NCBI RefSeq assembly: GCF_003149145.1
Contig: NZ_QGDQ01000007.1
Span: 1 to 64,000, forward strand
DNA length: 64,000 nt
Direction of reading: 5' to 3'
DNA from: Quadrisphaera granulorum
GTDB lineage: Bacteria > Actinomycetota > Actinomycetes > Actinomycetales > Quadrisphaeraceae
Shown here: one piece after another, positions 1 to 64,000 of the stretch
Numbering within the stretch: position 1 is the first letter of the stretch
Layout: the number at the start of each line of letters is the position of its first letter
The notes under the pieces: generated by a model
What the model was told of the DNA's origin: nothing
The model's database searches: none
What the model saw: only the letters and a program-made list of their open reading frames with translations
Position numbers and translations under genes: made by a program

Positions 1-820
1 CCAGGGCCGACCAGAACCCCAGCGCCCCGTCCCCGATCGCCAGCACCGGCGCGCGCATCCCGCGCCGCTTGGCATCGCGCAGCAGGTCCGCCCAGGACCC
101 CGCCGACTCGCGGTGACCGGCGGCCAGGGTGATCAGCTCCTTGCGGCCATCGGCGCGGACCCCGATGAGCACCAGCAGGCACAGCCGCTCGGCATCCAGG
201 CGGACGTTGAGGTGGATGCCGTCGGCCCATACGTACACGTAGTCCACCCCCGACAGGTCGCGGGCGTTGAACGCCTCGGCTTCGGCTTGCCACTGGACGG
301 TCAGGCGCTGGATCACCGGCGCTGACAGGCCCGCGTCGGTGCCCAGGAACTGCTGCAGGGCCGGGACCATGTCCTGCGTGCTCAAGCCGTGCAGGTACAG
401 CAGCGGCAGCACCTCGTTCACCGACGGGCTCCGCCTGGCCCAGCGGGGCAGGATCGCCGAGGAGAACCGCCGTCGCGTCCCGGTGTCGGGGTCGATCCGC
501 TTGTCGTTGACGCGAGGGGCCTTGACCGCCACCGCGCCAGCGGCGGTGGTGATGGTCCGCTCGGCGTGGTAGCCGTTGCGGACCACGAGCCGGTGGCCGT
601 GCTCGTCGACCTGTCCTGCTGCGGCCTGGACGTAGACGTCGGCTTCGGCGAGCAGGGCCGCGGCCAGCATCCGGCGGGCGCCCTCGCGCGCGAGGGCGTC
701 CAGGCAGGACAGCGTCACCGGCCCCGACAGACCCCCCACCGCAGCGCCGGCCGCGTCGCGCTGCCCCGCGTGCTGGGCGCCCTGGCCACCGAACGGTTCC
801 TGTCCGTCTACCGTGAACAT
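1..820 (-). CDS. IS256-family (Mutator type) transposase, 3' end cut by window edge
   Basis: Reading the minus strand from an ATG at 820 gives 273 codons open to base 1. The protein catalyses cut-and-paste/copy-out transposition of its own element. The IS256 signature is visible: a YVWADGIHLNVR stretch carrying the first catalytic Asp, then DGRKELITLAAGHRES and, near the window edge, AIGDGALGFW with the second Asp. The third catalytic residue (Glu) lies beyond the window. The N-terminus (from MFTVDGQEPF) is less conserved. GGAAGG nine bases before the ATG is the likely ribosome site and lies inside an inverted repeat. The element borders a patch of broken genes, so it may have taken part in their decay (inference). 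Confidence 0.9.
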   Translation of the reverse strand, partial: MFTVDGQEPFGGQGAQHAGQRDAAGAAVGGLSGPVTLSCLDALAREGARRMLAAALLAEADVYVQAAAGQVDEHGHRLVVRNGYHAERTITTAAGAVAVKAPRVNDKRIDPDTGTRRRFSSAILPRWARRSPSVNEVLPLLYLHGLSTQDMVPALQQFLGTDAGLSAPVIQRLTVQWQAEAEAFNARDLSGVDYVYVWADGIHLNVRLDAERLCLLVLIGVRADGRKELITLAAGHRESAGSWADLLRDAKRRGMRAPVLAIGDGALGFWSAL

Positions 821-821
821 C

Positions 822-900
822 GGGTCGTACCTTCCCGAACAGCGCTGCAACGCTGATCTTCTTCTCGTTGGGTGTGGAGATCACCGGGAAGGTACGACCC
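822..900. repeat. 16-bp perfect inverted repeat upstream of the transposase (IS end region)
   Basis: Bases 822-837 (GGGTCGTACCTTCCCG) and 885-900 are exact reverse complements, separated by 47 bases. One arm contains the GGAAGG ribosome site of the transposase. The outer arm is a plausible terminal inverted repeat of the IS. RNA entering from outside the element could fold and hide the ribosome site. Confidence 0.7.
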
Positions 901-993
901 GCCCGGTCATCCACAGGTTTTGATTATTTCTCGTTGTCTCCTACTTGCAGTAACAGCCCGTGGCAGGCTGTGAGCAGTCGCTGACAAGGTCCG

Positions 994-1943
994 TTGGACG
1001 AGAGCACTCGTATCCGCGTCATCCGAGAGTCGCGTGACGCCCTTCAAGGGCTCCCGTGGGACGACGCAGACCTCGTCCTCAAGGAGTTCGGCTGCTGGGA
1101 CGGGATGCCGGACGGTGGGCACTACGACCCCTCGTTGCTGGAGGTGCTGCGGGGAGGCGCGGACGACGACCTCCTCGCGCTCGCCAGCCACCTGTCGGTG
1201 GAAGGGTCCATGGCGTCCGACCTCCGTGAAGCTCCCGCCCCCGCTACAGGCCCTCTGCTCGTCTTCGCGTCGCACCTGGCCCGGCACAAGGCAGAGGTAG
1301 GCGCAGTAGAAGCAGAGCTGGCCACCTTCGGCATCAAGCTCTTCGTCGCCCACACGGCCATCGAGCCAGACAAGACGAGACGTGGCGCGACGAGATCATC
1401 AAGACCCTCGACACCGCTCATGCCGGAGTCGCCTTCATCCACAAGGGCTTCATCGAGAGCACCTGGTGCGATCAGGAGGTCGGATGGCTGCTGGGGCGTC
1501 GCGTCCCCGTCTTCTCGCTCAAGTTCGACGCTGCGCCGTACGGACCGCTCGGCGAGAAGCAGGCGATCGCAGCGGCGAATCTCTCGGCGGCCCAGCTAGC
1601 GGACGCTGTGCTCAACGTGGTTGTCGGGCGCCAGGAGCTGCAAGAGCACCTCGCCACCTCACTCGTGATGGCGATGCAGCAGTCACGCAACTTCCAGACC
1701 ACGGACCGCGTGTGGGCACGACTGCGAAACCTCCGGAACCTGAACGAGACGCAGTGCGAGCTACTGATGAGCGCCGTCGAAGACAACCCCCAGGTGGCCC
1801 ACCCCTCAGCCCCTTGGCCCGCCAGCGCGCTCGACCACGACGTGTATGCAGTGGTGATACCGCGCTTCATCGAACAGCAGCCCGGCGCGTCGGCCGTCCG
1901 CGAACGACTGGGCGTGTGGTCCGCCAAGCTGGAGCAGGGCTGA
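994..1943 (+). pseudogene. TIR-domain protein with an internal frameshift
   Basis: Two reading frames together make one TIR protein. The first frame (TTG start at 994) gives an N-terminal helical part and the start of a TIR fold, ending with FGIKLFVAHTAIEPDKT near 1374. From about 1380 the sequence continues two frames away as WRDEIIKTLDTAHAGVAF, then STWCDQEVGWLLGRRVPVF, and runs to the stop at 1941-1943. STWCDQE holds the Glu expected to be catalytic in NAD-cleaving TIR domains. A single missing base around 1372-1383 explains the break. It may be a decayed defence or NADase effector, or a sequencing error. The 5' neighbour is an IS256 element; the 3' side has a terminator-like hairpin. Confidence 0.75.
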
Positions 1944-1954
1944 GCACGCGTCCA

Positions 1955-1983
1955 CGGCCCTCGCCGCACCGAGGCGAGGGCCG
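1955..1983 (+). terminator. Terminator-like hairpin after the TIR gene
   Basis: Bases 1955-1965 (CGGCCCTCGCC) pair perfectly with 1973-1983 around a 7-base loop, 12 bases after the TIR stop codon. There is no U-tract, as is usual in high-GC actinobacteria. Confidence 0.6.
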
Positions 1984-2067
1984 TCGAGGGGTCAGTCGTG
2001 GCCGCTACCGAGCGAACGAGACACCGTGCTCCCGACGTCTGACTCGTCTCGCCCGACGCCGCACGCC

Positions 2068-2187
2068 TTACGCCGCACGCGGGCGCCCGTTTAGCGGGTG
2101 GACGTCGTCCTTCGGGATGCAGTGGTCGTAGACCTCCAGTGTGATCTTGTAGGAATAGTGACCCATCTGCTCCGACGCCCACAGCGG
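2068..2187 (-). pseudogene. Tyrosine recombinase/integrase C-terminal remnant
   Basis: About 39 codons ending in a TAA at 2068 read ASEQMGHYSYKITLEVYDHCIP followed by a short tail. The LGH-like QMGH box and the Tyr of VYDHCIP match the end of the catalytic domain of phage-type tyrosine recombinases, including the nucleophilic Tyr. Upstream on the minus strand the similarity stops at about 2187, so the rest of the gene is gone. It suggests that the neighbouring restriction-modification pair once arrived on an integrating element (inference). Confidence 0.7.
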
Positions 2188-2323
2188 TGCGGCGCCGCGC
2201 GAAAGCCAGCACGAGTCACCCGAGCGACCGCCGCCCCGCGGGCGCGTTGTCGCAAACCGTCCACGTCTTCGTTCGCCGTGCGATTGGCTGGCGTTGGAAC
2301 ACCCAACGCCGGAGGCCCCCCCT

Positions 2324-3226
2324 ATGACCCCCGACCAGCACGAAGCCGTGACCACCGCGCTCTTCGCGTTCTGGACCGCCCGCAGCGACGCCGCAGCAGC
2401 CCAGCAGGCGAAGGGCAATGTCGACGTCGGCGGCCGTTCTGGTGTCACCGCAGGCGGCCACATGGATCAGATTGCGCGGCTACTCGCGGGCGTCGCCGTC
2501 GCCGCTGGAGCACCGGCCGAGGCCGTGTACTACAAGGCGCCAACCGGGGACCCAAACAAGCGCGACAAGATCGCTCATCGGTACACGCTCCCGAGCTACT
2601 TCCGGCCGACGAAGTCCTACGACGTCGTGGTGTACGATACCCTGGGTGAGCCGTGCGTGATCGTCGAGTTGAAGAGTCAGAGCGGCTCCTACTCGAACAA
2701 CGCCAACAACAGGGCCGAGGAAGCGATCGGCAATGCCGTGGATTTGCAGCGCGCTCTGGATGAGGGACTGGTGCCCGGTGACCCGTGGACCGGCTACGTC
2801 TTCCTGATTGAGGACGACGACATCTCCCGAGCATCTGGCGGCGCCAAGGACAGCGCGGCCTTCCCCCGCGATCCGATCTTCGCCGACTGGACTTACCAGT
2901 CGCGGGTGCGCCTGCTCTGTCAGCGGCTCGTGGAGGACGAGCATTACGTCGCCGCGTGGGCTGTGACCACGAGCAGGCCCGAGTGCGCCGGAGAGAAGAT
3001 CTGCCCGGTGATCCTGCAGCAGGCGCGGCTGGACAAGGAGGCCGCCAAGAAGGGCTGGCCCACCCCGGAGCGGCTGCCTCACGAGCACCGCTTCGACTGG
3101 TCAGAAATGAGCCAGGACACGGGATTTGTGCAGTTCACCGCGTCCATGACCGCGCGGATCCGCGCTGCCTACCCGCAGGGCCCCGGTGCGACGGCTGCTG
3201 AGCAGTTGGCGCTGCCGGGAGCCTGA
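2324..3226 (+). CDS. PaeR7I/XhoI-family type II restriction endonuclease
   Basis: 300-residue nuclease predicted to cut unmethylated DNA, by family at CTCGAG. The family pattern is clear: VDVGGRSGVTAGGHMD (33-48), then LPSYFRPTKSYD (89-100) and CVIVELKSQ (111-119). D100, E115 and K117 form a PD-(D/E)xK-like active site. The following NNANNRAEEAIGNAVDL and WTGYVFLIEDD are typical of PaeR7I. The ATG at 2324 is chosen because GGAGG lies 8 bases upstream; a TTG at 2294 is an alternative. It converges on the methyltransferase, with stop codons 6 bases apart. Motifs look intact, unlike the broken genes around it. Exact site specificity is inferred from the family. Confidence 0.88.
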   Translation: MTPDQHEAVTTALFAFWTARSDAAAAQQAKGNVDVGGRSGVTAGGHMDQIARLLAGVAVAAGAPAEAVYYKAPTGDPNKRDKIAHRYTLPSYFRPTKSYDVVVYDTLGEPCVIVELKSQSGSYSNNANNRAEEAIGNAVDLQRALDEGLVPGDPWTGYVFLIEDDDISRASGGAKDSAAFPRDPIFADWTYQSRVRLLCQRLVEDEHYVAAWAVTTSRPECAGEKICPVILQQARLDKEAAKKGWPTPERLPHEHRFDWSEMSQDTGFVQFTASMTARIRAAYPQGPGATAAEQLALPGA

Positions 3227-3232
3227 CGGCTC

Positions 3233-4918
3233 CTAGAGGCTCCGCAGCCAGTCAGCGGTGCGCTCGTCGAGGCCGTAGACCCTCAGTGCGGCCTCAGTGG
3301 CGGCGGCGCTGTCACGACGGTCAAAGGCATTCGCCAGCGCGGCCGCGGTGTCTGCGTCGATCTGCTCTGGCCGCGGGACCCGTACACGACGCAGATACTG
3401 AGCTTGGAAACGTAGCGTCCCTCCTCGCATCTTCACGCAGTACGCGGAGACGGTCTGTTCGGCGATCTTGGAGTACAGGAGGCCGCCGAGGACACGCAGA
3501 TCCCAGCCGTCGGAGACGACGTAGTAGACGTTGTGGTGGGGGTAAAGGCCACCGGGTTCGTACACCGGCCGCGAGGTCATACGCATGTCCGGGAACAGGA
3601 GCTTCGGACGGTCGATGAGGCCCGCGGTGACCCGGTCGATGGTCCGCCACCAGCGGTCCGAGTTCCTACCAGCCACACGGCGCCGCAAGAGCGCCTCACC
3701 GTGCGACCTCATGTAGCTGGCAAACCGGGGCCACGCCTCCAATTCCACGAGGCCCTCCTCATCCCACGGGTTCACGAGGTAGTGCCCGCTCCAGGTCATC
3801 GTCCCGGAGTTGGTGTCGGCTGCCATCGCCAGCGGCAGCAAGCGCTCGTGCTCGATCGCGTCAGGCCCCTCGATCACCCGGGGGTCTTTCGTGACGTAAA
3901 CCTTGTCGGCGCCGGTCGCAATCCCGATGCTGACTCGGGTCGCCGTCTCAGGGTCCTCTAGCGGCCGGAAGTTCGCGTTGAGGTGCTCGATCATGCCGAG
4001 CGCAATCGGGCTGCCGGTCGGCCACAGGTCGCTACCGGAGAACCAGGTCGGCAGTCGATCCACCTGCAGCGCCGGCGTGGTCAGCGGCTCCGCGTCCGCA
4101 GTGCGTGACCACTCGACCAACTGGCGCGCGGCGGGCTCACCGAAGGTCCGGGTGGTATCTGCCGCGATGGGGCTGCGCTGCTCCCCACGGCGCAGGACCG
4201 AAATCGCGGGGTATGCGGCGACCTGCTCCTCGAACGCGTCGACGTCGTGCATTTGGACGGTCACATCGACGGCGTAACCAGCGGCCACGAACTCCCGCAG
4301 TCGCGCTCCGTACGCGTTCCGCATCCAGCGGTCGGCGACGATGAAGCCAAGTACCCCGCCGGGCTTGAGGGATCGCAGCCCGACTTCGATGAATCCCACA
4401 TAGATGTCGGCGCGGCCGCTCATCGTGCTGCAGGCGGCGCGGTACTCGGCGCTGCGCTCCTCCCCAACGTCCTCCAGCCGGATGTACGGCGGGTTGCCGA
4501 CCACGAGGTCGAGGTCGACGTCGCGCTCTCGGAGCAGGTAGTCGCCCTGACCGACCCACTTCTCGGCGATCCGGGCCGACTCCTCGGCGTCCCAGCCCTG
4601 CTGGGTCAACGTGGTGGTCGCCAGCCGGCGCGCAGCGACGACGTTGTGGTCGAGCAGGTCGTAGGCACGCAGCGCCTCAGCGGCGTCGCCAATGGCTCGA
4701 TCATGCGCGCGCAGGCTCGCGGAGAGCCGCTCGACCATCGGGCCGAGGAAGGCACCGGCGCCGCAGGCGGGCTCTACAGCGCGCAGGTCGGCGAGGTCCC
4801 GGTCAGAGGTGTAACCGCAGAGGTCGAGGATGAGGTCGACGACCCATCGCCGGGTGAAGATTTCACCGTGCTCAATGGCCTCGGCCACTCGCTCGTCGAT
4901 GCTCGAACTCAAGGTCAC
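3233..4918 (-). CDS. Adenine-N6 DNA methyltransferase of the PaeR7I/XhoI-type system
   Basis: 561-residue gamma-class methyltransferase that should protect the host from the adjacent nuclease by methylating adenine in the same site. Motif I (EPACGAGAF, 49-57) binds S-adenosylmethionine, and NPPY (142-145) is the catalytic motif. The C-terminal half, with VSIGIATGADKVYV and KMRGGTLRFQAQYLRRVRVP, resembles the TaqI-like target recognition domain. Length fits solitary type II enzymes of this group. It points toward the nuclease gene. No controller protein is visible; a 13-bp inverted repeat about 70-110 bases upstream may matter for its expression. Confidence 0.88.
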   Translation of the reverse strand: MTLSSSIDERVAEAIEHGEIFTRRWVVDLILDLCGYTSDRDLADLRAVEPACGAGAFLGPMVERLSASLRAHDRAIGDAAEALRAYDLLDHNVVAARRLATTTLTQQGWDAEESARIAEKWVGQGDYLLRERDVDLDLVVGNPPYIRLEDVGEERSAEYRAACSTMSGRADIYVGFIEVGLRSLKPGGVLGFIVADRWMRNAYGARLREFVAAGYAVDVTVQMHDVDAFEEQVAAYPAISVLRRGEQRSPIAADTTRTFGEPAARQLVEWSRTADAEPLTTPALQVDRLPTWFSGSDLWPTGSPIALGMIEHLNANFRPLEDPETATRVSIGIATGADKVYVTKDPRVIEGPDAIEHERLLPLAMAADTNSGTMTWSGHYLVNPWDEEGLVELEAWPRFASYMRSHGEALLRRRVAGRNSDRWWRTIDRVTAGLIDRPKLLFPDMRMTSRPVYEPGGLYPHHNVYYVVSDGWDLRVLGGLLYSKIAEQTVSAYCVKMRGGTLRFQAQYLRRVRVPRPEQIDADTAAALANAFDRRDSAAATEAALRVYGLDERTADWLRSL

Positions 4919-4985
4919 ACCGCGACTGTAGGACGCGCCACCGACATGGCTGGGGCTCTGTGCCGACGCACCCAGCGTGCCCTGG

Positions 4986-5030
4986 TGGCTCCTCCAGGCT
5001 CTGAGCGCGCTTCAGACCCTGGAGGAGCCA
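4986..5030. repeat. 13-bp perfect inverted repeat between methyltransferase and TIR gene
   Basis: Bases 4986-4998 (TGGCTCCTCCAGG) and 5018-5030 are exact reverse complements with a 19-base spacer. It lies in the divergent promoter region, so it could be an operator or a structured leader. No regulator is known for it. Confidence 0.5.
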
Positions 5031-5134
5031 AGACTCGACCATGCGCCTCCGTTCCCTCACCACCTCGCACCGCATCGGAGCGCACGAGGGACTCGCGGCT
5101 CAGCGGCGGTGGGGTCGCCGACGACAGGAGCGAG

Positions 5135-5455
5135 ATGACCACCGGAGCCAACGGCACTGACCCACGAGGGCCAATCTTCATTTCCTACCGACAGAGCGAC
5201 GGCGCGGCAACGGCTGCCGCCTTGGCGTGGACGCTGCGCGCAGCAGGCATGCCCGTCTGGCATGACGCCACCGACTTGCCCCCTGGCGACACCAATGAGC
5301 GTTTGGCCCAGGCCCTCCAAAGTGGTCTCAGTGGCGCCGTCCTGCTGGTCACGCCAGAGATCCAGAAGAGCATGGTCGAACTGCCCCGCCTGCTCGAACT
5401 GGAGCAAGACCCCAACTTCGTGCTCGTGCTCGCGGAGCACCGTGCGGGCTGGTGA
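5135..5455 (+). pseudogene. Truncated TIR-domain protein
   Basis: 106 codons from an ATG with AGGAG four bases upstream. It starts like a bacterial TIR effector: GPIFISYRQSDG (12-23), then GMPVWHDATDLPPGDTNERL and SGAVLLVTPEI. The segment around the expected catalytic Glu (KSMVELPRLLELEQD) looks shortened. The frame stops with AEHRAGW at 5455. In another frame from about 5465 to 5550 the DNA reads KLNFDAPDRLLGRSKGTLSRL, which looks like a continuation, so a frameshift near 5430-5465 is likely. After that the gene simply ends. It is probably a dead remnant of a longer TIR effector; the lost C-terminal domain cannot be identified. Confidence 0.65.
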
Positions 5456-5599
5456 GTCGAACGGTAAACGAAAGTTGAACTTCGACGCACCTGATCGGCT
5501 GCTCGGCCGATCCAAGGGCACCCTCAGCCGCCTGCGCCACGACCCTGCCGACCGCGTCCGATCTCCCGGCGGATCACTGGCGTTCTGCGCCCCGGAGGC

Positions 5600-6640
5600 T
5601 TACGCGCCGACCAGGCGCACTCCGGCGTAGGCCACCCCCGCGACCAGCACCCACGAGGCCATCCCCAGCACCAGGGCTCGCCCTCCGGTGCGGCGCAGCA
5701 CCGCCGCGTGGATGCCGGTGCCCAGGCCCACGAGGGCCGCCACCATGAGCACCTCCTGCACGTGCTGCGCGGCGTCCAGCGCGCCGGCGGGGACCAGCCC
5801 GGCGCTCGCCAGGGCGATGGCTGCGAGGAAGCCCACCACGAACAGCGGCACGATCGGGGGGCGGCGCTTCGGTCCTGTCGCCGCCTCCTCGCCCGACACG
5901 CCGCGAGCGCGGCGAGCGCTCCGGGTGCGGGCCACCGCCACCCCGGCGACCAGCGGCGCCAGCAGCACCACGCGGCTGAGCTTGACCACCACCGCCGCGG
6001 TCAACGCCCCGGGCACGCGGTCGGCGGTGGCCACCGTCTGCCCGACGTCGTGGACGCTGGCCCCCACCCACGAGCCGAAGGCCGCCGGGTCCAGTCCCAG
6101 CGGTCCCCGCAGGAGGGGCAGGACGACGATGGCCAGGCTCCCGCACAGGGTGACCAGGGCGATCGCCACGGCGGTGTCGTCCTCGTCGCCATCGGCGACA
6201 TCCTTCATCGCAGCGATCGCCGAGGCCCCACAGATCGAGAAGCCGGTGGCGATCAGCAGGGCGCGAGCCCGCGGCACGCGCAGCACCCGGCCCAGGAGGC
6301 AGGTGCCGGTGAAGGTGACCGCGACGGTCAGGACGACGACGCCCAGCCCGCCCAACCCCAGGGCGGCCAGCTCCGGGAGGGCGAGCTGCAGGCCCAGCAG
6401 CACCACCGCGATGCGCAGCAGCTGGCGCGAGGCGAACGCCGTCCCCGGTCGCAGCACCTCTCGATGCAGGCCGAGGTTGGCCATCAGCGCACCGAGCACC
6501 ACCCCGACCGTCGAGGCGTTCAGCTCGGGCAGCAGCGACGCCGCGCCGAAGGCGGCGGCTGTCGCGGCGGCCACCACCGCGAGTCCCGGCGCCAGCGACC
6601 TCGCGCGGCTCCGGGCGGAGCTGCCCGGACGGGCGCTCAT
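5600..6640 (-). CDS. YeiH-family (TIGR00698) putative sulfate/anion exporter
   Basis: 346-residue integral membrane protein with about ten hydrophobic segments. The family hallmarks are present: LNASTVGVVLGALMANLG, LRIAVVLLGLQLAL, the ICGASAIAA loop, and SWVGASVHDVGQTVATA. The family is annotated as a putative sulfate exporter, but the substrate is not settled. The ATG at 6640 (MSARPGSSARSR) is chosen because the reading frame upstream to a GTG at 6769 is low-complexity and family proteins start near here. It is divergent from a LysR regulator, the same arrangement as yeiH/yeiE in enterobacteria, so control by that regulator is likely. Confidence 0.85.
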   Translation of the reverse strand: MSARPGSSARSRARSLAPGLAVVAAATAAAFGAASLLPELNASTVGVVLGALMANLGLHREVLRPGTAFASRQLLRIAVVLLGLQLALPELAALGLGGLGVVVLTVAVTFTGTCLLGRVLRVPRARALLIATGFSICGASAIAAMKDVADGDEDDTAVAIALVTLCGSLAIVVLPLLRGPLGLDPAAFGSWVGASVHDVGQTVATADRVPGALTAAVVVKLSRVVLLAPLVAGVAVARTRSARRARGVSGEEAATGPKRRPPIVPLFVVGFLAAIALASAGLVPAGALDAAQHVQEVLMVAALVGLGTGIHAAVLRRTGGRALVLGMASWVLVAGVAYAGVRLVGA

Positions 6641-6845
6641 CGTCGTCCTGATCGGTCCCTCCGCGCCCACACTGCCGACGTCCCCGCCGATGCCCGTGCC
6701 CCTGCCCGTGGCGGTGTGGATGCCGGTACCCATGGCGGTGTCGCCCCGCTCGTCGTGAGGTGGCCTCACCGCTGCTGGTGAGACGCTCCACCCTCACGGT
6801 GACCTGCTGCGACCTCGGCCAGTAGAGGGGTTCTCGCACTGGACT

Positions 6846-6862
6846 CATCAGCGCAGCTGATG
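6846..6862. promoter_or_regulatory. Candidate LysR operator
   Basis: CATCAG-N5-CTGATG is a perfect interrupted palindrome in the divergent promoter region, 41 bases before the LysR start codon. ATC-N9-GAT symmetry is typical of LysR-type binding sites. Binding is inferred. Confidence 0.5.
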
Positions 6863-6903
6863 GCTCCGGGGTCTCGGGCAACCCGCGCGGCTACCGTGAG
6901 GCG

Positions 6904-7860
6904 GTGGCGCTTGAGCGGGTCCCCGACCTCGACTCCCTGCAGCTGCTGCTGCGGGTGGCCGCCACCGGGAGCCTCGGCCGGGCGGCGGCCGAGCACGGCA
7001 TCAGCCAACCTGCTGTCTCCGCGCGGATCCGCACCGTCGAGCACCTCGTAGGCGTGCCGCTGGTGACGCGCGGCCCTCGCGGCTCGACGCTGACGGCCGC
7101 GGGCAAGCTCGTGGCCGGCTGGGCGGAGCAGGTGCTGGCGGCGGCTGCCGTGCTCGACGCCGGGGCGAGCTCCCTGCGCGAAGAGGGACGCACACGGCTG
7201 CGAGTGGCGGCGAGCATGACGGTGGCCGAGCACCTCCTGCCCGGATGGCTGGTGGCCCTGGCGCAGCGCCGGCCCGAGACGCAGGTCAGCCTGCGGGCCA
7301 TGAACTCCGAGGAGGTCACCGCCGCGGTGCTCGCCGGGGGCGCGGACCTGGGCTTCGTGGAGGGGCCGGCAGTCCCGTCGGGGCTGGACTCGCGCGAGGT
7401 GGCGCGCGACCGGCTCGTCGTCGTCGTCCATCCTGGGCACCCCTGGGCCCGGCGCGGATCCCCGGTCACCGCGGAGGAGCTCGCACGGACGCGGCTGGTG
7501 CAGCGCGAACCGGCCTCGGGCACCCGCAGCGCCTACGAGGCCGCGCTGCGCGCCGCCCTCGAGTCCTCAGCCGGCACCTCCGACGCCGCTGACGGCACGA
7601 CTGACAACGCTCCGGCACCGCCGCTGCTGGAACTGTCGACGTCGTCGGCCATCCGCTCCGCCGTGGCCAGCGGCGCCGGCCCGGCCGTGCTGAGCGAGCA
7701 CGCGGTCCGGGACGACCTCGCCGCCGGCCGCCTCACCGCCGTGGCCGTCACCGGCCTGGACCTCACGCGGGCGCTGCGCGCGGTGTGGCCCACGGGCCAG
7801 CGACCCAGCGGTCCGTCACTCGACCTGCTCTCGCTGGCTGCCCGCGACGTCCGCCACTGA
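6904..7860 (+). CDS. LysR-family transcriptional regulator
   Basis: 318 residues from a GTG start. The N-terminal winged HTH is clear (LDSLQLLLRVAATGSLGRAAAEHGISQPAVSARI, about 10-43) with the LysR pattern of hydrophobics. It is followed by the linker helix and a two-lobe effector domain (about 90-300; TRLRVAASMTVAEHLLPGWL, GADLGFVEGP, RDRLVVVVHPGHPWA). The inserted Ala/Ser/Asp-rich stretch around 222-240 is unusual. It is divergent from the yeiH-like gene and probably regulates it, as YeiE does in enterobacteria. The effector is unknown. Confidence 0.88.
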   Translation: MALERVPDLDSLQLLLRVAATGSLGRAAAEHGISQPAVSARIRTVEHLVGVPLVTRGPRGSTLTAAGKLVAGWAEQVLAAAAVLDAGASSLREEGRTRLRVAASMTVAEHLLPGWLVALAQRRPETQVSLRAMNSEEVTAAVLAGGADLGFVEGPAVPSGLDSREVARDRLVVVVHPGHPWARRGSPVTAEELARTRLVQREPASGTRSAYEAALRAALESSAGTSDAADGTTDNAPAPPLLELSTSSAIRSAVASGAGPAVLSEHAVRDDLAAGRLTAVAVTGLDLTRALRAVWPTGQRPSGPSLDLLSLAARDVRH

Positions 7861-7909
7861 GAAGCGCCTCGCTCTCCGCTGTGGTGTGACGCACGACGAC
7901 CTCGCCGTC

Positions 7910-9178
7910 CTAGTTCAGGTGTGCGCTGGTCGCCCCGGGGAAGACCCACCGGCGCAGGAGCAGGAAGCGCAGGGCTGTGGCGACGACGTTGGCGAGCACC
8001 AGCACCGTCACCTCCACGGCGCGCGATGGGTCCGCCAGGGTGTGGAGCACCGCGAGCGCACCTGAGGTCAGCCCGAGCGCGGCGGCGAAGACGACGAGCC
8101 CTTGAGCGTGCGCCCGGACGAGGCCGCGTTGGCCGGTGACACCGAAAGTGAGTCGCCGGTTGGCTGCGGTGTTGACGAGCGCGGTCGCAAGCAACGCGAC
8201 GAGGTTGGCGGCCTGCGGGCCGACGGCGCCGCGCAGGAGCAGGTACAGCGCGAGGTAGGCGAGGGTGCTGGCGACACCGATGGCACCGAACCTCACGACC
8301 TGACCGAGCAACCCACGCGGAACCCCCGGCACCGTGGGCTCCAGCGGAGCGCGCCCGAGCTGGCGGCGCAGCGCCGCGAGCGGCAGGGCGCCGGTGGCGA
8401 AAGCACGGCCGAGGCGGAGGATGCCGCGGACATCGTCGGCGGCGGTGCGAAGGATGTCGACGCTGCTGTCGGGGTCGTCCACCCAGTCGACGGGCACCTC
8501 GGCGATCCGGGCGCCGGCGCGCTCCGCGAGCACGAGCAGCTCGGTGTCGAAGAACCAGCCGGTGTCTTCGACGAGCGGCAGGAGCTGCTCGGCGACGTCC
8601 TTGCGGATCGCCTTGAAGCCGCACTGCGCGTCGGTGAACCGGGCGCCCAGGCTGCGGCGCAGCAGCGCGTTGTACGAGCGGGAGATGAACTCCCGCTTCG
8701 GGCCGCGCACCACCCGGCTGCCGCGGGCCAGGCGCGAGCCGATGGCGATGTCAGAGTGACCCGAGATCAGGGGCGCGACCAGCGGGAGGAGCGCGGCGAG
8801 GTCGGTGGACAGGTCGACGTCCATATAGACGAGCACCGGCGCGTCGGAGGCCGACCACACGGCCTTGAGCGCTCGCCCGCGGCCCTTGGCTGGCAGGTGG
8901 ACGGCCACCACCTCGGGGATCGCCGCTTGCAGCGTGTCCGCGACCGCCGCGGTGGCGTCGGTGCTGGCGTTGTCGGCGATGGTGATGCGGAACGGGTACG
9001 GCAGCGCCCGGGTGAGGTGGGCGTGGAGGCGCCGCACGCAGGGCTCGAGGTCGTCCTCCTCGTTGAACACGGGGACGACGACGTCGAGCAGCGCGCGTCC
9101 CGGCGCCGCCACGAGCAGGCCGCGTGCGTTCTGCAGGGAGGGGCTGGGCGGGTTGCCGTCCAGCAGGAACGTCGTCAT
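7910..9178 (-). CDS. GT2 glycosyltransferase fused to a GtrA-like membrane domain
   Basis: 422 residues. The first about 240 form a DPM1/DolP-like GT2 domain: LDVVVPVFNEEDDLEPCV, then MDVDLSTDLAALLPL with the DxD metal/nucleotide site, and TDAQCGFKAIRKD. The last about 120 form a four-helix GtrA domain (LGQVVRFGAIGVASTLAYLAL to RFLLLRRWVF). Such enzymes charge a polyprenyl phosphate with a sugar and help flip it for a GT39/GT83-type transferase, and one is encoded directly upstream on the same strand. The ATG at 9178 is chosen over an upstream frame extension that lacks similarity. A copy of the GTGATCATGG element lies in the gap to the upstream gene. Confidence 0.88.
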   Translation of the reverse strand: MTTFLLDGNPPSPSLQNARGLLVAAPGRALLDVVVPVFNEEDDLEPCVRRLHAHLTRALPYPFRITIADNASTDATAAVADTLQAAIPEVVAVHLPAKGRGRALKAVWSASDAPVLVYMDVDLSTDLAALLPLVAPLISGHSDIAIGSRLARGSRVVRGPKREFISRSYNALLRRSLGARFTDAQCGFKAIRKDVAEQLLPLVEDTGWFFDTELLVLAERAGARIAEVPVDWVDDPDSSVDILRTAADDVRGILRLGRAFATGALPLAALRRQLGRAPLEPTVPGVPRGLLGQVVRFGAIGVASTLAYLALYLLLRGAVGPQAANLVALLATALVNTAANRRLTFGVTGQRGLVRAHAQGLVVFAAALGLTSGALAVLHTLADPSRAVEVTVLVLANVVATALRFLLLRRWVFPGATSAHLN

Positions 9179-9250
9179 GCACCGAGGTTCGGCGCTGCGC
9201 CTCGCGGGGCGGTGGAGGAACCCTGTGCTGCCCCTATGACTCACCCCCAC

Positions 9251-9290
9251 CGTGATCATGGACGTCCGCCACCCTCCCAGCGGCGAAGCG
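9251..9290. repeat. GTGATCATGG-type intergenic element (one arm)
   Basis: The stretch 9251-9275 matches the left arm of the hairpin at 14277 in 24 of 25 bases. It lies about 70 bases beyond the stop codon of the GT39 gene on the minus strand. A small GC hairpin (CGGCGAAGCGCCG) follows. No full second arm is present. Confidence 0.6.
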
Positions 9291-9346
9291 CCGGCCACCC
9301 CATGCAGGGATGACCGGCGCCCCGAGTGGCAACGCTCAGCGGCGAC

Positions 9347-11401
9347 TCACGAGCCGGCCGTGAGGTCGTAGACCGTCGTCGAGCCGACCGTCTGCGCCGT
9401 GAAGTTCGCCTCCACCCACGCGGTGATGGCCGCGGCCGTCCCCTGACCCTCCCCGCCGGTGCGCCCGGGGATGAAGTAGTGGATCTTCCCCTCCGTCACC
9501 CAGGCCTGGAACTGCTCCAGCGTCGGGGAGGCGTCGGTGCCGTTGAACCCGCCGATCGGCATCACCGACTCCTGCGTGGCCAGTTGGTAGCCCGCGGCGT
9601 TGTTCGCGCCGACGGTCGCGGCAACCCACCGGTACGAGCTGGCGTCGGCCTCGAGCAGCGCCACGAGCTCGGCGCTGGGCGTGCTGCCGTTGAGCAGACC
9701 CCCCATGCCCCCGGCCATCCCGCCCGGGCCACCCATCTCAGCCGTGCCCCCCGTCGCGGCGGCACCGCCGAACGCGCGACCGGCGCCGTCCGCCTGCGCT
9801 CCACCGAAGCCACCGGGCCGTCCCATACCGACGGGCCCTCCCACGGCGCCCGCGACGGTCGGGCCGGCGGAGACGATCGAGCCGGTGTGAGCAGTGCTCA
9901 CGGTTTGGACCGTGTACGCGAGCGGCCCCGCCAGCGACGCCGCCAGCGCCACTCCCGCCGCGGCCTTGGTCAGCGACGGACGCACCGCCGTCGCCACCAG
10001 CCCGACGGCGGCAACCAGGCCCGCAACCAGCACCACCCACGACAGCCACGGCACGAAGTCGGCGCTGCGCGAGAGCAGCACGAACGACCACACCGCCGTC
10101 GTCGCCGTCGCCACGGCCAACGCCCCCAGGGCCAGCGGCTGCGACCGGCGAGACCACAGCAGCGACACCGTCACACCCACCAGCGCCGCGACCGCGGGCG
10201 CCAGCGCCACGCTGTAGTAGGCGTGGATGATCCCCGACATGAAGCTGAAGGTGAGTCCGGTGACCAGCAGCCAGCTCAACCACAGCACCACCTGGGCACG
10301 CTGACCGTCGCCGCGCGGCTGACGCCGCAGCAGCACGAGCGCCACCACGGCCATCAGCAGCGCGCCCGGGATGAGCCAGGCGATCTGCCCGCCGAACTCG
10401 GCGGTGAACAGCCGGGTGATGCCGGTCTCGCCCCACATGCTGCCGCCGGCGCCACCTGCACCCCCACCGAACCCGCCACCGACCGACCCGGTCTCCTCAC
10501 CGGTCAGCCGTCCGAGCCCGTTGTAGCCGAGCGTCAGCCCGAGGAAGCTGTTGTCGGTCGAGCCGCCGATGTACGGCCGCGACGCGGCGGGCCACAGCTC
10601 CACCAGCGCGACCCACCACCCGGCCGTCACGAGCAGCGCGGCACCGGCGGCGAGCAGCTGCACCACTCGCCGCCCCACGCGGGGCGGCCCGAACGCCAGG
10701 TACGTCACCGCCAGCGCCGGCACCACGAGGAAGACCTGCAGCTGCTTGGTGAGGAAGCCCAGCCCGATGAGCGCCCCGGCCGCCACCAGCCATCGCGTCC
10801 GCCCGTGCTCGAGTGCCCGCAGCACGGTGTACGCCGCAAGCGTCATGAGCAGCACGAGCAGCGCGTCGGGGTTGTTGAACCGGAACATCAGCGCGGCCAC
10901 GGGGGTGAGGAGCAGGACGACGCCGGACAGCAACGCCGCGGCCGCACTGAAGTGCCGTCGCACCGCGGCGTACAGGACGCCGATCGTCGCCACGCCCACG
11001 AGCGCCTGCGGCACGAGGATCGACCAGCTCGACAACCCGAAGATCCTCACTGACAGCGCCATCACCCACAGCGACGCCGGGGGCTTGTCGACGGTGATGC
11101 TGTTCCCTGCGTCGGAGCTGCCGAAGAGGAACGCCTTCCAGCTCACCGACCCGGCCTGCACGGCCGCGGAGTAGAAGGAGTTGGCCCACCCCGAGGCGCC
11201 CAGCCCGACCAGGTAGGCCACCGCTGCGGCGACCAGCAGCCCCGCCAGCGCGGGGCGCTCCCAGGCTGGTCCGCCGTCGCGGCGCTCGGTCCACCAGGAC
11301 CGAGACCACGGACGACGGCGCGGGCCGGTTTCTGCGACGCCCGGGCTCCTGTCCAGCGGCGGAGCGTCCCCGGAGCTGGCGGCGGTGTAGCTCATGCTCA
11401 T
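9347..11401 (-). CDS. GT39/ArnT-like polyprenyl-phosphate-sugar transferase (PMT_2)
   Basis: 684-residue polytopic membrane protein. After a cytosolic N-terminus the first helix and first loop contain the family features (WANSFYSAAVQAG, ITVDKPPASLWVM, with the Asp of DKPP conserved). About ten further helices follow, including GFLTKQLQVFLVVPALAV. Two Gly-rich inserts, after GEETGSVGGGFG and around GGPVGMGRPGG, precede a C-terminal extracytoplasmic domain ending AWVEANFTAQTVGSTTVYDL. The protein likely transfers a sugar from polyprenyl phosphate, supplied by the GT2-GtrA neighbour, to a cell-wall acceptor. The start is ATG 11401 or, two codons on, 11395. Confidence 0.87.
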   Translation of the reverse strand: MSMSYTAASSGDAPPLDRSPGVAETGPRRRPWSRSWWTERRDGGPAWERPALAGLLVAAAVAYLVGLGASGWANSFYSAAVQAGSVSWKAFLFGSSDAGNSITVDKPPASLWVMALSVRIFGLSSWSILVPQALVGVATIGVLYAAVRRHFSAAAALLSGVVLLLTPVAALMFRFNNPDALLVLLMTLAAYTVLRALEHGRTRWLVAAGALIGLGFLTKQLQVFLVVPALAVTYLAFGPPRVGRRVVQLLAAGAALLVTAGWWVALVELWPAASRPYIGGSTDNSFLGLTLGYNGLGRLTGEETGSVGGGFGGGAGGAGGSMWGETGITRLFTAEFGGQIAWLIPGALLMAVVALVLLRRQPRGDGQRAQVVLWLSWLLVTGLTFSFMSGIIHAYYSVALAPAVAALVGVTVSLLWSRRSQPLALGALAVATATTAVWSFVLLSRSADFVPWLSWVVLVAGLVAAVGLVATAVRPSLTKAAAGVALAASLAGPLAYTVQTVSTAHTGSIVSAGPTVAGAVGGPVGMGRPGGFGGAQADGAGRAFGGAAATGGTAEMGGPGGMAGGMGGLLNGSTPSAELVALLEADASSYRWVAATVGANNAAGYQLATQESVMPIGGFNGTDASPTLEQFQAWVTEGKIHYFIPGRTGGEGQGTAAAITAWVEANFTAQTVGSTTVYDLTAGS

Positions 11402-11544
11402 GCCCTGAGCGTCGGTGCGACCGCTGGGGCACGTCCCCCGCGATCCTGTGGGCGAGCTATGGAGCACCGAGCGCTGGCCATCGTGCACGCGATGCCCGCA
11501 CGCCACCGCCTCCTGCGATCCTTTGGCATCGAAAGGTGATGATC

Positions 11545-11808
11545 ATGACTTTCATCAAGGGAACCATCCCGGACACTCCCGAGACCCTGGCTGCTGCTGC
11601 ACTGGCCGAGTCCGAGGACACCGAGTGGCATGTGGTCTCGAGCGACGACGAGATGGTCGAGCTACGCCAAGCCCAGCAGCGCCTGGACGAGTCCGTTGCA
11701 GCAGCTCGTGCTGCAGGACGCCCCTGGGAGAGCGTCGCTGTCGCGACGGGCATGACGCGCCAGGGCGCCACCAAGCGTTGGTCACAGCTCACGCGCTCCG
11801 CCAGCTGA
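11545..11808 (+). CDS. Small HTH-like protein, unknown function
   Basis: 87 residues. GAAAGG eight bases before the ATG at 11545 favours this start; a GTG at 11536 and an ATG at 11539 are too close to it. The acidic N-terminal half (ESEDTEWHVVSSDDEMVEL) is followed by a helix (RQAQQRLDESVAAARAAG) and a C-terminal helix-turn-helix-like end, PWESVAVATGMTRQGATKRWSQ, of the type seen in small actinobacterial DNA-binding proteins. It sits alone between the glycosyltransferase (divergent) and the histidine kinase gene (convergent). No partner is evident. Confidence 0.65.
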   Translation: MTFIKGTIPDTPETLAAAALAESEDTEWHVVSSDDEMVELRQAQQRLDESVAAARAAGRPWESVAVATGMTRQGATKRWSQLTRSAS

Positions 11809-11818
11809 CGAGGCGCTG

Positions 11819-13432
11819 TTACACGCTGACGACGGGCAGCGTCACGAGGAACGCGGTCTGCCCGGGGCGGCTGGTCACGTCGACACTGCCGCCGCTGGAC
11901 GCGACGATCGCCTGCACGATCGACAACCCCAGACCGCTGCTGCCCGCAGCCCTCGACCGGGACCCGTCGCCGCGGGTGAACCTATCGAAGACGTGCGGCA
12001 GCAGCTCGACGGGGATGCCGGGTCCGTCATCGAGCACGGACAGCACCACGCGGCCGGGCGTCGTCGTCGCCAGTCCTGCGGTGACGGTGGTTCCCGGCGG
12101 CGTGTGCGTGCGGGCGTTGGCCAGCAGGTTCACCACCACCTGCTGCAAACGGGCCGCGTCACCGATGACCTCGACGGGCTCGTCGGGCAGGTCCAGGCGC
12201 CAGGTGTGGTCGCGGCCGACGGCGGAGGCGTCGCTGACGGCGTCGAGGAGCAGGCGCGTCAGGTCGACCACCGCGGTCTCCAACGGCCGGCCGGCATCGA
12301 GACGCGCCAGCAGCAGCAGGTCTTCGACCAGGCCCGTCATGCGCTTCGCCTCCGACTCCACACGCCCCAGCGCATGCGCCGCGTCGGGTGGCAGCGCGGC
12401 GGGGTCACGGTTGACGAGCTCGGCGTACCCGCGGATGGAGGCCAGCGGCGTGCGCAGCTCGTGGCTGGCGTCGGCGACGAACTGGCGCACCTGCAGCTCG
12501 CTGGCGTGGCGGGCCGACAGCGCCGAGCCGACGCGGGTGAGCAGGGTGTTCAGCGCCGCACCGACCTGGCCGACCTCGGTGCGCCGGTCGGTATCACGCG
12601 CAGGCACACGCACGGCGAGATCCACCTCACCGCGGTCCAGCGGCATGCCGCTGACCTGTGAGGCGGTCGCCGCGACCCGCTGCAGGGGCCGCAGGGAGCG
12701 GCGGACGACGACGGCGGCCGCCAGCCCCGCCAGCACCATCGCGAGGACGGCGACGGCCAGCTCCACCGCCACCAGCCGGCGCTGCGTGCCCTCCAGCCCA
12801 GCCAGCGGGACACCCGTCACGAGGACACCATCCTCAGAACCAGCGGTGACACCGACGACGCGATACGTACCCAGCGAACCCACGTGGACGGTGCGGGGGA
12901 CGCCGTCGCCAGCGACGTCGGCGAGAGCGGCGGCGTCGGCGCTGCTGACGGTGGTCGGGCAGAAGCCGACCAGCGCGGCGGCGGCCATCACGCTGCCGTC
13001 CGCGGTGCGCGCGGCGAGCGTGCCCGGCGCCTGCCCCGGCGCCAGCAGGAAGCCGATGCCCGACGCCGCTGCCTCCTCCTCGACCGTGGAGGTGGGGCAG
13101 CGGCCCAGCTCTCTGTCCTGACCTTCGCCTCCCCGCTGGTTCGGATCCTGGGGCGGTTGCTGGAAGGAGCGGAACCGGAAAGCATCACCCGCGAAGGGAG
13201 CGCGCTCAGCGGAGGCGACGAGCTGCGCGTCCAGCTGGGACAGCTGGAGCTGGCGCAGCGCGACGACGGTCGCCGTCCCCACCACCGCGCAGACCACCGC
13301 CACCAGACCCACGAGCGCCACGACGAGCTGCGTCCGCAACGACCACGCGCTCAGCGACCACGCCCCGCCTCCCGTCGGCGGCCCCGGCGGAGTGATCGAT
13401 GAAGTCACTGGTGAAGTCACTGGTGACGTCAC
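11819..13432 (-). CDS. Membrane sensor histidine kinase
   Basis: 537 residues. One transmembrane helix near 34-55 (LVVALVGLVAVVCAVVG), an extracytoplasmic sensor of about 160 residues, a second helix (ELAVAVLAMVLAGLAAAVVV), a HAMP segment, then HisKA with the phospho-acceptor H324 in ASHELRTPL. The ATPase has N (VVNLLANARTHT), G1 (DDGPGIP), F and G2 (SSGLGLSI) boxes. The start is set at a GTG that overlaps the regulator stop codon by 4 bases. The first codons lie in three near-identical 12-base repeats, each with an in-frame GTG, so the exact start is uncertain. It pairs with the adjacent response regulator; the stimulus is unknown. Confidence 0.9.
   Translation of the reverse strand: MTSPVTSPVTSSITPPGPPTGGGAWSLSAWSLRTQLVVALVGLVAVVCAVVGTATVVALRQLQLSQLDAQLVASAERAPFAGDAFRFRSFQQPPQDPNQRGGEGQDRELGRCPTSTVEEEAAASGIGFLLAPGQAPGTLAARTADGSVMAAAALVGFCPTTVSSADAAALADVAGDGVPRTVHVGSLGTYRVVGVTAGSEDGVLVTGVPLAGLEGTQRRLVAVELAVAVLAMVLAGLAAAVVVRRSLRPLQRVAATASQVSGMPLDRGEVDLAVRVPARDTDRRTEVGQVGAALNTLLTRVGSALSARHASELQVRQFVADASHELRTPLASIRGYAELVNRDPAALPPDAAHALGRVESEAKRMTGLVEDLLLLARLDAGRPLETAVVDLTRLLLDAVSDASAVGRDHTWRLDLPDEPVEVIGDAARLQQVVVNLLANARTHTPPGTTVTAGLATTTPGRVVLSVLDDGPGIPVELLPHVFDRFTRGDGSRSRAAGSSGLGLSIVQAIVASSGGSVDVTSRPGQTAFLVTLPVVSV
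13396..13432. repeat. 12-bp tandem repeats at the kinase start
   Basis: On the minus strand the unit GTGACTTCACCA, with small variants, recurs three times and encodes VTSP-VTSP-VTSS. Each copy has an in-frame GTG, so changes in copy number would keep the frame and alter only the N-terminus. Confidence 0.6.
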
Positions 13433-14151
13433 TGGGCAGGCTTGAGCACGTACCCGACTCCGCGCACCGTGTGGATCATCGGAGGGCGGCCGGCGTCGAC
13501 CTTCTTGCGCAGGTAGGAGACGTACAGCTCCACCACGTTGGCCTGCCCGCCGAAGTCGTAGTTCCACACCCGGTCGAGGATGTGCGCCTTGCTGAGCACC
13601 TTGCGGGGGTTGCGCATGAGCAGGCGCAGCAGCTCGAACTCGGTGGCTGTCAGCGTGATCTCGTCGTCGCCACGGAACACCTCGTGCCCCTCCTCGTCCA
13701 TGGTGAGGTCGCCCACCACGAGCCGGGGGTCCTCGCGGCGGGCGACCACGCCCGTGCGCCGCACCAGTCCCCGCAGCCGGGCGATGACCTCCTCGAGGCT
13801 GAACGGCTTGGTCACGTAGTCATCTCCGCCCGCGCGGATGCCGGCGATGCGGTCTTCCACCGAGTCCCTCGCGGTGAGGAACAGCACGGGGACGTCGGGG
13901 GCCTCCTCCCGCAGGCGGCGCAGCAGGGTCAGTCCGTCGACGTCGGGGAGCATGACATCGAGGACGACGACGTCGGGCCGCAGCTCGTGCGCCTCCTTGA
14001 CCGCCGACGCGCCGTCTCCAGCCGAGCGGACCTGCCAGCCCTCGTAGCGCAGGGCCATGGCCACCAGGTCGGCCAGCTGCGGCTCGTCGTCGACGACGAG
14101 CGCGCGCAGAGGGCTCCCGTCCGCGCGGACGAGGGTGTCGGTGGTGGTCAT
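13429..14151 (-). CDS. OmpR/PhoB-family response regulator
   Basis: 240 residues: receiver domain (LRALVVDDEPQLADLVAMAL, phospho-acceptor D65 in LDVMLP, Lys in YVTKPFS) followed by a winged-helix domain (EITLTATEFELLRLLMRNP, YLRKKVDAGRPPMIHTVRGVGY). It is the partner of the overlapping kinase downstream. The start is ATG 14151; ribosome site similarity is weak. The pair sits on the same strand as the two glycosyltransferase genes, an arrangement seen elsewhere in actinobacteria, so cell-surface glycosylation is a possible target (inference). Confidence 0.92.
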   Translation of the reverse strand: MTTTDTLVRADGSPLRALVVDDEPQLADLVAMALRYEGWQVRSAGDGASAVKEAHELRPDVVVLDVMLPDVDGLTLLRRLREEAPDVPVLFLTARDSVEDRIAGIRAGGDDYVTKPFSLEEVIARLRGLVRRTGVVARREDPRLVVGDLTMDEEGHEVFRGDDEITLTATEFELLRLLMRNPRKVLSKAHILDRVWNYDFGGQANVVELYVSYLRKKVDAGRPPMIHTVRGVGYVLKPAQ

Positions 14152-14276
14152 GAGGTCAGTGTCGGTCGCGGCGGGCGCTCGTGTCTGGGCGCGTGCTGTG
14201 TGCGACCTATGAGCGGCGCCACCTGGCAGGGGCACCACCACCGACCAGTCCCCCGACGACGCGACCACCACCTGAA

Positions 14277-14332
14277 CTCCGTGATCATGGGCGTCCGCCA
14301 CCCTGAGGTGGCGGACGCCCATGATCACGGAG
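14277..14332. terminator. 26-bp perfect hairpin, GTGATCATGG family
   Basis: Bases 14277-14302 and 14307-14332 are exact reverse complements around the 4-base loop CTGA. The arm begins CTCCGTGATCATGGGC. It lies about 40-95 bases beyond the IclR stop codon on the minus strand and upstream of the response regulator, so it should end IclR transcription. Confidence 0.75.
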
Positions 14333-14372
14333 GGTGTTGGGTCAGCGGTAGGCGACTCGACCAGCCCGCCCC

Positions 14373-15140
14373 TCACTGCCCCGCGCGACCACCGAGGCGA
14401 CGGCCCACTTCGGCCGCCGTACGCCGTACCCGCTCGGCGAGTGCGGTCAGCTGCACCTCGTCGAGCGCATCGGAGGCGAAGGTGACGGCTACCGCCGCCA
14501 CGGGGTGGTCGAGGTGGTCGAGCACCGCCACCGCGACCGACGAGAAACCGGGCGTGACCTCGCCCTCCTCGGTGGCCATTCCGAGCCGCCTCGTGCGCAC
14601 CAGGAGGGCCCGCAGCTCGGTGATGGTCGTCGGACCGGCGCCGTGCCGGGTGACGAACGCCGACGCGTCGGGAAACAGGGCACGCACCTGAGCGTCCGGC
14701 AGGGCCGCGAGCATCGACCTCCCGCTGGCCGTCAGGTGCGCCGGCAGGCGCACCCCGACGTCGGAGACGAGCCTCGGCTGGCCCGGCGCCCGCTCCTCGA
14801 TGACGTAGACCACGTCGCGGCCGTGCATCACGGCCAGGTGGGAGTTGTGGCGGCAGCGGTCGGCGAGAGCCGTCAGCGGCGTCCGCGCGATGCGCTGCAG
14901 CGGCACCTGCCGGTCGTAGCCGGAGCCGAGCTCGTAGGCAGCCAGGCCCAGGCCGTAGCGGCCCTCCTCCGGCAGGTGCGTGACGAACCCGTCACGCACC
15001 AGCGTGTCCAGCAGGTGGTAGGTCGTCGAGCGCGGGAGGCCGACGTCACGGCTGATGACCCCCGCCTGCACCGGCCCGCTCTGCTGCGACAGGTAGCGCA
15101 GCACCGCGAGGGCCTTCGCTGCCGCTGGGACCACAGCCAC
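14373..15140 (-). CDS. IclR-family regulator, probable hut repressor
   Basis: 255 residues from a GTG start. N-terminal winged HTH (ALAVLRYLSQQSGPVQAGVISRD, then LPRSTTYHLLDTL) and C-terminal effector domain (SHLAVMHGRDVVYVIEE, LPAHLTASGRSMLAALP, GEVTPGFSSVAVAVLD). It is divergent from hutU. The 148-base gap holds a perfect 14-bp palindrome, a likely operator for both promoters. Urocanate or histidine would be the expected inducer (inference). Confidence 0.87.
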   Translation of the reverse strand: MAVVPAAAKALAVLRYLSQQSGPVQAGVISRDVGLPRSTTYHLLDTLVRDGFVTHLPEEGRYGLGLAAYELGSGYDRQVPLQRIARTPLTALADRCRHNSHLAVMHGRDVVYVIEERAPGQPRLVSDVGVRLPAHLTASGRSMLAALPDAQVRALFPDASAFVTRHGAGPTTITELRALLVRTRRLGMATEEGEVTPGFSSVAVAVLDHLDHPVAAVAVTFASDALDEVQLTALAERVRRTAAEVGRRLGGRAGQ

Positions 15141-15152
15141 GCGGGGACACTA

Positions 15153-15166
15153 TCTCGGATCCGAGA
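15153..15166. promoter_or_regulatory. Candidate IclR operator, hut promoter
   Basis: TCTCGGATCCGAGA is a perfect 14-bp palindrome 13 bases upstream of the IclR start and 123 bases upstream of hutU, in the only non-coding gap between them. Confidence 0.55.
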
Positions 15167-15288
15167 CAGCAGTGCCGGGTGACGGGTACCGCACGAGGGT
15201 GGCCTTCCGCTCCGATGGAGCCATGCCCGCCAGCACCCCCGCCGTCGTCGCCCTGCACTGACCATCCCCCCTGCCGAAAGGAACCGCC

Positions 15289-17001
15289 ATGACCGGACCA
15301 CGCGCCGTCAGCGCCCCCCGCGGCACCCGGCTGACCGCCAAGAGCTGGCAGACCGAGGCACCGCTGCGGATGCTCATGAACAACCTCGACCCGGAGGTCG
15401 CCGAGCGTCCCGAAGACCTCGTCGTCTACGGCGGCACCGGCAAGGCCGCCCGGAACTGGGCCAGCTACGACGCGATCGTCGCGGCCCTGACCCGACTGGA
15501 GGACGACGAGACCCTCCTCGTCCAGTCCGGCAAGCCCGTCGGGGTCTTCCGCACGAACACCTGGGCGCCCCGGGTGCTGCTGGCCAACTCCAACCTCGTC
15601 GGCGACTGGGCCACGTGGCCGGAGTTCCGCCGCCTCGAGGCCGAGGGCCTGATGATGTACGGCCAGATGACCGCCGGGTCGTGGATCTACATCGGCACCC
15701 AGGGCATCCTCCAGGGCACCTACGAGACCTTCGCCGCCGTCGCCCGCCAACACTTCGGCGGCACCCTCGCCGGCACCCTGACCGTGACCGCCGGCTGCGG
15801 CGGCATGGGCGGCGCGCAGCCCCTCGCGGTCACGCTCAACGAAGGCGCCGTCCTCATCGTCGACATCGACGAGACGCGCCTGCGGCGTCGGGCGTCCAAG
15901 CGCTACCTCGACGAAGTCACCACCGACCTCGACGACGCCCTCACCCGCGTGCTGGCCGCCAAGGCCGAGCGTCGCGCGCTGTCGGTGGGGCTGATCGGCA
16001 ACGCCGCAGAGGTGCTGCCCGAGCTGCTGCGCCGGCAGCACGCGGGCGAGTTCGTCGTCGACGTCGTCACCGACCAGACCTCCGCGCACGACCCGCTCTC
16101 CTACCTCCCCCTCGGCGTGGCCCTGGAGGACCGGCACCTGGAGGCCGAGAAGGACCCGGCCGAGTACACCCGCCGCGCCCAGGCCGCGATGGCCGCGCAC
16201 GTCGAGGCCATGGTTGGGTTCGCCGACGCGGGCGCCGTCGTCTTTGACTACGGCAACTCCATCCGCGACGAGGCCCGCCTCGGCGGCTGCGAACGCGCCT
16301 TCTCCTTCCCGGGCTTCGTGCCCGCCTACATCCGCCCGCAGTTCTGCGAGGGCCGCGGCCCCTTCCGCTGGGTGGCCCTGTCCGGGGACCCGGCCGACAT
16401 CGCCGCCACCGACGAGGCGATCCTCGAGCTCTTCCCCGACGACGTCGACCTGCACCGCTGGATCCGCGCCGCCCAGGAGCGCGTGGAGTTCGAGGGGCTC
16501 CCGGCGCGCATCTGCTGGCTCGGGTACGGCGAGCGCGCCCGTGCAGGCGTGCGCTTCAACGAGCTGGTGGCCGAGGGGAAGGTCTCCGCGCCGATCGTCA
16601 TCGGCCGTGACCACCTCGACTCCGGCTCCGTGGCCTCCCCCTACCGCGAGACCGAGGCGATGGCGGACGGCTCCGACGCCATCGCCGACTGGCCGATCCT
16701 CAACGCCCTGCTCAATACCGCCTCCGGAGCCACGTGGGTGTCCCTGCACCACGGCGGCGGGGTCGGCATCGGGCGCAGCATCCACGCCGGTCAGGTCTCC
16801 GTCGCCGACGGCACCCAGCTGGCAGCCGAGAAGCTCACCCGCCTGCTCACCAACGACCCGGGCATGGGCGTGATCCGCCACGTCGACGCCGGGTACGAGC
16901 GCGCCGACGAGGTGGCCCGCGAGCGCGGCGTGCGGATCCCGATGTGGGAGACCGGCGCCTCTGAGGGGCCGGACAGCGGGTCAGACGGCGGGGCCGCCTG
17001 A
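15289..17001 (+). CDS. hutU: Urocanate hydratase
   Basis: 570 residues, normal length. The enzyme hydrates urocanate to imidazolonepropionate using tightly bound NAD+ (step 2 of histidine breakdown). Signature stretches: [12 protein letters not shown] near the N-terminus, [36 protein letters not shown] (NAD site), and [15 protein letters not shown] with the family's conserved Cys (C353). The ATG at 15289 follows AAAGGA. It is the first gene of a tight four-gene operon; hutF begins on the base after its stop codon. Confidence 0.97.
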
Positions 17002-18405
17002 GTGGCTCCCTCCCCACTCTGGGCTCCGCACGCCTGGGTGACGACGACGCCGGGAGCACCTAGCCGGCTCGCGCAGCGGGTGCGGTTGCACGTTGCCGCC
17101 GACGGCACCGTCGAGCGCCTCGAGACCGGAGCTGACCCCGGCCCTAACGACAGGCGCCTGGACGGCGTGGTGCTCCCGGGAGCCGTGAACGCGCACTCCC
17201 ACGCGTTCCACCGGCTGCTGCGCGGGCGCACCCACCAGTCGTCGGCCGCTGGGGACAGCTTCTGGACCTGGCGCGAGCTCATGTACACGCAGGCCTCGCG
17301 CCTCACACCGGAGTTGTACGAGCGGGTGGCCACCGCCGTCTACGCGGAGATGGCGGCGACCGGGTGGACGTCGGTGGTGGAGTTCCACTACGTCCACCAC
17401 GCTCCGGACGGCCGCCCCTACGGCGCTGAGGACGGTGGGCCGCACGCAATGGAGCTGGCGCTCGCGCGGGCGGCTCGCTCCGCCGGGGTGCGGCTCACCC
17501 TGCTCGACACCGTCTACCTGGCCGGTGGCTTCGGGCTGCCGCTGCAACCGGAGCAGCAGCGCTTCAGCGACGGCTCGGCTCACGCCTGGGTGGAGCGGCT
17601 CGCCTCGTTGCGTGACGCCGTGGCCGAGCGCTTCGACGCGCGGCAGGTGCGGCTCGGCGCCGCCCTGCACTCGGTGCGTGCCGTGCCCCCCGAAGCGCTG
17701 CCGGAGGTAGCGGCAGGCATCGACGCGGTGCTGGGCCATGACGCTCCCGTGCACGTCCACCTGTCCGAGCAGGTGGCCGAGAACGAGGCCTGCCTGGCCG
17801 CGACCGGGCTGACCCCCACGGGGCTGCTCGCCGAGCACGCCCTGCTCTCCCCGCGACTGTCGGCCGTGCACGCCACTCACCTCACCGACGCTGACATCGC
17901 CCTGCTGGGCGCAGCCGGCGCCACCGTGGTGATGTGCCCGACCACCGAGGCCGACCTCGGCGACGGCATCGGCCCCGCCCGCGCACTCGCCGACGCCGGT
18001 GTGACCATTGCGCTGGGCACCGACCAGCACGCCGTCGTCGATCCGCTGCTGGAAACCCGGGCGCTCGAACACGGGGAGCGCCTGGCCAGCCGGCGTCGCG
18101 GCCGGTTCTCTCCCGCCGATCTGACGACGGCGATGACGAGCGGCGGACGCGCGGCCAGCGGCGGCACGATCGCGGGGGCGGCCGTCGGCTCGCTGGCCGT
18201 CGGCGAGCCCTGCGACTTCGTGGTGATCGATTCGCGCAGCACCCGCACCGCCGGCGCCGACCCGGACCAGCTAGTGCTGTGCGCGACGGCGAGCGATGTG
18301 ACCGAGGTGCTCGTGGGCGGCAGAACGGTGGCCGCCCACGGCAAGCACGCCCAGCTCGGAGACCCCGGAGCACTGCTCGCACGAGCCGTGGAGGATCTGC
18401 GATGA
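17002..18405 (+). CDS. hutF: Formimidoylglutamate deiminase
   Basis: 467-residue amidohydrolase that converts N-formimidoyl-L-glutamate to N-formyl-L-glutamate and ammonia. Metal-binding motif NAHSHAFHR (HxH), VHVHLSEQVAEN with the second-shell/metal His, and IALGTDQHAV with the metal Asp. The GTG start is directly after the hutU stop codon; the last bases overlap hutI by 4. HutF implies the two-step route that needs an N-formylglutamate amidohydrolase (HutG or a substitute); none is in this operon. Confidence 0.93.
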   Translation: MAPSPLWAPHAWVTTTPGAPSRLAQRVRLHVAADGTVERLETGADPGPNDRRLDGVVLPGAVNAHSHAFHRLLRGRTHQSSAAGDSFWTWRELMYTQASRLTPELYERVATAVYAEMAATGWTSVVEFHYVHHAPDGRPYGAEDGGPHAMELALARAARSAGVRLTLLDTVYLAGGFGLPLQPEQQRFSDGSAHAWVERLASLRDAVAERFDARQVRLGAALHSVRAVPPEALPEVAAGIDAVLGHDAPVHVHLSEQVAENEACLAATGLTPTGLLAEHALLSPRLSAVHATHLTDADIALLGAAGATVVMCPTTEADLGDGIGPARALADAGVTIALGTDQHAVVDPLLETRALEHGERLASRRRGRFSPADLTTAMTSGGRAASGGTIAGAAVGSLAVGEPCDFVVIDSRSTRTAGADPDQLVLCATASDVTEVLVGGRTVAAHGKHAQLGDPGALLARAVEDLR

Positions 18406-19604
18406 GCCACCTGATCACTGGAATCGGCGAGCTGGTCACCCAGGACGACGACGACCGCGTGCTCCCTGATGCCGCGCTCGTGCTCGATGGGCCGACCATC
18501 GCGTGGATCGGGCCGGCCTCGTCCGCGCCTGCGTGCGACTCCGCCACCGACGTCGGCGGCCGCGCGGTGCTGCCGGGCTGGGTCGACTCCCACTCCCACC
18601 TCGTCTTCGACGGCGACAGGTCCGCGGAGTTCGCGGCCCGCATGGCGGGGCAGGCGTACGCCGCCGGCGGCATCGCCGTGACGGTGGGCGCGACGCGGAC
18701 CGCCGACGACGAGCGCCTGCGGCAGCTGGTGCGCCAGCGGGTCGCCGTCGCCATGTCCCAGGGCACCACCACCCTGGAGACGAAGACCGGGTACGGCCTC
18801 GACGTCGAGCACGAGCTACGCAGCGCGCGCATCGCGGCCGGTGAGGTCGACGAGGTGACGTTCCTCGGGGCGCACCTGGTGCCGTCCGCCGTCGACGGCA
18901 TCACTGCTGACGACTACGTGCGCCTCGTGTGCGGCCCGATGCTCGAGGCCGTCCGCCCTCACGTGCAGTGGGCCGACGTGTTCTGCGAGCGGGGCGCCTT
19001 CACCGAGGAGCAGTCCCGCGAGGTGCTGCTCGCGGCGCGGCGCGCGGGACTGGGGCTGCGCGTGCACGGCAACCAGCTCGGCCCCGGGCCGGGCGTCCGG
19101 CTGGCGGTGGAGCTCGGTGCGGCGAGCGTCGACCACGTGAACTTCCTCGACGACGACGACGTCGACGTGCTCGCCGCGAGCTGGAGCGACCCGTCGCGTG
19201 ACGGGACCGTCGCGACGGTGCTGCCGGCGTGCGACCTCTCGACGCGAGCACCGCTCGCTCCGGCGCGGAGGCTGCTCGACGCCGGGGTGCCGGTGGCACT
19301 GGCGAGCAACTGCAACCCGGGCACGTCGTACACCTCGTCCATGGCGTTCTGCGTGGCCACCGCCGTGCTGCAGATGCACCTGACGGTGGCGGAGGCCGTG
19401 CGCGCGGCCACGTGGGGTGGGGCGCTCGCGCTGGGTCGTCACACCGGCCCGGGGGCCGTGGGGTCGCTGACGGTGGGGCACCGCGCTGACCTGCACGTGC
19501 TCGAGGCGCCGTCGATGACGCACCTCGCCTACCGGCCAGGCATGCCGTTGACGCACAGCGTCTGGCGAGCCGGGCAGCCGGTGCCTTCGCCGATCAGGGG
19601 TTGA
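18402..19604 (+). CDS. hutI: Imidazolonepropionase
   Basis: 400-residue zinc/iron amidohydrolase opening the imidazolone ring to N-formimidoylglutamate. Visible motifs: PGWVDSHSHLVFDGDRS (HxH metal ligands), TTTLETKTGYGLD (substrate loop), LRVHGNQLGPGPG, DHVNFLDDDD and SNCNPGTSYTSSM. Canonical length. The ATG overlaps the hutF stop by 4 bases (translational coupling). Confidence 0.95.
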   Translation: MSHLITGIGELVTQDDDDRVLPDAALVLDGPTIAWIGPASSAPACDSATDVGGRAVLPGWVDSHSHLVFDGDRSAEFAARMAGQAYAAGGIAVTVGATRTADDERLRQLVRQRVAVAMSQGTTTLETKTGYGLDVEHELRSARIAAGEVDEVTFLGAHLVPSAVDGITADDYVRLVCGPMLEAVRPHVQWADVFCERGAFTEEQSREVLLAARRAGLGLRVHGNQLGPGPGVRLAVELGAASVDHVNFLDDDDVDVLAASWSDPSRDGTVATVLPACDLSTRAPLAPARRLLDAGVPVALASNCNPGTSYTSSMAFCVATAVLQMHLTVAEAVRAATWGGALALGRHTGPGAVGSLTVGHRADLHVLEAPSMTHLAYRPGMPLTHSVWRAGQPVPSPIRG

Positions 19605-19673
19605 GCCGTGAGGGCTGGCAGCCAACCCGGCAATGAACAGACACGAGCAAGCAGCAGGAACGAGGGGGCAGGC

Positions 19674-21227
19674 GTGCAGACGCAACAGGTCGTCGTGGGT
19701 ATCGGTCCGCTGGACCCGGCGGACGTCGTGCGGGTCGCGCGCGACGGCGCCGGGGTGCGCGTGTCGGAGGAGGCACTGGCCGAGATCCGCCGCACCCGCG
19801 CGGTGATCGAGGGCCTGGCCGCCGACACCCAGCCCCACTACGGCGTCTCGACGGGCTTCGGGGCGCTCGCCACCACGCACATCCCGGTGGAGAAGCGGGC
19901 CGTGCTGCAGCGCAGCCTCATCCGCTCGCATGCAGCCGGCAGCGGTCCGGAGGTGGAGCGCGAGGTGGTGCGGGCGCTCATGCTGCTGCGGCTGTCCACG
20001 CTGGCCACGGGCCGCACGGGCGTGCGCGCCGAGACCGTGCTCGCGTACGCGGGCATGCTCGACGCGGGGCTGACCCCGCTGGTCTTCGAGTACGGCTCGC
20101 TGGGGTGCTCGGGCGACCTGGCGCCGCTGTCGCACGTGGCGCTGGCGCTCATGGGCGAGGGCGAGGTGCGCGACGCCGACGGCGTGCGCCGCCCGGCGGG
20201 AGAGGCGCTGCGCGCCCACGGGATCGAGCCCGTCGTCCTCGCTGAGAAGGAGGGGCTGGCGCTCGTCAACGGCACCGACGGGATGCTCGGCATGCTCGTG
20301 CTGGCGATGGCTGATCTGGAGACGCTGCTGACGACGGCGGACGTCGCCGCCGCCATGAGCGTCGAGGCGCTGCTCGGCACCGACGCGGTGTTCGCCGCGG
20401 ACCTGCAGGCGCTGCGCCCGCACCCGGGCCAGGCCGCCTCGGCCGCCAACCTGCGCGCGCTGCTGGCCGACAGCGGCGTCATGGCCAGCCACCGCACCCC
20501 GGCGTGCACGCGCGTGCAGGACGCCTACTCCCTGCGCTGCTCGCCGCAGGTACACGGCGCGGCCCGTGACACGCTCGCCCATGCGGCGCTGGTCGCCGGG
20601 AGGGAGCTGGCGTCCGCCGTCGACAACCCGGTGGTGACCCCCGACGGGCGCGTGGAGTCGAACGGCAACTTCCACGGGGCACCGGTGGCGTACGTGCTGG
20701 ACTTCCTCGCGATCGTCACGGCAGACGTCGCGAGCATCTCCGAGCGACGCACCGACAGGTTCCTCGATGCTTCGCGCAGCAACGGCCTGCCGCCGTTCCT
20801 CTCGCACGACCCGGGCGTCGACTCCGGGCTGATGATTGCCCAGTACACGTCGGCGGGCATCGTCAGCGAGCTCAAGCGGCTGGCCGCACCGGCCAGCGTC
20901 GACTCGATCCCCTCCTCGGCGATGCAGGAGGACCACGTCTCCATGGGCTGGGCGGCCGCGCGCAAGCTGCGGCGCGCCGTCGACGGGCTGCGGCGAGTGC
21001 TCGCCATCGAGCTGCTGACGGCCGCCCGCGGCCTCGACCTGCGCGCGGGTCTGCAGCCCGCGCCGGCCACGGCCGCCGTGCGTGACACGCTGCGCGCCGC
21101 CGGGGTCGGCGGCCCCGGCCCCGACCGCTACCTGGCTCCCGACATCGAGGCGGTCGTGCGGGCCCTCAGCGGCGGCCTGGTGCTCGCCGCCGCCCAGTCG
21201 ACCCTGTCTGCCCACCCCCTCCTCTGA
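19674..21227 (+). CDS. hutH: Histidine ammonia-lyase
   Basis: 517 residues, the usual length. It eliminates ammonia from histidine to give urocanate (step 1). The start is set at the GTG at 19674, which has GAGGGGG five bases upstream; a GTG at 19608 would add 22 unconserved residues. The electrophilic MIO cofactor forms from a Xaa-Ser-Gly triad, here C145-S146-G147 in EYGSLGCSGDLAPLSH instead of the usual Ala-Ser-Gly. Other signatures: YGVSTGFGALA, SPQVHGA, DNPVV and SSAMQEDHVSMG. Last gene of the operon; a GTGATCATGG element follows at once. Confidence 0.95.
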   Translation: MQTQQVVVGIGPLDPADVVRVARDGAGVRVSEEALAEIRRTRAVIEGLAADTQPHYGVSTGFGALATTHIPVEKRAVLQRSLIRSHAAGSGPEVEREVVRALMLLRLSTLATGRTGVRAETVLAYAGMLDAGLTPLVFEYGSLGCSGDLAPLSHVALALMGEGEVRDADGVRRPAGEALRAHGIEPVVLAEKEGLALVNGTDGMLGMLVLAMADLETLLTTADVAAAMSVEALLGTDAVFAADLQALRPHPGQAASAANLRALLADSGVMASHRTPACTRVQDAYSLRCSPQVHGAARDTLAHAALVAGRELASAVDNPVVTPDGRVESNGNFHGAPVAYVLDFLAIVTADVASISERRTDRFLDASRSNGLPPFLSHDPGVDSGLMIAQYTSAGIVSELKRLAAPASVDSIPSSAMQEDHVSMGWAAARKLRRAVDGLRRVLAIELLTAARGLDLRAGLQPAPATAAVRDTLRAAGVGGPGPDRYLAPDIEAVVRALSGGLVLAAAQSTLSAHPLL

Positions 21228-21231
21228 ACCT

Positions 21232-21256
21232 CCGTGATCATGGACTCTGTGCACAC
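21232..21256. repeat. GTGATCATGG-type element after hutH
   Basis: CCGTGATCATGGACTCTGTG begins 5 bases after the hutH stop. It is a single arm of the hairpin family seen at 14277 and 59095, with the TGTGCAC core but no second arm. Confidence 0.55.
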
Positions 21257-21313
21257 CTCAGCCGTCGCCGCATGCCGTCCAGGCACCGTTCTGTGACGAT
21301 CTTCAAACGGAGC

Positions 21314-21343
21314 GTGTTCGGCTGCTACGGTCCTGACACCGCG
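21314..21343 (+). promoter_or_regulatory. Possible promoter of the DUF4334 gene
   Basis: About 25-55 bases before the preferred start, a TTCAAA-like box and a TACGGT box are separated by about 18 bases (in TTCAAACGG...GCTACGGTCC). Weak match; position fits the start at 21368. Confidence 0.3.
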
Positions 21344-21367
21344 CTCTTCCGATCATTGGGGTGGAAC

Positions 21368-21952
21368 GTGCTCTCCAGCCACGACGGGTCCGAGGCACGC
21401 GCCCGGCGCCTCGCCGAGCTGCGGCCGGGACGCCACGAGCTCGCCGAGGTCCTGGCCTTCTTCGACGAACTGCCCGCCGTGCGCGTCGCAGACATGTTCG
21501 GCACCTGGCGCGGCGGCCCCCTGCCGACGGGCCACCGGCTGGACGGGGTGCTGGAGACCCTCGGCTGGTACGGCAAACGGTTCATCGACGACGACGACGT
21601 GCGGCCACTGCTCTTCCACGACTCACGCGGCGTCTTCGAGGTCAACCCCGATCTCGTCCCGGTGTCCTTCGCCGTTGACCACGGCCTGCGGCTGGCTCGG
21701 TGGGCACCGTCTGCTCGCGCGGCGCGCCGAGCCATCAGACTGCTGAAGACCGACAAGCCCAAGGCGAGACTGCGCATGATCGAGCACCGCGGCGTGGTGA
21801 CAGCGACCATGGCGTACGACGGCATCCCCGTGAACGACCACTTCCGCCGAGTGGACGAGCGCACGGTGATCGGGCTCATGGACATCCGGGGCTACACCGA
21901 GACGCCGTTCCTCTTCACACTGGAACGCTTCGGCCCGCGCAAGCTCACCTGA
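21368..21952 (+). CDS. GXWXG/DUF4334-domain protein
   Basis: 194 residues from a GTG with a G-rich stretch just upstream. An in-frame ATG at 21272 would add 32 residues, but that DNA looks like promoter. The N-terminal half has the GXWXG motif (VADMFGTWRGGPLPTGHRLDG, then ETLGWYGKRFID), and the C-terminal half is DUF4334 (VTATMAYDGIPVNDHFRRVDERTVIGLMD). The family may bind lipids or ligands; its biochemical role is unknown. It is followed after 18 bases by an SDR gene, suggesting a two-gene unit. Confidence 0.8.
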   Translation: MLSSHDGSEARARRLAELRPGRHELAEVLAFFDELPAVRVADMFGTWRGGPLPTGHRLDGVLETLGWYGKRFIDDDDVRPLLFHDSRGVFEVNPDLVPVSFAVDHGLRLARWAPSARAARRAIRLLKTDKPKARLRMIEHRGVVTATMAYDGIPVNDHFRRVDERTVIGLMDIRGYTETPFLFTLERFGPRKLT

Positions 21953-21970
21953 TCAGATGGTGAGCAGATC

Positions 21971-22765
21971 GTGACCAGACGGAAGACCACCCCCTTCGGC
22001 ATCCGCACCGCCATCGTGACGGGAGCGGCCAGCGGGATCGGCGCTCGTGCCGTCGCACGCCTGCGCGCCGACGGCGTCAAGGTGCTGGCCACAGACCTCG
22101 ACGAGAACCGGCTGACATCGCTCTACGGGGACGACGCCGACATCGTCGTCGTCGCCGGAGATGTCACCGACCCGCAGCACACCGACCACCTGGTCACCAC
22201 AGCGCAGGAACGCCTCGGGAGCATCGACAGGCTGGTGCACTGCGCCGGGATCATGCCCGGCGGGAGAGTCGCCGACCTCACGCGCGAGCAGCTCTTCGAG
22301 CCGATGCGCGTCAACTACCTCGGCACGGTGACCATGACGACGGCGGTGCTGCCGGTGATGCGGCAGCAGGGCCGAGGTCAGGTGGTGGTGCTCGGGTCTC
22401 TCACCGGCTACGTGCCGACCTCCGCCTTCGCCGCGTACTCGGCGAGCAAGGCAGCGGTGAACTCCTTCGTCGAGGTGCTCGGTCAGGAGGAGCGGCGCCA
22501 CGGCATCCAGGTGCTGCTCGTCTCACCGACGGCCGTCAAGACGCCCCTGCTGCAGCAGGCGCATGACGGGCCCGCGTTCGTGCGCAGGCTCGCCCGCTCG
22601 GAGCGGTCACCGCTCATGACCACGCCGGACGTCGTGCTCGACCAGGTGGAACGGGGCCTGGCCCGAGGCGCCCGGGTGGTGGTGCCCGGCGGCCGGGCCC
22701 TGCACGCGCTGCGGAAGGTGTCGCCCGGGCTCGTCTGGTTCGTCACGGAGCACCTGCCCGCCTGA
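21971..22765 (+). CDS. Short-chain dehydrogenase/reductase
   Basis: 264 residues from a GTG start. Rossmann motif TAIVTGAASGIGARAV (TGxxxGIG), NxAG-like HCAGIMPGG, catalytic Ser in VLGSLTG, and YSASKAA (YxxxK). The C-terminus (RALHALRKVSPGLVWFVTEH) is the hydrophobic type seen in SDRs acting on lipid or steroid-like substrates. It probably forms an operon with the DUF4334 protein before it. Substrate unknown. Confidence 0.85.
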   Translation: MTRRKTTPFGIRTAIVTGAASGIGARAVARLRADGVKVLATDLDENRLTSLYGDDADIVVVAGDVTDPQHTDHLVTTAQERLGSIDRLVHCAGIMPGGRVADLTREQLFEPMRVNYLGTVTMTTAVLPVMRQQGRGQVVVLGSLTGYVPTSAFAAYSASKAAVNSFVEVLGQEERRHGIQVLLVSPTAVKTPLLQQAHDGPAFVRRLARSERSPLMTTPDVVLDQVERGLARGARVVVPGGRALHALRKVSPGLVWFVTEHLPA

Positions 22766-22816
22766 GCGCGCCTGAACCCGGCTAGGCCCAGGCGCCCCTC
22801 AGGTCGGTCCGCGACG

Positions 22817-23863
22817 TCAGCCCCCGAAGGCGGGGACGACCTCCTCGATGAACAGCTGCAGGGACGCGCGCTTCTCCTCGTGGGTCATGCCGTTGTCGAT
22901 CCAGAAGCTGTACTCGTCGACGCCCAGCTGCTCGTACTCCTTGATGCGCCGCACCACCTCGGCCGGGGTGCCGATCATCGCGGTCCGGTGCAGTGAGTCG
23001 AGCTCGAATTCGGGCCGCTCGGCGAACTTCTCCCCCGGGCTGGGCGGCAGAAAGCCCTTCACGGGAGCTTCCTGGTTGCCGAACCAGGCATCGAAGGTGC
23101 GGTAGTAGCGCGCGACGGCTTCGGCGGCGGGGCGCCACCCGTCCGGGTCGCTCTCGGAGTGCACGTGGGTGTGGCGCAGCACCATGAGGTCGGGCCGGGG
23201 CACGTCGGGGTGCGCCGCGAGCGCCGCCTCGAACTTGTCGCGCAGCGCGACCACCTCTTCGTCGCCCTTCATGAGGGGCGTGACCATGACGTTGCAGCCG
23301 TGGGCGACGGCGAAGTCGTGCGAGGCGGGGTCACGGGCGGCGATCCAGACCGGCGGACCGGGCGTCTGCACGGGCGACGGCACGCTGGTGGAGGTCGGGA
23401 ACTGCCACAGCTCGCCGTCGTGGGCGTAGTCACCGGCCCACAGGGCCTTGACCGCGGGCACCAGCTCGCGCAGGTGCTTGCCGCCGTCGCTGGCCGCGAG
23501 GCCGGGGGTCATCCTGTCGAACTCGTACTGGTAGGCGCCGCGGGCCAGGCCCACCTCCATGCGCCCGCCGCTGATGACGTCGAGCAGCGCGCACTCCCCC
23601 GCCACGCGGATCGGGTTCCAGAACGGAGCGATGATCGTGCCGGCGCCGAGGCGGATGGTGCTGGTCTTGGCGGCCAGGTAGGCCAGCTGCGGCATCGGGC
23701 TGGGGCTGACAGTGAACTCCATCGCGTGGTGCTCACCGATCCACACGGTTCCGAACCCGCCGGCCTCCGCCATGAGCACGAGCTCGGTGAGATCGGCGAA
23801 GGCCTGCTCGTGGCTCACTGATTCGTCCCAGCGCTCCATGTGCACGAACAACGAGAACCTCAT
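22817..23863 (-). CDS. LLM-class flavin-dependent monooxygenase (TgnB-like candidate)
   Basis: 348 residues, bacterial luciferase fold. Typical stretches: MRFSLFVHMERWD, GGFGTVWIGEHHAMEF, STIRLGAGTIIAPFWNPIRVA, LDVISGGRMEVGLARGAYQYEFDR, PVWIAARDPASHDFAV and MVTPLMKGDEEV. Such enzymes use FMNH2 from a separate reductase; a flavin reductase gene lies 3 kb away in the same island. The family includes the oxygenase that opens the trigonelline ring in Acinetobacter, and the neighbouring genes match that pathway; assignment is inference. GGAGG precedes the ATG, which overlaps the tautomerase stop by 4 bases. Confidence 0.85.
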   Translation of the reverse strand: MRFSLFVHMERWDESVSHEQAFADLTELVLMAEAGGFGTVWIGEHHAMEFTVSPSPMPQLAYLAAKTSTIRLGAGTIIAPFWNPIRVAGECALLDVISGGRMEVGLARGAYQYEFDRMTPGLAASDGGKHLRELVPAVKALWAGDYAHDGELWQFPTSTSVPSPVQTPGPPVWIAARDPASHDFAVAHGCNVMVTPLMKGDEEVVALRDKFEAALAAHPDVPRPDLMVLRHTHVHSESDPDGWRPAAEAVARYYRTFDAWFGNQEAPVKGFLPPSPGEKFAERPEFELDSLHRTAMIGTPAEVVRRIKEYEQLGVDEYSFWIDNGMTHEEKRASLQLFIEEVVPAFGG

Positions 23864-24156
23864 GGTGCCTCCACGGGTGAGGGGTGGGTGTCGGATGGAC
23901 GGGGAGCACCGGACGTGCTGGGAGCGGCAGTGTGCCGAGAAGGCGGGCGCTCCGCCGCTGCCGCCGCGAGGTCTCGCTCGGCGATCGTGATGTCGGCGCG
24001 CGCCCAGTGGCTGCGCGGGATCTCGCGGACGAGCACGGTGACGTTGTCGGGATCGGCTCCGAGGGAGCGCACCACGGCGATGTGCACCTCGTGCACGAGA
24101 GCGCGCACCTGGGCTGCGCTGCGCCCTTCGGCGAGGCTCACCTCCACCAGCGGCAT
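23860..24156 (-). CDS. Tautomerase-superfamily protein
   Basis: 98 residues. After the initiator Met comes PLVEVSLAEGRSAAQVRALVHEVH, so Pro-2 can serve as the N-terminal catalytic base of 4-oxalocrotonate tautomerase-type enzymes. NVTVLVREIPRSHWARAD is the typical second strand with Arg. The last about 30 residues (after AAAAAERPP) are a low-complexity tail not usual in the family. First gene of a two-gene operon with the LLM monooxygenase. It may isomerise an enamine/enol intermediate formed after ring cleavage (inference). Confidence 0.85.
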   Translation of the reverse strand: MPLVEVSLAEGRSAAQVRALVHEVHIAVVRSLGADPDNVTVLVREIPRSHWARADITIAERDLAAAAAERPPSRHTAAPSTSGAPRPSDTHPSPVEAP

Positions 24157-24188
24157 GGCATTCCCTCGGCAGATCGACGCACCGTCTG

Positions 24189-24198
24189 TGGCATGCAA
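24189..24198. promoter_or_regulatory. Candidate GntR operator, tautomerase/LLM promoter (imperfect)
   Basis: TGGCATGCAA, 33 bases upstream of the tautomerase start, matches nine of ten positions of the motif TGG(C/T)AT(G/A)CCA found before the transporter, PF06684 and dehydrogenase genes. Confidence 0.4.
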
Positions 24199-24400
24199 GG
24201 AACGGTAGGCAGTGCCGCGAAGAGCCGTCAAGACGGATCTGCCACACAACGCCCCACGATCGCGAGACCCGCCCTACTCTGCGACTCACCGGTCCCCTAG
24301 AGCACCGCATCCACCTGCACATCTCGCAGGATCGAGCGGGATCCAAGGGACCGGGACCCCGCCGGGGCGCACCCGGCTGCAGTACCAGCTCCTCCACTCG

Positions 24401-24429
24401 TTGACAGGTTGACGGCCCCCGTCTAGCGT
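24401..24429 (+). promoter_or_regulatory. Strong sigma-70-type promoter of the transporter operon
   Basis: TTGACA (24401-24406) and TAGCGT (24424-24429) are separated by exactly 17 bases, 55 bases before the transporter ATG. Confidence 0.7.
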
Positions 24430-24432
24430 CCG

Positions 24433-24444
24433 CTGGCATACCAG
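24433..24444. promoter_or_regulatory. Candidate GntR operator at the transporter start site
   Basis: CTGGCATACCAG sits 3 bases after the -10 box, where a bound repressor would block initiation. It matches the reverse complement of the TGGTATGCCA site at 30233. Confidence 0.6.
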
Positions 24445-24484
24445 GACCGGACGGCGCCGTCGCCATTCCCCCTGAAGGAGAGCC

Positions 24485-26116
24485 ATGTCCAGTGACCTCG
24501 GCGAGCGGCCAGCCGTCTCCCTGCCCCCCAGCACAGCGCTCCCACCCGACGGCAGCGCGCCGCCACCCGCCAGCGAAGGGCGCCTCGGCTCCGTCTTCTG
24601 GGCGTCGGTGGCACTCTCGGCCACGTTCGTCATCTGGGGGGTCTTCTTCACCAAGAACCTCTCCGACGTCACCAACGCGTCGCTGAACTGGGTCACCGCC
24701 ACGTTCGGTTGGAGCTACCTGCTGGTGACGCTGGCCCTGGTGGTGTTCCTGGTCTTCCTGGCGTTCAGCCCGGCCGGCGCCATGCGCCTCGGCAAGGACA
24801 CCGACCGCCCGGAGTTCTCCACCATCACGTGGTTCGCCATGATCCTCTCGGCGGTGATGGGCATCGGCCTGGTCTCCTACGGGGTTGCCGAGCCCATCTC
24901 CCACTTCGCCACACCGCCTCACGGGCTCGCTCAGCCCGGCACGCCGGAAGCCGCCGTGAGGGCGATGCAGTACTCCTACTTCGACTGGGGCCTGCAGGCC
25001 TGGGCGATCTTCGCCGTCTTCGGCCTGGCCATGGCCTACAGCACCTTCCGCAAGGGCCGCCGCACGCTGGTGAGCCAGCTGTTCGTGCCCCTCATCGGAG
25101 AGCGCCGGGCCAACGGGCTGACCGGCAAGGTCATCGACGTACTCGCGGTGTTCTCCACCCTGTTCGGCACCACCACCTCCCTCGGCCTAGGCGCCCTGCA
25201 GGTGAACAACGGGCTGTTCAGGGTCTTCGGTGTCCCGGTCAGCTCCGTCACCCAGGTAGTGATCATCGCCGCGGTGACCGCCATCTTCACGCTGTCGGCG
25301 GTCACCGGCGTGAGCAAGGGCATCAAGTACCTCAGCCAGGGCAGCGCCGGCCTCGCCATCGCGCTGTTCGTGTTCATGCTGGTGGTCGGCCCCACCGTCT
25401 TCCTGGCCAACCTCTACATCGAGTCACTGGGCACCTGGGCCACCGACTTCTTCCGCATGAGCCTGCAGGGCACCGCCTTCGGCGGCCTGGAGTGGATGCA
25501 GTGGTGGACCTACTTCATGATGGCGTGGTGGGTCTCATGGGGGGCCTTCGTGGGTGTCTTCCTGGCCCGCATCTCCCGCGGCCGCACCGTCCGCGGCTTC
25601 ATCAGCGGCGTGCTCGTGGTCCCCAGCGTGGTCTTCTTCACCTGGTTCACCGTCTTCGGCGGCAGCGCCATCCACGTCGACATGTTCCAGGGCGGCGACA
25701 TCGCCAAGCAGACCACGGCGGACATCAACAGCGCCTTCTTCGCCATGCTCGGCTACTTCCCGCTGTCGCAGGTCACCTCGGTCATCGCCATCATTCTGGT
25801 GATCATGTTCTTCGTCTCCGGGGCGGACGCCAACACCTACGTCCTCGGGATGATGACCTCGAACGGGTCGCTGGCCCCCCGCCGCTCGATCCTCATCCTG
25901 TGGGGCGTGCTGACCGGAGTCACGGCCGTGGTCCTCATGTTCGCCGGTGGTCTCTCGGCCCTGCAGAACACCGTCATCGTCACGTCGTTGCCGTTCCTGC
26001 TGATCATCGCCGGACTGTCCGTGGCGTTCTACAAGGACCTGCACACCGACCGGCAGCTCAGCGAGGCGGCAGCCGCCCTCACGAAGTCGCCGTCGGACAG
26101 CTCCCCCACCGTCTGA
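24485..26116 (+). CDS. BCCT-family betaine/carnitine/choline-type transporter
   Basis: 543 residues with 12 predicted membrane helices after a 38-residue Pro-rich cytosolic N-terminus. Family motifs: MGIGLVSYGVAEPISHF, FSTLFGTTTSLGLGALQ, and the signature WWTYFMMAWWVSWGAFVG followed by FLARISRGRTVRGFI. BCCT carriers import quaternary ammonium compounds with Na+ or H+. It lacks the long charged C-terminal sensor of osmoregulatory BetP, which fits nutrient uptake rather than osmoprotection. GAAGGAG precedes the ATG. Located between the LLM monooxygenase and flavin reductase genes, it is the best clue that the island's substrate is a betaine. Confidence 0.93.
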   Translation: MSSDLGERPAVSLPPSTALPPDGSAPPPASEGRLGSVFWASVALSATFVIWGVFFTKNLSDVTNASLNWVTATFGWSYLLVTLALVVFLVFLAFSPAGAMRLGKDTDRPEFSTITWFAMILSAVMGIGLVSYGVAEPISHFATPPHGLAQPGTPEAAVRAMQYSYFDWGLQAWAIFAVFGLAMAYSTFRKGRRTLVSQLFVPLIGERRANGLTGKVIDVLAVFSTLFGTTTSLGLGALQVNNGLFRVFGVPVSSVTQVVIIAAVTAIFTLSAVTGVSKGIKYLSQGSAGLAIALFVFMLVVGPTVFLANLYIESLGTWATDFFRMSLQGTAFGGLEWMQWWTYFMMAWWVSWGAFVGVFLARISRGRTVRGFISGVLVVPSVVFFTWFTVFGGSAIHVDMFQGGDIAKQTTADINSAFFAMLGYFPLSQVTSVIAIILVIMFFVSGADANTYVLGMMTSNGSLAPRRSILILWGVLTGVTAVVLMFAGGLSALQNTVIVTSLPFLLIIAGLSVAFYKDLHTDRQLSEAAAALTKSPSDSSPTV

Positions 26117-26124
26117 CGCCGACC

Positions 26125-26166
26125 GCAGATTCCCCACTGCAGATTCCCCACTGCAGATTCCCGACC
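26125..26166. repeat. Three 14-bp tandem repeats after the transporter
   Basis: The unit GCAGATTCCCCACT starts at 26125, 26139 and 26153 (the last copy is partial). It is non-coding, 8 bases after the stop codon. Confidence 0.7.
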
Positions 26167-26182
26167 GCACTCACCCGACCAG

Positions 26183-26218
26183 CGCCTCGCCGCCCGGCCC
26201 CCGCCGGGCGGCGAGGCG
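26183..26218 (+). terminator. 16-bp perfect hairpin between transporter and SnoaL gene
   Basis: Bases 26183-26198 (CGCCTCGCCGCCCGGC) pair exactly with 26203-26218 around CCCC. It ends 15 bases before the next ATG, so it may attenuate rather than fully stop transcription into the SnoaL and flavin reductase genes. Confidence 0.65.
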
Positions 26219-26233
26219 GGAGAGCGAAGGACC

Positions 26234-26665
26234 ATGACTGACGACGACGACCGCGCCGCGCTCATCACACGCGTCTGGGCAGCGGCCTGGGACCACGGCG
26301 ACGTCGACGCCTTCGACGAGCTGCTCGCGCCCACCTACCGCCGGCTCACCGGCCCGCAGGACGACGGCCTTGACCTCGACGGTTACAAGGCCACCGTCAC
26401 CGCCACCCGCACGGCGTTCCCCGACTTCACCACCACCGTCGACGACGTGGTCGTCTCGGGAGACCGCGCCGCCATCCGCTGGCGCAGCTCCGGCACCCAC
26501 GCGCACTCCTTCCTGGGAGTTCCGCCCACGCACCGCCGCGTGGAGGTCTCCGGCGCGACCTTCGCCCGCTTCGAGGGCGGCCGCATCGTCCGGGAGGACG
26601 TGACCTGGGACCCGCGGTCGCTGCTGTCCGCGCTGGGCATCATCTCGATCGGACAGGACGCCTGA
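26234..26665 (+). CDS. SnoaL-like/ester cyclase-family protein
   Basis: 143 residues with a cone-shaped alpha+beta barrel pattern: LITRVWAAAWDHGDVDAFDELLAPTYRR, GLDLDGYKATVTATRTAFPDFTTTVDDVV, IRWRSSGTHAHSFLGVPPTHRRVEVSG, FEGGRIVREDVTWD. This is the SnoaL polyketide-cyclase-like (NTF2-fold) family, whose members catalyse aldol/lyase or hydrolase chemistry; the reaction here is unknown. Its stop overlaps the flavin reductase start by one base (TGATG), so they are co-translated and likely act in the same pathway. Confidence 0.85.
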   Translation: MTDDDDRAALITRVWAAAWDHGDVDAFDELLAPTYRRLTGPQDDGLDLDGYKATVTATRTAFPDFTTTVDDVVVSGDRAAIRWRSSGTHAHSFLGVPPTHRRVEVSGATFARFEGGRIVREDVTWDPRSLLSALGIISIGQDA

Positions 26666-27213
26666 TGACGATGACCACGCTGGGAGCAGCGACCATGACA
26701 ACACCGGGGGTCAACACGGTGAACGCGATCGACCCCGATCTCATGAAGCAGGTCAACCGGCGCTTCATCACCGGGGTGACGGTGGTGACCGTCGACGACG
26801 ACGGCACGCCGAGGGGCCTGGCCGCAAGCTCCTTCACCAGCATCTCCGTCGACCCGGCGACGGTGCTGGTGTGCGTGCAGCACACCTCGTCGACGCACGA
26901 CAGCCTGTTCCGCTCCGAGCACCTGGCCATCAACATCCTGTCCACCGACCAGCTCGAGGTGGTGCGGCGCTTCGCGAGCAAGTCCGACGACAAGTTCGCC
27001 GGACTCGACTGGATCGCGGGGCCGCACGGCAGCCCGCTGCTCCAGAACAGCTCGGCCCGCATCGAGGTACAGATCCGCGAGCGGCTGCGGGCCAGCACCC
27101 ACTCGGTGTTCATCGGCCGCGTCGTCCACGCCGAGACCACCAACCTGCCCCCGATGGTCTACCAGCAGGGCGGCAAGTTCTACGACGGCGACCAGCTCGT
27201 CCAACTCACCTGA
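26665..27213 (+). CDS. Flavin reductase (two-component monooxygenase reductase)
   Basis: 182 residues. FMN-binding split-barrel flavin reductase-like domain: DPDLMKQVNRRFITGVTVVTV, PRGLAASSFTSISVDPATVLVCVQ (flavin phosphate loop), LAINILSTDQLEVVRRFASK, GRVVHAET. It should supply FMNH2 to the LLM monooxygenase encoded 3 kb away. In the trigonelline pathway the reductase and oxygenase are likewise separate proteins (TgnA and TgnB). A second in-frame ATG at 26695 is also possible as the start. Confidence 0.88.
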   Translation: MTMTTLGAATMTTPGVNTVNAIDPDLMKQVNRRFITGVTVVTVDDDGTPRGLAASSFTSISVDPATVLVCVQHTSSTHDSLFRSEHLAINILSTDQLEVVRRFASKSDDKFAGLDWIAGPHGSPLLQNSSARIEVQIRERLRASTHSVFIGRVVHAETTNLPPMVYQQGGKFYDGDQLVQLT

Positions 27214-27238
27214 CCATCGGCTCCCCCTGACCTCCGCC

Positions 27239-27303
27239 CCCCGGTGACGATCAAGGACGTTGTGCACGCTGGCCGCGTACAACGTCCTTGATCGTCACCG
27301 GGG
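27239..27303. terminator. 25-bp perfect hairpin, GATCAAGGA family
   Basis: Bases 27239-27263 and 27279-27303 are exact reverse complements; the arm reads CCCCGGTGACGATCAAGGAC and on. It begins 25 bases after the flavin reductase stop and ends the transporter operon before the regulator gene. Confidence 0.75.
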
Positions 27304-27402
27304 AGAGTGCGTCCGAGTGAGCGACAGGGAGCATCCGGCTCTGCCTCCTCGACGGCTGCGTCGTCCATCGTCCATCGTCCAGCGATCGGAGAGACTGACC
27401 TC

Positions 27403-28092
27403 GTGAGCTTGTCCGAAGACACCGCGAGCCCCGGCGCGAGCATGCAGGCGCGGGTCATCGCAGAGATGCGCCGACGCATCACCAGCGGTGACTTCGCCGC
27501 CGGCGAGAGCCTGTCGGAGCTGGCCCTCGCCGAAGACTTCGGCGTCAGCCGCACCCCGGTGCGCGAAGCGCTCAAGCAGCTCCAGACCGAGGGCCTCGTC
27601 GAGATCAGGCCCCGCGTCGGCACGTTCGTCACCGAGCCGTCACGCCGCGAGGTCGTGGAGCTGTTCGTCATGAAGGAGGTCCTCGAGGGCGCCGCCGCCC
27701 GGCTCCTGGCGCAGCGCGGCCAGGTCGCCGAGCTCGACCTTCTCGAAGCCAACCTCGTCGAAGCTGACCGCGCCGTAGCGGCCGGTCAGCACGCGCGGTA
27801 CGCCGAGCTGGTGCTCGACTTCCACGACCTGCTGGTGCAGGGATCGGACAACCGGAAGCTGCAGAGCCACTACCGGACCCTCATGAACCAGCTTGCCTAC
27901 GCGCGCCTGGTAAGGACGTCCCTGAGCCAGCCCGGGCGGCCCTCGAAGTCCGACCAGGAGCACCACCAGGTGCTCGACCTCATCCGCGCCAAGGACGGCG
28001 ACAGCGCCGAGCAGGTGATGCGCGAGCACGTGCGGGCCAGCCAGCGTGCCGTCCTCATCGGGCTGAACGCCGCCACGTCTCCCCGCAGCTGA
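27403..28092 (+). CDS. GntR-family (FCD) regulator of the catabolic island
   Basis: 229 residues. N-terminal winged HTH: RVIAEMRRRITSGDFAAGESLSELALAEDFGVSRTPVREALKQLQTEGLVEIRPRVGTFV. The C-terminal FCD ligand-binding bundle contains the expected polar metal/ligand residues (FHDLLVQGSDN, DQEHHQVLDLI, REHV). The GTG at 27403 is chosen; the frame is open upstream, but that DNA contains simple repeats (GTCCATC). FCD regulators usually bind TGGTxTACCA-like palindromes. Such sites occur before the transporter, PF06684 and aldehyde dehydrogenase units, so this protein probably controls them with a pathway metabolite as effector. Confidence 0.88.
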   Translation: MSLSEDTASPGASMQARVIAEMRRRITSGDFAAGESLSELALAEDFGVSRTPVREALKQLQTEGLVEIRPRVGTFVTEPSRREVVELFVMKEVLEGAAARLLAQRGQVAELDLLEANLVEADRAVAAGQHARYAELVLDFHDLLVQGSDNRKLQSHYRTLMNQLAYARLVRTSLSQPGRPSKSDQEHHQVLDLIRAKDGDSAEQVMREHVRASQRAVLIGLNAATSPRS

Positions 28093-28120
28093 CCGGTCTG
28101 CGGCTGACCGGCTAGCACGC

Positions 28121-28924
28121 TCAACCCTGCCTGAGGAGCACCTCGAGCAGTTCCTGCGGTCGCTCCAGCGGCAGCAGGTGCCGCGTGTTGGGGACGACGA
28201 CGGCGCGCGCGTCCGGCACGGCCGCGGCCAGAGCACGGGTCATGGCCGGGGTCGAGCCGCCGTCGTCCTCACCGGTGACCACCACGGTCGGCGCGCTGAT
28301 CTGGGCGAGTCGGGGCCACAGCTCCTCGTCAGCACGCGCGAACACCTCGTAGCAGGCGAGGTAGGACTCGCGGTCGTTGGAGAGGAGCACCTTCAGCACC
28401 TCGTCCGCGAGGTCGGGCTCGCGCTCGTGCCACGCGGCGCTGAACCACCGGTCGACCGACGCGCGGGCCGATGCCTCGAAGTCGTCCGTGGCCGCCTGCA
28501 GCCGCGCCAGCACCGCGCGCCGCTGGTCGGCGGTCCGGTCGGCCACCGTGCTCACGAGACTGAGCCGGGTCACGAGCTCCGGGTGGTCCAGCGCGAGCTC
28601 CTGCGCGACGAGGCCGCCCAGGGAGAACCCGACGACGTGCCCCGGGGCCGGCATGGCGTCGGCCACGCGCTGCGCGATGTCAGCCAGGGTGCTGCCCCGC
28701 CTGACGGGGCCGGAGCCGCCGTGACCGGGCAGGTCCACGAGGTGAACCCGGTGCGTGCGGGCCAGCTCGGGCCAGACGCGGTCCCACATGCGCCGGTCGA
28801 GCCCCACGCCGTGCAGGAGCAGGATGTCGGGCCCGTTCCCGTGCACCTCGCCGGCCAGCCCCCCTGCACTCACAACCGGGCTCGTCACTGCGCCTGTCTT
28901 GGGGCTCGTCACTGCGCTCGTCAC
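28121..28924 (-). CDS. Alpha/beta hydrolase (TgnD-like candidate)
   Basis: 267 residues. Oxyanion-hole region ILLLHGVGLDRRMWDRVW, VHLVDLPGHGGSG, nucleophile S101 in VVGFSLGGLVAQELAL, Asp in VVTGEDDGGS and His in NTRHLLPLERP. Similar to enol-lactonase-type hydrolases and to the family of TgnD, which hydrolyses the N-methylformamido intermediate of trigonelline to methylamine, formate, CO2 and succinate semialdehyde. Assignment is by context only. The GTG start overlaps the upstream PF06684 gene stop by 4 bases; GTGACGAGC-type repeats give several possible starts. Confidence 0.85.
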   Translation of the reverse strand: MTSAVTSPKTGAVTSPVVSAGGLAGEVHGNGPDILLLHGVGLDRRMWDRVWPELARTHRVHLVDLPGHGGSGPVRRGSTLADIAQRVADAMPAPGHVVGFSLGGLVAQELALDHPELVTRLSLVSTVADRTADQRRAVLARLQAATDDFEASARASVDRWFSAAWHEREPDLADEVLKVLLSNDRESYLACYEVFARADEELWPRLAQISAPTVVVTGEDDGGSTPAMTRALAAAVPDARAVVVPNTRHLLPLERPQELLEVLLRQG

Positions 28925-29472
28925 TGCTCGGAGCTGAGCGGTGCCAGGCGCGCCTGCGGACGCCCCTGGGCCGCCGCTGCCAGGCCGATGATGATCTCGT
29001 CCGGACGGGGAGCGTCACCGAGGCGGACCTCGATGGACTGGTGGTGCGAACGGATCGTCGCGTCGGTGATGTGCTTGAGCGGGATGTCGAAGGTGGCTCC
29101 GGCGGGGGCTCGTTTCTCGACGGCGGGCAGCAGCGTGGTGGCCGAGGCCGCCTTCCGGAAGTGGTCGCCGAACTTCAAGGTGTGGATGAGGGCCGAGCCG
29201 TGCTCCACCTCGCCGTCCAGCCCCACGATGGCGGCCTTGCCGTAGGCCTCGACCGGGGCGCCGAGCGCCTCGACCACACGCGGCGCTAGCAGTGCACCAA
29301 GGTCGGAGGCAACAGAGTCGATGCCCGGTGCGAGGTCCTGCACGAAGCCCTGGCCGGCCCACGGGTTCTCGATGACGGCGAGGACGACGGCGGTACGCAC
29401 CGGCGCGGGCACAGCGCGGCCGCCTTCTGTGAAGACGAGCTCGGTGATGGTGCTGATCTTTCGGACGTTCAC
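28921..29472 (-). CDS. PF06684 (amino acid synthesis/DUF1185) protein, copy 2
   Basis: 183 residues from a GTG. Family features shared with its neighbour: AVVLAVIENPWAGQGFVQDLAP, APVEAYGKAAIVGLDGEVEHGSALIHTLKFGDHFR, IRSHHQSIEVRLGDAPRPDEIIIG. Structures of the family show a variant of the chorismate-mutase-like fold, and an amino-acid metabolic role was suggested; no reaction is established. Overlaps both neighbours by 4 bases in one three-gene operon with the alpha/beta hydrolase. The paired copies suggest a heteromer or two successive steps (inference). Confidence 0.87.
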   Translation of the reverse strand: MNVRKISTITELVFTEGGRAVPAPVRTAVVLAVIENPWAGQGFVQDLAPGIDSVASDLGALLAPRVVEALGAPVEAYGKAAIVGLDGEVEHGSALIHTLKFGDHFRKAASATTLLPAVEKRAPAGATFDIPLKHITDATIRSHHQSIEVRLGDAPRPDEIIIGLAAAAQGRPQARLAPLSSEQ

Positions 29473-30182
29473 GCTGCGCCTCCTGCGGTGCTGTCACTGC
29501 TTGTACCCGTATCGCCATTGCCGTGGCCGTAGGCGGCCGGGTCGCTCGGGTCGAACGGTGCGTCGGTGGTGCGGTCGCCGATGCGGGCACGCGGACGCGC
29601 GGACGTGGAGACCGCGGCGACCAGCACCAGCTCGTCGCGGCGCGGCGCGTCAGGGACGCGCACCTGGACGCTTTGGTAGTGGGACCGGGTGGCCGCCGCG
29701 GTCTTGTGCCACATCGGCACGGTGATGGTCTCGCCAGCATCACCGCGTGCCTCCGAGAAGGCGATGATCGAGGTTCCCTCCGTGGCCCACCGGAGCACGT
29801 CACCGAAGTAGGGGGTGTGGATGAAGGCGGCTCCGTGCTCGGCCTCACCGTCCAGACCCACGACGACCGCCTTGCCGAAGGCCTCGACGCGGTGGGCTCC
29901 GCCGGCGGCGTCGAGGAGCAGGTGCGCGAGCGCCCGCGCGACGAGCGGGGCCGTGGCGGCGACGGCGGGGGCGAGGTCGGCAACGTGGCCGCGCCCTACC
30001 CAGGGGTTGCGGATCACCGCGGCGGCGGCCACACGACGGACGAGCCCGTCGACGACGAGGCCGCCCTCGCGGAGCACCTCGTCCTCGTGCACGACCACCT
30101 TGCGCAGCACCGCGCCGGCGGCCTGCACCGCGCGCGCGAGGTCGAGCTCAGGTGCGGGCGCGAGCGCCGTCCCAGCTGCCAT
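29469..30182 (-). CDS. PF06684 (amino acid synthesis/DUF1185) protein, copy 1
   Basis: 237 residues from an ATG with AGAGGA upstream. Same family as the next gene: AAVIRNPWVGRGHVADLAP, HRVEAFGKAVVVGLDGEAEHGAAFIHTPYFGDVLR, TRSHYQSVQVRVPDAPRRDELVLVAA. It has about 25 extra N-terminal residues and a 35-residue polar tail. First gene of the minus-strand operon; two candidate GntR sites lie upstream. Divergent from the aldehyde dehydrogenase. Confidence 0.87.
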   Translation of the reverse strand: MAAGTALAPAPELDLARAVQAAGAVLRKVVVHEDEVLREGGLVVDGLVRRVAAAAVIRNPWVGRGHVADLAPAVAATAPLVARALAHLLLDAAGGAHRVEAFGKAVVVGLDGEAEHGAAFIHTPYFGDVLRWATEGTSIIAFSEARGDAGETITVPMWHKTAAATRSHYQSVQVRVPDAPRRDELVLVAAVSTSARPRARIGDRTTDAPFDPSDPAAYGHGNGDTGTSSDSTAGGAA

Positions 30183-30232
30183 GTGCGTCCTCTTCTCCCG
30201 GGTGCCGGTGATGCGACCCGCCAGCGGGTCTC

Positions 30233-30242
30233 TGGTATGCCA
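30233..30242. promoter_or_regulatory. Candidate GntR operator, PF06684 operon
   Basis: TGGTATGCCA, 50 bases upstream of the first PF06684 gene, is a near-palindrome identical in core to the transporter site read on the other strand. Confidence 0.55.
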
Positions 30243-30353
30243 CAGCACGCTAACCGGCACCCACGCACCCGTCAACGCACCGCAGCACAACCCGGCAATG
30301 CCCGGCCAGAACAGCATCGCCGGAACTGCATGGACCCCATTGACGATGCCGGA

Positions 30354-30367
30354 ACTGGCATGCCAGT
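30354..30367. promoter_or_regulatory. Candidate GntR operator, aldehyde dehydrogenase promoter
   Basis: ACTGGCATGCCAGT is a perfect 14-bp palindrome, 75 bases upstream of the dehydrogenase ATG and centrally placed in the divergent promoter region. Confidence 0.6.
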
Positions 30368-30442
30368 CTCCGCCAGGAGGGCCGCCAACGCCCGCGCAGG
30401 GCGACGTCTCGCGGCCGAGCGACAACCTCGAGGAGTCACGAG

Positions 30443-31936
30443 ATGAGCCTGCTCCACCCCGTGGAGACCACCCCCGCTCCGGAGCTGCCCCGCAGCTCGT
30501 GGCAGATGCTCGTGAACGGCGCGTGGGTGGGCTCGTCCTCCGGCGAGGAGCTCGCGGTGGAAGATCCGGGCACGGGCGAGGTGATCGCCCGCGTCCCCTC
30601 CGCCACCATCGACGACGCAGACCGCGCCGTGGCCGCGGCGCGTGCCGCCTTCGACGACACCCGCCGCTGGGTCGGACTGCCACCCCAGCGGCGCGCCGAG
30701 GTGCTCTTCCGGGCGGCGGACCTCCTCGACGAGCGGGCCTCCCTGTTCGCGGGCGTTGAGAGCCGCAACCAGGGAATGCCCCTGAGCATGGCTCTCGGTA
30801 GGGCTCTGCCGGACGCGGCCCGCACGTTCCGCTACTACGCCGGCTGGGCCGACAAGGTCACCGGCCGCTCCTCGGAGTCGTGGAACGGCGACCGTCGCTT
30901 CCACACGTACACGCGGCGCGAGCCGGTCGGCGTCGCCGCACTCGTCGTCCCCTGGAACGCCCCCCTCGGCATGGCCGCCTGGAAGCTCGCCCCGGCCCTC
31001 GCGGCTGGGTGCACCTGCATCCTCAAGCCCGCCGAGGAGACCCCGCTGACCGCGCTGCTGCTCGCGGAGGTGCTGCAGGAGGCCGGCGTCCCCGACGGCG
31101 TGCTGAACGTCATCACGGGCGTGGGGTCCGTCGTCGGCGCACGCCTGGCCGAGCACCCCGACGTCGACAAGGTGGCCTTCACCGGCTCCACCGAGGTGGG
31201 CCGCGCCATCGCCCGCGCCGCCACGGGCAACCTCAAGAAGGTGAGCCTGGAGCTGGGCGGCAAGTCACCTGTCATCGTCTTCGGCGACGCCGACCTCGAG
31301 CGCGCCATCCCCGGCGCGGCGGCCGCCATCTTCACCAACAGCGGCCAGGTCTGCACCGCAGGCTCGCGCCTGTTCGTCCACGAGTCGGTGCACGACGAGG
31401 TGGTGGCCGGCATCGTCGACATCGCCGAGCGCACCACCGTCGGGTACTGCACCGACCCTCGGGCGCAGATGGGCCCGCTCATCTCCCGGCGCCAGCGCGA
31501 CACCGTCATGGGCTACGTGCAGTCGGGCCTCGCCGAGGGCGGATCCCTGGCGACCGGTGGCAGCACCTCGGAGCGCGGCTACTTCGTGGAGCCGACCGTC
31601 CTCGTGGGCGCCACACCCCGGATGACCGCCGTGCGCGAGGAGATCTTCGGTCCGGTGCTGGCGGTGATGTCCTTCACGGACACCGACGACGTCATCACCC
31701 AGGCCAACGACAGTCCCTACGGCCTGGCCGGGAGCGTGTGGACCCGCGACGCGAGCACCGCCCGGACGGTGGCCTGGTCGCTGCGCGCCGGCCGGGTGGG
31801 CATCAACGTGCACGCCTGGCCGGAGGTCACCATGCCCACCGGTGGGTACAAGCAGTCCGGCTGGGGTCGCGAGCTCGGCCCCGAGGGCCTCGACCTGTTC
31901 CTGGAGACCAAATCGGTTTTCGACGCACTCGACTGA
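30443..31936 (+). CDS. NAD(P)-dependent aldehyde dehydrogenase (TgnC/TgnE-like candidate)
   Basis: 497 residues, full ALDH length. VPWNAPLGMAAWKLAPALAAG and LKPAEETPLTAL form the cofactor site; VAFTGSTEVGRAI is the Rossmann turn; general base E270 is in SLELGGKSP; catalytic C304 is in NSGQVCTAGSRL; EEIFGPVLAVM is near the C-terminus. GAGGAG precedes the ATG. In trigonelline breakdown two ALDH-type enzymes act, on the ring-opened hydroxybutyrolactone (TgnC) and on succinate semialdehyde (TgnE). Only this one is in the window, so which substrate it uses is open. Confidence 0.92.
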   Translation: MSLLHPVETTPAPELPRSSWQMLVNGAWVGSSSGEELAVEDPGTGEVIARVPSATIDDADRAVAAARAAFDDTRRWVGLPPQRRAEVLFRAADLLDERASLFAGVESRNQGMPLSMALGRALPDAARTFRYYAGWADKVTGRSSESWNGDRRFHTYTRREPVGVAALVVPWNAPLGMAAWKLAPALAAGCTCILKPAEETPLTALLLAEVLQEAGVPDGVLNVITGVGSVVGARLAEHPDVDKVAFTGSTEVGRAIARAATGNLKKVSLELGGKSPVIVFGDADLERAIPGAAAAIFTNSGQVCTAGSRLFVHESVHDEVVAGIVDIAERTTVGYCTDPRAQMGPLISRRQRDTVMGYVQSGLAEGGSLATGGSTSERGYFVEPTVLVGATPRMTAVREEIFGPVLAVMSFTDTDDVITQANDSPYGLAGSVWTRDASTARTVAWSLRAGRVGINVHAWPEVTMPTGGYKQSGWGRELGPEGLDLFLETKSVFDALD

Positions 31937-32012
31937 CGCAGCCCCACCGCCCGCTCACCGAGCCGCCCGCAGGATGCCTGACCGGGCCGTCTGACCGGCG
32001 CGAGACAGTGCC

Positions 32013-32028
32013 GTAACACGGGCGACAC
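32013..32028. promoter_or_regulatory. GlnR-like box before amtB
   Basis: GTAAC-N6-GACAC, 107 bases before the amtB ATG, resembles the actinobacterial GlnR pattern gTnAC-N6-GaAAC. The same spacing recurs at 35025. Binding is inferred. Confidence 0.4.
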
Positions 32029-32134
32029 ACAAGGACACGGCCGCGACACCTCTCAGATGTCTACTGATGGGCAACACAGTCTTCTGTCAGTAGGCGCGGC
32101 GCAGGTCGCCGGCCGACAGTCCTGGAGGTCGCTC

Positions 32135-33466
32135 ATGGACACCGGAAGCACCGCTTGGATCCTCGCCGCCTCGATGGGGGTCAGCCTGATGATCCCCGGA
32201 CTGGCGCTGTTCTACGGCGGCATGACCGCCGCCCGTAGCACGCTCAACATGATGATGATGGTCTTCGGGGCGGTCGCCGTGGCCGGCATCGTCTGGGTGC
32301 TCTACGGATACTCCGCGGTCTTCGGGAACTCGTACGGCGGCCTCGGCCTGCTGGGCAACCTCGAGGAGTACGCCGGCTCCAGCCAGCTCCTGGCCGAGCA
32401 GTCCGACGCCACCCTGCCACCCGCACTGGTCGCCTCCTTCCAGGCGCTGTTCGCGGCCATCACGGTGGCGCTCATCGCCGGCGCGGTGGCCGACCGCATG
32501 CGCTTCGGCCCGTGGCTGGCCTTCAGCGCGCTCTGGGTGACCCTCGTCTACCTGCCGGTGGCGCACTGGGTGTTCGCGTTCGACGCGACCGACGGCTCCG
32601 TCGTCGGCGGGTGGATCGCCAACCAGCTCAAGGCCGTCGACTACGCCGGTGGCACCGCCGTCCACATCAACGCCGGCATCGCCTCGCTCGCCGTGGTGCT
32701 GGTGCTGGGCCGTCGCCGCTCCTGGGCCCGCCCGGAGCGTCCGCACAACCTCGTCTCCACCATGCTCGGCGCGGGCGTGCTGTGGTTCGGCTGGTTCGGC
32801 TTCAACGCCGGCTCGGCGCTGGCCGCGGGCAACGCCGCGTCCGTCGTCTTCCTCACCACCTTCGCCGCGACGTGCGCCGCGATGCTCGCCTGGCTCCTGG
32901 TGGAGCAGCTGCGCGACGGCCACCCCACGTCCCTGGGCGCCGCATCCGGCGCCATCGCCGGCCTCGTGGCCATCACGCCCTCATGCGGAGCGGTCACCCC
33001 CGTCGGGGCGATGGTCATCGGCCTTGCCGCCGGCGCGGTCTGCCCCTTCGCCGTCGGTCTCAAGCGGCGCTTCGGCTACGACGACGCGCTCGACGTCGTC
33101 GGCGTGCACCTCGTCGGCGGCATCCTCGGCACCCTCCTCATCGGCCTGCTCGCCAGCCCCGCCGCCCCTAACGGCCGCGCCGGCCTGTTCTACGGCGGGG
33201 GCTTCGCCCTCCTCGGCGCCCAGACGGTCGCCGCTGCCGCGGTGCTGGCGTACTCGTTCACGGTGACGCTGCTCATCGCGCTCGCTCTCAAGGCGACGCT
33301 CGGCCTGCGCGTGTCGGCCGAGGCCGAAGAGGACGGCGTCGACCACGCCCTCCACGCCGAGACCGCCTACGACCTGTCGCCCAGCCTGGCGGTCGGTGGC
33401 GGCTCGCTGCCCCACCCGGGCGTGGTCGCCCTCCCCGAGACCCGCACGACGACGACGACGGGCTGA
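32135..33466 (+). CDS. amt: Ammonium/methylammonium transporter
   Basis: 443 residues with 11 membrane helices. Twin pore histidines are in VHINAG (H177) and VHLVGG (H325). Other family stretches: MIPGLALFYGGMTAARSTLNMMMM and LWFGWFGFNAGSALAAGNAA. ATG 32135 has GGAGG seven bases upstream; an in-frame ATG at 32057 would add 26 residues and is less likely. No P-II gene follows, unusual for amtB and typical of amt genes linked to glnT/glx operons. Amt proteins also carry methylammonium, which fits the downstream genes. Confidence 0.93.
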   Translation: MDTGSTAWILAASMGVSLMIPGLALFYGGMTAARSTLNMMMMVFGAVAVAGIVWVLYGYSAVFGNSYGGLGLLGNLEEYAGSSQLLAEQSDATLPPALVASFQALFAAITVALIAGAVADRMRFGPWLAFSALWVTLVYLPVAHWVFAFDATDGSVVGGWIANQLKAVDYAGGTAVHINAGIASLAVVLVLGRRRSWARPERPHNLVSTMLGAGVLWFGWFGFNAGSALAAGNAASVVFLTTFAATCAAMLAWLLVEQLRDGHPTSLGAASGAIAGLVAITPSCGAVTPVGAMVIGLAAGAVCPFAVGLKRRFGYDDALDVVGVHLVGGILGTLLIGLLASPAAPNGRAGLFYGGGFALLGAQTVAAAAVLAYSFTVTLLIALALKATLGLRVSAEAEEDGVDHALHAETAYDLSPSLAVGGGSLPHPGVVALPETRTTTTTG

Positions 33467-33567
33467 CGCGCGGCGCCGGCTACGCCCGCCGCTCGAGCCC
33501 CCCAGTCCCCCACCCACTGCGTTACCTGCACCGCCGCTCCGATCACGACAGCCCCCGGAGGAACCCC

Positions 33568-34992
33568 GTGACCACCACGCTGCCCGATCCCGCCACCACG
33601 CTGCCCAGCACAGCACCCTCGACCGCCACCTCGACTCCAGTGGCCTCCGCGGCCACCCAGTCACTGGCGAGCCGGGCCCGCGCCGACGGCGTGCGCTTCA
33701 TCCTCGCGACGTTCACCACCCTGTCCGGCAAGCCGTGCTCCAAGCTCGTGCCGGTAGCCGCGGCCGACGAGCTGGAAGCCGAGGGCTGCGGCTTCGCCGG
33801 GTACGCGGCCGGTGCGATCGGACAGGTACCGACCGACCCCGACCTCATCGCCGTCCCGGACGTCTCCTCTTACACGCCGCTGCCGTCCGTCCGCGAGGGC
33901 CTGGCGATGGTGCAGTGCGACCCGCACGTCAACGGCGTCCCCCACCCCTTTGCACCGCGGGTGCTGCTGCGCAAGCAGATCCGCCGCGCAGCGGAGCACG
34001 GTCTCGCCCTCTCGGTGGGCGCGGAGGTGGAGTACTTCCTCGTGCAGCGCGGCGCCGACGGCACCCTGCGGACAGCGGACACCGCCGACGACGCCGACCA
34101 GCCCTGCTACGACGCGCGCGGCCTGACGCGCATGTACGAGCACCTCACCGCGGTCTCCGACGTCATGGAGCAGCTCGGGTGGGGCCCGTACGCCAGCGAC
34201 CACGAGGACGGCAACGGGCAGTTCGAGCAGAACTTCCACTACGCCGACGCGCTCACCACGGCCGACCGCGTCACCACGCTGCGCTACGTGATCCAGATGC
34301 TCGCCGAGCAGCGCGGCATGGTGGCCACGTTCATGCCCAAGCCGTTCACAGACCGCACCGGCAGCGGCATGCACCTGCACCTGTCCCTGTGGGGCGCCGA
34401 GGGCTCCCCCGACGGTCCCGGCCCGCGCTTCCCCGCCGGCACCGAGGACGACCCGTACGGCCTGGGCCTGTCGAGCACCGGGTACGGCTTCGTGGCCGGA
34501 CTGCTCGCGCACGCCCCGGCGCTACAGGGCCTGCTGGCCTCCACCGTCAACTCCTACAAGCGCACGGGTGCCACCTCGACGGCGTCGGGGGCCACGTGGG
34601 CGCCTCGCTCGGCCACCTACGGCGGCAACGACAGGACGCACCTGGTGCGGGTGCCGGACGCGAACCGCGTGGAGCTGCGCTCCGGTGACGGCGCCGGGAG
34701 CGCCCACCTGGCGGTGGCGGCTGCGCTCGGCTCGGGACTGGACGGCGTGCTGCGCCGCCTCGACCCGGGCGCCCCGGGCGCGCGCCCCCAGGGCGCTCCC
34801 CTGCTGCCGCGCACGCTGCTCGATGCCGTCCACCTCCTCGAGGCGGACCCGGTGGTCAAGGGCGTCCTGGACGCCGTCGACCCCACGGCGGGGGTGGCTG
34901 ACTACTACGCCCAGCTCAAGCGTGAGGAGTTCTACGACTGGCACAGCCGGGTCAGCGCCTGGGAGGTCGACCGTTACCTCACGGTGGTGTGA
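33568..34992 (+). CDS. Glutamine synthetase-like ligase (GlnT / gamma-glutamylmethylamide synthetase type)
   Basis: 474 residues from a GTG with GGAGGAA upstream. Glutamine synthetase catalytic domain: LALSVGAEVEYFLV (metal Glu), DGNGQFEQNFHYADAL, FMPKPFTDRTGSGMHLHLSLW, SYKRTGATSTASGATWAPR, NRVELRSGD. It is the GlnT/type III-like group whose close relatives (GmaS) ligate methylamine to glutamate. The following three genes are the N-methylglutamate synthase/Glx subunits, so gamma-glutamylmethylamide may be its product. Ordinary glutamine synthesis cannot be excluded from sequence. The low-complexity Thr/Ser/Pro N-terminus is not conserved. Confidence 0.88.
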   Translation: MTTTLPDPATTLPSTAPSTATSTPVASAATQSLASRARADGVRFILATFTTLSGKPCSKLVPVAAADELEAEGCGFAGYAAGAIGQVPTDPDLIAVPDVSSYTPLPSVREGLAMVQCDPHVNGVPHPFAPRVLLRKQIRRAAEHGLALSVGAEVEYFLVQRGADGTLRTADTADDADQPCYDARGLTRMYEHLTAVSDVMEQLGWGPYASDHEDGNGQFEQNFHYADALTTADRVTTLRYVIQMLAEQRGMVATFMPKPFTDRTGSGMHLHLSLWGAEGSPDGPGPRFPAGTEDDPYGLGLSSTGYGFVAGLLAHAPALQGLLASTVNSYKRTGATSTASGATWAPRSATYGGNDRTHLVRVPDANRVELRSGDGAGSAHLAVAAALGSGLDGVLRRLDPGAPGARPQGAPLLPRTLLDAVHLLEADPVVKGVLDAVDPTAGVADYYAQLKREEFYDWHSRVSAWEVDRYLTVV

Positions 34993-35024
34993 CCCACCTC
35001 GCACCGAGCACGTGGACACTGACA

Positions 35025-35040
35025 GGAAACTTGGGCTACT
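35025..35040. promoter_or_regulatory. GlnR-like box before the MgsA-like gene
   Basis: GACAC-N6-GAAAC, with an exact GAAAC b-site, lies 37 bases before the ATG at 35077. The gap between ligase and MgsA-like gene (84 bases) therefore may hold a nitrogen-controlled promoter. Confidence 0.4.
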
Positions 35041-35076
35041 CTTACTACACACCCTTTCGAACCCCGGAGGTCGCTG

Positions 35077-35973
35077 ATGTGCGGCATCGCCGGCCTGCAC
35101 GTGCGTGACAGCGCACTGCAGGCGCAGCTGGGAAGCCTGCTGCAGTCCATGCTCTGCAAGGCCGCCGAGCGCGGCACCGACGCCGCCGGCGTCGGTATCT
35201 ACGGAGACACGTCCCTGACGCCGGCCGGCACCTCGACGGTCTGCGTCATCGAGTCCCCCGTGTCCGCCGCGGAAGGCGCCGCCCGCCTCGACGCGGCCGG
35301 CGTCGGCCCGGTCACCTTCCGCGACGCGGGGCAGACCAGCGTCTTCTCCGCCCCGGCGCCGACCGCCCAGCTCGAGGCCGCCGTCCGCGCGGCCCTGCCG
35401 GGCGCGGTGCTCACCAGCCGCGGCTCCTCCCTCGCCGTCCTCAAGGGCACCGGCCACCCCGACGCCCTGGCGAGCACCTTCCGCCTGGCCGACGCCACCG
35501 GCTACCAGGGCGTCGCCCACACCCGCATGGCCACCGAGTCCGCAGTGACGAGCACCGGATCGCACCCGTACTCGGTGGGCCCGGACCAGTGCATGGTGCA
35601 CAACGGCTCCTTCGCCAACCACGCCACCATCCGCCGCGAGCTGCAGGCCGAGGGCATCGTCTTCGACTCGGAGAACGACACCGAGGTCGGCGCTCGCTTC
35701 GTGGCCAAGCACCTCGCCGAGGGCGCCGACGTCGAGAAGGCCCTGCGGCTGCTGTGCGAGCGGTTCGACGGGTTCTACACGCTGCTCGTCGCCACCGAGA
35801 ACTCCTTCGCCGTGGTGCGCGACGCCATCGCCTGCAAACCCGCGATCATCGCCGAGACCGACGCGTGGGTGGCCATGGCCTCCGAGTACCGCTACCTCGC
35901 CGGGCTGCCCGGCGTGGAGTCCGCCCGCATCTTCGAGCCCGAGCCGGAAGTGGTGTACGCATGGGAGCGCTGA
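35077..35973 (+). CDS. Class II glutamine amidotransferase-like subunit (MgsA/GlxB)
   Basis: 298 residues. Starts MCGIAGLHV, so Cys-2 can be the N-terminal nucleophile of class II amidotransferases after Met removal. Further motifs: AERGTDAAGVGIYG, HTRMATESAVTSTGSHPYS, CMVHNGSFANH, ENDTEVGARFVAKHL. This is the MgsA/GlxB subunit of N-methylglutamate synthase-like complexes, which hydrolyses gamma-glutamylmethylamide (or glutamine) and passes on the amine. GGAGG precedes the ATG. It overlaps the next gene by 13 bases. Confidence 0.9.
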   Translation: MCGIAGLHVRDSALQAQLGSLLQSMLCKAAERGTDAAGVGIYGDTSLTPAGTSTVCVIESPVSAAEGAARLDAAGVGPVTFRDAGQTSVFSAPAPTAQLEAAVRAALPGAVLTSRGSSLAVLKGTGHPDALASTFRLADATGYQGVAHTRMATESAVTSTGSHPYSVGPDQCMVHNGSFANHATIRRELQAEGIVFDSENDTEVGARFVAKHLAEGADVEKALRLLCERFDGFYTLLVATENSFAVVRDAIACKPAIIAETDAWVAMASEYRYLAGLPGVESARIFEPEPEVVYAWER

Positions 35974-36737
35974 GCACGCCCGTCATCGAGGACGCCCCGA
36001 CCTCGACGATCAACGACGACGACGCGGGAGCAGCTGCCGCTGGCTCTACTGTCGATGTCGTCGTCCACGACCTCCGGACCGCCACCGTCCGCGAACTCAA
36101 CGCCGCCCTGCACGCCCTGCCCGAGGGTGACTCCTCGCGCTGGCGGGTGCTCAACCCGGACGGCACGCACAGCATCGCCGCCGGGCTCGACCGCCCGGTC
36201 ACCGTCGAGATCGAGGGGCCCGCCGGCTACTACTGCGCCGGCATGAACCAGCACGCGACCGTCGAGATCCACGGCAGCGCGGGCGTCGGCGTGGCCGAGA
36301 ACATGATGTCCGGGCGCGTGCACGTCCACGGTGACGCGTCGCAGTCGGCCGGGGCCACCGCGCACGGCGGTCTGCTCGTCATCGACGGCAACGCCTCGGC
36401 GCGCTGCGGCATCTCCATGAAGGGCGTCGACATCGTGGTGGGCGGCAACGTCGGCCACATGAGCGCGTTCATGGCGCAGGCCGGCCGGCTGGTGGTGTGC
36501 GGTGACGCCGGTGACGCCCTGGGCGACTCCATCTACGAGGCCCGCCTCTACGTCAAGGGCCGCGTCGCGTCCCTCGGTGCCGACTGCGTCGCCAAGGAGA
36601 TGCGCCCCGAGCACCTCGCCGAGCTGACCGAGCTGCTGCGCGCCGCCGGTCGCGACGACGACCCGGCCGCCTTCACCCGGTACGGCTCGGCGCGCACGCT
36701 CTACAACTTCCACGTCGACAACGCCTCGGCGTACTGA
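35961..36737 (+). CDS. GXGXG-domain subunit (MgsB/GlxC)
   Basis: 258 residues. Right-handed beta-helix built of Gly repeats (GYYCAGMNQHATVEIHGSAG, GVAENMMSGRVHVHGDASQS, VVGGNVGHMSAFMAQAGRLVV), equivalent to the C-terminal domain of glutamate synthase. As a separate protein it is the MgsB/GlxC subunit that links the amidotransferase and FMN subunits. Starts inside the previous gene. The first about 40 residues are Asp/Ala-rich and probably disordered. Confidence 0.9.
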   Translation: MGALSTPVIEDAPTSTINDDDAGAAAAGSTVDVVVHDLRTATVRELNAALHALPEGDSSRWRVLNPDGTHSIAAGLDRPVTVEIEGPAGYYCAGMNQHATVEIHGSAGVGVAENMMSGRVHVHGDASQSAGATAHGGLLVIDGNASARCGISMKGVDIVVGGNVGHMSAFMAQAGRLVVCGDAGDALGDSIYEARLYVKGRVASLGADCVAKEMRPEHLAELTELLRAAGRDDDPAAFTRYGSARTLYNFHVDNASAY

Positions 36738-36763
36738 GCCCCTGCGTCCTGAGGAGACCCACG

Positions 36764-38107
36764 ATGACTCACACGCCGGACGACGTCGCCAGCCGCGGCC
36801 TGCGCGAGTCGGCGACGTTCGACAGGACGACGATCGCCGCCATCCAGCACGCCGCGCGCACCGGCATCTACGACATCCGCGGAGGCGGCGCCAAGCGGGC
36901 CCTCCCGCACTTCGACGACCTGCTCTTCCTCGGCGCGAGCATGTCCCGCTACCCGCTCGAGGGCTACCGCGAACGCTGCGACACCGACGTGGTGCTCGGC
37001 GCCCGCAACGCGAAGTACCCGCTGCGCCTGCAGACCCCGGTGACCATCGCGGGGATGAGCTTTGGTGCGCTGTCGGGTCGCGCCAAGGAGGCCCTGGGCC
37101 GCGGCGCCAGCGAGGTGGGTACCTCCACCACCACCGGCGACGGCGGCATGACCGAGGAGGAGCGCGGCCAGTCCAAGCACCTCGTCTACCAGTACCTGCC
37201 CTCGCGGTACGGCATGAACCCGGATCACCTTCGCGCCGCCGACGCCATCGAGGTGGTGCTCGGCCAGGGCGCCAAGCCCGGTGGCGGCGGCATGCTGCTC
37301 GGTCAGAAGATCACCGAGCGCGTGGCGGGGATGCGCACGCTGCCCGTGGGCGTCGACCAGCGCTCGGCGTGCCGCCACCCGGACTGGACCGGCCCCGACG
37401 ACCTCGCCATCAAGATCGGTGAACTGCGCGAGATCACGGACTGGGAGAAGCCGATCTACGTCAAGGTCGGCGCCTCCCGCACGTACTACGACGTCAAGCT
37501 CGCGGTGAAGGCGGGCGCTGACGTCGTCGTCGTCGACGGGATGCAGGGCGGAACCGCCGCCACGCAGGACGTCTTCATCGAGAACGTGGGCATCCCCACG
37601 CTGGCCGCGATCCCGCAGGCCGTGCAGGCGCTGCAGGAGATGGGCGTGCACCGCACCGAGGGTGGCGTGCAGCTCATCGTCTCCGGTGGCGTGCGCAACG
37701 GCGCCGACCTGGCCAAGTGCCTGGCGCTCGGTGCAGACGCGGTGGCCATCGGCACGGCGGCGCTCATCGCCCTCGGTGACAACGACCCGGCGCTGGACGA
37801 CGAGTACCGCAAGCTCGGCTCCGCCGCGGGGTACTACGACGACTGGCAGGCCGGCCAGGACCCGGCCGGCATCACCACGCAAGACCCGGAGCTGCAGCAG
37901 CGGCTGGACCCGGTGGCCGCCGGCCACCGCCTGGCCAACTACCTGCGGGTCATGACGATGGAGGCGCAGATCATCGCCCGCGCCTGCGGCAAGGCCCACC
38001 TGCACCACCTCGAGCCGGAAGACCTGGTGGCGCTCACCATCGAGTCCGCCGCCATGGCGCGGCTCCCCCTGGCAGGCACCTCATGGATCCCCGGTCAGGG
38101 ACTCTGA
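36764..38107 (+). CDS. FMN-binding glutamate synthase-like subunit (MgsC/GlxD)
   Basis: 447 residues. Glutamate synthase FMN domain: VTIAGMSFGALSGRAKEALGRGA, TTTGDGGMTEEE, RYGMNPDHL, GQGAKPGGGGMLLG, DLAIKIGELREITDWEKPIYVKVG, VVVDGMQGGTAATQDVF, LIVSGGVRNGADLAKCLALGADAV. It would reduce the imine formed from 2-oxoglutarate and methylamine (N-methylglutamate) or ammonia (glutamate). GAGGAGA precedes the ATG. Third subunit in the MgsABC order. The mgdABCD genes that normally reoxidise N-methylglutamate are absent; an N-methyl-amino-acid oxidase lies just downstream. Confidence 0.92.
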   Translation: MTHTPDDVASRGLRESATFDRTTIAAIQHAARTGIYDIRGGGAKRALPHFDDLLFLGASMSRYPLEGYRERCDTDVVLGARNAKYPLRLQTPVTIAGMSFGALSGRAKEALGRGASEVGTSTTTGDGGMTEEERGQSKHLVYQYLPSRYGMNPDHLRAADAIEVVLGQGAKPGGGGMLLGQKITERVAGMRTLPVGVDQRSACRHPDWTGPDDLAIKIGELREITDWEKPIYVKVGASRTYYDVKLAVKAGADVVVVDGMQGGTAATQDVFIENVGIPTLAAIPQAVQALQEMGVHRTEGGVQLIVSGGVRNGADLAKCLALGADAVAIGTAALIALGDNDPALDDEYRKLGSAAGYYDDWQAGQDPAGITTQDPELQQRLDPVAAGHRLANYLRVMTMEAQIIARACGKAHLHHLEPEDLVALTIESAAMARLPLAGTSWIPGQGL

Positions 38108-38727
38108 CGCTTCCCCGGCCCGGCTCGCAGTCCGGCGCTCGGTCGGGCTTCCGGTCGAGCAGTCGATCAGGGTCCCGGTCCGGTTTCGACGACGAGCTGC
38201 ACGTCGCCCGCTTCACGCAGGCGCGGGTGGTGCCCTGGCGCAACGGCCAGGGCACCACCCGGGAGCTGCGGCCCCGCTCCGAGCACGACGGCGGCTGGTG
38301 GGTGAGCGTCGCCGACCTCACCCAGCCCGGGCCCTTCTCGTCCTTCCCCGGTGTCGAGCGTGTGTTCACACCGGTCGGGGCTGACGTCGAGCTGACCGTC
38401 GACGGGACGACCCACCAGCTACCCGCCGGGAGGCCGTTCCGCTTCGACGGCGAGGCGGACGTCAGTGCCGCGCTGCCGTGGGGTCCGGCGCGGGCGATCA
38501 ACGTCTTCGCCGAGCGGTCTGTCTGCCGCGTCGACGTACGACGGCGCCAGACGCAGCAGCTGGTGCGCCCCGGCACCGCGCTCGTCGTCCTCGAGGGCAC
38601 GGCGCACCTGGCCGACGGGCGCGACCTCGGACCGCTCGACCTCGTCGAAGGCCCCGCGCACGTGCTGGGCACCGCGCTGGTCATCAACGTCGCCCCGATC
38701 CGCCCGAGCTCCACCACCCACCCCTGA
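38083..38727 (+). CDS. HutD-family cupin protein
   Basis: 214 residues, overlapping the end of the FMN subunit by 25 bases. After an Arg/Ser-rich N-terminal 34 residues comes VARFTQARVVPWRNGQGTTRELR, the HutD hallmark, then WWVSVADLTQPGPFSSFPGVERVFTPV and a second cupin half. HutD proteins are associated with histidine utilisation, perhaps as binders of formylglutamate; mechanism unproved. The hut operon itself is 17 kb away, so this copy may serve the glutamate-forming genes around it instead. The start codon is uncertain because of the low-complexity N-terminus. Confidence 0.82.
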   Translation: MDPRSGTLTLPRPGSQSGARSGFRSSSRSGSRSGFDDELHVARFTQARVVPWRNGQGTTRELRPRSEHDGGWWVSVADLTQPGPFSSFPGVERVFTPVGADVELTVDGTTHQLPAGRPFRFDGEADVSAALPWGPARAINVFAERSVCRVDVRRRQTQQLVRPGTALVVLEGTAHLADGRDLGPLDLVEGPAHVLGTALVINVAPIRPSSTTHP

Positions 38728-38756
38728 ACACGTGGTGAGAATGCCTCCCCATCCGT

Positions 38757-38901
38757 CGTGATCATGGACTTCCGGAACACTCTCGAGCCACGAGCGGTGC
38801 CGATCTTGGCGATGTGTCGGCCCGTGAGCGGGCACAGGGCGACGAAGCGCCAAGATCTGCGAGCTCTCAGCCGTGGTGTGCTCGGGAAGTCCATGATCAC
38901 G
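38757..38901. repeat. Nested inverted-repeat element (145 bases)
   Basis: Outer arms 38757-38773 (CGTGATCATGGACTTCC) and 38885-38901 pair exactly over 17 bases. Inside, 38802-38811 (GATCTTGGCG) pairs with 38848-38857, and 38820-38824 with 38829-38833. The order allows one long stem-loop structure. It lies 29 bases after hutD in an otherwise empty 268-base gap. The outer arm belongs to the GTGATCATGG family. Confidence 0.7.
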
Positions 38902-38995
38902 GACTGGGTAAGCCCCTCCTCGCCCCGCTCTGAGTCGGTTCTCCCGCGGTCTGTCTCCCTGACTCCACTCAGCACCTCGCCTGGAAGGTCGTTCC

Positions 38996-40135
38996 ATGAG
39001 CAGCACCGAGTACCTCGTCGTCGGAGCGGGCCTGGCGGGCGCTGCCACCGCGTGGCGCCTGGCGCAGCGGGGACACGAGGTGACGGTGGTCGAGCGCACC
39101 GAACCTGCTGCGCACGACGGCAGCTCCCACGGGTCGGCGCGCATCTTCCGCTACGCCTATCCCGAGCGCGCGTACGCCGCGATGGTGGTGCAGTCGGCCG
39201 CCGGGTGGGCTGAGCTGGAGCGTCTGCACGGCTCCCCCGTGCTCACCCCGACCCCCGCCGTCGACCACGGCCCGCTGCGCAACCCGCGGGCCCTCGCGCG
39301 GGTGCTGGAAGAGGTCGGCGTCGAGCACGAGCTGCTCTCCGCCGCCGAGGCCAGCGCTCGGTGGCCCCAGCTGACGGTCGACGGTGAGGTGCTCGTGCAG
39401 CCCGGCGGCGCGGTGATCGATGCGGCCGGTGCTGTCGCGGCGATGCTCGACCAGGCTCGCGCGCACGGCGCTCAGGTGCTCACCGGGTGGCCGCTGCGCT
39501 CGCTGGAGCGCAGCGCGGCGGGCTTCGTCGCGCAGTCCGACGACGGCCGCTCCCTGACCGCCGGGCGCGTGGTCGTCGCCGCCGGCGGCTGGCTTCCCGA
39601 CCTGCTGGAGCGTCTGGCGCTGCCCGCCGGCTTCGTGGCTGCGCTGCCGCGCCTGGAGGTGACGCAGGAGAACGCGTTCCACTTCCCCTACTCGGACGAG
39701 CACCCTCACGGGACCTGGCCGACCACCATCCACAAGACCCCGCAGATCCAGGTCTACTCCCTGCCCGGCGGCCGCGACGCGGGCTTCGCGGGGCACAAGG
39801 TGGCCGAGTACGCCGCGGGGCCGCGCATCGGGTCGGCGTCGCGGCAGAGCGGACTGATCGACCCCGCCAACCGCGAGCGCGTCGTCGAGTACGTGCGCCA
39901 CTGGATGCCGGGGCTGGTGCCGGAGCCGTACGCGGAGACGACGTGCCTGTTCACGATGACCCCCACGGAGGACTTCGTGATCGATGGTGTGGACGGCGTC
40001 ACCGTGCTCTCCCCGTGCTCGGGCCACGGGGCGAAGTTCGCGCCGCTGCTGGGTGAGATCGCCGCCGACGTCGCGAGCGGTGCCGCGCAAGCGCCGGAGC
40101 GGTTCCGGGTGGGTGCGGTGTCCGCCCGTGGCTGA
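38996..40135 (+). CDS. Monomeric sarcosine oxidase / N-methyl-amino-acid oxidase (SolA/MTOX family)
   Basis: 379 residues. FAD-binding VVGAGLAGAATAWRLAQRG at the N-terminus, HGSARIFRYAYPERAYA, and TCLFTMTPTEDFVIDG, where C317 matches the Cys that covalently binds FAD in monomeric sarcosine oxidase and MTOX. Such enzymes oxidise secondary N-methyl amino acids to the free amino acid plus formaldehyde and H2O2. Next to an N-methylglutamate synthase-like operon, N-methylglutamate is an attractive substrate (inference). GGAAGG precedes the ATG. Confidence 0.88.
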   Translation: MSSTEYLVVGAGLAGAATAWRLAQRGHEVTVVERTEPAAHDGSSHGSARIFRYAYPERAYAAMVVQSAAGWAELERLHGSPVLTPTPAVDHGPLRNPRALARVLEEVGVEHELLSAAEASARWPQLTVDGEVLVQPGGAVIDAAGAVAAMLDQARAHGAQVLTGWPLRSLERSAAGFVAQSDDGRSLTAGRVVVAAGGWLPDLLERLALPAGFVAALPRLEVTQENAFHFPYSDEHPHGTWPTTIHKTPQIQVYSLPGGRDAGFAGHKVAEYAAGPRIGSASRQSGLIDPANRERVVEYVRHWMPGLVPEPYAETTCLFTMTPTEDFVIDGVDGVTVLSPCSGHGAKFAPLLGEIAADVASGAAQAPERFRVGAVSARG

Positions 40136-40151
40136 GGGCAAGCTTGATCTC

Positions 40152-41393
40152 GTGACCCCTCCACCCCCGGCTGGCAACCGCGGCGACACGGTGACGGAAC
40201 TGCTCGGGCAGATCGCCGACACCGGCCGCGACGCCGCCCGCGGCGGCTACAGCCGCCCCGTGCTGTCAGGCTCCGAACGCGACCTGCTGGCCTGGTTCGT
40301 CGAGCAGGCGCAGCGGCGCGGCCTCGACGTCGACGTCGACAGGAACGGCATCGCCTGGGCCTGGTGGAACCCCTCCGGCGCCGACCTGCGCGGATCGGTG
40401 GTCACCGGTAGCCACCTCGACTCCGTGCCCGGCGGCGGTGCCTTCGACGGGCCACTCGGGGTGGCGTCGGCGCTGGTGGCCGTCGACCACCTGCGTGCCC
40501 GCGGCATCACGCCGTCACGCGCCCTCGGCGTCGCTGTCTTCCCCGAGGAGGAGGGCTCGCGGTTCGGGGTCGCCTGCCTGGGGTCGAGGCTGCTCACCGG
40601 TGAGCTGGCCCCTAAGCGGGCGCTGGCGCTGACCGACCCGGACGGGACGACGCTCGCCGAGGCCTGGGGCAGGGCCGGCATGGACCCCGCGCACCTGGGC
40701 CGGGACGACGAGGCGCTGGCGCGCATCGGCACCTTCGTCGAGCTGCACGTCGAGCAGGGCCGTGGCCTGATCGATCTCGACGCGCCCGTTGCCGTCGCCA
40801 GCTCGGTGCTAGGCCACGGCCGGTGGCGGCTGTCCTTCACCGGCGAGGGCAACCACGCAGGCGCCACGCTCATGGCCGACCGGCGCGACCCGGTGGTCGC
40901 CGCGGCGGCCGCCGTGCTCGCCGCGCGGCAAAGCGCCCTCGCGCACGCGGACGCCCGCGCCACGGTGGGGCGGATCGTGCCGGTGCCCGGCGGCACCAAC
41001 GTCATCGCGAGCCGGGTGGACGCGTGGCTCGACGTGCGCCACCCCGACGACGCGGTCACCGCCGCCGTCGTCGCTGAGATCAGCGAGCGTGCTGCGGAGG
41101 CCGCCCGGGCTGAGGGGTGCGAGCTGGTGGTGACGCAGGAGTCGTTCAGCGCGACGGCCCACTTCGACGGTGTGCTGCGCGACCGGCTCACGCGCGTCCT
41201 GTCCGGCGCCCCGGTGCTCGCGACTGGCGCCGGCCACGACGCCGCGGTGCTCGCCGGCCACGTGCCCTCGGCGATGCTCTTCGTCCGCAACCCCACGGGG
41301 GTGTCGCACTCCCCCGCCGAGGCGGTGGAGGACGACGACGCCGAGCAGGGCGCCGCAGCCCTCGCCACAGCCCTGGAGCACCTCCTCACCTGA
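40152..41393 (+). CDS. M20-family amidohydrolase (allantoate amidohydrolase/carbamoylase-like)
   Basis: 413 residues. Metal ligands and core: VVTGSHLDSVPGGGAFDGPLGV (His, Asp), VFPEEEGSRFGVACLGSRLLTG (Glu), FVELHVEQGRGL, then the dimerisation lid (GEGNHAGATLMADRRDPV) and GAGHDAAVLAG with MLFVRNPTGVSHSPAE. The family cleaves N-carbamoyl, N-formyl or ureido groups. In many actinobacteria a gene annotated this way is part of the hut operon and probably replaces HutG; here it sits with hutD. Starts at GTG 40128, 40152 or 40191 are possible; it follows the oxidase almost directly. Confidence 0.87.
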   Translation: MTPPPPAGNRGDTVTELLGQIADTGRDAARGGYSRPVLSGSERDLLAWFVEQAQRRGLDVDVDRNGIAWAWWNPSGADLRGSVVTGSHLDSVPGGGAFDGPLGVASALVAVDHLRARGITPSRALGVAVFPEEEGSRFGVACLGSRLLTGELAPKRALALTDPDGTTLAEAWGRAGMDPAHLGRDDEALARIGTFVELHVEQGRGLIDLDAPVAVASSVLGHGRWRLSFTGEGNHAGATLMADRRDPVVAAAAAVLAARQSALAHADARATVGRIVPVPGGTNVIASRVDAWLDVRHPDDAVTAAVVAEISERAAEAARAEGCELVVTQESFSATAHFDGVLRDRLTRVLSGAPVLATGAGHDAAVLAGHVPSAMLFVRNPTGVSHSPAEAVEDDDAEQGAAALATALEHLLT

Positions 41394-41444
41394 CCACCAC
41401 GTCCTTCAGTGATCATGGGCGATCGGTCACCGCCCCATCCCCTC

Positions 41445-41501
41445 CGCGACGATCAAGGAAGTTGTGCACGGTGATCGCGCACAACTTCCTTGATCGTCGC
41501 G
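41445..41501. terminator. 23-bp perfect hairpin between convergent genes, GATCAAGGA family
   Basis: Bases 41445-41467 and 41479-41501 pair exactly (arm CGCGACGATCAAGGAAGTTG and on) with an 11-base loop. It serves the M20 gene (ending 41393) and the XRE gene (ending 41520) as a bidirectional terminator. A separate GTGATCATGG half-element lies at 41408. Confidence 0.75.
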
Positions 41502-41519
41502 AGGGGGTGAGTGCAGTGC

Positions 41520-42185
41520 TCACGACGTGGGCGGGTGCTCTCCGTAGGCCGTGACCGCGAGGAACTTCGCGGGCAGCTCGATGAGCTGCTCTGGCCCGTG
41601 GGGACCCTCGCCGTCGAACTGCAGCGCGTCACCGGGGTGCAGCTCGTACCGCGACTCCCCGTGCCCGTAGACCATGACCCCCTCGAGCATGTAGAGCAGC
41701 TCGGTGCCGGGGTGCTGGAAGAGCGGGAACACCTCGCTCGCCTCGGTGAGGGTGACGAGCACCGCCTCCATGCGCTTGTGGGGGCCGCGGAGCGCGCCGA
41801 GGAGCTCGTACAGGTGGCCCTGGCGCGAGCCGCGCCGGATGATCTGCGCGCCGTGGCCGGCTGGCACGAAGACGGCCTCGCGCTCGGCGTCGACGCCGCG
41901 GAAGAGCGCCGTCACCGGCACGCCGAGTCCGCTGGCGAGCCTGGCCAGCGTGGTGAGGCTGCACGAGGTCTGCGCATTCTCGATCTTGGAGAGCATCGCC
42001 TTCGAGATGCCGACCCGCTCCGCCATCTCCGCGACCGAGACGCCTGCCGCCAGGCGGTAGGCGCGGACCTGCGCCGCAATGACGCGCTCCAGGTCGCCCT
42101 CGGCAGGGCCGACGTCGGACCGCTCGACCTCCCGCGCCGGCGAGCCGGTTGCCACCTCGTCGCCGATGTCGGGCGCACTGTCCAT
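41520..42185 (-). CDS. XRE-cupin transcriptional regulator
   Basis: 221 residues. HTH_XRE near 35-90 (IAAQVRAYRLAAGVSVAEMAERVGISKAMLSKIENAQTSCSLTTLARLASGLGV) and a C-terminal small-molecule-sensing cupin (FPLFQHPGTELLYMLEGVMVYGHGESRYELHPGDALQFDGEGPHGPEQLIELPAKFL). This type is commonly found beside glnT-glxBCD operons, so it is the likely regulator of the 32-41 kb genes (inference). It converges on the M20 gene and is divergent from nothing; the siderophore gene that follows it runs in the same direction. Confidence 0.88.
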   Translation of the reverse strand: MDSAPDIGDEVATGSPAREVERSDVGPAEGDLERVIAAQVRAYRLAAGVSVAEMAERVGISKAMLSKIENAQTSCSLTTLARLASGLGVPVTALFRGVDAEREAVFVPAGHGAQIIRRGSRQGHLYELLGALRGPHKRMEAVLVTLTEASEVFPLFQHPGTELLYMLEGVMVYGHGESRYELHPGDALQFDGEGPHGPEQLIELPAKFLAVTAYGEHPPTS

Positions 42186-42259
42186 CCGCCCATGGTGCCG
42201 CCTCGCTCCGGCCGCGGGGGCGGAGAGGTCACCCCGGTTGCCGGAGCGAGGGCAGATCC

Positions 42260-42979
42260 TCACCCGAAGGGCTTGTCGGCCATCCAGTAGAACCGCGTGT
42301 GCCGCCGGTGGCGAGGCATGGCCCAGTCTCGCCGGACGAGGTCGCGCACCGCAGCGACGTCCCTGCGCTCCCCCGCGCACCACACGACCAGCCCGTCCGG
42401 GTCGAGCTGCCTCAGCGCCGTCACCTGCTCAGTGCCGGAGGGGAACACCTGCAAGTCGACGGGTCGGTCGGTCCGTCGGACGAGCTGGGCCAGTTCCGGC
42501 GTGCCGGCGAAGAGCACCGTGGCCTCGGCGCCGGGCGGGAGCGCCCCGAGGATCGACACGAAGGCGGGGATGCACGAGGCGTCACCGACGAGCGCGTAGC
42601 GGCTGACCTCGGGGTCGGGGCTCCACGCCGTCGGGGTCACGGCGATCTCGACCTCCTCGCCGGGCTCGGCTGCGAGCGCCCACGACGCCTCGGGGCCGGT
42701 GGGGTGGTGGATGACGAACTCCAGGTCGAAGGTACCGGCCTTCGGGTCGGGGTTCACCAGGGTGAACCCCCGCTGCTTCAGCACCCGGGGGTCGGTCAGC
42801 GAGGGCACCCAGAGGCGCACCCACGCCGTGGGGTAGATGTCGAGGGAGGCCATCACTTCGGGTGCGCTGAAGGAGACCCTGCGGTAGCCGTCGAGCACGT
42901 CGTGCGCCGCGGTCACCGTCACACGCTGCTCACGCGCGCCGATCGCGCGCATGACGGTGCGCTGGAAGCTCACGGCCAT
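42260..42979 (-). CDS. Siderophore-interacting protein (FAD-dependent ferric reductase)
   Basis: 239 residues. SIP FAD-binding 9 domain: RVTVTAAHDVLDGYRRVSFSAPE, WVRLWVPSLTD, FTLVNPDPKAGTFDLEFVIHHPTGPEASWA, then the NAD(P)H-binding C-terminal half (RYALVGDASCIPAFVSILGALPPGAEATVLFAG) and the terminal YWMADKPFG. These proteins reduce ferric siderophores in the cytosol. Last gene of a four-gene operon; its start overlaps the MFS gene by 10 bases. Confidence 0.9.
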   Translation of the reverse strand: MAVSFQRTVMRAIGAREQRVTVTAAHDVLDGYRRVSFSAPEVMASLDIYPTAWVRLWVPSLTDPRVLKQRGFTLVNPDPKAGTFDLEFVIHHPTGPEASWALAAEPGEEVEIAVTPTAWSPDPEVSRYALVGDASCIPAFVSILGALPPGAEATVLFAGTPELAQLVRRTDRPVDLQVFPSGTEQVTALRQLDPDGLVVWCAGERRDVAAVRDLVRRDWAMPRHRRHTRFYWMADKPFG

Positions 42980-44301
42980 GATGGATCCCCGGTTTCGACC
43001 AGACCGGGACGGCCGAGCGCGACGACGGGGTCGACAGCGGGGTCGACGACCGGCTCTCCCTCGTCAGCCGACACCGGCGCCGCGGCTCGCACGATCGGCG
43101 CGAGCGCGACCGGGGCGAGGGCCACGCCCGCCGCGACGAGCACGGCAGCGGCGACGATCACCCAGCCATAACCGACGCTCGCGGCGACGCCGAGCCCGAC
43201 CGCACCTCCGATGAGTCCCGCCATGAACGCGAAGCTCGCGAGCAACGTGTAGTCGCTGCCGGCCGTCGCCGACCGCGAGAGGTCCATGTGCACGGTGTAC
43301 ACGACCGTCGCCACGGCCCCGTACGCACCGTTCACCAGGCAGACGATCACCGCGATGACCGCGGCATCCGCCTCTCGCCCGGCGAGCACGAGCAGCGCCA
43401 GGATCGCGACGGCCTGGATCGCCCCGGCGAGCACGAGGATCCGCAGGCGACCAAACCGGCGCACCAGCAGGCCCGTCGCGAGCGCGGCCGCGATCGCCAC
43501 CGCCCCGGCCACCATGGTGCTGAACGTCCCGATCGTGGCGAGCGACCAGCCCGCGTCGACGAGCATGGGCGTCACCAGCGCTTGCGCCGAACTCACCCCG
43601 ATCAACAGCAGCGGCAGCACGAGGAAGGTCCAGCGAGCAACGCCGGGAGCTCGAAACACGCGCGCGAAATCGCGGAGCGACGGCCGCGACTCGGGCGAGA
43701 CGCCTCGGGGGGGCTCGCGGTGGCGCGCGATCATCCACACCGGCAGCACGGTCATCGCAGCGAGGGTGACGAGAGCGGGCGCCCACCCGAGAACGTCGTA
43801 CACCACGAGCACGGCGCCGCCGCCGAGGATGTTGCCGAGGTAGCCTCCGGCGACCTGGATGCCGTTCGCCACACCCCGGGTGCCGTGCTCCACCATGCGG
43901 GCGGCGAGCGCATCCGCGGCGACGTCCTGCGTCGCCGAGAGGAGCACCACGAGAGCTGCGACCACCATCAGCACGGAGAACTGGTTCACGGGATCGATCG
44001 CGGCCATCACCAGCAGGCACACCGCGATGAGTGGCTGCAGCACGAGGAGCCACGAGCGGAAGTGCCCGCGCCGCGCGCTGCCGTACCAGTCGACCAACGG
44101 CGCCCACAGGAACTTCACGCCCCACAGCAGGCCGAGCAACTGAATCAGCCCGAGCTGGTCGAGCGACGCCCCCTGCGAGCGCAGGATGCCGACCACGCCG
44201 GTGTAGAAGAAGCCGACACCGAGGAACTGCGAGACATACAGGCCGGCGAGGAGGGTCAACTCCCGGCGCTGGGTCGGTCGGGCAGATGTCTGGGTGGTCA
44301 T
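42970..44301 (-). CDS. MFS permease in siderophore operon
   Basis: 443 residues, about 12 membrane helices; LAGLYVSQFLGVGFFYTGVVGILRSQGASLDQLGLI and SATQDVAADALAARMV resemble the AmpG/PAT-like branch of the major facilitator superfamily. Within an iron-box-controlled operon it may export or import a siderophore or its breakdown product. The ATG overlaps the preceding ABC gene by 4 bases. Confidence 0.82.
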   Translation of the reverse strand: MTTQTSARPTQRRELTLLAGLYVSQFLGVGFFYTGVVGILRSQGASLDQLGLIQLLGLLWGVKFLWAPLVDWYGSARRGHFRSWLLVLQPLIAVCLLVMAAIDPVNQFSVLMVVAALVVLLSATQDVAADALAARMVEHGTRGVANGIQVAGGYLGNILGGGAVLVVYDVLGWAPALVTLAAMTVLPVWMIARHREPPRGVSPESRPSLRDFARVFRAPGVARWTFLVLPLLLIGVSSAQALVTPMLVDAGWSLATIGTFSTMVAGAVAIAAALATGLLVRRFGRLRILVLAGAIQAVAILALLVLAGREADAAVIAVIVCLVNGAYGAVATVVYTVHMDLSRSATAGSDYTLLASFAFMAGLIGGAVGLGVAASVGYGWVIVAAAVLVAAGVALAPVALAPIVRAAAPVSADEGEPVVDPAVDPVVALGRPGLVETGDPSWP

Positions 44302-46040
44302 GCGGGGGTCCTGATCGTGTCGAGGCGCCACCCGGCGGCGGCGTTCCGTTCCTTCCAGAAGCGCGCGTAGTGACCGTCACGCGCGAGGAGCTCCTCGTGG
44401 GTGCCGAGTTCGACGATGCGCCCGCCGTCCAGGAAGGCGATGTGGTCTGCCCGGGCGATGGTGTCGAGCCGGTGGGCGATGACGAGGAGCGTGCGGCGTG
44501 TGGAGACCTCGACCAACGCTGCGTGGAAGGCCGCGTCGTTCTCGGGGTCGAGCGACGCCGTGGCCTCGTCGAGCAGCACGATGGGGGCGTCCTTCAGCAG
44601 GGCACGGGCGATGGAGATCCGCTGGCGCTCGCCCCCCGACAGCGCGGTTCCCCCCTCGCCGACCTGCGTCTGCCAGCCACCGGGAAGGCGCTCGACGATC
44701 TCCGTCACTCCGGCCAGCCGTGCGGCCTCGCGGACGTCGTCCTCGCTGGCGTCGGCTCGTCCGAGCCGGATGTTCTCCTCGATGGTGCCTTCCAGGAGGA
44801 ACACGTCCTGGAACACCATCGACAGCCGCGCCATGAGCTGTGGTGAGGGGATGTCACGGACGTCCACGCCTCCGAGGCGCACGCTGCCGGCGTCGACGTC
44901 GAAGAACCGGGCGACGAGGCGCGTCATGGTCGTCTTGCCCGAGCCCGATGCGCCGACCAGCGCTGTCATCGTTCCGGCAGGGACGCGGAGGCTCACGTCG
45001 TGCAGGACGGGCGAGTCCGGGGTGTAGCCGAACCTCACGCCGACGAACTCGATGCTGTCGTCGTACGGGGCTGCGCCGACGGCCGGCTCGGGGAGCGCGG
45101 GGGTGCGGAGCACCTCCTCCACGCGATCGAGGGCGCCCCGCGCCATCCGGATCGCTGCGCCGAGGTCAGCCGCGACCACGAGCGGCTCGACGAACCTCGC
45201 CGCAAGCACGAGCAACGCGAGGAGCGTCGGTACACCGAGCTCTCCGCCCAGCGCGAGGAATGCGCCTGCGACGAGGACAGCGGTGAAGGCCAGCTGGACG
45301 ACGAGGACGAACGCCACGAACGGGAGCACGGATCCGCGCACCAGAGCGCGGGAGACCCGGTGCTGCGACGCCAGCGCCTCGTCGAGCGCCCGGTTCCCGT
45401 CCGTGGTGCGGCGGAACGCCCGCAGCTCCGGCTGCATCTGGGCGAACTCGATGACGCGGCTACCCGCCTCGGTGGCGGCGGCATCGAGCTCGACGTCGAA
45501 CCGGCTGATCCGGCGCGACGACCACCGGAAGGTCACGGCGATGAACGGAACGGACACGAGGGCCGCCACGGCGAGGCGCCAGTCGAAGAAGAGCATCGAG
45601 ACGGCCACCACGGCGGGCGTCACGAAGGCCGTGACCAGCGGCCTGAGCAGGTGCGCGGGAGCACCCATCACGTCGAAGGTGCTCTTCCCCGTCAGCTGGG
45701 AGAGGGCGCCCGTGCGCGCCGGCGTGAACCAGCCCAGGGGGAGGGTGGCCACGTGGTCACCGAGGAGGTGGTGGATCCGGCGTGAGAGACCTGAGCCCAG
45801 GCGGTAGCCGGCGAGCTGGCTGTCCGCGTGGGCGAGGGCGTACCCGACGAAGACCACGACCATGGCACCGATCCACGGCCACGCCGCCGCGGGCGAGGGC
45901 CCGAGGAGCGCCGTGAAGACCGGCACCAGCAGGACGAACCCGATGCCCTGGAGCGTCGCGGACAGCACGAGCCCGACGAGCATGCGGCGCAGCGTGCGCG
46001 CGGCGACGGGGTCGAGGATGCCGAACAGCTGCCGGATCAT
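44298..46040 (-). CDS. ABC half-transporter (IrtB-like), siderophore operon
   Basis: 580 residues: six-helix type IV (exporter-fold) membrane domain (1-310) and ATPase (330-565) with Walker A VGASGSGKTT, Q-loop VFQDVFLLEGT, signature LSGGERQR, Walker B IVLLDEATASLD and H-loop VIAHRLDT. As with mycobacterial IrtAB, two such halves next to a siderophore-interacting protein probably import ferric siderophores despite the exporter fold. Overlaps both neighbours by 4 bases. Confidence 0.9.
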   Translation of the reverse strand: MIRQLFGILDPVAARTLRRMLVGLVLSATLQGIGFVLLVPVFTALLGPSPAAAWPWIGAMVVVFVGYALAHADSQLAGYRLGSGLSRRIHHLLGDHVATLPLGWFTPARTGALSQLTGKSTFDVMGAPAHLLRPLVTAFVTPAVVAVSMLFFDWRLAVAALVSVPFIAVTFRWSSRRISRFDVELDAAATEAGSRVIEFAQMQPELRAFRRTTDGNRALDEALASQHRVSRALVRGSVLPFVAFVLVVQLAFTAVLVAGAFLALGGELGVPTLLALLVLAARFVEPLVVAADLGAAIRMARGALDRVEEVLRTPALPEPAVGAAPYDDSIEFVGVRFGYTPDSPVLHDVSLRVPAGTMTALVGASGSGKTTMTRLVARFFDVDAGSVRLGGVDVRDIPSPQLMARLSMVFQDVFLLEGTIEENIRLGRADASEDDVREAARLAGVTEIVERLPGGWQTQVGEGGTALSGGERQRISIARALLKDAPIVLLDEATASLDPENDAAFHAALVEVSTRRTLLVIAHRLDTIARADHIAFLDGGRIVELGTHEELLARDGHYARFWKERNAAAGWRLDTIRTPA

Positions 46041-47836
46041 GCGCTGACCTCCGCTGGGTGGGTTTCCGCCGGGTAGGCCCCCGCTGGGCTGGCGGTCCCG
46101 CGACGCATCTGCGCGTACCGTCCGCCCGCGGCGAGGAGCTCTTCGTGGGTGCCGCGCTCGACGATCCGCCCTCGTTCCAGAACGAGGATCTGGTCGACGC
46201 GCTCGATCGTGTGGAGCCGGTGGGCGATGACGAGGAGGGTGCGCCCGACGGCGAGGGTCGACAGTGCGTCCTGGATCGCGGCTTCCGACTCGGGGTCGGC
46301 GAAGGCCGTCGCCTCGTCCAGGACGATGACAGGTGCGTCGGCGAGGAAGCAGCGGGCGATCGAGAGGCGCTGCGCCTCTCCCCCGGAGAAGCTCACGTCC
46401 ACCCCGACGACGGCGTCGTACCCCTTCGGCAGGGCACGGATGCGCTCGTCGATCCTCGCGGCGCGTGCGGCCTGAACGATCTCCTCCCGCCGCGCGTCGG
46501 GACGGCCGAACGCGATGTTCTCGGCGACCGTGGCCCGCTGCAGGCGGACGTCCTGGAAGACGAAGGAGACGGACCGATAGAGCGTGTCGGGAGTGAGGGA
46601 GCGAATGTCCGCCCCGCCGATGCAGATGGATCCGGCGTCCGGGTCGAAGAACCGAGGCAGGAGGCGCGCCACCGTGGTCTTGCCGGAGCCCGATCTGCCC
46701 ACCAGGGCCGTCACCGTGCCGGGCCGGAGCTCAAAGGAGACCTCCTGGACCGCCGCCGACTCCTCGCCGTAGCTGTAGGTGACCGCGTCAAAGACGACGT
46801 CGGTTCCCGCTGGCTCCCGCGGGTGGACGTTCAGCGGCAGCTCCGGGGTCGCCAGGACCCCACCCACCCGGCCCGCCGCCGCACGTGCGACACGCACGTC
46901 GTTGACCGAGTACCCCAGGGCGGTCAGCGGAGCGGCCAGGCCGACGCCGAGCAGCGCGAACGGCAGCACGTCGACGGGCTCGATCCATCCGGCGGCGACG
47001 AAGACCGTGGACGCCGCGGTGGTCCAGATGAGCATGAACGACGGCGACAGCAGCAGCTCCATCACCACGGTGCCCGCGAAGGTGGTGCGCACCATGGCAA
47101 GGAAGCGATCGGCGAAGGCGTCAGCAGCCTCGAGGAAGCGACGGTGCGCGCGCCCGGCCTGCCCGAAGCTCTTGACCACGGCGATGCCCTCGACGAACTC
47201 CACCGCGGCGGCCGTGACCCTCCCCATGGCGGCGTTGTAGCTCTCGTAGTGGTCACGCGCGCCAGCCATCAGCCGGGCGTAGACAGCGATGCCGATGAGC
47301 GCGGGTCCGAGGGTGATCACCGCCAGCCGCCAGTCGACCCAGAGGAGGTATCCCAGCGAGACGAGAGGGGTCACGACGGCGGCAGCGATGTTCGTGAAGC
47401 TGTGCCCGACGAGGTGGTGCAAGGCGCTGACGTCGTCGCCGACTGCTGCACGCACGGCGGCCGAGTTGCGCTCGGTGAACCAGCCCAGCGGCACCCGCCC
47501 GAGCCGGTCGACCAGCGCGCGGCGCAGGCTGAGGCCCAGGTCGTTGTCCGCGAGGTGCGTGATGCCGGTCGCCGCAACCATCGCGGCCAACCTGACGACG
47601 AGCGCCAGCCCACCCACCGCTACGACGGTCCAGACCCTCGCGCTGGCGACGGGATCGGCCAGGAGCGCCCGACCCAGTTCCGCGACAGCGACGAAGGGAA
47701 CCACCGCGGCGACCGACGCGACGACCTGCAGGAGCACAGCAAGGACGACGCGCGAGCGGACGGGGGCGATCAGCGTGCCCAGGCCTGCAGGGGGCGGGGT
47801 AGCGGCGGGTGGGGCAGCGGGAGCAGCTGTGGACAT
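46037..47836 (-). CDS. ABC half-transporter (IrtA-like), first gene of siderophore operon
   Basis: 599 residues. Ala/Pro-rich start, six membrane helices, then ATPase with GRSGSGKTT, VFQDVRLQRAT, FSGGEAQRLSIA, VIVLDEATAFADPESE and VIAHRLHT. Ala-Phe-Ala-Asp replaces the usual Ala-Ser-Leu-Asp after the catalytic Glu, as in other siderophore-type halves. GGAGGA precedes the ATG. Upstream lie a 15-bp palindrome and an iron box. Partner of the next gene. Confidence 0.9.
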   Translation of the reverse strand: MSTAAPAAPPAATPPPAGLGTLIAPVRSRVVLAVLLQVVASVAAVVPFVAVAELGRALLADPVASARVWTVVAVGGLALVVRLAAMVAATGITHLADNDLGLSLRRALVDRLGRVPLGWFTERNSAAVRAAVGDDVSALHHLVGHSFTNIAAAVVTPLVSLGYLLWVDWRLAVITLGPALIGIAVYARLMAGARDHYESYNAAMGRVTAAAVEFVEGIAVVKSFGQAGRAHRRFLEAADAFADRFLAMVRTTFAGTVVMELLLSPSFMLIWTTAASTVFVAAGWIEPVDVLPFALLGVGLAAPLTALGYSVNDVRVARAAAGRVGGVLATPELPLNVHPREPAGTDVVFDAVTYSYGEESAAVQEVSFELRPGTVTALVGRSGSGKTTVARLLPRFFDPDAGSICIGGADIRSLTPDTLYRSVSFVFQDVRLQRATVAENIAFGRPDARREEIVQAARAARIDERIRALPKGYDAVVGVDVSFSGGEAQRLSIARCFLADAPVIVLDEATAFADPESEAAIQDALSTLAVGRTLLVIAHRLHTIERVDQILVLERGRIVERGTHEELLAAGGRYAQMRRGTASPAGAYPAETHPAEVSA

Positions 47837-47854
47837 GCCGTCCTCCGATCGAGT

Positions 47855-47869
47855 GCGTACGGCGTACGC
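47855..47869. promoter_or_regulatory. Candidate TetR operator, siderophore operon
   Basis: GCGTACGGCGTACGC, two 6-base arms around GGC, 19 bases before the ABC start and directly next to the iron box. The divergent TetR gene is the likely binder. Confidence 0.55.
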
Positions 47870-47870
47870 G

Positions 47871-47889
47871 CAAGGCAAGCCTCACCTAA
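47871..47889 (-). promoter_or_regulatory. Iron box (IdeR/DmdR type) before siderophore operon
   Basis: On the minus strand TTAGGTGAGGCTTGCCTTG matches 14 of 19 positions of the palindromic consensus TTAGGTTAGGCTAACCTAA. Confidence 0.7.
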
Positions 47890-47958
47890 GCGGCACGGTC
47901 GCGTCAAGGCCACCTCCCGGTCCCCGCGGCGGGGCTGCGCGGGACCGAGAATCGGAGC

Positions 47959-48606
47959 GTGACCGGACAGCGCACGAACGCTCGATCTCCGACGACGGGG
48001 AAGCCGCGCGCTGCGCGCCTCAGCGTCGACCGGGTCCTGGAGGCGGCCTTCGCGCGCGTCCGCTCCACCGGCCTGCCGTCGCTGACCATGCGACAGCTCG
48101 CGGACGACCTCGGCACCGGTCCCATGACGCTCTACCGCCACGTGTCAGGCCGGGATGACCTCCTGCGCCGCATGCTGGACCGCACGGTGGCGGAGATGGA
48201 CCTGCCGCCGGTCTCGCTCGACCCCCGCGAAGAGCTGACGGGCCTGGTCACCGCCGTGCACGCGAGATTCCGGCGCGACCCCTGGGTGGTCACCCTGGTC
48301 GCCTCCGAAGGACTGAGCAGCCCCGACATCCTGCCCGTCGTCGAACGCATGCTGAACGCCCTCAAGAACGCCGGCTGCAACCACGACGAGATGGCCGCGG
48401 CGTACGCCCTCATCTGGCACTACACCTACGGGGAGGCCATCGACTCCCACCGCGACGGCGAACTTGACCGTGTCGCAGCAGGCATGGGGGACATCGACGT
48501 TGGTGAGTACCCCACGCTGGCCGAGATGCTGTGCCGTCGACGAGGGACCCAGAGGCGTCACCTCTTCGAGGGCAACCTCCAGCGTCTGCTGGACAGCGTC
48601 CTCTGA
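47959..48606 (+). CDS. TetR-family regulator divergent from siderophore operon
   Basis: 215 residues from a GTG. HTH: LSVDRVLEAAFARVRSTGLPSLTMRQLADDLGTGPMTLYRHVSGRDDLLRRMLD. The C-terminal domain resembles TetR_C-type ligand domains (LVTAVHARFRRDPWVVTLVASEG). Divergent from the siderophore ABC operon with a suitable palindrome between them, so it probably adds a second control on top of iron. Converges on the GGDEF gene. Confidence 0.88.
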   Translation: MTGQRTNARSPTTGKPRAARLSVDRVLEAAFARVRSTGLPSLTMRQLADDLGTGPMTLYRHVSGRDDLLRRMLDRTVAEMDLPPVSLDPREELTGLVTAVHARFRRDPWVVTLVASEGLSSPDILPVVERMLNALKNAGCNHDEMAAAYALIWHYTYGEAIDSHRDGELDRVAAGMGDIDVGEYPTLAEMLCRRRGTQRRHLFEGNLQRLLDSVL

Positions 48607-48628
48607 TGGCTACGGCAGAGTGACTGCG

Positions 48629-50248
48629 TCAGATGGAGAAGTGGCCTCGGTCAGGGGCGCACGCACGCTCCCGCTTGTGCGCGTACATCCGGGCATCGGC
48701 GCGGGCGACCAGGCGGTCGACGTCGTCCCCGGGAGCCGACAGCACGGCGCCGCAGCTGGCCGCCAGGCGGGCGGGACCGGCGGGGGTGTCGACGACGTCG
48801 TTGAGGTCGTGCAGCAACCGCTCCCGCAGGACGTCGAGCTCGCCGGGTTCGACATCGGTCACCACGACGACGAACTCGTCGCCGCCCAGGCGCCCCACCA
48901 GGTCCACCGGACGGACGGCGCTGCGCAGCCGACGCCCCACCTCGGCAAGCAGGTGGTCACCGGCGGCGTGGCCGAGCTCGTCATTGACGGCCTTGAACCC
49001 GTCGAGGTCGACGAAGACCAGCGCGCAGGCCGCGCCGCTCGTCGGCGGTGCCGCGCGCAGCAGCGCCCCGAGGTGCTCGTGGACGCCCACCCGGTTGGCG
49101 CACCCGGTCAACGCGTCGGTGTGGGCGCGCCGGTGCAGCTCCGCCTCCAGCTCGTGGCGCTCGGTCGTGTCCGTCAGGCAGACGAGCACCCCACGGCCGC
49201 CGTCGTCGTCGTCGACATGAGCCATCTCCACGCGGCACCAGCGGGCCGTTGCGTCACCAGGGCTGATCTCGGCGTCCAGCACGACCTTCCGCTCGGAGGC
49301 GAGCGCGTCGGCCGCTGCAGCCTCCAGCTGAGCGCGATGGCTCTCGGCGAAGCGCGCGACCACGTCGTCAAGGCGGGCGACGGTCGGCGCGCCCAGCAGC
49401 TCCAGTGCCTTCGCGCTGGCGAACGTGGCCGCTCCGTCGTCGTCGAGGAGGACGACGCCCACCGGCAGGCTGGCGGCGAGCAGGCGGAAGAGACGGGCCG
49501 TGGATCTGGCGGCCTCGTGCGCGGCCATCTCGTCGCTCAGGTCGACCATCTCGCAGACCACGACCGGATGGCCGTCCCGCTCCCCGTAGCGGTTCTCCAG
49601 CTCCACCCACAGCCAGGACCCGTCGGCGCACAGATGCCTGACGCGCACCCTCACCGAGCGCCCCGTGTTGCGCAGCTCCAGCCATGCGCGGACGGCGCGA
49701 TCGAGGTCCTCCGGGTGGACGAGTTCGGAGGAACGCATGCCGCGCAGCTGGTCCTCAGACCACCCGGTCATGAGGGTCATCCGAGCGTCCGCGGAGAGCA
49801 CCTCGGCCTTCAGCGACTTCACGACGACGGCGTTGCGGGGCCCCTGGGAGGTGGTGAGGGCTTCCCGTGGGATCGCTGCGGGCGCCTGGGTGCCGTCGGC
49901 AGACGACTCAGCCCCGGGCAGGAAGACAGCGACCACCGCACCGACGCTGTCGAGGGTGTCGAAGAAGATCAGCTCCGCCTCGATGCGGGGGTCCTCACGC
50001 AGGTGGACCGTCACCGCGACCCGCCCCTCGCCGCGGCGCTCCCAGGCTTGAGCGACGGCGGCGGCGTCTGATGGCACGAGCACGTCGAGCAAGGTGGAGC
50101 GGGAGGGTGGCAGGGGCACGGCGCGCTCCCCCGCCGGTGGTAGCGCCTCGGGCCACGGCACGCGGAAGCCGATGTCATCGATGGCCGCCAGCGCGATGTC
50201 CGAGCGCGCCAGCAGCGCCTCGAGCTCTCGCGCATGGTCGGGCTTCAC
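48629..50248 (-). CDS. PAS-PAS-GGDEF diguanylate cyclase
   Basis: 539 residues from a GTG, no membrane helix. N-terminal about 120 residues unassigned, then PAS-type domains (about 130-240, SADARMTLMTGWSEDQLRGMRSSELVHPEDL; about 245-365, SLPVGVVLLDDDGAATFASAKALELLG) and GGDEF (370-530). The active site is intact: GGDEF at 455-459, ALTGCANR and FVDLDGFKAVND for metal/nucleotide. RPVD five residues before it is a complete inhibitory I-site. No EAL domain. It should make cyclic di-GMP in response to a cytosolic or redox/light signal; the signal is unknown. Confidence 0.9.
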   Translation of the reverse strand: MKPDHARELEALLARSDIALAAIDDIGFRVPWPEALPPAGERAVPLPPSRSTLLDVLVPSDAAAVAQAWERRGEGRVAVTVHLREDPRIEAELIFFDTLDSVGAVVAVFLPGAESSADGTQAPAAIPREALTTSQGPRNAVVVKSLKAEVLSADARMTLMTGWSEDQLRGMRSSELVHPEDLDRAVRAWLELRNTGRSVRVRVRHLCADGSWLWVELENRYGERDGHPVVVCEMVDLSDEMAAHEAARSTARLFRLLAASLPVGVVLLDDDGAATFASAKALELLGAPTVARLDDVVARFAESHRAQLEAAAADALASERKVVLDAEISPGDATARWCRVEMAHVDDDDGGRGVLVCLTDTTERHELEAELHRRAHTDALTGCANRVGVHEHLGALLRAAPPTSGAACALVFVDLDGFKAVNDELGHAAGDHLLAEVGRRLRSAVRPVDLVGRLGGDEFVVVVTDVEPGELDVLRERLLHDLNDVVDTPAGPARLAASCGAVLSAPGDDVDRLVARADARMYAHKRERACAPDRGHFSI

Positions 50249-50476
50249 CTGTGCCTGATCGACAGCTGCCCGAGCTGTCTTGAGCCCGGATCAGACGCAC
50301 GTCGCGGGGGTCGCAACGGAACGACCTCCGCGAGTTCGACCGGCAACCGAGCGACAGCCCTGGACAGGTGCGCGGAGCAGCGGTGCAGGCGGAGCCGACG
50401 TGGCTGGACCGGGACTCCGACGTCGAGCGGGACGTGAGCAGCATCACCCACCCACGAGGCCTCCACCGGTCGAGCT

Positions 50477-50495
50477 GTAGGTAAGCCTGCCCTAA
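50477..50495 (+). promoter_or_regulatory. Iron box before the siderophore-binding lipoprotein
   Basis: GTAGGTAAGCCTGCCCTAA resembles the IdeR/DmdR palindrome, 73 bases before the lipoprotein ATG. The rest of the 319-base gap 50249-50567 shows no gene or other clear element. Confidence 0.7.
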
Positions 50496-50567
50496 GGTGA
50501 TCTCCGCCGAAGTGGGCGTCCCCCCATTCCGGAGGACGCCCCTGCCACCTCGAGCAGGAAGATCTCC

Positions 50568-51533
50568 ATGCACCCCGTGCGCTCTGCGTCGCTGACCGCC
50601 GTCGTCCTGGCCTCCGCCCTCGCCGGATGCGGATCCTCATCCACCGAGCCCGCCGCCGCGGGGTCGACGAGCGCCACGACGGAAGCCAGCGGCACGCGGA
50701 CCGTCCAGACCGCACTCGGACCCGTCGACGTTCCGCAGGACCCGCAGCGCGTCGTCGTCGTGCAGTCCCGCGCCCTCGACCTCACCACCGCCCTCGACGT
50801 GCCGACCGTCGGCGCCACGTACTGGTCCAAGGCCGTCGAGGTACCGGCCTACCTGGCAGACAAGGTGCCGGCCGACTTCGCCCTCGTCGGCAACGACGAC
50901 CAGCCCGACTTCGAGGCGATCACCGCGCTCAAGCCCGACCTCATCATCGGTGACCAGACCGTCGAGAAGAACCTCGCGACACTCAAGGACATCGCCCCCG
51001 TCGCCGCCTACTCCACCGAGAACGCCGAGGGCCAGTTCGACTGGCGCACGCAGCTCGACCAGGTCGCCGAGTTCACCGGCCACCAGGAAGAGGCGAAGAA
51101 GGTCGAGGCCGACTTCGCCGCGACCGTCGCCGAGCTCGACGCGGGCGTGAAGACCCCCGGCCAGAGCGTCATCCCGCTGCGGGTGCGCGCCGACCACGTG
51201 CGCTGGCACCTCCCCGGGACCTTCATCGGCGCCCACGTGCTCGACTCGATGAAGAACATCACCCTGCCCGAGCCGACGGTGCCCAGCGAGAACGGCCGGT
51301 TCTCGATCATCCCCGCGGAGCGCCTCGACACCCTCTCCGCCGACAGGATCTTCGCCATCCTCGACAGCGACGAGGCCTACACGACGCTGCAGTCGCAGTC
51401 GCTGTGGCAGGGGCTGCCGGCCGTGAAGAACGGTGGCGTGTGCGTGACCAAGAACCTCGACGCCTGGATCCTCGGTGGGCCGGCGGCGTCGAAGGTGGTC
51501 GCGGGCGACGTCCGCGCCTGCCTCGACGCCTGA
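50568..51533 (+). CDS. Siderophore-binding lipoprotein of FecCD-type importer
   Basis: 321 residues. Lipoprotein signal: MHPVRSASLTAVVLASALAGC with lipid-anchored C21, then a Ser/Thr/Ala-rich linker. Periplasmic-binding-protein (TroA/FepB-like) domain: TALGPVDVPQDPQRVVVVQSRALDLTTAL, ALKPDLIIGDQ, and a C-terminal half ending WILGGPAASKVVAGDV. It captures a ferric siderophore outside the membrane and delivers it to the following permeases. AGGAAG precedes the ATG; an iron box lies upstream. Confidence 0.9.
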   Translation: MHPVRSASLTAVVLASALAGCGSSSTEPAAAGSTSATTEASGTRTVQTALGPVDVPQDPQRVVVVQSRALDLTTALDVPTVGATYWSKAVEVPAYLADKVPADFALVGNDDQPDFEAITALKPDLIIGDQTVEKNLATLKDIAPVAAYSTENAEGQFDWRTQLDQVAEFTGHQEEAKKVEADFAATVAELDAGVKTPGQSVIPLRVRADHVRWHLPGTFIGAHVLDSMKNITLPEPTVPSENGRFSIIPAERLDTLSADRIFAILDSDEAYTTLQSQSLWQGLPAVKNGGVCVTKNLDAWILGGPAASKVVAGDVRACLDA

Positions 51534-51537
51534 GCCG

Positions 51538-52614
51538 GTGAGCACAGCAACCACCGCCTCGGGAGCCTTGGCGGGTGCTCCCCCCGGCCAGCGCCGCGGG
51601 GAGCACCCGAGCCAGCCCGCCCGCCGTCCCCTGGGACGGCGGGCGGGCCTCGGCCTGACCGCGGCGGCCCTCGCCCTCGCCGTCACCGCCAGCCTGCTCG
51701 TCGGCGCGGCGCCCCTGCCGCCGTCCGACGTGTGGGCTGCCCTCACCGGGAACGGCTCGCAGCAGGCCCACATCGTGGTGTGGGAGCTGCGCGTGCCCCG
51801 CACCCTCGCGGCGTTCGCCGTCGGCCTGGCGCTCGCCGTCGCCGGAGGGGTCATGCAGGCGCTGGTGCGCAACCCCCTGGCCGACCCCGGCCTCCTCGGG
51901 GTCAACGCGGGCGCAGCCTTCTTCGTGGCGGTTGCCGTGGCCCTGCTCGGCGTGCGCTCCGTGCACCTCTACGCGGTGTTCGCCTTCGCCGGGGCGCTCC
52001 TGGTCACCGTGCTCGTGTACCGGATCACGACGGCGACAGCGCGCCCGCCGTCGAGCGCCCAGCTGGTGCTCGGCGGGGTCGCGGTGGGGGCTGCGCTCAG
52101 CGGCATCACCTCCGCGCTGTCGGTGCTGAACCCCGACGCGTTCGACCAGATGCGCTTCTGGAACGCCGGCTCGCTGGCCAACCGCTCGATCGACGCCCTC
52201 GTGCCGCTGCTGCCGTTCCTCGTGGTCGGGCTCGTGCTGGCGCTGCTGGCGGGCTCGTCCTTCAACGCCCTCGCCCTGGGGGAAGACTCCGCCCGCGCGC
52301 TCGGCGCCCGCGTCTCCACCACGCGCGTGCTGGGCATCGTGGCGATCACCCTGCTCGCGGGAAGCGCCACCGCCATCGCCGGCCCGATCGCCTTCGTCGG
52401 CCTGATGATGCCGCACGTGGCTCGCTGGATGGTCGGGCCCGACCACCGCTGGATCCTCGCCTACAGCGCACTCCTCGGGCCCATCCTCGTGCTGGTGGCC
52501 GACGTCATCGGCCGCATCGCCACCCCCGGTGAGCTCCCCGTCGGCATCGTCACCGCCTTCCTCGGGGCACCGGTGCTGCTGGTGCTCGTGCGCAGCCGCA
52601 GGGGACGTCCCTGA
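51538..52614 (+). CDS. FecCD-family siderophore permease 1
   Basis: 358 residues from a GTG four bases after the lipoprotein stop. About 9-10 helices; RVPRTLAAFAVGLALAVAGGVMQALVRNPLADPGLLGVNAGA is the FecCD hallmark, FNALALGEDSARALGARV the coupling region, and GPIAFVGLMMPHVARWMVGPDHR a conserved loop. Forms the membrane channel with the next gene. Confidence 0.93.
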   Translation: MSTATTASGALAGAPPGQRRGEHPSQPARRPLGRRAGLGLTAAALALAVTASLLVGAAPLPPSDVWAALTGNGSQQAHIVVWELRVPRTLAAFAVGLALAVAGGVMQALVRNPLADPGLLGVNAGAAFFVAVAVALLGVRSVHLYAVFAFAGALLVTVLVYRITTATARPPSSAQLVLGGVAVGAALSGITSALSVLNPDAFDQMRFWNAGSLANRSIDALVPLLPFLVVGLVLALLAGSSFNALALGEDSARALGARVSTTRVLGIVAITLLAGSATAIAGPIAFVGLMMPHVARWMVGPDHRWILAYSALLGPILVLVADVIGRIATPGELPVGIVTAFLGAPVLLVLVRSRRGRP

Positions 52615-53738
52615 TGGCCGCCCCCTCACACCCCGCCCCGTCACGCCCAGCGCCGTCACACCCAGCGCCGTCTGGGGACCAGCCCTCCGTGCAGTTCCCC
52701 GGCCTGGTGCGCCCGGTGCGCCTCGGCCCGTTCTCGCACCTGGTCTCCGCGCGGGCGGTCACCGTGGTGGCGGCACTCGGGGTGGCCGCGGCCGTCGTCG
52801 TCGTCGCCTCCCTCGCCCTGGGCCGCTACACGGTGCCGCCTCTGGAGGTAGTGCAGGCCCTCACCGGTCGCGCCGAGGGGATGGCCGCCACCGTGGTGCG
52901 TGAGTGGCGCCTGCCGCGCGTGATCGCGGCGCTCGGGTTCGGCGCGGCGCTCGGCTGCGCGGGCGCAGCGTTCCAGTCGCTGACGCGCAACCCGCTCGGC
53001 TCGCCCGACGTCATCGGCTTCTCCACGGGCGCGCACACCGGCGCGCTGGTGGCCATCGTCTTCCTCGGTGGGGCCTTCTCCACCACGGCGTTCGCCGCGA
53101 TCCTGGGCGGCGCCCTGACCGCCGTCGTGGTCTACCTCGCGGCGCGCCAGGGCAGCACCACCGGCTTCGGGATCATCCTCGTCGGCGTGGCCGTCACCGC
53201 CGTGCTCTCCGCGGTGAACTCCTGGATCCTGCGCACCGCCGACCTCAAGGCCGCGCTCACCGCGGCGTTCTGGGGCCTGGGCAGCCTCAACGGCGTCCAG
53301 TGGGAGCGCGTCACCCCGGCCCTGGTGCTCCTCGCGGTGCCGTTCGCGCTGGTGGTGCTGGTCTGGCGCAGCGCCACGCTGCTGGAGATGGGCGACGACG
53401 CCGCCCGCAGCATGGGCGTGCGCGCGGAGCGCACGCGCGTCGTCCTCATCGTCTGCGGTGTGCTGCTCACGGCGGTGGTCACCGCCGTCGCCGGGCCGAT
53501 CGCCTTCGTGGCCCTGGCCGCGCCGCAGATCGCCGCCAAGCTCACCGGCACCCCCGGCGTGGAACCGCTCACCGCCGCCGCCACCGGCGCCTTCCTGCTG
53601 GCCGCGTCCGACCTCATCGGCCAGCACGCCTTCGGGGGCACGCTCGTGCTGCCCGTCGGTGTGGTCACCGCCAGCCTCGGGGGCGCCTACCTCGTCTGGC
53701 TCGTCGTCCGCGAAGCACGCAGGAGACCCGCCTCATGA
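52614..53738 (+). CDS. FecCD-family siderophore permease 2
   Basis: 374 residues; its ATG overlaps the previous stop (TGATG). The first 20 residues are a tandem PSHPAPSRPAP repeat encoded by near-identical DNA. Then REWRLPRVIAALGFGAALGCAGAAFQSLTRNPLGSPDVIGFSTGA, GDDAARSMGVRAERTRV and GPIAFVALAAPQIAAKL mark it as the second permease. Operon member between permease 1 and the ATPase. Confidence 0.93.
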   Translation: MAAPSHPAPSRPAPSHPAPSGDQPSVQFPGLVRPVRLGPFSHLVSARAVTVVAALGVAAAVVVVASLALGRYTVPPLEVVQALTGRAEGMAATVVREWRLPRVIAALGFGAALGCAGAAFQSLTRNPLGSPDVIGFSTGAHTGALVAIVFLGGAFSTTAFAAILGGALTAVVVYLAARQGSTTGFGIILVGVAVTAVLSAVNSWILRTADLKAALTAAFWGLGSLNGVQWERVTPALVLLAVPFALVVLVWRSATLLEMGDDAARSMGVRAERTRVVLIVCGVLLTAVVTAVAGPIAFVALAAPQIAAKLTGTPGVEPLTAAATGAFLLAASDLIGQHAFGGTLVLPVGVVTASLGGAYLVWLVVREARRRPAS

Positions 53739-54586
53739 CCACCCAGACCCCGGCGTCGGCCCACGCGCCGGCCACGGACGAGAGCACCGCCGGCAGCCGC
53801 GTCCGCATCGAGGGCGTCACGCTCGCCTACGACACGGCCGTCGTCGTCGACGACGTCACCACGGCGATCCCCGACGGCGGATTCACCGCCATCATCGGGC
53901 CCAACGGGTGCGGCAAGTCGACGCTGCTGCGCAGCGTCGCCCGTGTCATGACACCCCGCAGCGGCGCGGTGCTGCTCGACGGGCGTGACGTCACCCGCTA
54001 CAAGCCCAAGGAGCTCGCGCGCCAGGTGGGACTGCTGCCGCAGTCGTCCGTGGCACCCGACAGCATCTCCGTGGCCGAGCTCGTGGCCCGCGGCCGGTTC
54101 CCCCACCAGACACCGTTCGCCCAGTGGTCGCAGTCCGACGAGCGGGCTGTGCAGCGGGCGCTGCGCTCCACTGGCGTCGAGGAGCTGAGCACCCGCCCGG
54201 TGGAGGCGCTCTCCGGCGGTCAGCGCCAGCGGGTGTGGGTGGCGATGGCGCTCGCCCAGGAGACAGGCGTGCTCCTGCTCGACGAGCCCACCACCTACCT
54301 CGACGTCGCCCACCAGATCGAGCTGCTCGACCTGTTCGCCGACCTCCACGAGGAGGGCCGCACCGTGGTCGCCGTCCTGCACGACCTCAACCACGCGGCC
54401 CGCTACGCGACCCACCTCGTGGTGATGCGTGACGGGCGGGTGGTCGCCGAGGGCGAACCGCCTCAGGTGCTCACGCGTGAGCTCGTCGCCGACGTGTTCG
54501 GCCTCGCGGCGGTCATCATCGACGACCCCGAGACGGGCACGCCGCTGGTGGTGCCTCGAGCGCGTTCCCACCGCGCCCGCACCTGA
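53735..54586 (+). CDS. Siderophore import ATPase (FecE/FepC-like)
   Basis: 283 residues. Walker A IIGPNGCGKSTLLR, Q-loop LLPQSSVAP, signature ALSGGQRQRVW, Walker B VLLLDEPTTYLD, H-loop AVLHDLNHAARYA. The ATG overlaps the permease stop by 4 bases and has AGGAGA upstream. Last gene of the importer operon; a hairpin follows 14 bases after the stop. Confidence 0.94.
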   Translation: MTTQTPASAHAPATDESTAGSRVRIEGVTLAYDTAVVVDDVTTAIPDGGFTAIIGPNGCGKSTLLRSVARVMTPRSGAVLLDGRDVTRYKPKELARQVGLLPQSSVAPDSISVAELVARGRFPHQTPFAQWSQSDERAVQRALRSTGVEELSTRPVEALSGGQRQRVWVAMALAQETGVLLLDEPTTYLDVAHQIELLDLFADLHEEGRTVVAVLHDLNHAARYATHLVVMRDGRVVAEGEPPQVLTRELVADVFGLAAVIIDDPETGTPLVVPRARSHRART

Positions 54587-54599
54587 TCCCCACCCCCGA

Positions 54600-54644
54600 G
54601 ATCAAGGAAGCCGCGCACGCCGGGCGTGCGTAGCTTCCTTGATC
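54600..54644. terminator. Hairpin between convergent genes, GATCAAGGA family
   Basis: GATCAAGGAAGC... (54600-54620) pairs with 54624-54644 with two mismatches around a 3-base loop. It lies between the ATPase stop (54586) and the TetR stop (54662) and can end both transcripts. Confidence 0.7.
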
Positions 54645-54661
54645 GTCGCGGAGGGGAGGGG

Positions 54662-55288
54662 TCAGACCGGGGTGGGGCGGGACGAGTCGATGAGCATCCG
54701 CAGTCCCAGTTCAAAGGCCCGCGTGGCCACCGGGTCCTGCGGGTCCTCGTCGGAGAGCGTCTCGAACGCGGCCGCGAACCGGGGCAGCGCCTGCTCCTGG
54801 CCGCTCGGGTCGAACATCACCGGGGGGCCGGACATGTCGAGCACGCTGCCGATGACGAACGACTCGAAGGCGGTGAGCAAGGGCAGCACGTCGCGGCTGC
54901 TCCAGCCGACGCCCTCCGCGGCCACCGCGAAGTACTCGTAGGCGTTCAGGACCACCGGCGTCGAGGAGCGGGTGGACATGAGCAGCGGCACGGTGCGCGG
55001 ATGGCGCGCGAAGGCCGCCCGGTAGGAGCGCGCCCAGGCGCGCAGCCCGTCCTCCCACGCCATCGTGCGCAGGGGCTCGGAGTCGATGGAGGCCGAGACG
55101 AGGGCGCGCACGTCCTCGACCAGCGCGGCGCGGTCGGGCACGTGGTGGTACAGCGAGGTGGGGTTGACTCCCAGGCGGGCGGCCACCCGGCGGATGCTTG
55201 CGCCCTCGCTGCCGTGCTGGTCCACGAGGGCGAGCGCCGTGCGGGCGATGAGGTCGCGACTGAGCAGCGGCTGCTTCGGTCTGGCGAT
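54662..55288 (-). CDS. TetR-family regulator, possible ATC start
   Basis: A conventional GTG start at 55225 gives 187 residues (DQHGSEGASIRRVAARLGVNPTSLYHHVPDRAALVEDV) but leaves out helix 1 of the HTH. The frame continues upstream as ARPKQPLLSRDLIARTALALV, a normal TetR N-terminus, back to an ATC at 55288 that has GGGAGG five bases before it. So either a rare ATC start or a changed ATG is used (208 residues). The C-terminal domain resembles TetR_C families (FARHPRTVPLLMSTRSSTP). Divergent from the kinase-aminotransferase fusion with palindromes in between. Confidence 0.8.
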   Translation of the reverse strand: MARPKQPLLSRDLIARTALALVDQHGSEGASIRRVAARLGVNPTSLYHHVPDRAALVEDVRALVSASIDSEPLRTMAWEDGLRAWARSYRAAFARHPRTVPLLMSTRSSTPVVLNAYEYFAVAAEGVGWSSRDVLPLLTAFESFVIGSVLDMSGPPVMFDPSGQEQALPRFAAAFETLSDEDPQDPVATRAFELGLRMLIDSSRPTPV

Positions 55289-55318
55289 GGATGCCTCCCG
55301 GGTATCTCGAACAGCCTA

Positions 55319-55331
55319 GACAGGCACTGTC
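55319..55331. promoter_or_regulatory. Candidate TetR operator 1
   Basis: GACAG-GCA-CTGTC, a perfect interrupted palindrome in the divergent promoter region between the TetR gene and the kinase-aminotransferase gene. Confidence 0.5.
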
Positions 55332-55342
55332 CACGCTAAAAC

Positions 55343-55357
55343 AAACACCGTATGTTT
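55343..55357. promoter_or_regulatory. Candidate TetR operator 2
   Basis: AAACA-CCGTA-TGTTT, a second interrupted palindrome, which overlaps the ATG at 55352. This weakly favours the GTG at 55364 as the true start. Confidence 0.45.
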
Positions 55358-58276
55358 CCGCCCGTGGACACCCCGGTGAGCACTGCGGTCTTCGACTACT
55401 TCGCCCAGGTCGACCTCCCGACCCCGACGCTCTCCGCTGACGAGGCCCGACGCCTCGTCGCGGACGTGTTCGGCGTCGAGGCCGACATCTCGCCGCTGGG
55501 CAGCCAGCAAGACCAGAACTTCCGGCTGTTCGAGCCCGGCTCGTCCGAGCCGCTGGGCGTGCTGAAGATCAGCAACCCCGCCTTCAGCGAAGCCGAGATC
55601 GAGCTGCAGGACACCGCCGCCGCCGTCGTCGGCCAGTACAGCCCCCACCTGCGCGTGCCGCGCCTGGTGGAGGGGCCGCGCGGGCCGATGTCGGCGTGGT
55701 GGCAGACCTCCCAGGGTCGCCTGCACGCCCGCGTCATCGAGAACATCGCCGGCAGCACACTGAACGGTTCCGGCTACCTGGCCCCCGCGGTCGTCGCCGG
55801 CATGGGTGAGCTGGCCGCGCAGGTCAGCCTGGCACTGGCGGACGTCGAGCACCCGGCCGCCGGGCGCGTGCTGCAGTGGAACCTCCAGCACGCCGCCCGC
55901 GTCGTCGGCGTCCTGCTCCCCTCCGAACCCGACGCCGCCGTGCGCGACCTCGTGCAGCGCGCCACCGACGCCGCGCTCGCGGCACTGGCCCCGGTGGCCG
56001 ACGCGCTGCCGGTGCAGGTGGGCCACTTCGACGTCACCGACGACAACGTGCTGCGCCACCCCGGCGCCACCGTGCCCGATGCCGTCATCGACTTCGGTGA
56101 CGTGAGCGCGTCGTGGCGGGTCGGCGAGATCGCCGTGACCACCTCCTCGGTGCTCCACCACGACGGCGCCACCCCCGAGAGCGCACTCGTCGCCGTCCGC
56201 GCGTTCGACAGGCTGCGCCCGCTCGACGACGCCGAGATCACCGCCTTCTGGCCGCTCGTGGTGCTGCGCGGAGCGGTGCTCGTGCTCAGCGGTCGCGCGC
56301 AGGTGCGCATCGACGACGACAACGCCTACGCCTCCGACGGCCTCGACCGGGAGATGCGCATCCTCGAGCAGGCCGTCTCGGTGCCGCTCGACGTGCTCAC
56401 CGCCGCCACGCGCGCCGCCCTCGGCCGTCCGGCCGCGCCGGCACCTGCGTGGAACGGGGCACCGCTGCTCGGTCAGCTCGCCCGTCACGTGGCGCTCGAC
56501 GCCTCCACCGAGTCACCCCTGAACAACGGTGGCGCGTGGCTCGACGCGGACGCGCTCGACACCGCGGCACTGGCCGCGCTGGACGGCGGCGCCGACGTCG
56601 TCACCGTGCCCGCGTGGCGGTCCCTGCTGCTCGCGCCCGACGGGCCACTGCCGCTGACGCGGGAGACCGTGCCCACCGGCACCACCGTCTGGCTGGCCCA
56701 GCCGGCGCGCCTCAAGGGCGCGAGCCTCGCTGGCGGCGTCCTCACGTGGACGGACGGCGGCGAGGTCGTCACCGTCACCCCGCTGACGGGCGAGCTCGGC
56801 GAGGGCACCGAGACCGACGTCCTGCCGGCACGCACCCGCCTGTTCGTCCAGCGCCACCCCGCGGGAACCAGCGCCCCGGCGCCGCGCGTGACGCCGGCGA
56901 TGGCGCAGGCGTGGCACCAGGTCTGCGGTGACCCCGAGGCGGCGCTCGGCCTGCCCACCTCACCCACCGCCGGCACCTCGGAGGGCGACGACGACGGCGA
57001 CGACGTGCTGGCGCGCCGCCACCGCGTGCTCGCCGAGGTGCAGGAGCACTACTACGACACTCCCCCGCGCATCGAGCGCGGCTTCCGGGAGTGGCTGGTG
57101 GACGTCGACGGCCGCGTGCTGCTCGACATGGTCAACAACGTCGCGTCGGTGGGCCACGCGCACCCGCACGTGATCGCGGCGGGCACCCGCCAGATGCACC
57201 TGCTCAACACCAACTCCCGCTTCCACTACCGCGCCATCACCGAGTACGCCGAGCGCATCACGGCCACGCTGCCCGACGAGCTCGACACGGTGTTCTTCGT
57301 CAACTCCGGCTCGGAGGCCACCGACCTGGCCATCCGCCTGGCCATGGCGTCCACCGGCCGGCCCGACGTCGTCGCGATGCGCGAGGCGTACCACGGGTGG
57401 ACCTACGCGAGCGACGCCGTCTCGACGTCCATCGCCGACAACCCCAACGCGCTGGCCACGCGCCCGGCGTGGGTGCACACCGTCGACGCCGCCAACTCCT
57501 TCCGCGGGCGCCACCGCGGGGAGCAGGCCGCGCTCTACGCGCCGGAGGCCGTGGCCGTCATCGACGAGCTCGCGGCGTCGGGCCGGCCGCCGGCCGGGTT
57601 CATCTGCGAGACGTTCTTCGGCAATGCCGGCGGCGTCGCCCTGCCGGACGGGTACCTGCAGCAGGTGTACGCGGCGGTGCGCCGCCACGGCGGCGTCGCG
57701 ATCGCCGACGAGGTGCAGGTGGGCTTCGGCCGCCTCGGGCACTGGTTCTGGGGCTTCCACCAGCAGGGCGCCGTCCCCGACGTCGTCGCGGTGGCCAAGT
57801 CCATCGGTGGCGGTCACCCGCTCGGCGCGGTCATCACCACCCGTGCGATCGCCGACAGGTACCGCACGCAGGGGTACTTCTTCTCCTCCACGGGCGGCTC
57901 GCCGGTCTCCTCGGCCATCGGCGCCGCGGTGCTCGACGTCATCCAGAACGAGGGCCTGCAGGAGAACGCCCGCGTGGTGGGCACCCACCTCAAGGCACGC
58001 CTGGAGGAGCTCGGGCAGCGTCACCCGATCATCGGCACCGTGCACGGGTCGGGCCTGTACCTCGGGCTGGAGTTCGTGCGAGACCGCGAGACGCTCGAAC
58101 CGGCCACGGAGGAGACCGAGGCCATCTGCACCCGCCTCCTCGAGCTGGGCGTCATCATGCAGCCCACCGGTGACTTCCAGAACGTGCTGAAGATCAAGCC
58201 TCCGCTGTGCATCGCGGAGGCGTCGGTCGACGCGTTCGTCGACGCGCTGGACCGGGTGCTGACCACCGGCTGGTGA
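55352..58276 (+). CDS. APH-type kinase / class III aminotransferase (phospho-lyase-like) fusion
   Basis: 974 residues. Residues about 20-330 form an aminoglycoside-phosphotransferase/hydroxylysine-kinase-like domain: [25 protein letters not shown] (catalytic Asp) and [11 protein letters not shown] (metal Asp). Residues about 395-540 are a degenerate beta-rich linker with no catalytic motif that I recognise. Residues 550-970 form a class III PLP domain: [29 protein letters not shown] lysine K816 in [13 protein letters not shown]. In animals separate kinase and phospho-lyase proteins of these families break down hydroxylysine or ethanolamine phosphate, so a phosphorylate-then-eliminate reaction on an amino alcohol is likely. 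ATG 55352 or GTG 55364 may be the start. Confidence 0.88.
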
Positions 58277-59082
58277 CGGCGATGACCTCGCCGGTGCCGG
58301 ACCAGCAACGGGCGCCCAGCAGGCGGCGAGTGGCGGTGGTGACGGGCGCGGGCAGCCCCGACGGCATCGGCTTCGCCACTGCCCGTCACCTCGCCGCCGC
58401 CGGCCACGCCGTCGTCGTCGCCTCCACCACGGGCCGCATCCACGAGCGCGTGGCCGAGCTGTGCTCCCAGGGGTGGGAGGCAGCCGGCGTCGTCGGCGAC
58501 CTCACCGACCCGCAGGTGGCGCGTGACCTCGTCGCGGTGGCCGCCGAGCGCTTCGGCGGGCTCGACGTGCTGGTGAACAACGCCGGGATGGTCGCGGTGT
58601 CGGGGTCCGAGGCGGCGGCGTCGGTCGCGTCCACCACGGACGCCGACTGGCGCGCGAGCATCGCCCGCACCCTCGACACCACCTTCTACGTGACGCGCGC
58701 GGCGCTGCCGCTGCTGCCGGACGGCGTCGGGCGGATCGTCAACGTCGCCTCGGTATCAGGCCCGGTGATGGCCTACGGCGACGACGCTGCCTACCACGCT
58801 GCCAAGGCCGCGGTGGTGGGGCTGACCCGATCCCTCGCCATCGACCTGGGCCCGCGCGGCATCACCTGCAACGCCGTGGCGCCGGGGTGGATCGCCACCG
58901 GGTCAGCCACCCCACGGGAGCTGGATGCAGGCCGCGCCACCCCGGCGGGGAGGTCCGGGACACCCGACGAGGTGGCCGCCGTGGTGGCGTTCCTCGCCTC
59001 CCCCGGCGCCTCCTACGTCACTGGCCAGGTGCTGGTGGTGGACGGCGGCAACTCCGTCGCGGAGGAGCGCAGCCGCATCTGA
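58273..59082 (+). CDS. Short-chain dehydrogenase/reductase
   Basis: 269 residues. [21 protein letters not shown] (TGxxxxxGIG), VNNAGM, NVASVSG with catalytic Ser, YHAAKAA (YxxxK), [14 protein letters not shown], and the C-terminal [15 protein letters not shown] typical of classical SDRs. The GTG start overlaps the fusion gene stop by 4 bases; an ATG at 58282 is an alternative. Co-translated with the kinase-aminotransferase, so it probably acts on the aldehyde or ketone that this releases (inference). Confidence 0.88.
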
Positions 59083-59094
59083 CCGGCCCCCGGC

Positions 59095-59145
59095 CGTGAT
59101 CATGGAAGGTGCACACGGCAGGCGTGCACGCCTCCCATGATCACG
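59095..59145. terminator. Imperfect hairpin between convergent genes, GTGATCATGG family
   Basis: CGTGATCATGG (59095-59105) pairs with CCATGATCACG (59135-59145); inner TGCAC and GTGCA parts extend the stem with bulges. It lies between SDR stop 59082 and ligase stop 59147. Confidence 0.65.
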
Positions 59146-59146
59146 A

Positions 59147-60700
59147 TCAGGGGGCGCCGGTGCGGTCGTAGCGCTGCCGCAGCAGGCGCTTGGGCACCTT
59201 GCCGCTGGCCGTGCGCGGCAGCTCGGCGACCACCTCCAGCGTGCGCGGCACCTTGTAGCGGGCCAGCGACACCGACAGCCGCTCGACCATCGCCTCACTC
59301 GTCAGCTCCGCACCCGGAGCGAGCGTGACGACGGCGTGGGGCACCTCGCCCCACCGCTCGTGGGGCAGGCCGATGACCGCGGCCCCGGTCACACCCGGCA
59401 GCGCCATGAGCGCGTTCTCGACCTCGGCGGGGTACACGTTCTCCGCACCGGAGATGATCATGTCCTTGATGCGGTCGGCGATGACGAGGAAGCCGTCCTC
59501 GTCGAGCAGGCCGACGTCGCCGGTGCGCAGCCACCCGTCGCGGGTGCGCGCATCGGCGGTCGCGGAGGGGTTGCCCCAGTACTCGAGGAACGTGTTCGGG
59601 CCGAGAGCCTCCACCTCACCGGCGACCCCCGGGCCGGCGAGCTCGCCGGTGGCGGTGTCACGGATGCGCACGCGCGTGAAGAAATGCGCCAGCCCTGCGG
59701 AGCGCGGGTGCGCGGCGGTGTGCTGCGGCGGCAGCAGCGTGATGCCCGGAGAGGCCTCGGTCATGCCGTAGCCGCCGGAGAAGCGCAGACCGCGCGCCTC
59801 GTAGGCCTCGCGCACCCGGTCCGGCACCGGTGAACCTCCGCAGGTCATGAGCCGCAGGGAGGACAGATCGGTCGTCGCCCAGGTCGGGTCGTCCGCCATG
59901 AGCTGGAACGTGGTGGGGACGCCGCTGATCGTCGTCGCCCGCAACGTCTCGATGGAGGCGAGCGCCTCGGCCGCCACGAAGCGCTCCTGCAGCAGCACCG
60001 TCGCCCCCTTGAGCAGCACGGGCAGGCAACCCATGCCGAGGGAGGCGACGTGGAACAGCGGGGACACCATGAGCGCCCGATCGGTGCTGGTGACGTCGTA
60101 GTCGACGAGCACGTTGAGGGCGTTCCAGGTGAGGTTGCCGTGCGTGAGCACGGCCCCCTTGGGGCGTCCGGTGGTGCCGGAGGTGTAGACGATGAGCGCC
60201 GGGTCCTCCAGGCCGACGTCGGGCAGGTCGGTGAGCGGCGGTGCGTCGAGGAGCGCCTCGAAGTCGTCACCAGCCCCGTCGTCACCATCGGCACCGACCC
60301 GCACCTGCACCAGGGGCTGCGCCGACCCAGCAGCGGCCTCGTCGGCCCTCCCGGCGAGGGCGGGTGTGCTGATGAGCAGGCTCGCGCCGCAGTCCGCGAG
60401 CATGTACGCCAGCTCCGGCGCGGCCAGCCGCGTGTTGAGCGGCACGAAGACCGCACCCAGCCGTGCGGTGGCGAACATCGCCTCCACGAAGGAGGGGTGG
60501 TTGTCACCGAGGTAGGCCACGCGGTCGCCCCGCGAGACGCCCCGGGCCCGCAGACCGGCGGCGATGCCGTCGACCCGGTCGGCGAGCTCGTCGTAGGTGA
60601 GCTCCGCTCCGTTGAAGACCAGAGCCGGGTGGCCCTTCGACTTCACGGCGCGCAGGCGTAGCCAGCTGCCGATCCCCTGCGCCTCCGCGCTGACGTCCAC
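59147..60700 (-). CDS. Acyl-CoA synthetase (AMP-forming)
   Basis: 517 residues from a GTG. ANL superfamily: IVYTSGTTGRPKGAVLTHGN (P-loop), GYGMTEASPG (A5), DGWLRTGDVGLLDEDGFLVIADRIKDMIISGAENVYP (A7-A8 hinge) and PRTASGKVPKRLLR with the catalytic Lys. It activates a carboxylic acid to its CoA thioester; chain or ring type cannot be read off. Last gene of an operon with MaoC, amidohydrolase and SDR. Confidence 0.92.
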   Translation of the reverse strand: MDVSAEAQGIGSWLRLRAVKSKGHPALVFNGAELTYDELADRVDGIAAGLRARGVSRGDRVAYLGDNHPSFVEAMFATARLGAVFVPLNTRLAAPELAYMLADCGASLLISTPALAGRADEAAAGSAQPLVQVRVGADGDDGAGDDFEALLDAPPLTDLPDVGLEDPALIVYTSGTTGRPKGAVLTHGNLTWNALNVLVDYDVTSTDRALMVSPLFHVASLGMGCLPVLLKGATVLLQERFVAAEALASIETLRATTISGVPTTFQLMADDPTWATTDLSSLRLMTCGGSPVPDRVREAYEARGLRFSGGYGMTEASPGITLLPPQHTAAHPRSAGLAHFFTRVRIRDTATGELAGPGVAGEVEALGPNTFLEYWGNPSATADARTRDGWLRTGDVGLLDEDGFLVIADRIKDMIISGAENVYPAEVENALMALPGVTGAAVIGLPHERWGEVPHAVVTLAPGAELTSEAMVERLSVSLARYKVPRTLEVVAELPRTASGKVPKRLLRQRYDRTGAP

Positions 60701-60748
60701 GTCGTCGTCCTCCGCCTCGTTGCGGTGCTGGTGCTGGTGGTCTGCGAC

Positions 60749-61204
60749 TCAGCCGTAGACGCGGGAGAGGAACTCGACCACGAGCGCGGGGCGCTCGCTG
60801 CCCTCGAGCTCCAGGACACCGGAGACGGCCAGCTGCAGGCCGCCCTTGACCTCGGTGACGGAGCTCAGCGTGGCGACGAGGCGGATCCGCGACCCGGCCT
60901 TCACCGGCGAGGTGAAGCGCACCTTGTCGAGACCGTAGTTGACGAGGGTGGTGGCGTCGCTCACCTCGAGCAGCTGCGACCACAGCGGGATGAACAGCGA
61001 CAGGGTGAGGAACCCGTGCGCGATGGGCGCACCGAAGGGGCCGCTGGCGGCGCGCTCGGGGTCGACGTGGATCCACTGGTGGTCGTCGGTGGCGTCCGCG
61101 AAGGTGTTGATCCGCTCCTGCGTGATGGTGATCCACTCGGAGGAGCCGATCTCAGCGCCGGCGAGACCCGGCAGCTCGGCGAGGGTGGTGGTGCGTGCGG
61201 CCAT
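60749..61204 (-). CDS. MaoC-family (R)-specific enoyl-CoA hydratase
   Basis: 151 residues. Hot-dog fold with hydratase motif FADATDDHQWIHVDPERAA (catalytic Asp and His), GPFGAPIAHGFLTLSL, NYGLDKVRFTSPVKAGSRIR. It hydrates an enoyl-CoA. Gap of 48 bases to the ligase and 76 to the upstream amidohydrolase gene. Confidence 0.92.
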   Translation of the reverse strand: MAARTTTLAELPGLAGAEIGSSEWITITQERINTFADATDDHQWIHVDPERAASGPFGAPIAHGFLTLSLFIPLWSQLLEVSDATTLVNYGLDKVRFTSPVKAGSRIRLVATLSSVTEVKGGLQLAVSGVLELEGSERPALVVEFLSRVYG

Positions 61205-61280
61205 GGGGATGCTCCTGGTCTGAGATGGGTGATGAGGACGACGACGAGGTCGGCGTCGAGGCTGGGGCGGCGCTGCGCGC

Positions 61281-62174
61281 TCAGGCGAGGCCGAGCAGGC
61301 GGACGGCGTTGTCCTTGAGGATCTTGCTGCGGACCGGACCGTCGATGCCGAGGCCCTCGAAGTCGCGCATCCACCGGTCGGGCGTGATGAGCGGGAAATC
61401 CGAGCCGAACAGCACCTTGTCCTGCAGGTAGCTGCGAGCGGCGCGCACGAGCTGCTCGGGGAAGTACTTCGGCGACCAGCCCGACAGGTCGATGAAGACG
61501 TTCGGCTTGTGCGTGGCGATGGAGATCGCCTCGTCCTGCCACGGCACCGAGGGGTGCGCCAGGATGATCTTCAAGTCGGGGAAGTCGGCGGCGACGTCGT
61601 CGACGAGCATCGGGTTGGAGTACCGCAGCTTCAGCCCTCCCCCACCGGGCAGGCCCGCACCGATGCCCGTCTGCCCGGAGTGGATCAGCACCGGCACGCC
61701 AAGGTCGGAGATCTCGGCCCACAGGGGGCAGAGCTCGGGGTCGCTCGGGTCGAAGCCCTGCAGGGTCGGGTGCAGCTTGAACCCGCGAGCGCCGTGCTCC
61801 CGCACGAAGCTGCGCGCCTCCGCCACGGCGGTGCTCCCGCGGCGCGGGTCCACGGACGCGAACGGGATGAGCACGTCGGCGTGGTCGGCCGCCCGGTCGA
61901 GCAGCTCGGCCACCGGCACGCCGATCCGGCCGAGCTGGGTGCGTGCGTCGACGGTGAAGACGACGGCGGCGGTGCGGCGCTCTCGGTAGTGAGCAGCGAT
62001 CGCGGACAGGTCGCGGCCGACGCCGTCGCTGCGGAAGTACTTCGCGGCCGCGGCGGCGAACTCCTCCGGGAGCGCGGTCTCGCCGTGGCAGCCCTCCTCG
62101 ACGTGGACGTGGACGTCGACGGCGTCGATCTCGTCGACCCTCACTGCAGCACCCGAGGTCGCCGCGGTGCTCAT
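61281..62174 (-). CDS. Amidohydrolase 2-family protein (decarboxylase-like)
   Basis: 297 residues. DVHVHVEE (HxH metal ligands), GARGFKLHPTLQGFDP, VPVLIHSGQTG, LKIILAHPSVPWQDEAI, and KVLFGSDFPLITPDRWMRDF (metal Asp). This family includes ACMSD- and resorcylate-type non-oxidative decarboxylases and lactonases. The ATG overlaps the SDR stop by 4 bases. In an acyl-CoA operon it may decarboxylate or hydrolyse an aromatic or dicarboxylic intermediate (inference). Confidence 0.87.
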   Translation of the reverse strand: MSTAATSGAAVRVDEIDAVDVHVHVEEGCHGETALPEEFAAAAAKYFRSDGVGRDLSAIAAHYRERRTAAVVFTVDARTQLGRIGVPVAELLDRAADHADVLIPFASVDPRRGSTAVAEARSFVREHGARGFKLHPTLQGFDPSDPELCPLWAEISDLGVPVLIHSGQTGIGAGLPGGGGLKLRYSNPMLVDDVAADFPDLKIILAHPSVPWQDEAISIATHKPNVFIDLSGWSPKYFPEQLVRAARSYLQDKVLFGSDFPLITPDRWMRDFEGLGIDGPVRSKILKDNAVRLLGLA

Positions 62175-63109
62175 GAGGCCTGCGTGCTGCGGTCGAGCTC
62201 GGCCGGCAGCGCGGGGAACTTCTCCCCCACGGACTGCAGGCTGGCGCGGATCTGCTCGGCTGCCACGTCGGCGATGGCGTCGGCGCTCCAGCCGCCGTCG
62301 TGCTCGAGCGACAGGGCGGGCTCCGGATGGGTCCACAGCTGCAGCCGGTCACCGCCTACGCCGATGACCTGACCGTTGATGCCCGCGGCCTGCTCCGAGG
62401 CGAGGTAGACGACCACGCCCGCGACGTCGTCGGTGGTCCCGAAACCGAGCTGCTTGCGGTAGAAGTCGGGCATCGGCCGCCCGGCGTCCTCGGCCTCGAT
62501 GGCTGCGGCGAAGTAGGGGACGGTGCGCGTCATCGCGGTGGCCGCGACGGGGACGACGGCGTTGACGGTGGTGCCGGAGCGGCCCATCTCCAGCGCCCAG
62601 GTGCGGACCATGCCGACGATGCCGGCCTTGGCGGCGGCGTAGTTGGTCTGCCCGAAGGTGCCGCGCTGACCGGTGGGCGAGCCGATGGTGACGATGCGCC
62701 CGGGGGTGCCGGTCTCCTTGAAGTGCGCCCACGCCGCGCGCACGCAGGTGAAGGTGCCGCGCAGGTGCACGCCGATGACGGTGTCGAAGTCGTCGTCGGT
62801 CATCTTCAGCAGCGACTTGTCGCGCAGCACGCCGGCGTTGGTGACCAGCGCGTCCAGACGACCGAACGACTCCACGGCGGTGTCGACCAGCTGCTGCGCC
62901 GTCTCGGTGGGCCCGACAGGGGCGACGACGACGGCGGCGCGCCCGCCCGCGGCGCGGATCTCAGCGGCGGTGCGCTCGGCGGCCTCGGCGCTGACGTCGT
63001 TCACGACGACGGCGGCGCCGGCGGCGGCGAGCGCCTCGGCGTAGGCGGCGCCGAGGCCGCTGCCGCTGCCGGTGACGATGGCCACGCGGTCGGTGGGGGA
63101 GATGGTCAC
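62171..63109 (-). CDS. Short-chain dehydrogenase/reductase, first gene of MarR-controlled operon
   Basis: 312 residues from a GTG with GGAGG upstream. VAIVTGSGSGLGAAYAEALAAAG, TNAGVLRDKSLLKMTDDDFD (as in the SDR part of peroxisomal multifunctional enzyme), IVTIGSPTGQRGTFGQTNYAAAKAGIVG (YxxxK), then a longer than usual C-terminal part (LWTHPEPALSLEHDGGWSADAIADV). The resemblance to (3R)-hydroxyacyl-CoA dehydrogenases fits with the MaoC hydratase two genes on. Confidence 0.9.
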   Translation of the reverse strand: MTISPTDRVAIVTGSGSGLGAAYAEALAAAGAAVVVNDVSAEAAERTAAEIRAAGGRAAVVVAPVGPTETAQQLVDTAVESFGRLDALVTNAGVLRDKSLLKMTDDDFDTVIGVHLRGTFTCVRAAWAHFKETGTPGRIVTIGSPTGQRGTFGQTNYAAAKAGIVGMVRTWALEMGRSGTTVNAVVPVAATAMTRTVPYFAAAIEAEDAGRPMPDFYRKQLGFGTTDDVAGVVVYLASEQAAGINGQVIGVGGDRLQLWTHPEPALSLEHDGGWSADAIADVAAEQIRASLQSVGEKFPALPAELDRSTQAS

Positions 63110-63165
63110 GTCGTCGTCCTCCGCACATCGGTGTGCCGGTGTCCCGGTGCTCCGGACGCTACGGG

Positions 63166-63191
63166 CAATCGTTGAAAAAATCAACGGATTG
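63166..63191. promoter_or_regulatory. Candidate MarR operator
   Basis: CAATCGTTGA-A5-TCAACGGATTG: the two arms are reverse complements except for one extra base. An unusually AT-rich patch in the divergent SDR/MarR promoter. Confidence 0.6.
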
Positions 63192-63224
63192 TTCCGGGGC
63201 TGCTGCACGCGGCAGGATCGGGGC

Positions 63225-63710
63225 GTGGCGGACGAGGCGGCGGGAGCGGTTCCAGCAGAGCTCGGGAGCAGGTTCTCGAGCGCCGCGCTCGCCCACGACG
63301 TCGAGTTCCTGGCCGTCAAGGCCTTCGCCGCGGGCACCCGGCGCCTCAACCACCGGCTGCGGCCCCTGGAGCTGCGGGCGCGCTCGTACGCGGTGCTGTC
63401 CACGGCGTGCGAGCCCCAGCCGCTGACCCAGCGCGAGCTGGCGACGCTGCTCGAGCTGGACCCGAGCCAGGTGGTGGCGCTCGTCGACGAGCTGGTGGCG
63501 CGCGGCCTGGTGGTGAGGGTCACCGACGAGCGCGACCGCCGGCGGCGCCTCGTGCAGGCGTCGCCGGAGGGCCGCGCGGTGCACGCGCGGGCGAGCGAGC
63601 TGGCCGCGGCCGCCGAGGACTCCTCCCTGGCGACGCTGTCCCCCGACGAGCGCGAGGCCCTGCGCGCCCTGCTGCGGAAGCTGGTCTTCGGCCCCGACCC
63701 CGCTCCGTGA
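63225..63710 (+). CDS. MarR-family regulator
   Basis: 161 residues from a GTG. Winged HTH with LELRARSYAVLSTACEPQPLTQRELATLLELDPSQVVALVDELVARGLVVRVTDERDRRRRLVQASPEG (the DxRxxR wing is complete). Divergent from the SDR-amidohydrolase-MaoC-ligase operon, with a palindromic operator between; likely its repressor with a CoA thioester or aromatic acid as effector (inference). Confidence 0.88.
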   Translation: MADEAAGAVPAELGSRFSSAALAHDVEFLAVKAFAAGTRRLNHRLRPLELRARSYAVLSTACEPQPLTQRELATLLELDPSQVVALVDELVARGLVVRVTDERDRRRRLVQASPEGRAVHARASELAAAAEDSSLATLSPDEREALRALLRKLVFGPDPAP

Positions 63711-63720
63711 TCGTCGGCGC

Positions 63721-63743
63721 CGTGATCATGGGCGCTGTGCACG
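63721..63743. repeat. GTGATCATGG-type element after the MarR gene
   Basis: CGTGATCATGGGCGCTGTGC begins 10 bases after the MarR stop; single arm followed by a short hairpin (CACGGCCGGGCGGCCGTG). Confidence 0.55.
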
Positions 63744-63771
63744 GCCGGGCGGCCGTGGGCAGACTGGGGCG

Positions 63772-64000
63772 ATGACGTCGAGCACCGCCGCTCCGGCCAC
63801 CACCGAGGTCGTCCCCTTCCACGCCGACCACGTCGGCAGCCTCCTGCGCCCGCCAGCGCTGCGGCGGGCCCGCGAGCAGCGCGCCGCCGGCGAGATCACC
63901 GCCGAGCAGCTGCGGGAGGTGGAGGACGCCGCCATCCGCGACGTCGTGCGCCGCCAGGCCGAGCTGGGGCTGCGCGTGGTGACCGACGGAGAGCTGCGCC
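63772..64000 (+). CDS. MetE-like (cobalamin-independent methionine synthase II family) protein, cut by window end
   Basis: First 76 codons only, from an ATG at 63772. FHADHVGSLLRPPALRRARE is the zinc/substrate-domain start of MetE C-terminal-like proteins, and LGLRVVTDGELRR is the next conserved strand. Stand-alone short proteins of this family act as methyltransferases on methylcobalamin, homocysteine or other thiols; the role of this one cannot be set from the fragment. Confidence 0.8.
   Translation, partial: MTSSTAAPATTEVVPFHADHVGSLLRPPALRRAREQRAAGEITAEQLREVEDAAIRDVVRRQAELGLRVVTDGELR

Follow-up and report, generated by a model that had tools for sequence, protein, structure and literature searches.

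In a 64,000-nucleotide stretch of Quadrisphaera granulorum DNA (the window), we found an island of catabolic genes that is probably an actinobacterial version of the system degrading trigonelline (N-methylnicotinate), with a proposed mechanism that extends to the assimilation of methylamine. The earlier note had raised an actinobacterial variant of a trigonelline-type ring-opening cluster, or one for a different betaine, and its reading is supported by an LLM flavin oxygenase nearest to TgnB and by methylamine genes adjoining the island.

Gene content and proposed route

The six enzyme, carrier, and regulator families previously claimed within about 9 kb (22817–31936) were all found in place with strong Pfam scores, and their reading frames are intact. 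The genes form four transcription units. The first consists of a 4-oxalocrotonate-tautomerase-like gene (23860–24156, minus strand; 98 aa, starting with MP, found by tblastn as an open reading frame), whose stop overlaps the next start by 4 bases, and the LLM flavin monooxygenase gene (22817–23863, minus strand; Bac_luciferase, 199 bits), the presumed oxygenase component. The second comprises a BCCT betaine carrier (24485–26116, plus strand; 584 bits), a SnoaL-like protein (26234–26665, plus strand; Pfam), and a single-domain flavin reductase of 182 aa (26665–27213, plus strand; Flavin_Reduct, 136 bits). The third contains two Pfam-assigned PF06684 ('amino acid synthesis', DUF1185) genes, protein 2 (29469–30182, minus strand, start placed at 30182 from the open reading frame) and protein 1 (28921–29472, minus strand), followed by an alpha/beta hydrolase with a GFSLG motif (28121–28924, minus strand; Pfam). 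The fourth is an aldehyde dehydrogenase gene (30443–31936, plus strand; Aldedh, 575 bits). A GntR/FCD regulator, which may sense the substrate, lies at 27307–28092 (plus strand; Pfam GntR and FCD). The tautomerase, SnoaL, and both PF06684 genes were absent from the earlier list, as was an adjoining methylamine-assimilation module with amt, gamma-glutamylmethylamide-synthetase-type, and glxBCD-like genes.

We searched for relatives with the LLM protein alone and kept the best 80 of 476, of which 45 are actinobacterial. The LLM identity to these 80 loci was 75–82%. Across the actinobacterial loci (45 of the best 80 of 476), we found the aldehyde dehydrogenase in 45, the alpha/beta hydrolase, PF06684, the flavin reductase, and SnoaL in 44 each (SnoaL was first counted in 39, a fused query masking some), GntR in 43, the tautomerase in 38, and the BCCT carrier in 26. 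Because most of the partner families recur in nearly all 45 loci, the grouping of the island is beyond chance; a Streptomyces locus (L014) lacks most of the gene set. Identities to the window across the 45 loci were 77–82% for LLM, 75–83% for PF06684 protein 1, 55–79% for GntR, 74–83% for BCCT where present, 46–79% for SnoaL, and 58–70% for the reductase. PF06684, hydrolase, reductase, LLM, and aldehyde dehydrogenase occur as one set in 44 of these 45 loci (among the best 80 of 476) and in records of Acinetobacter sp. PK01, S. meliloti, Rhizobium, Mesorhizobium, Leisingera, Pantoea, Burkholderia, and Thioclava.

Trigonelline is a betaine and osmolyte of plants, BCCT carriers import quaternary amines, and the tgn pathway ends in methylamine, formate, CO2, and succinate semialdehyde. 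From the gene set we infer the substrate, the order of reactions, and all catalytic and regulatory roles as follows. The BCCT carrier would import trigonelline, and the short flavin reductase would supply FMNH2 to the LLM oxygenase, which would open the pyridinium ring with oxygen. The aldehyde dehydrogenase, a proposed stand-in for TgnC, would oxidise the ring-opened product, and the hydrolase, in a TgnD-like step, would yield methylamine, formate, CO2, and succinate semialdehyde, the last to be oxidised by a succinate semialdehyde dehydrogenase (SSADH) from another part of the genome. Unstable ring-opened intermediates may be the substrates of the tautomerase, the SnoaL protein, and both PF06684 proteins. 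Amt could retain methylamine, which would be assimilated by gamma-glutamylmethylamide synthetase and a GlxBCD-type N-methylglutamate synthase; N-methylglutamate would then return to glutamate through the flavoenzyme (DAO) at 38996 or a sarcosine-oxidase-type enzyme elsewhere. The GntR protein is predicted to control all four units.

The LLM oxygenase and its substrate

Grouping of the LLM protein with alkanesulfonate or alkane oxygenases, which the earlier note had set as a check, was not found. It scored 38.5 bits with the model for alkanesulfonate monooxygenase, whose cut-off is 518, and 53 bits with that for the dimethylsulfone oxygenase SfnG, whose cut-off is 383; it also fell far below the cut-off of the luciferase family model, and cleared no NCBIfam cut-off among the 25 of 29 matches listed. 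The protein is nearer TgnB than the other named LLM families scored (SsuD, SfnG, and luciferase models). Among annotated proteins, the closest to it are TgnB of Acinetobacter sp. PK01 (50%) and a homologue on S. meliloti pSymA (52%), where it has one homologue place; some rhizobial plasmids have two LLM places, counted without sorting by lineage.

In a tree built without PyrA, RutA, and homarine oxygenase sequences, the window LLM fell outside the TgnB clade (43–54% identity to its 11 rows) into a separate sister lineage, supported at 100/99, with actinobacterial and Pseudomonas proteins. This lineage is common to Streptomyces, Mycolicibacterium, Nocardioides, and Pseudomonas, and 22 positions are fixed differently between it and the TgnB lineage. 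Such a separation would also be expected if the same architecture served another N-methylated pyridinium or heteroaromatic betaine (homarine, N-methylisonicotinate, or N-methylpyridinium) with methylamine released alike. The carriers favour this alternative too: BCCT is present in 26 of the 45 actinobacterial relatives (among the best 80 of 476), whereas the TgnB-type records examined have ABC or NCS1 carriers, and actinobacterial NCS1 carriers are only about 25–32% identical to that of PK01. The Pseudomonas loci argue against it. They carry the window-type LLM lineage at 75–77%, yet a PK01-type NCS1 carrier (53–57%) is present in 32 of 35, the aldehyde dehydrogenases of three loci sampled for the tree group with TgnC, and in two regions examined the CMD proteins match that of PK01 at 79–80%. 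The window lineage is accompanied there by genes of the carrier, TgnC, CMD, and PF06684 types present in the annotated Acinetobacter tgn locus. Moreover, the two LLM lineages were never found together, a single match being present in 38 of 38, 3 of 3, and 11 of 11 positive genomes of three sets (for the latter two, scoring covered the top five candidates in each genome). For homarine in particular, PMC8269262 argues on steric grounds that it is an unlikely substrate of TgnAB. We therefore regard a different betaine as unlikely, and trigonelline as the favoured substrate.

Among the partner proteins, the tautomerase is 52% identical over 62 aa to that of the A. dokdonellae cluster (tblastn, E 4e-20). 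The flavin reductase is 40% identical to TgnA over 140 aa, is 182 rather than 310 aa long, and lacks the C-terminal half of TgnA, with a separate SnoaL gene beside it; in A. dokdonellae, SnoaL is fused to the flavin reductase. The hydrolase is 46% identical to that of A. dokdonellae and 31% to the PK01 hydrolase encoded next to tgnA; that PK01 hydrolase itself bears no tgnD annotation. The GntR protein is 34% identical to that of PK01, over 91 aa only. The aldehyde dehydrogenase, 40% identical to TgnC, fell in a quick tree outside the clade of TgnC and 15 sampled cluster aldehyde dehydrogenases, and no TgnC-type match above 45% was found in the genome of the window. An SSADH-clade gene fitting the last step (TgnE) lies outside the cluster (G000:C8:139830). 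Two PF06684 relatives have solved structures, 2QTP and 3BYQ, neither of them named for a function.

Methylamine genes and operator sites

Downstream of the island, all on the plus strand, family matches revealed an ammonium transporter (Amt, 32057–33466), possibly for methylammonium, GlxB/MgsA-like glutamine amidotransferase (35077–35973), GlxC/MgsB-like GXGXG protein (35952–36737, start approximate), GlxD/MgsC-like glutamate-synthase domain protein (36764–38107), HutD/Ves-like protein (38083–38727), and a flavoenzyme of the monomeric-sarcosine-oxidase family (38996–40135), a candidate N-methylglutamate oxidase. After amt lies a type III glutamine synthetase gene (33568–34992, plus strand) that exceeds the TIGR03105 cut-off; its best PDB matches are 7CQL (355 bits) and 9QUR (320 bits; 'Glutamate--methylamine ligase'), and the next glutamine synthetase scored 156 bits, a resemblance that suggests the gamma-glutamylmethylamide synthetase type. 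The GlxB, GlxC, and GlxD-type genes stand in order, and other GlxBCD roles would fit them as well. The GlxD-like protein is 81% identical to one in locus L125, which also has a TgnB-clade cluster and sarcosine-oxidase-like genes, and a 46% homologue of the flavoenzyme lies between Amt and GlxD in Streptomyces L014. No four-subunit N-methylglutamate dehydrogenase was found among the module genes in the annotated part of the window; one sarcosine-oxidase alpha-type gene on contig C8 is a possible substitute.

An N-methylated substrate agrees with the adjoining methylamine genes, which about half of the LLM-positive genomes examined lack. Alternatively, the substrate could be an N-heteroaromatic without N-methyl, such as nicotinate, pyridine, or a histidine derivative tied to the hutU-hutF-hutI-hutH operon directly upstream of the island, with the methylamine module an unrelated neighbour. 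The absence of GlxD from 21 of 40 LLM-positive genomes would agree with this, as would the hut operon that also lies upstream of the Leisingera cluster. However, matches to hutU, hutF, hutI, and hutH were found in the flanks of 0 of 80 loci (the best 80 of 476), whereas GlxB and GlxC genes occur in the roughly 10-kb flanks of 7 of these 80, 5 Streptomyces and 2 Pseudomonas, as well as in the window. Among actinobacteria not chosen for GlxD, the gene was present in 6 of 15 LLM-positive and 21 of 393 LLM-negative genomes. The BCCT family, moreover, is one for quaternary amines. A substrate without N-methyl thus seems very improbable.

Pattern scanning for an operator-like palindrome, TKGYATRCMA, gave four exact matches across the 64 kb, where 0.08 would be expected, and every one lies at an island promoter: TGGCATGCAA (24189–24198) before tautomerase-LLM, the same word being frequent before PF06684 in actinobacterial relatives; TGGCATACCA (24434–24443) before BCCT-SnoaL-reductase; TGGTATGCCA (30233–30242) before PF06684-PF06684-hydrolase; and TGGCATGCCA (30356–30365) before the aldehyde dehydrogenase gene. 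Three sets of relatives had the site in 35 of 44, 20 of 35, and 8 of 9 loci against 1.0, 0.6, and 0.2 expected; it was absent from 9, 15, and 1, respectively. Related words occur in actinobacterial loci, and in S. meliloti the operator lies 33 bp before the PF06684 gene. A narrower pattern was not found in A. dokdonellae or third-lineage loci, and the first pattern, with one mismatch allowed, showed no enrichment in the window, where 5 sites stood against 2.6 expected and 11 of 100 shuffles reached that number. As the predicted operator of GntR, the palindrome would link all four units, and its presence before every one of them suggests that the aldehyde dehydrogenase was recruited under the same control. 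That we are dealing with a remodelled or decaying copy no longer working as a whole, as the splitting of the relatives' single run, the loss of the TgnC-type aldehyde dehydrogenase, an LLM branch (0.26) longer than most in its lineage, and the absence of LLM from 5 of 5 same-genus genomes might indicate, is very improbable given the intact reading frames, the operator before all four units, and an LLM that keeps all but 5 of the positions fixed across 97% of its lineage.

If the trigonelline assignment holds, it suggests a carbon and nitrogen source, open to testing, for many genomes of Streptomyces, Mycolicibacterium, Nocardioides, and Pseudomonas and places 'LLM class oxidoreductase' and 'amino acid synthesis family protein' annotations in a pathway; PF06684, with its two solved structures, becomes approachable by assay, and the operator is a handle for finding further members. 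More tentatively, the window may hold, at a single locus, an actinobacterial pathway that turns an N-methylpyridinium betaine into succinate semialdehyde and glutamate, with a distinct ring-opening oxygenase lineage, a recruited aldehyde dehydrogenase and PF06684 pair performing undescribed steps, and a single-subunit sarcosine-oxidase-like enzyme in place of the four-subunit N-methylglutamate dehydrogenase; this possibility is a doubtful one.

Comparison with known systems

The Acinetobacter tgn pathway for trigonelline degradation was reportedly described by Perchat et al. in 2018; we examined the locus on the plasmid of Acinetobacter sp. PK01 (NZ_CP094644.1). It has in common with the window the LLM/reductase pair, aldehyde dehydrogenase, alpha/beta hydrolase, PF06684 protein, GntR, and an operator of the same form, with methylamine-type genes (Amt, sarcosine-oxidase-like) nearby too. 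The window differs in its sister-lineage LLM, short reductase with separate SnoaL protein, second PF06684 gene, tautomerase, BCCT in place of NCS1, an aldehyde dehydrogenase that is not a TgnC orthologue, an SSADH outside the cluster, and its gene order and strands.

The N-methylglutamate pathway (gmaS, mgsABC, mgdABCD) is matched by the type III synthetase, the ordered GlxB/C/D-type genes, and Amt, whereas a monomeric-sarcosine-oxidase-type protein may stand in for its four-subunit dehydrogenase. The S. meliloti pSymA cluster (CP073679.1), located between nod and nif genes, shares PF06684, hydrolase, reductase, LLM, aldehyde dehydrogenase, and operator with the window; unlike the window, it has an ABC importer, a NIPSNAP protein, and a single PF06684 gene in one gene run. 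It is plausibly the trc locus. According to PMC4207669, S. meliloti without pSymA does not grow on trigonelline, whereas the wild type does. The actinobacterial relatives (Streptomyces, Mycolicibacterium, Nocardioides, and others) usually have one run, PF06684-PF06684-hydrolase-aldehyde dehydrogenase-tautomerase-LLM, which is split in the window, and the window aldehyde dehydrogenase, only 41–44% identical to theirs, is a replacement. The island resembles the known pathway, yet it is built and wired differently.

Gene content and conservation of the island

The earlier note had placed six gene families in this island (about 22817-31936), and all six were found there: an LLM flavin monooxygenase (22817-23863, minus strand), a BCCT carrier (24485-26116, plus), a flavin reductase (26665-27213, plus), a GntR regulator (27307-28092, plus), an alpha/beta hydrolase (28121-28924, minus) and an aldehyde dehydrogenase (ALDH; 30443-31936, plus). 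Further genes, which that note did not list, occur around and between them. A SnoaL-like gene (26234-26665) precedes that of the flavin reductase, and a short gene for a tautomerase (23860-24156, minus) ends within the LLM start codon. There are two PF06684 genes, at 28921-29472 and 29469-30182; overlaps of 4 bases join them to each other and to the hydrolase gene, the arrangement of one transcription unit. On the 3' side of the island lies a methylamine module (32057-40135) with an ammonium transporter (Amt), a type III glutamine synthetase, GlxB-, GlxC- and GlxD-type genes, a HutD/Ves-like gene (38083-38727) and a monomeric-sarcosine-oxidase-family gene (DAO; 38996-40135, plus), and on the 5' side a hutU-hutF-hutI-hutH operon (15289-21227) with a formimidoylglutamate deiminase. 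Elsewhere in the window, a minus-strand group at 42260-47878 (a siderophore-interacting protein, an MFS carrier and two ABC transporter genes) probably serves iron uptake. Two long imperfect hairpins with the common core GACGATCAAGGA(C/A)GTTGT are intergenic, one 3' of the flavin reductase gene (27220-27322) and the other 3' of an M20 peptidase gene (41428-41518), and probably represent an element that is repeated in this genome. Protein relatives and G+C content indicate that the window is probably actinobacterial.

We scanned genomes using the LLM protein as the sole query and found 476 relatives, the best 80 of which (75-82% identity; 45 actinobacterial and 35 Pseudomonas loci, one labelled Paucimonas) were used for comparison. 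The results showed that, in the actinobacterial loci among these best 80 of 476, the ALDH gene was present in 45 of 45, the hydrolase, PF06684, flavin reductase and SnoaL genes each in 44, the GntR gene in 43 and the tautomerase gene in 38. Carriers in the same loci were BCCT (26/45) and NCS1 (21/45), with BCCT only in 22, NCS1 only in 17, both in 4 and neither in 2. The usual actinobacterial order is GntR-reductase-SnoaL-BCCT divergent from PF06684-PF06684-hydrolase-ALDH-tautomerase-LLM; the window retains the same genes, but the run from PF06684 to LLM is broken up. With TgnB, the LLM oxygenase of the Acinetobacter trigonelline (tgn) locus, as query, matches were found in 3 of 396 genomes of the phylum including the window's own, none of them inside the TgnB clade and one (L118) a distant relative. 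The LLM gene was absent from all 5 genomes of the window's genus that were searched. The cluster is thus rare in the phylum.

Two gene fusions, of SnoaL with flavin reductase in Arthrobacter dokdonellae (L086 8490-9428) and of alpha/beta hydrolase with flavin reductase in Mesorhizobium WSM1497 (L088 8205-10004), suggest that the proteins of each pair cooperate. In one Streptomyces locus (L014), the cluster is reduced to ALDH, tautomerase and LLM, directly beside GlnT-GlxB-GlxC-GlxD-DAO-Amt, and a search of that genome for PF06684 found none. A linkage to histidine utilization, raised by the hut operon upstream in the window and in Leisingera, was set aside because hutU, hutF, hutI and hutH had no match in the flanks of any of the best 80 of 476 loci. 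The Leisingera operon adjoining its island includes hutG, and a HutD/Ves-like gene lies beside Amt in another Streptomyces locus (L046) whose flanks carry no hut enzyme genes. The GXWXG/DUF4334 and SDR genes at 21272-22765 were left out of the island because they are not conserved with the LLM gene: GXWXG had no match in the best 80 of 476 loci, and the SDR matches reached just 29-32%.

The LLM oxygenase and a putative operator palindrome

A grouping of the LLM protein with alkanesulfonate or alkane oxygenases, which would refute the proposal of the earlier note, was not found: the score fell far short of every curated LLM family shown. Among annotated proteins, TgnB of Acinetobacter sp. PK01 (50%) is the nearest relative. 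S. meliloti pSymA has one place homologous to the window LLM (52%), within a PF06684-hydrolase-reductase-LLM-ALDH run flanked by nod and nif genes. According to a passage of PMC4207669, wild-type S. meliloti grew on trigonelline and the pSymA-less strain did not. By its title, the paper of Goldmann et al. 1991 assigns trigonelline genes to the pSym symbiotic region.

We built an LLM tree of 56 rows hand-picked among the extracted proteins, leaving out L036, for which the extracted sequence was too short. The window protein grouped with actinobacterial and Pseudomonas proteins (100/99), outside the TgnB clade of 11 rows (100/99); as a separate lineage, it is strictly not TgnB. A third lineage (43%), which includes Agrobacterium fabrum, may serve a different betaine; a few rows fall in between. 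The structure model of the LLM protein, of moderate confidence (pLDDT 69; residues 104-169 under 50), is consistent with a luciferase fold and does not resolve the pocket. When a PF06684 model was compared with solved structures, the DUF1185 structures 3BYQ and 2QTP were the only clear matches and gave no functional hint. The third-lineage loci of the A. fabrum plasmid pAt and Mesorhizobium (L091, L114) carry PF06684, hydrolase and ALDH genes, and glycine-betaine ProX-type importer genes lie near the pAt locus.

The palindrome TKGYATRCMA precedes all four island units, with exact sites at 24189, 24434, 30233 and 30356. These 4 sites compare with 0.08 expected, a statistic that is partly post hoc because the pattern was widened after inspection of the sites in the window and its relatives; a first version with one mismatch allowed showed no enrichment in the window (5 versus 2.6 expected). 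Of 44 actinobacterial loci, 35 have a site no more than 350 bp ahead of their first PF06684 gene (1.0 expected). At the same distance or less, a site precedes the LLM gene in 20 of 35 Pseudomonas loci (0.6 expected) and PF06684 in 8 of 9 TgnB-type loci (0.2 expected). We infer that the GntR protein binds this palindrome; the window GntR bears a weak likeness to that of PK01 (34% over 91 aa).

The likely substrate

Trigonelline is probably the substrate, and three results favour the same substrate for the window-type and TgnB-clade LLMs. First, the two types were never found together: each positive genome had one LLM-superfamily match in sets of 38/38 (picked for the window's lineage), 3/3 and 11/11 (five best candidates per genome scored in the latter two); two LLM places occur on some rhizobial plasmids, which were left unsorted by lineage. 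Second, in Pseudomonas the window LLM lineage is accompanied by tgn-type partners. An NCS1 carrier of the PK01 tgn type (53-57%) was present in 32 of 35 loci, and PF06684, ALDH, CMD and GntR genes lay in the fetched flanks of 5 of 35. The ALDHs of three of these loci (L033, L059, L060) clustered with TgnC, the tgn aldehyde dehydrogenase, in a quick tree without bootstrap; the PF06684 proteins were 58-61% identical to their counterparts in tgn-type loci, and the CMD proteins of two fetched regions 79-80% to PK01 CMD. In 19 Pseudomonas genomes searched, PF06684 and the LLM gene shared a contig at a distance of at most 9 kb in 4 and of 13-55 kb in 11; the other 4 had them on different contigs. 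Third, the palindrome is common to the window island and the TgnB-type loci. The main rival, that the substrate is another N-methylpyridinium betaine, draws on 22 positions fixed differently between the two LLM lineages and on the actinobacterial NCS1 carriers, a separate subgroup with about 25-32% identity to that of PK01; this rival seems rather unlikely.

Proposed methylamine coupling and comparison with the tgn system

Perchat et al. 2018 are said to have described the release of methylamine by trigonelline breakdown. The type III synthetase of the window scored twice as high against the solved glutamate-methylamine ligase as against ordinary glutamine synthetases, and N-methylglutamate could then be oxidized by DAO 38996 or by a sarcosine-oxidase-type gene on another contig of this genome (C8). 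Of the best 80 of 476 loci, 7 (five Streptomyces, two Pseudomonas) have GlxB and GlxC genes in their flanks of roughly 10 kb. Of 40 LLM-positive genomes searched, 19 had a GlxD-type gene (12 of 21 actinobacterial), and in 11 of these 19 it lay within 30 kb of the LLM gene; these are raw counts, biased upward because the hand-picked sets of 38 and 40 genomes contain the window and all seven loci previously known to carry Glx genes; among LLM-negative genomes of the phylum it was present in 21 of 393. Excluding the previously known cases left 6 of 15 LLM-positive actinobacteria (Fisher p 1.6e-4, against 1.5e-9 with them, both ignoring shared ancestry); of the 11 genomes with the gene within 30 kb, 3 were newly found, two of Mycolicibacterium (L006, L022) and one of Pseudomonas (L067). 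The PK01 tgn locus is flanked by Amt and sarcosine-oxidase-type subunits, and a TgnB-clade cluster (L125) by sarcosine-oxidase-type subunits and a GlxD 81% identical to the window's. On these counts and flanks, methylamine coupling recurs in several lineages and is far from general. Directly 5' of the PK01 tgn genes (L100 1453-8407), purU, folD and the sarcosine-oxidase-type subunits point to handling of methylamine-derived one-carbon units.

The window ALDH is 40% identical to TgnC and 41-44% to the actinobacterial cluster ALDHs, and in a quick tree without bootstrap fell outside the clade of TgnC and 15 relatives' ALDHs; a search of the window's genome for a TgnC-type ALDH gave nothing above 45%. 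Because an operator site lies about 78 bp upstream of its start, this ALDH is probably a recruited substitute for the TgnC orthologue. A gene of the SSADH clade (quick tree, no bootstrap) lies on another contig. Our literature search, mostly of titles and the beginnings of abstracts and with many subscription papers outside its coverage, found no description of an actinobacterial cluster of this kind.

The idea of an actinobacterial variant of the trigonelline-type ring-opening island, put forward in the earlier note, stands and has gained support. The window departs from the tgn model in its short reductase with a separate SnoaL protein; the two are fused in A. dokdonellae. Judged from its genes, the island is predicted to work like the tgn system, whose chemistry is taken in part from a passage of PMC8269262; it is not a strict tgn member, because its LLM lies outside the TgnB clade and its ALDH outside that of TgnC.
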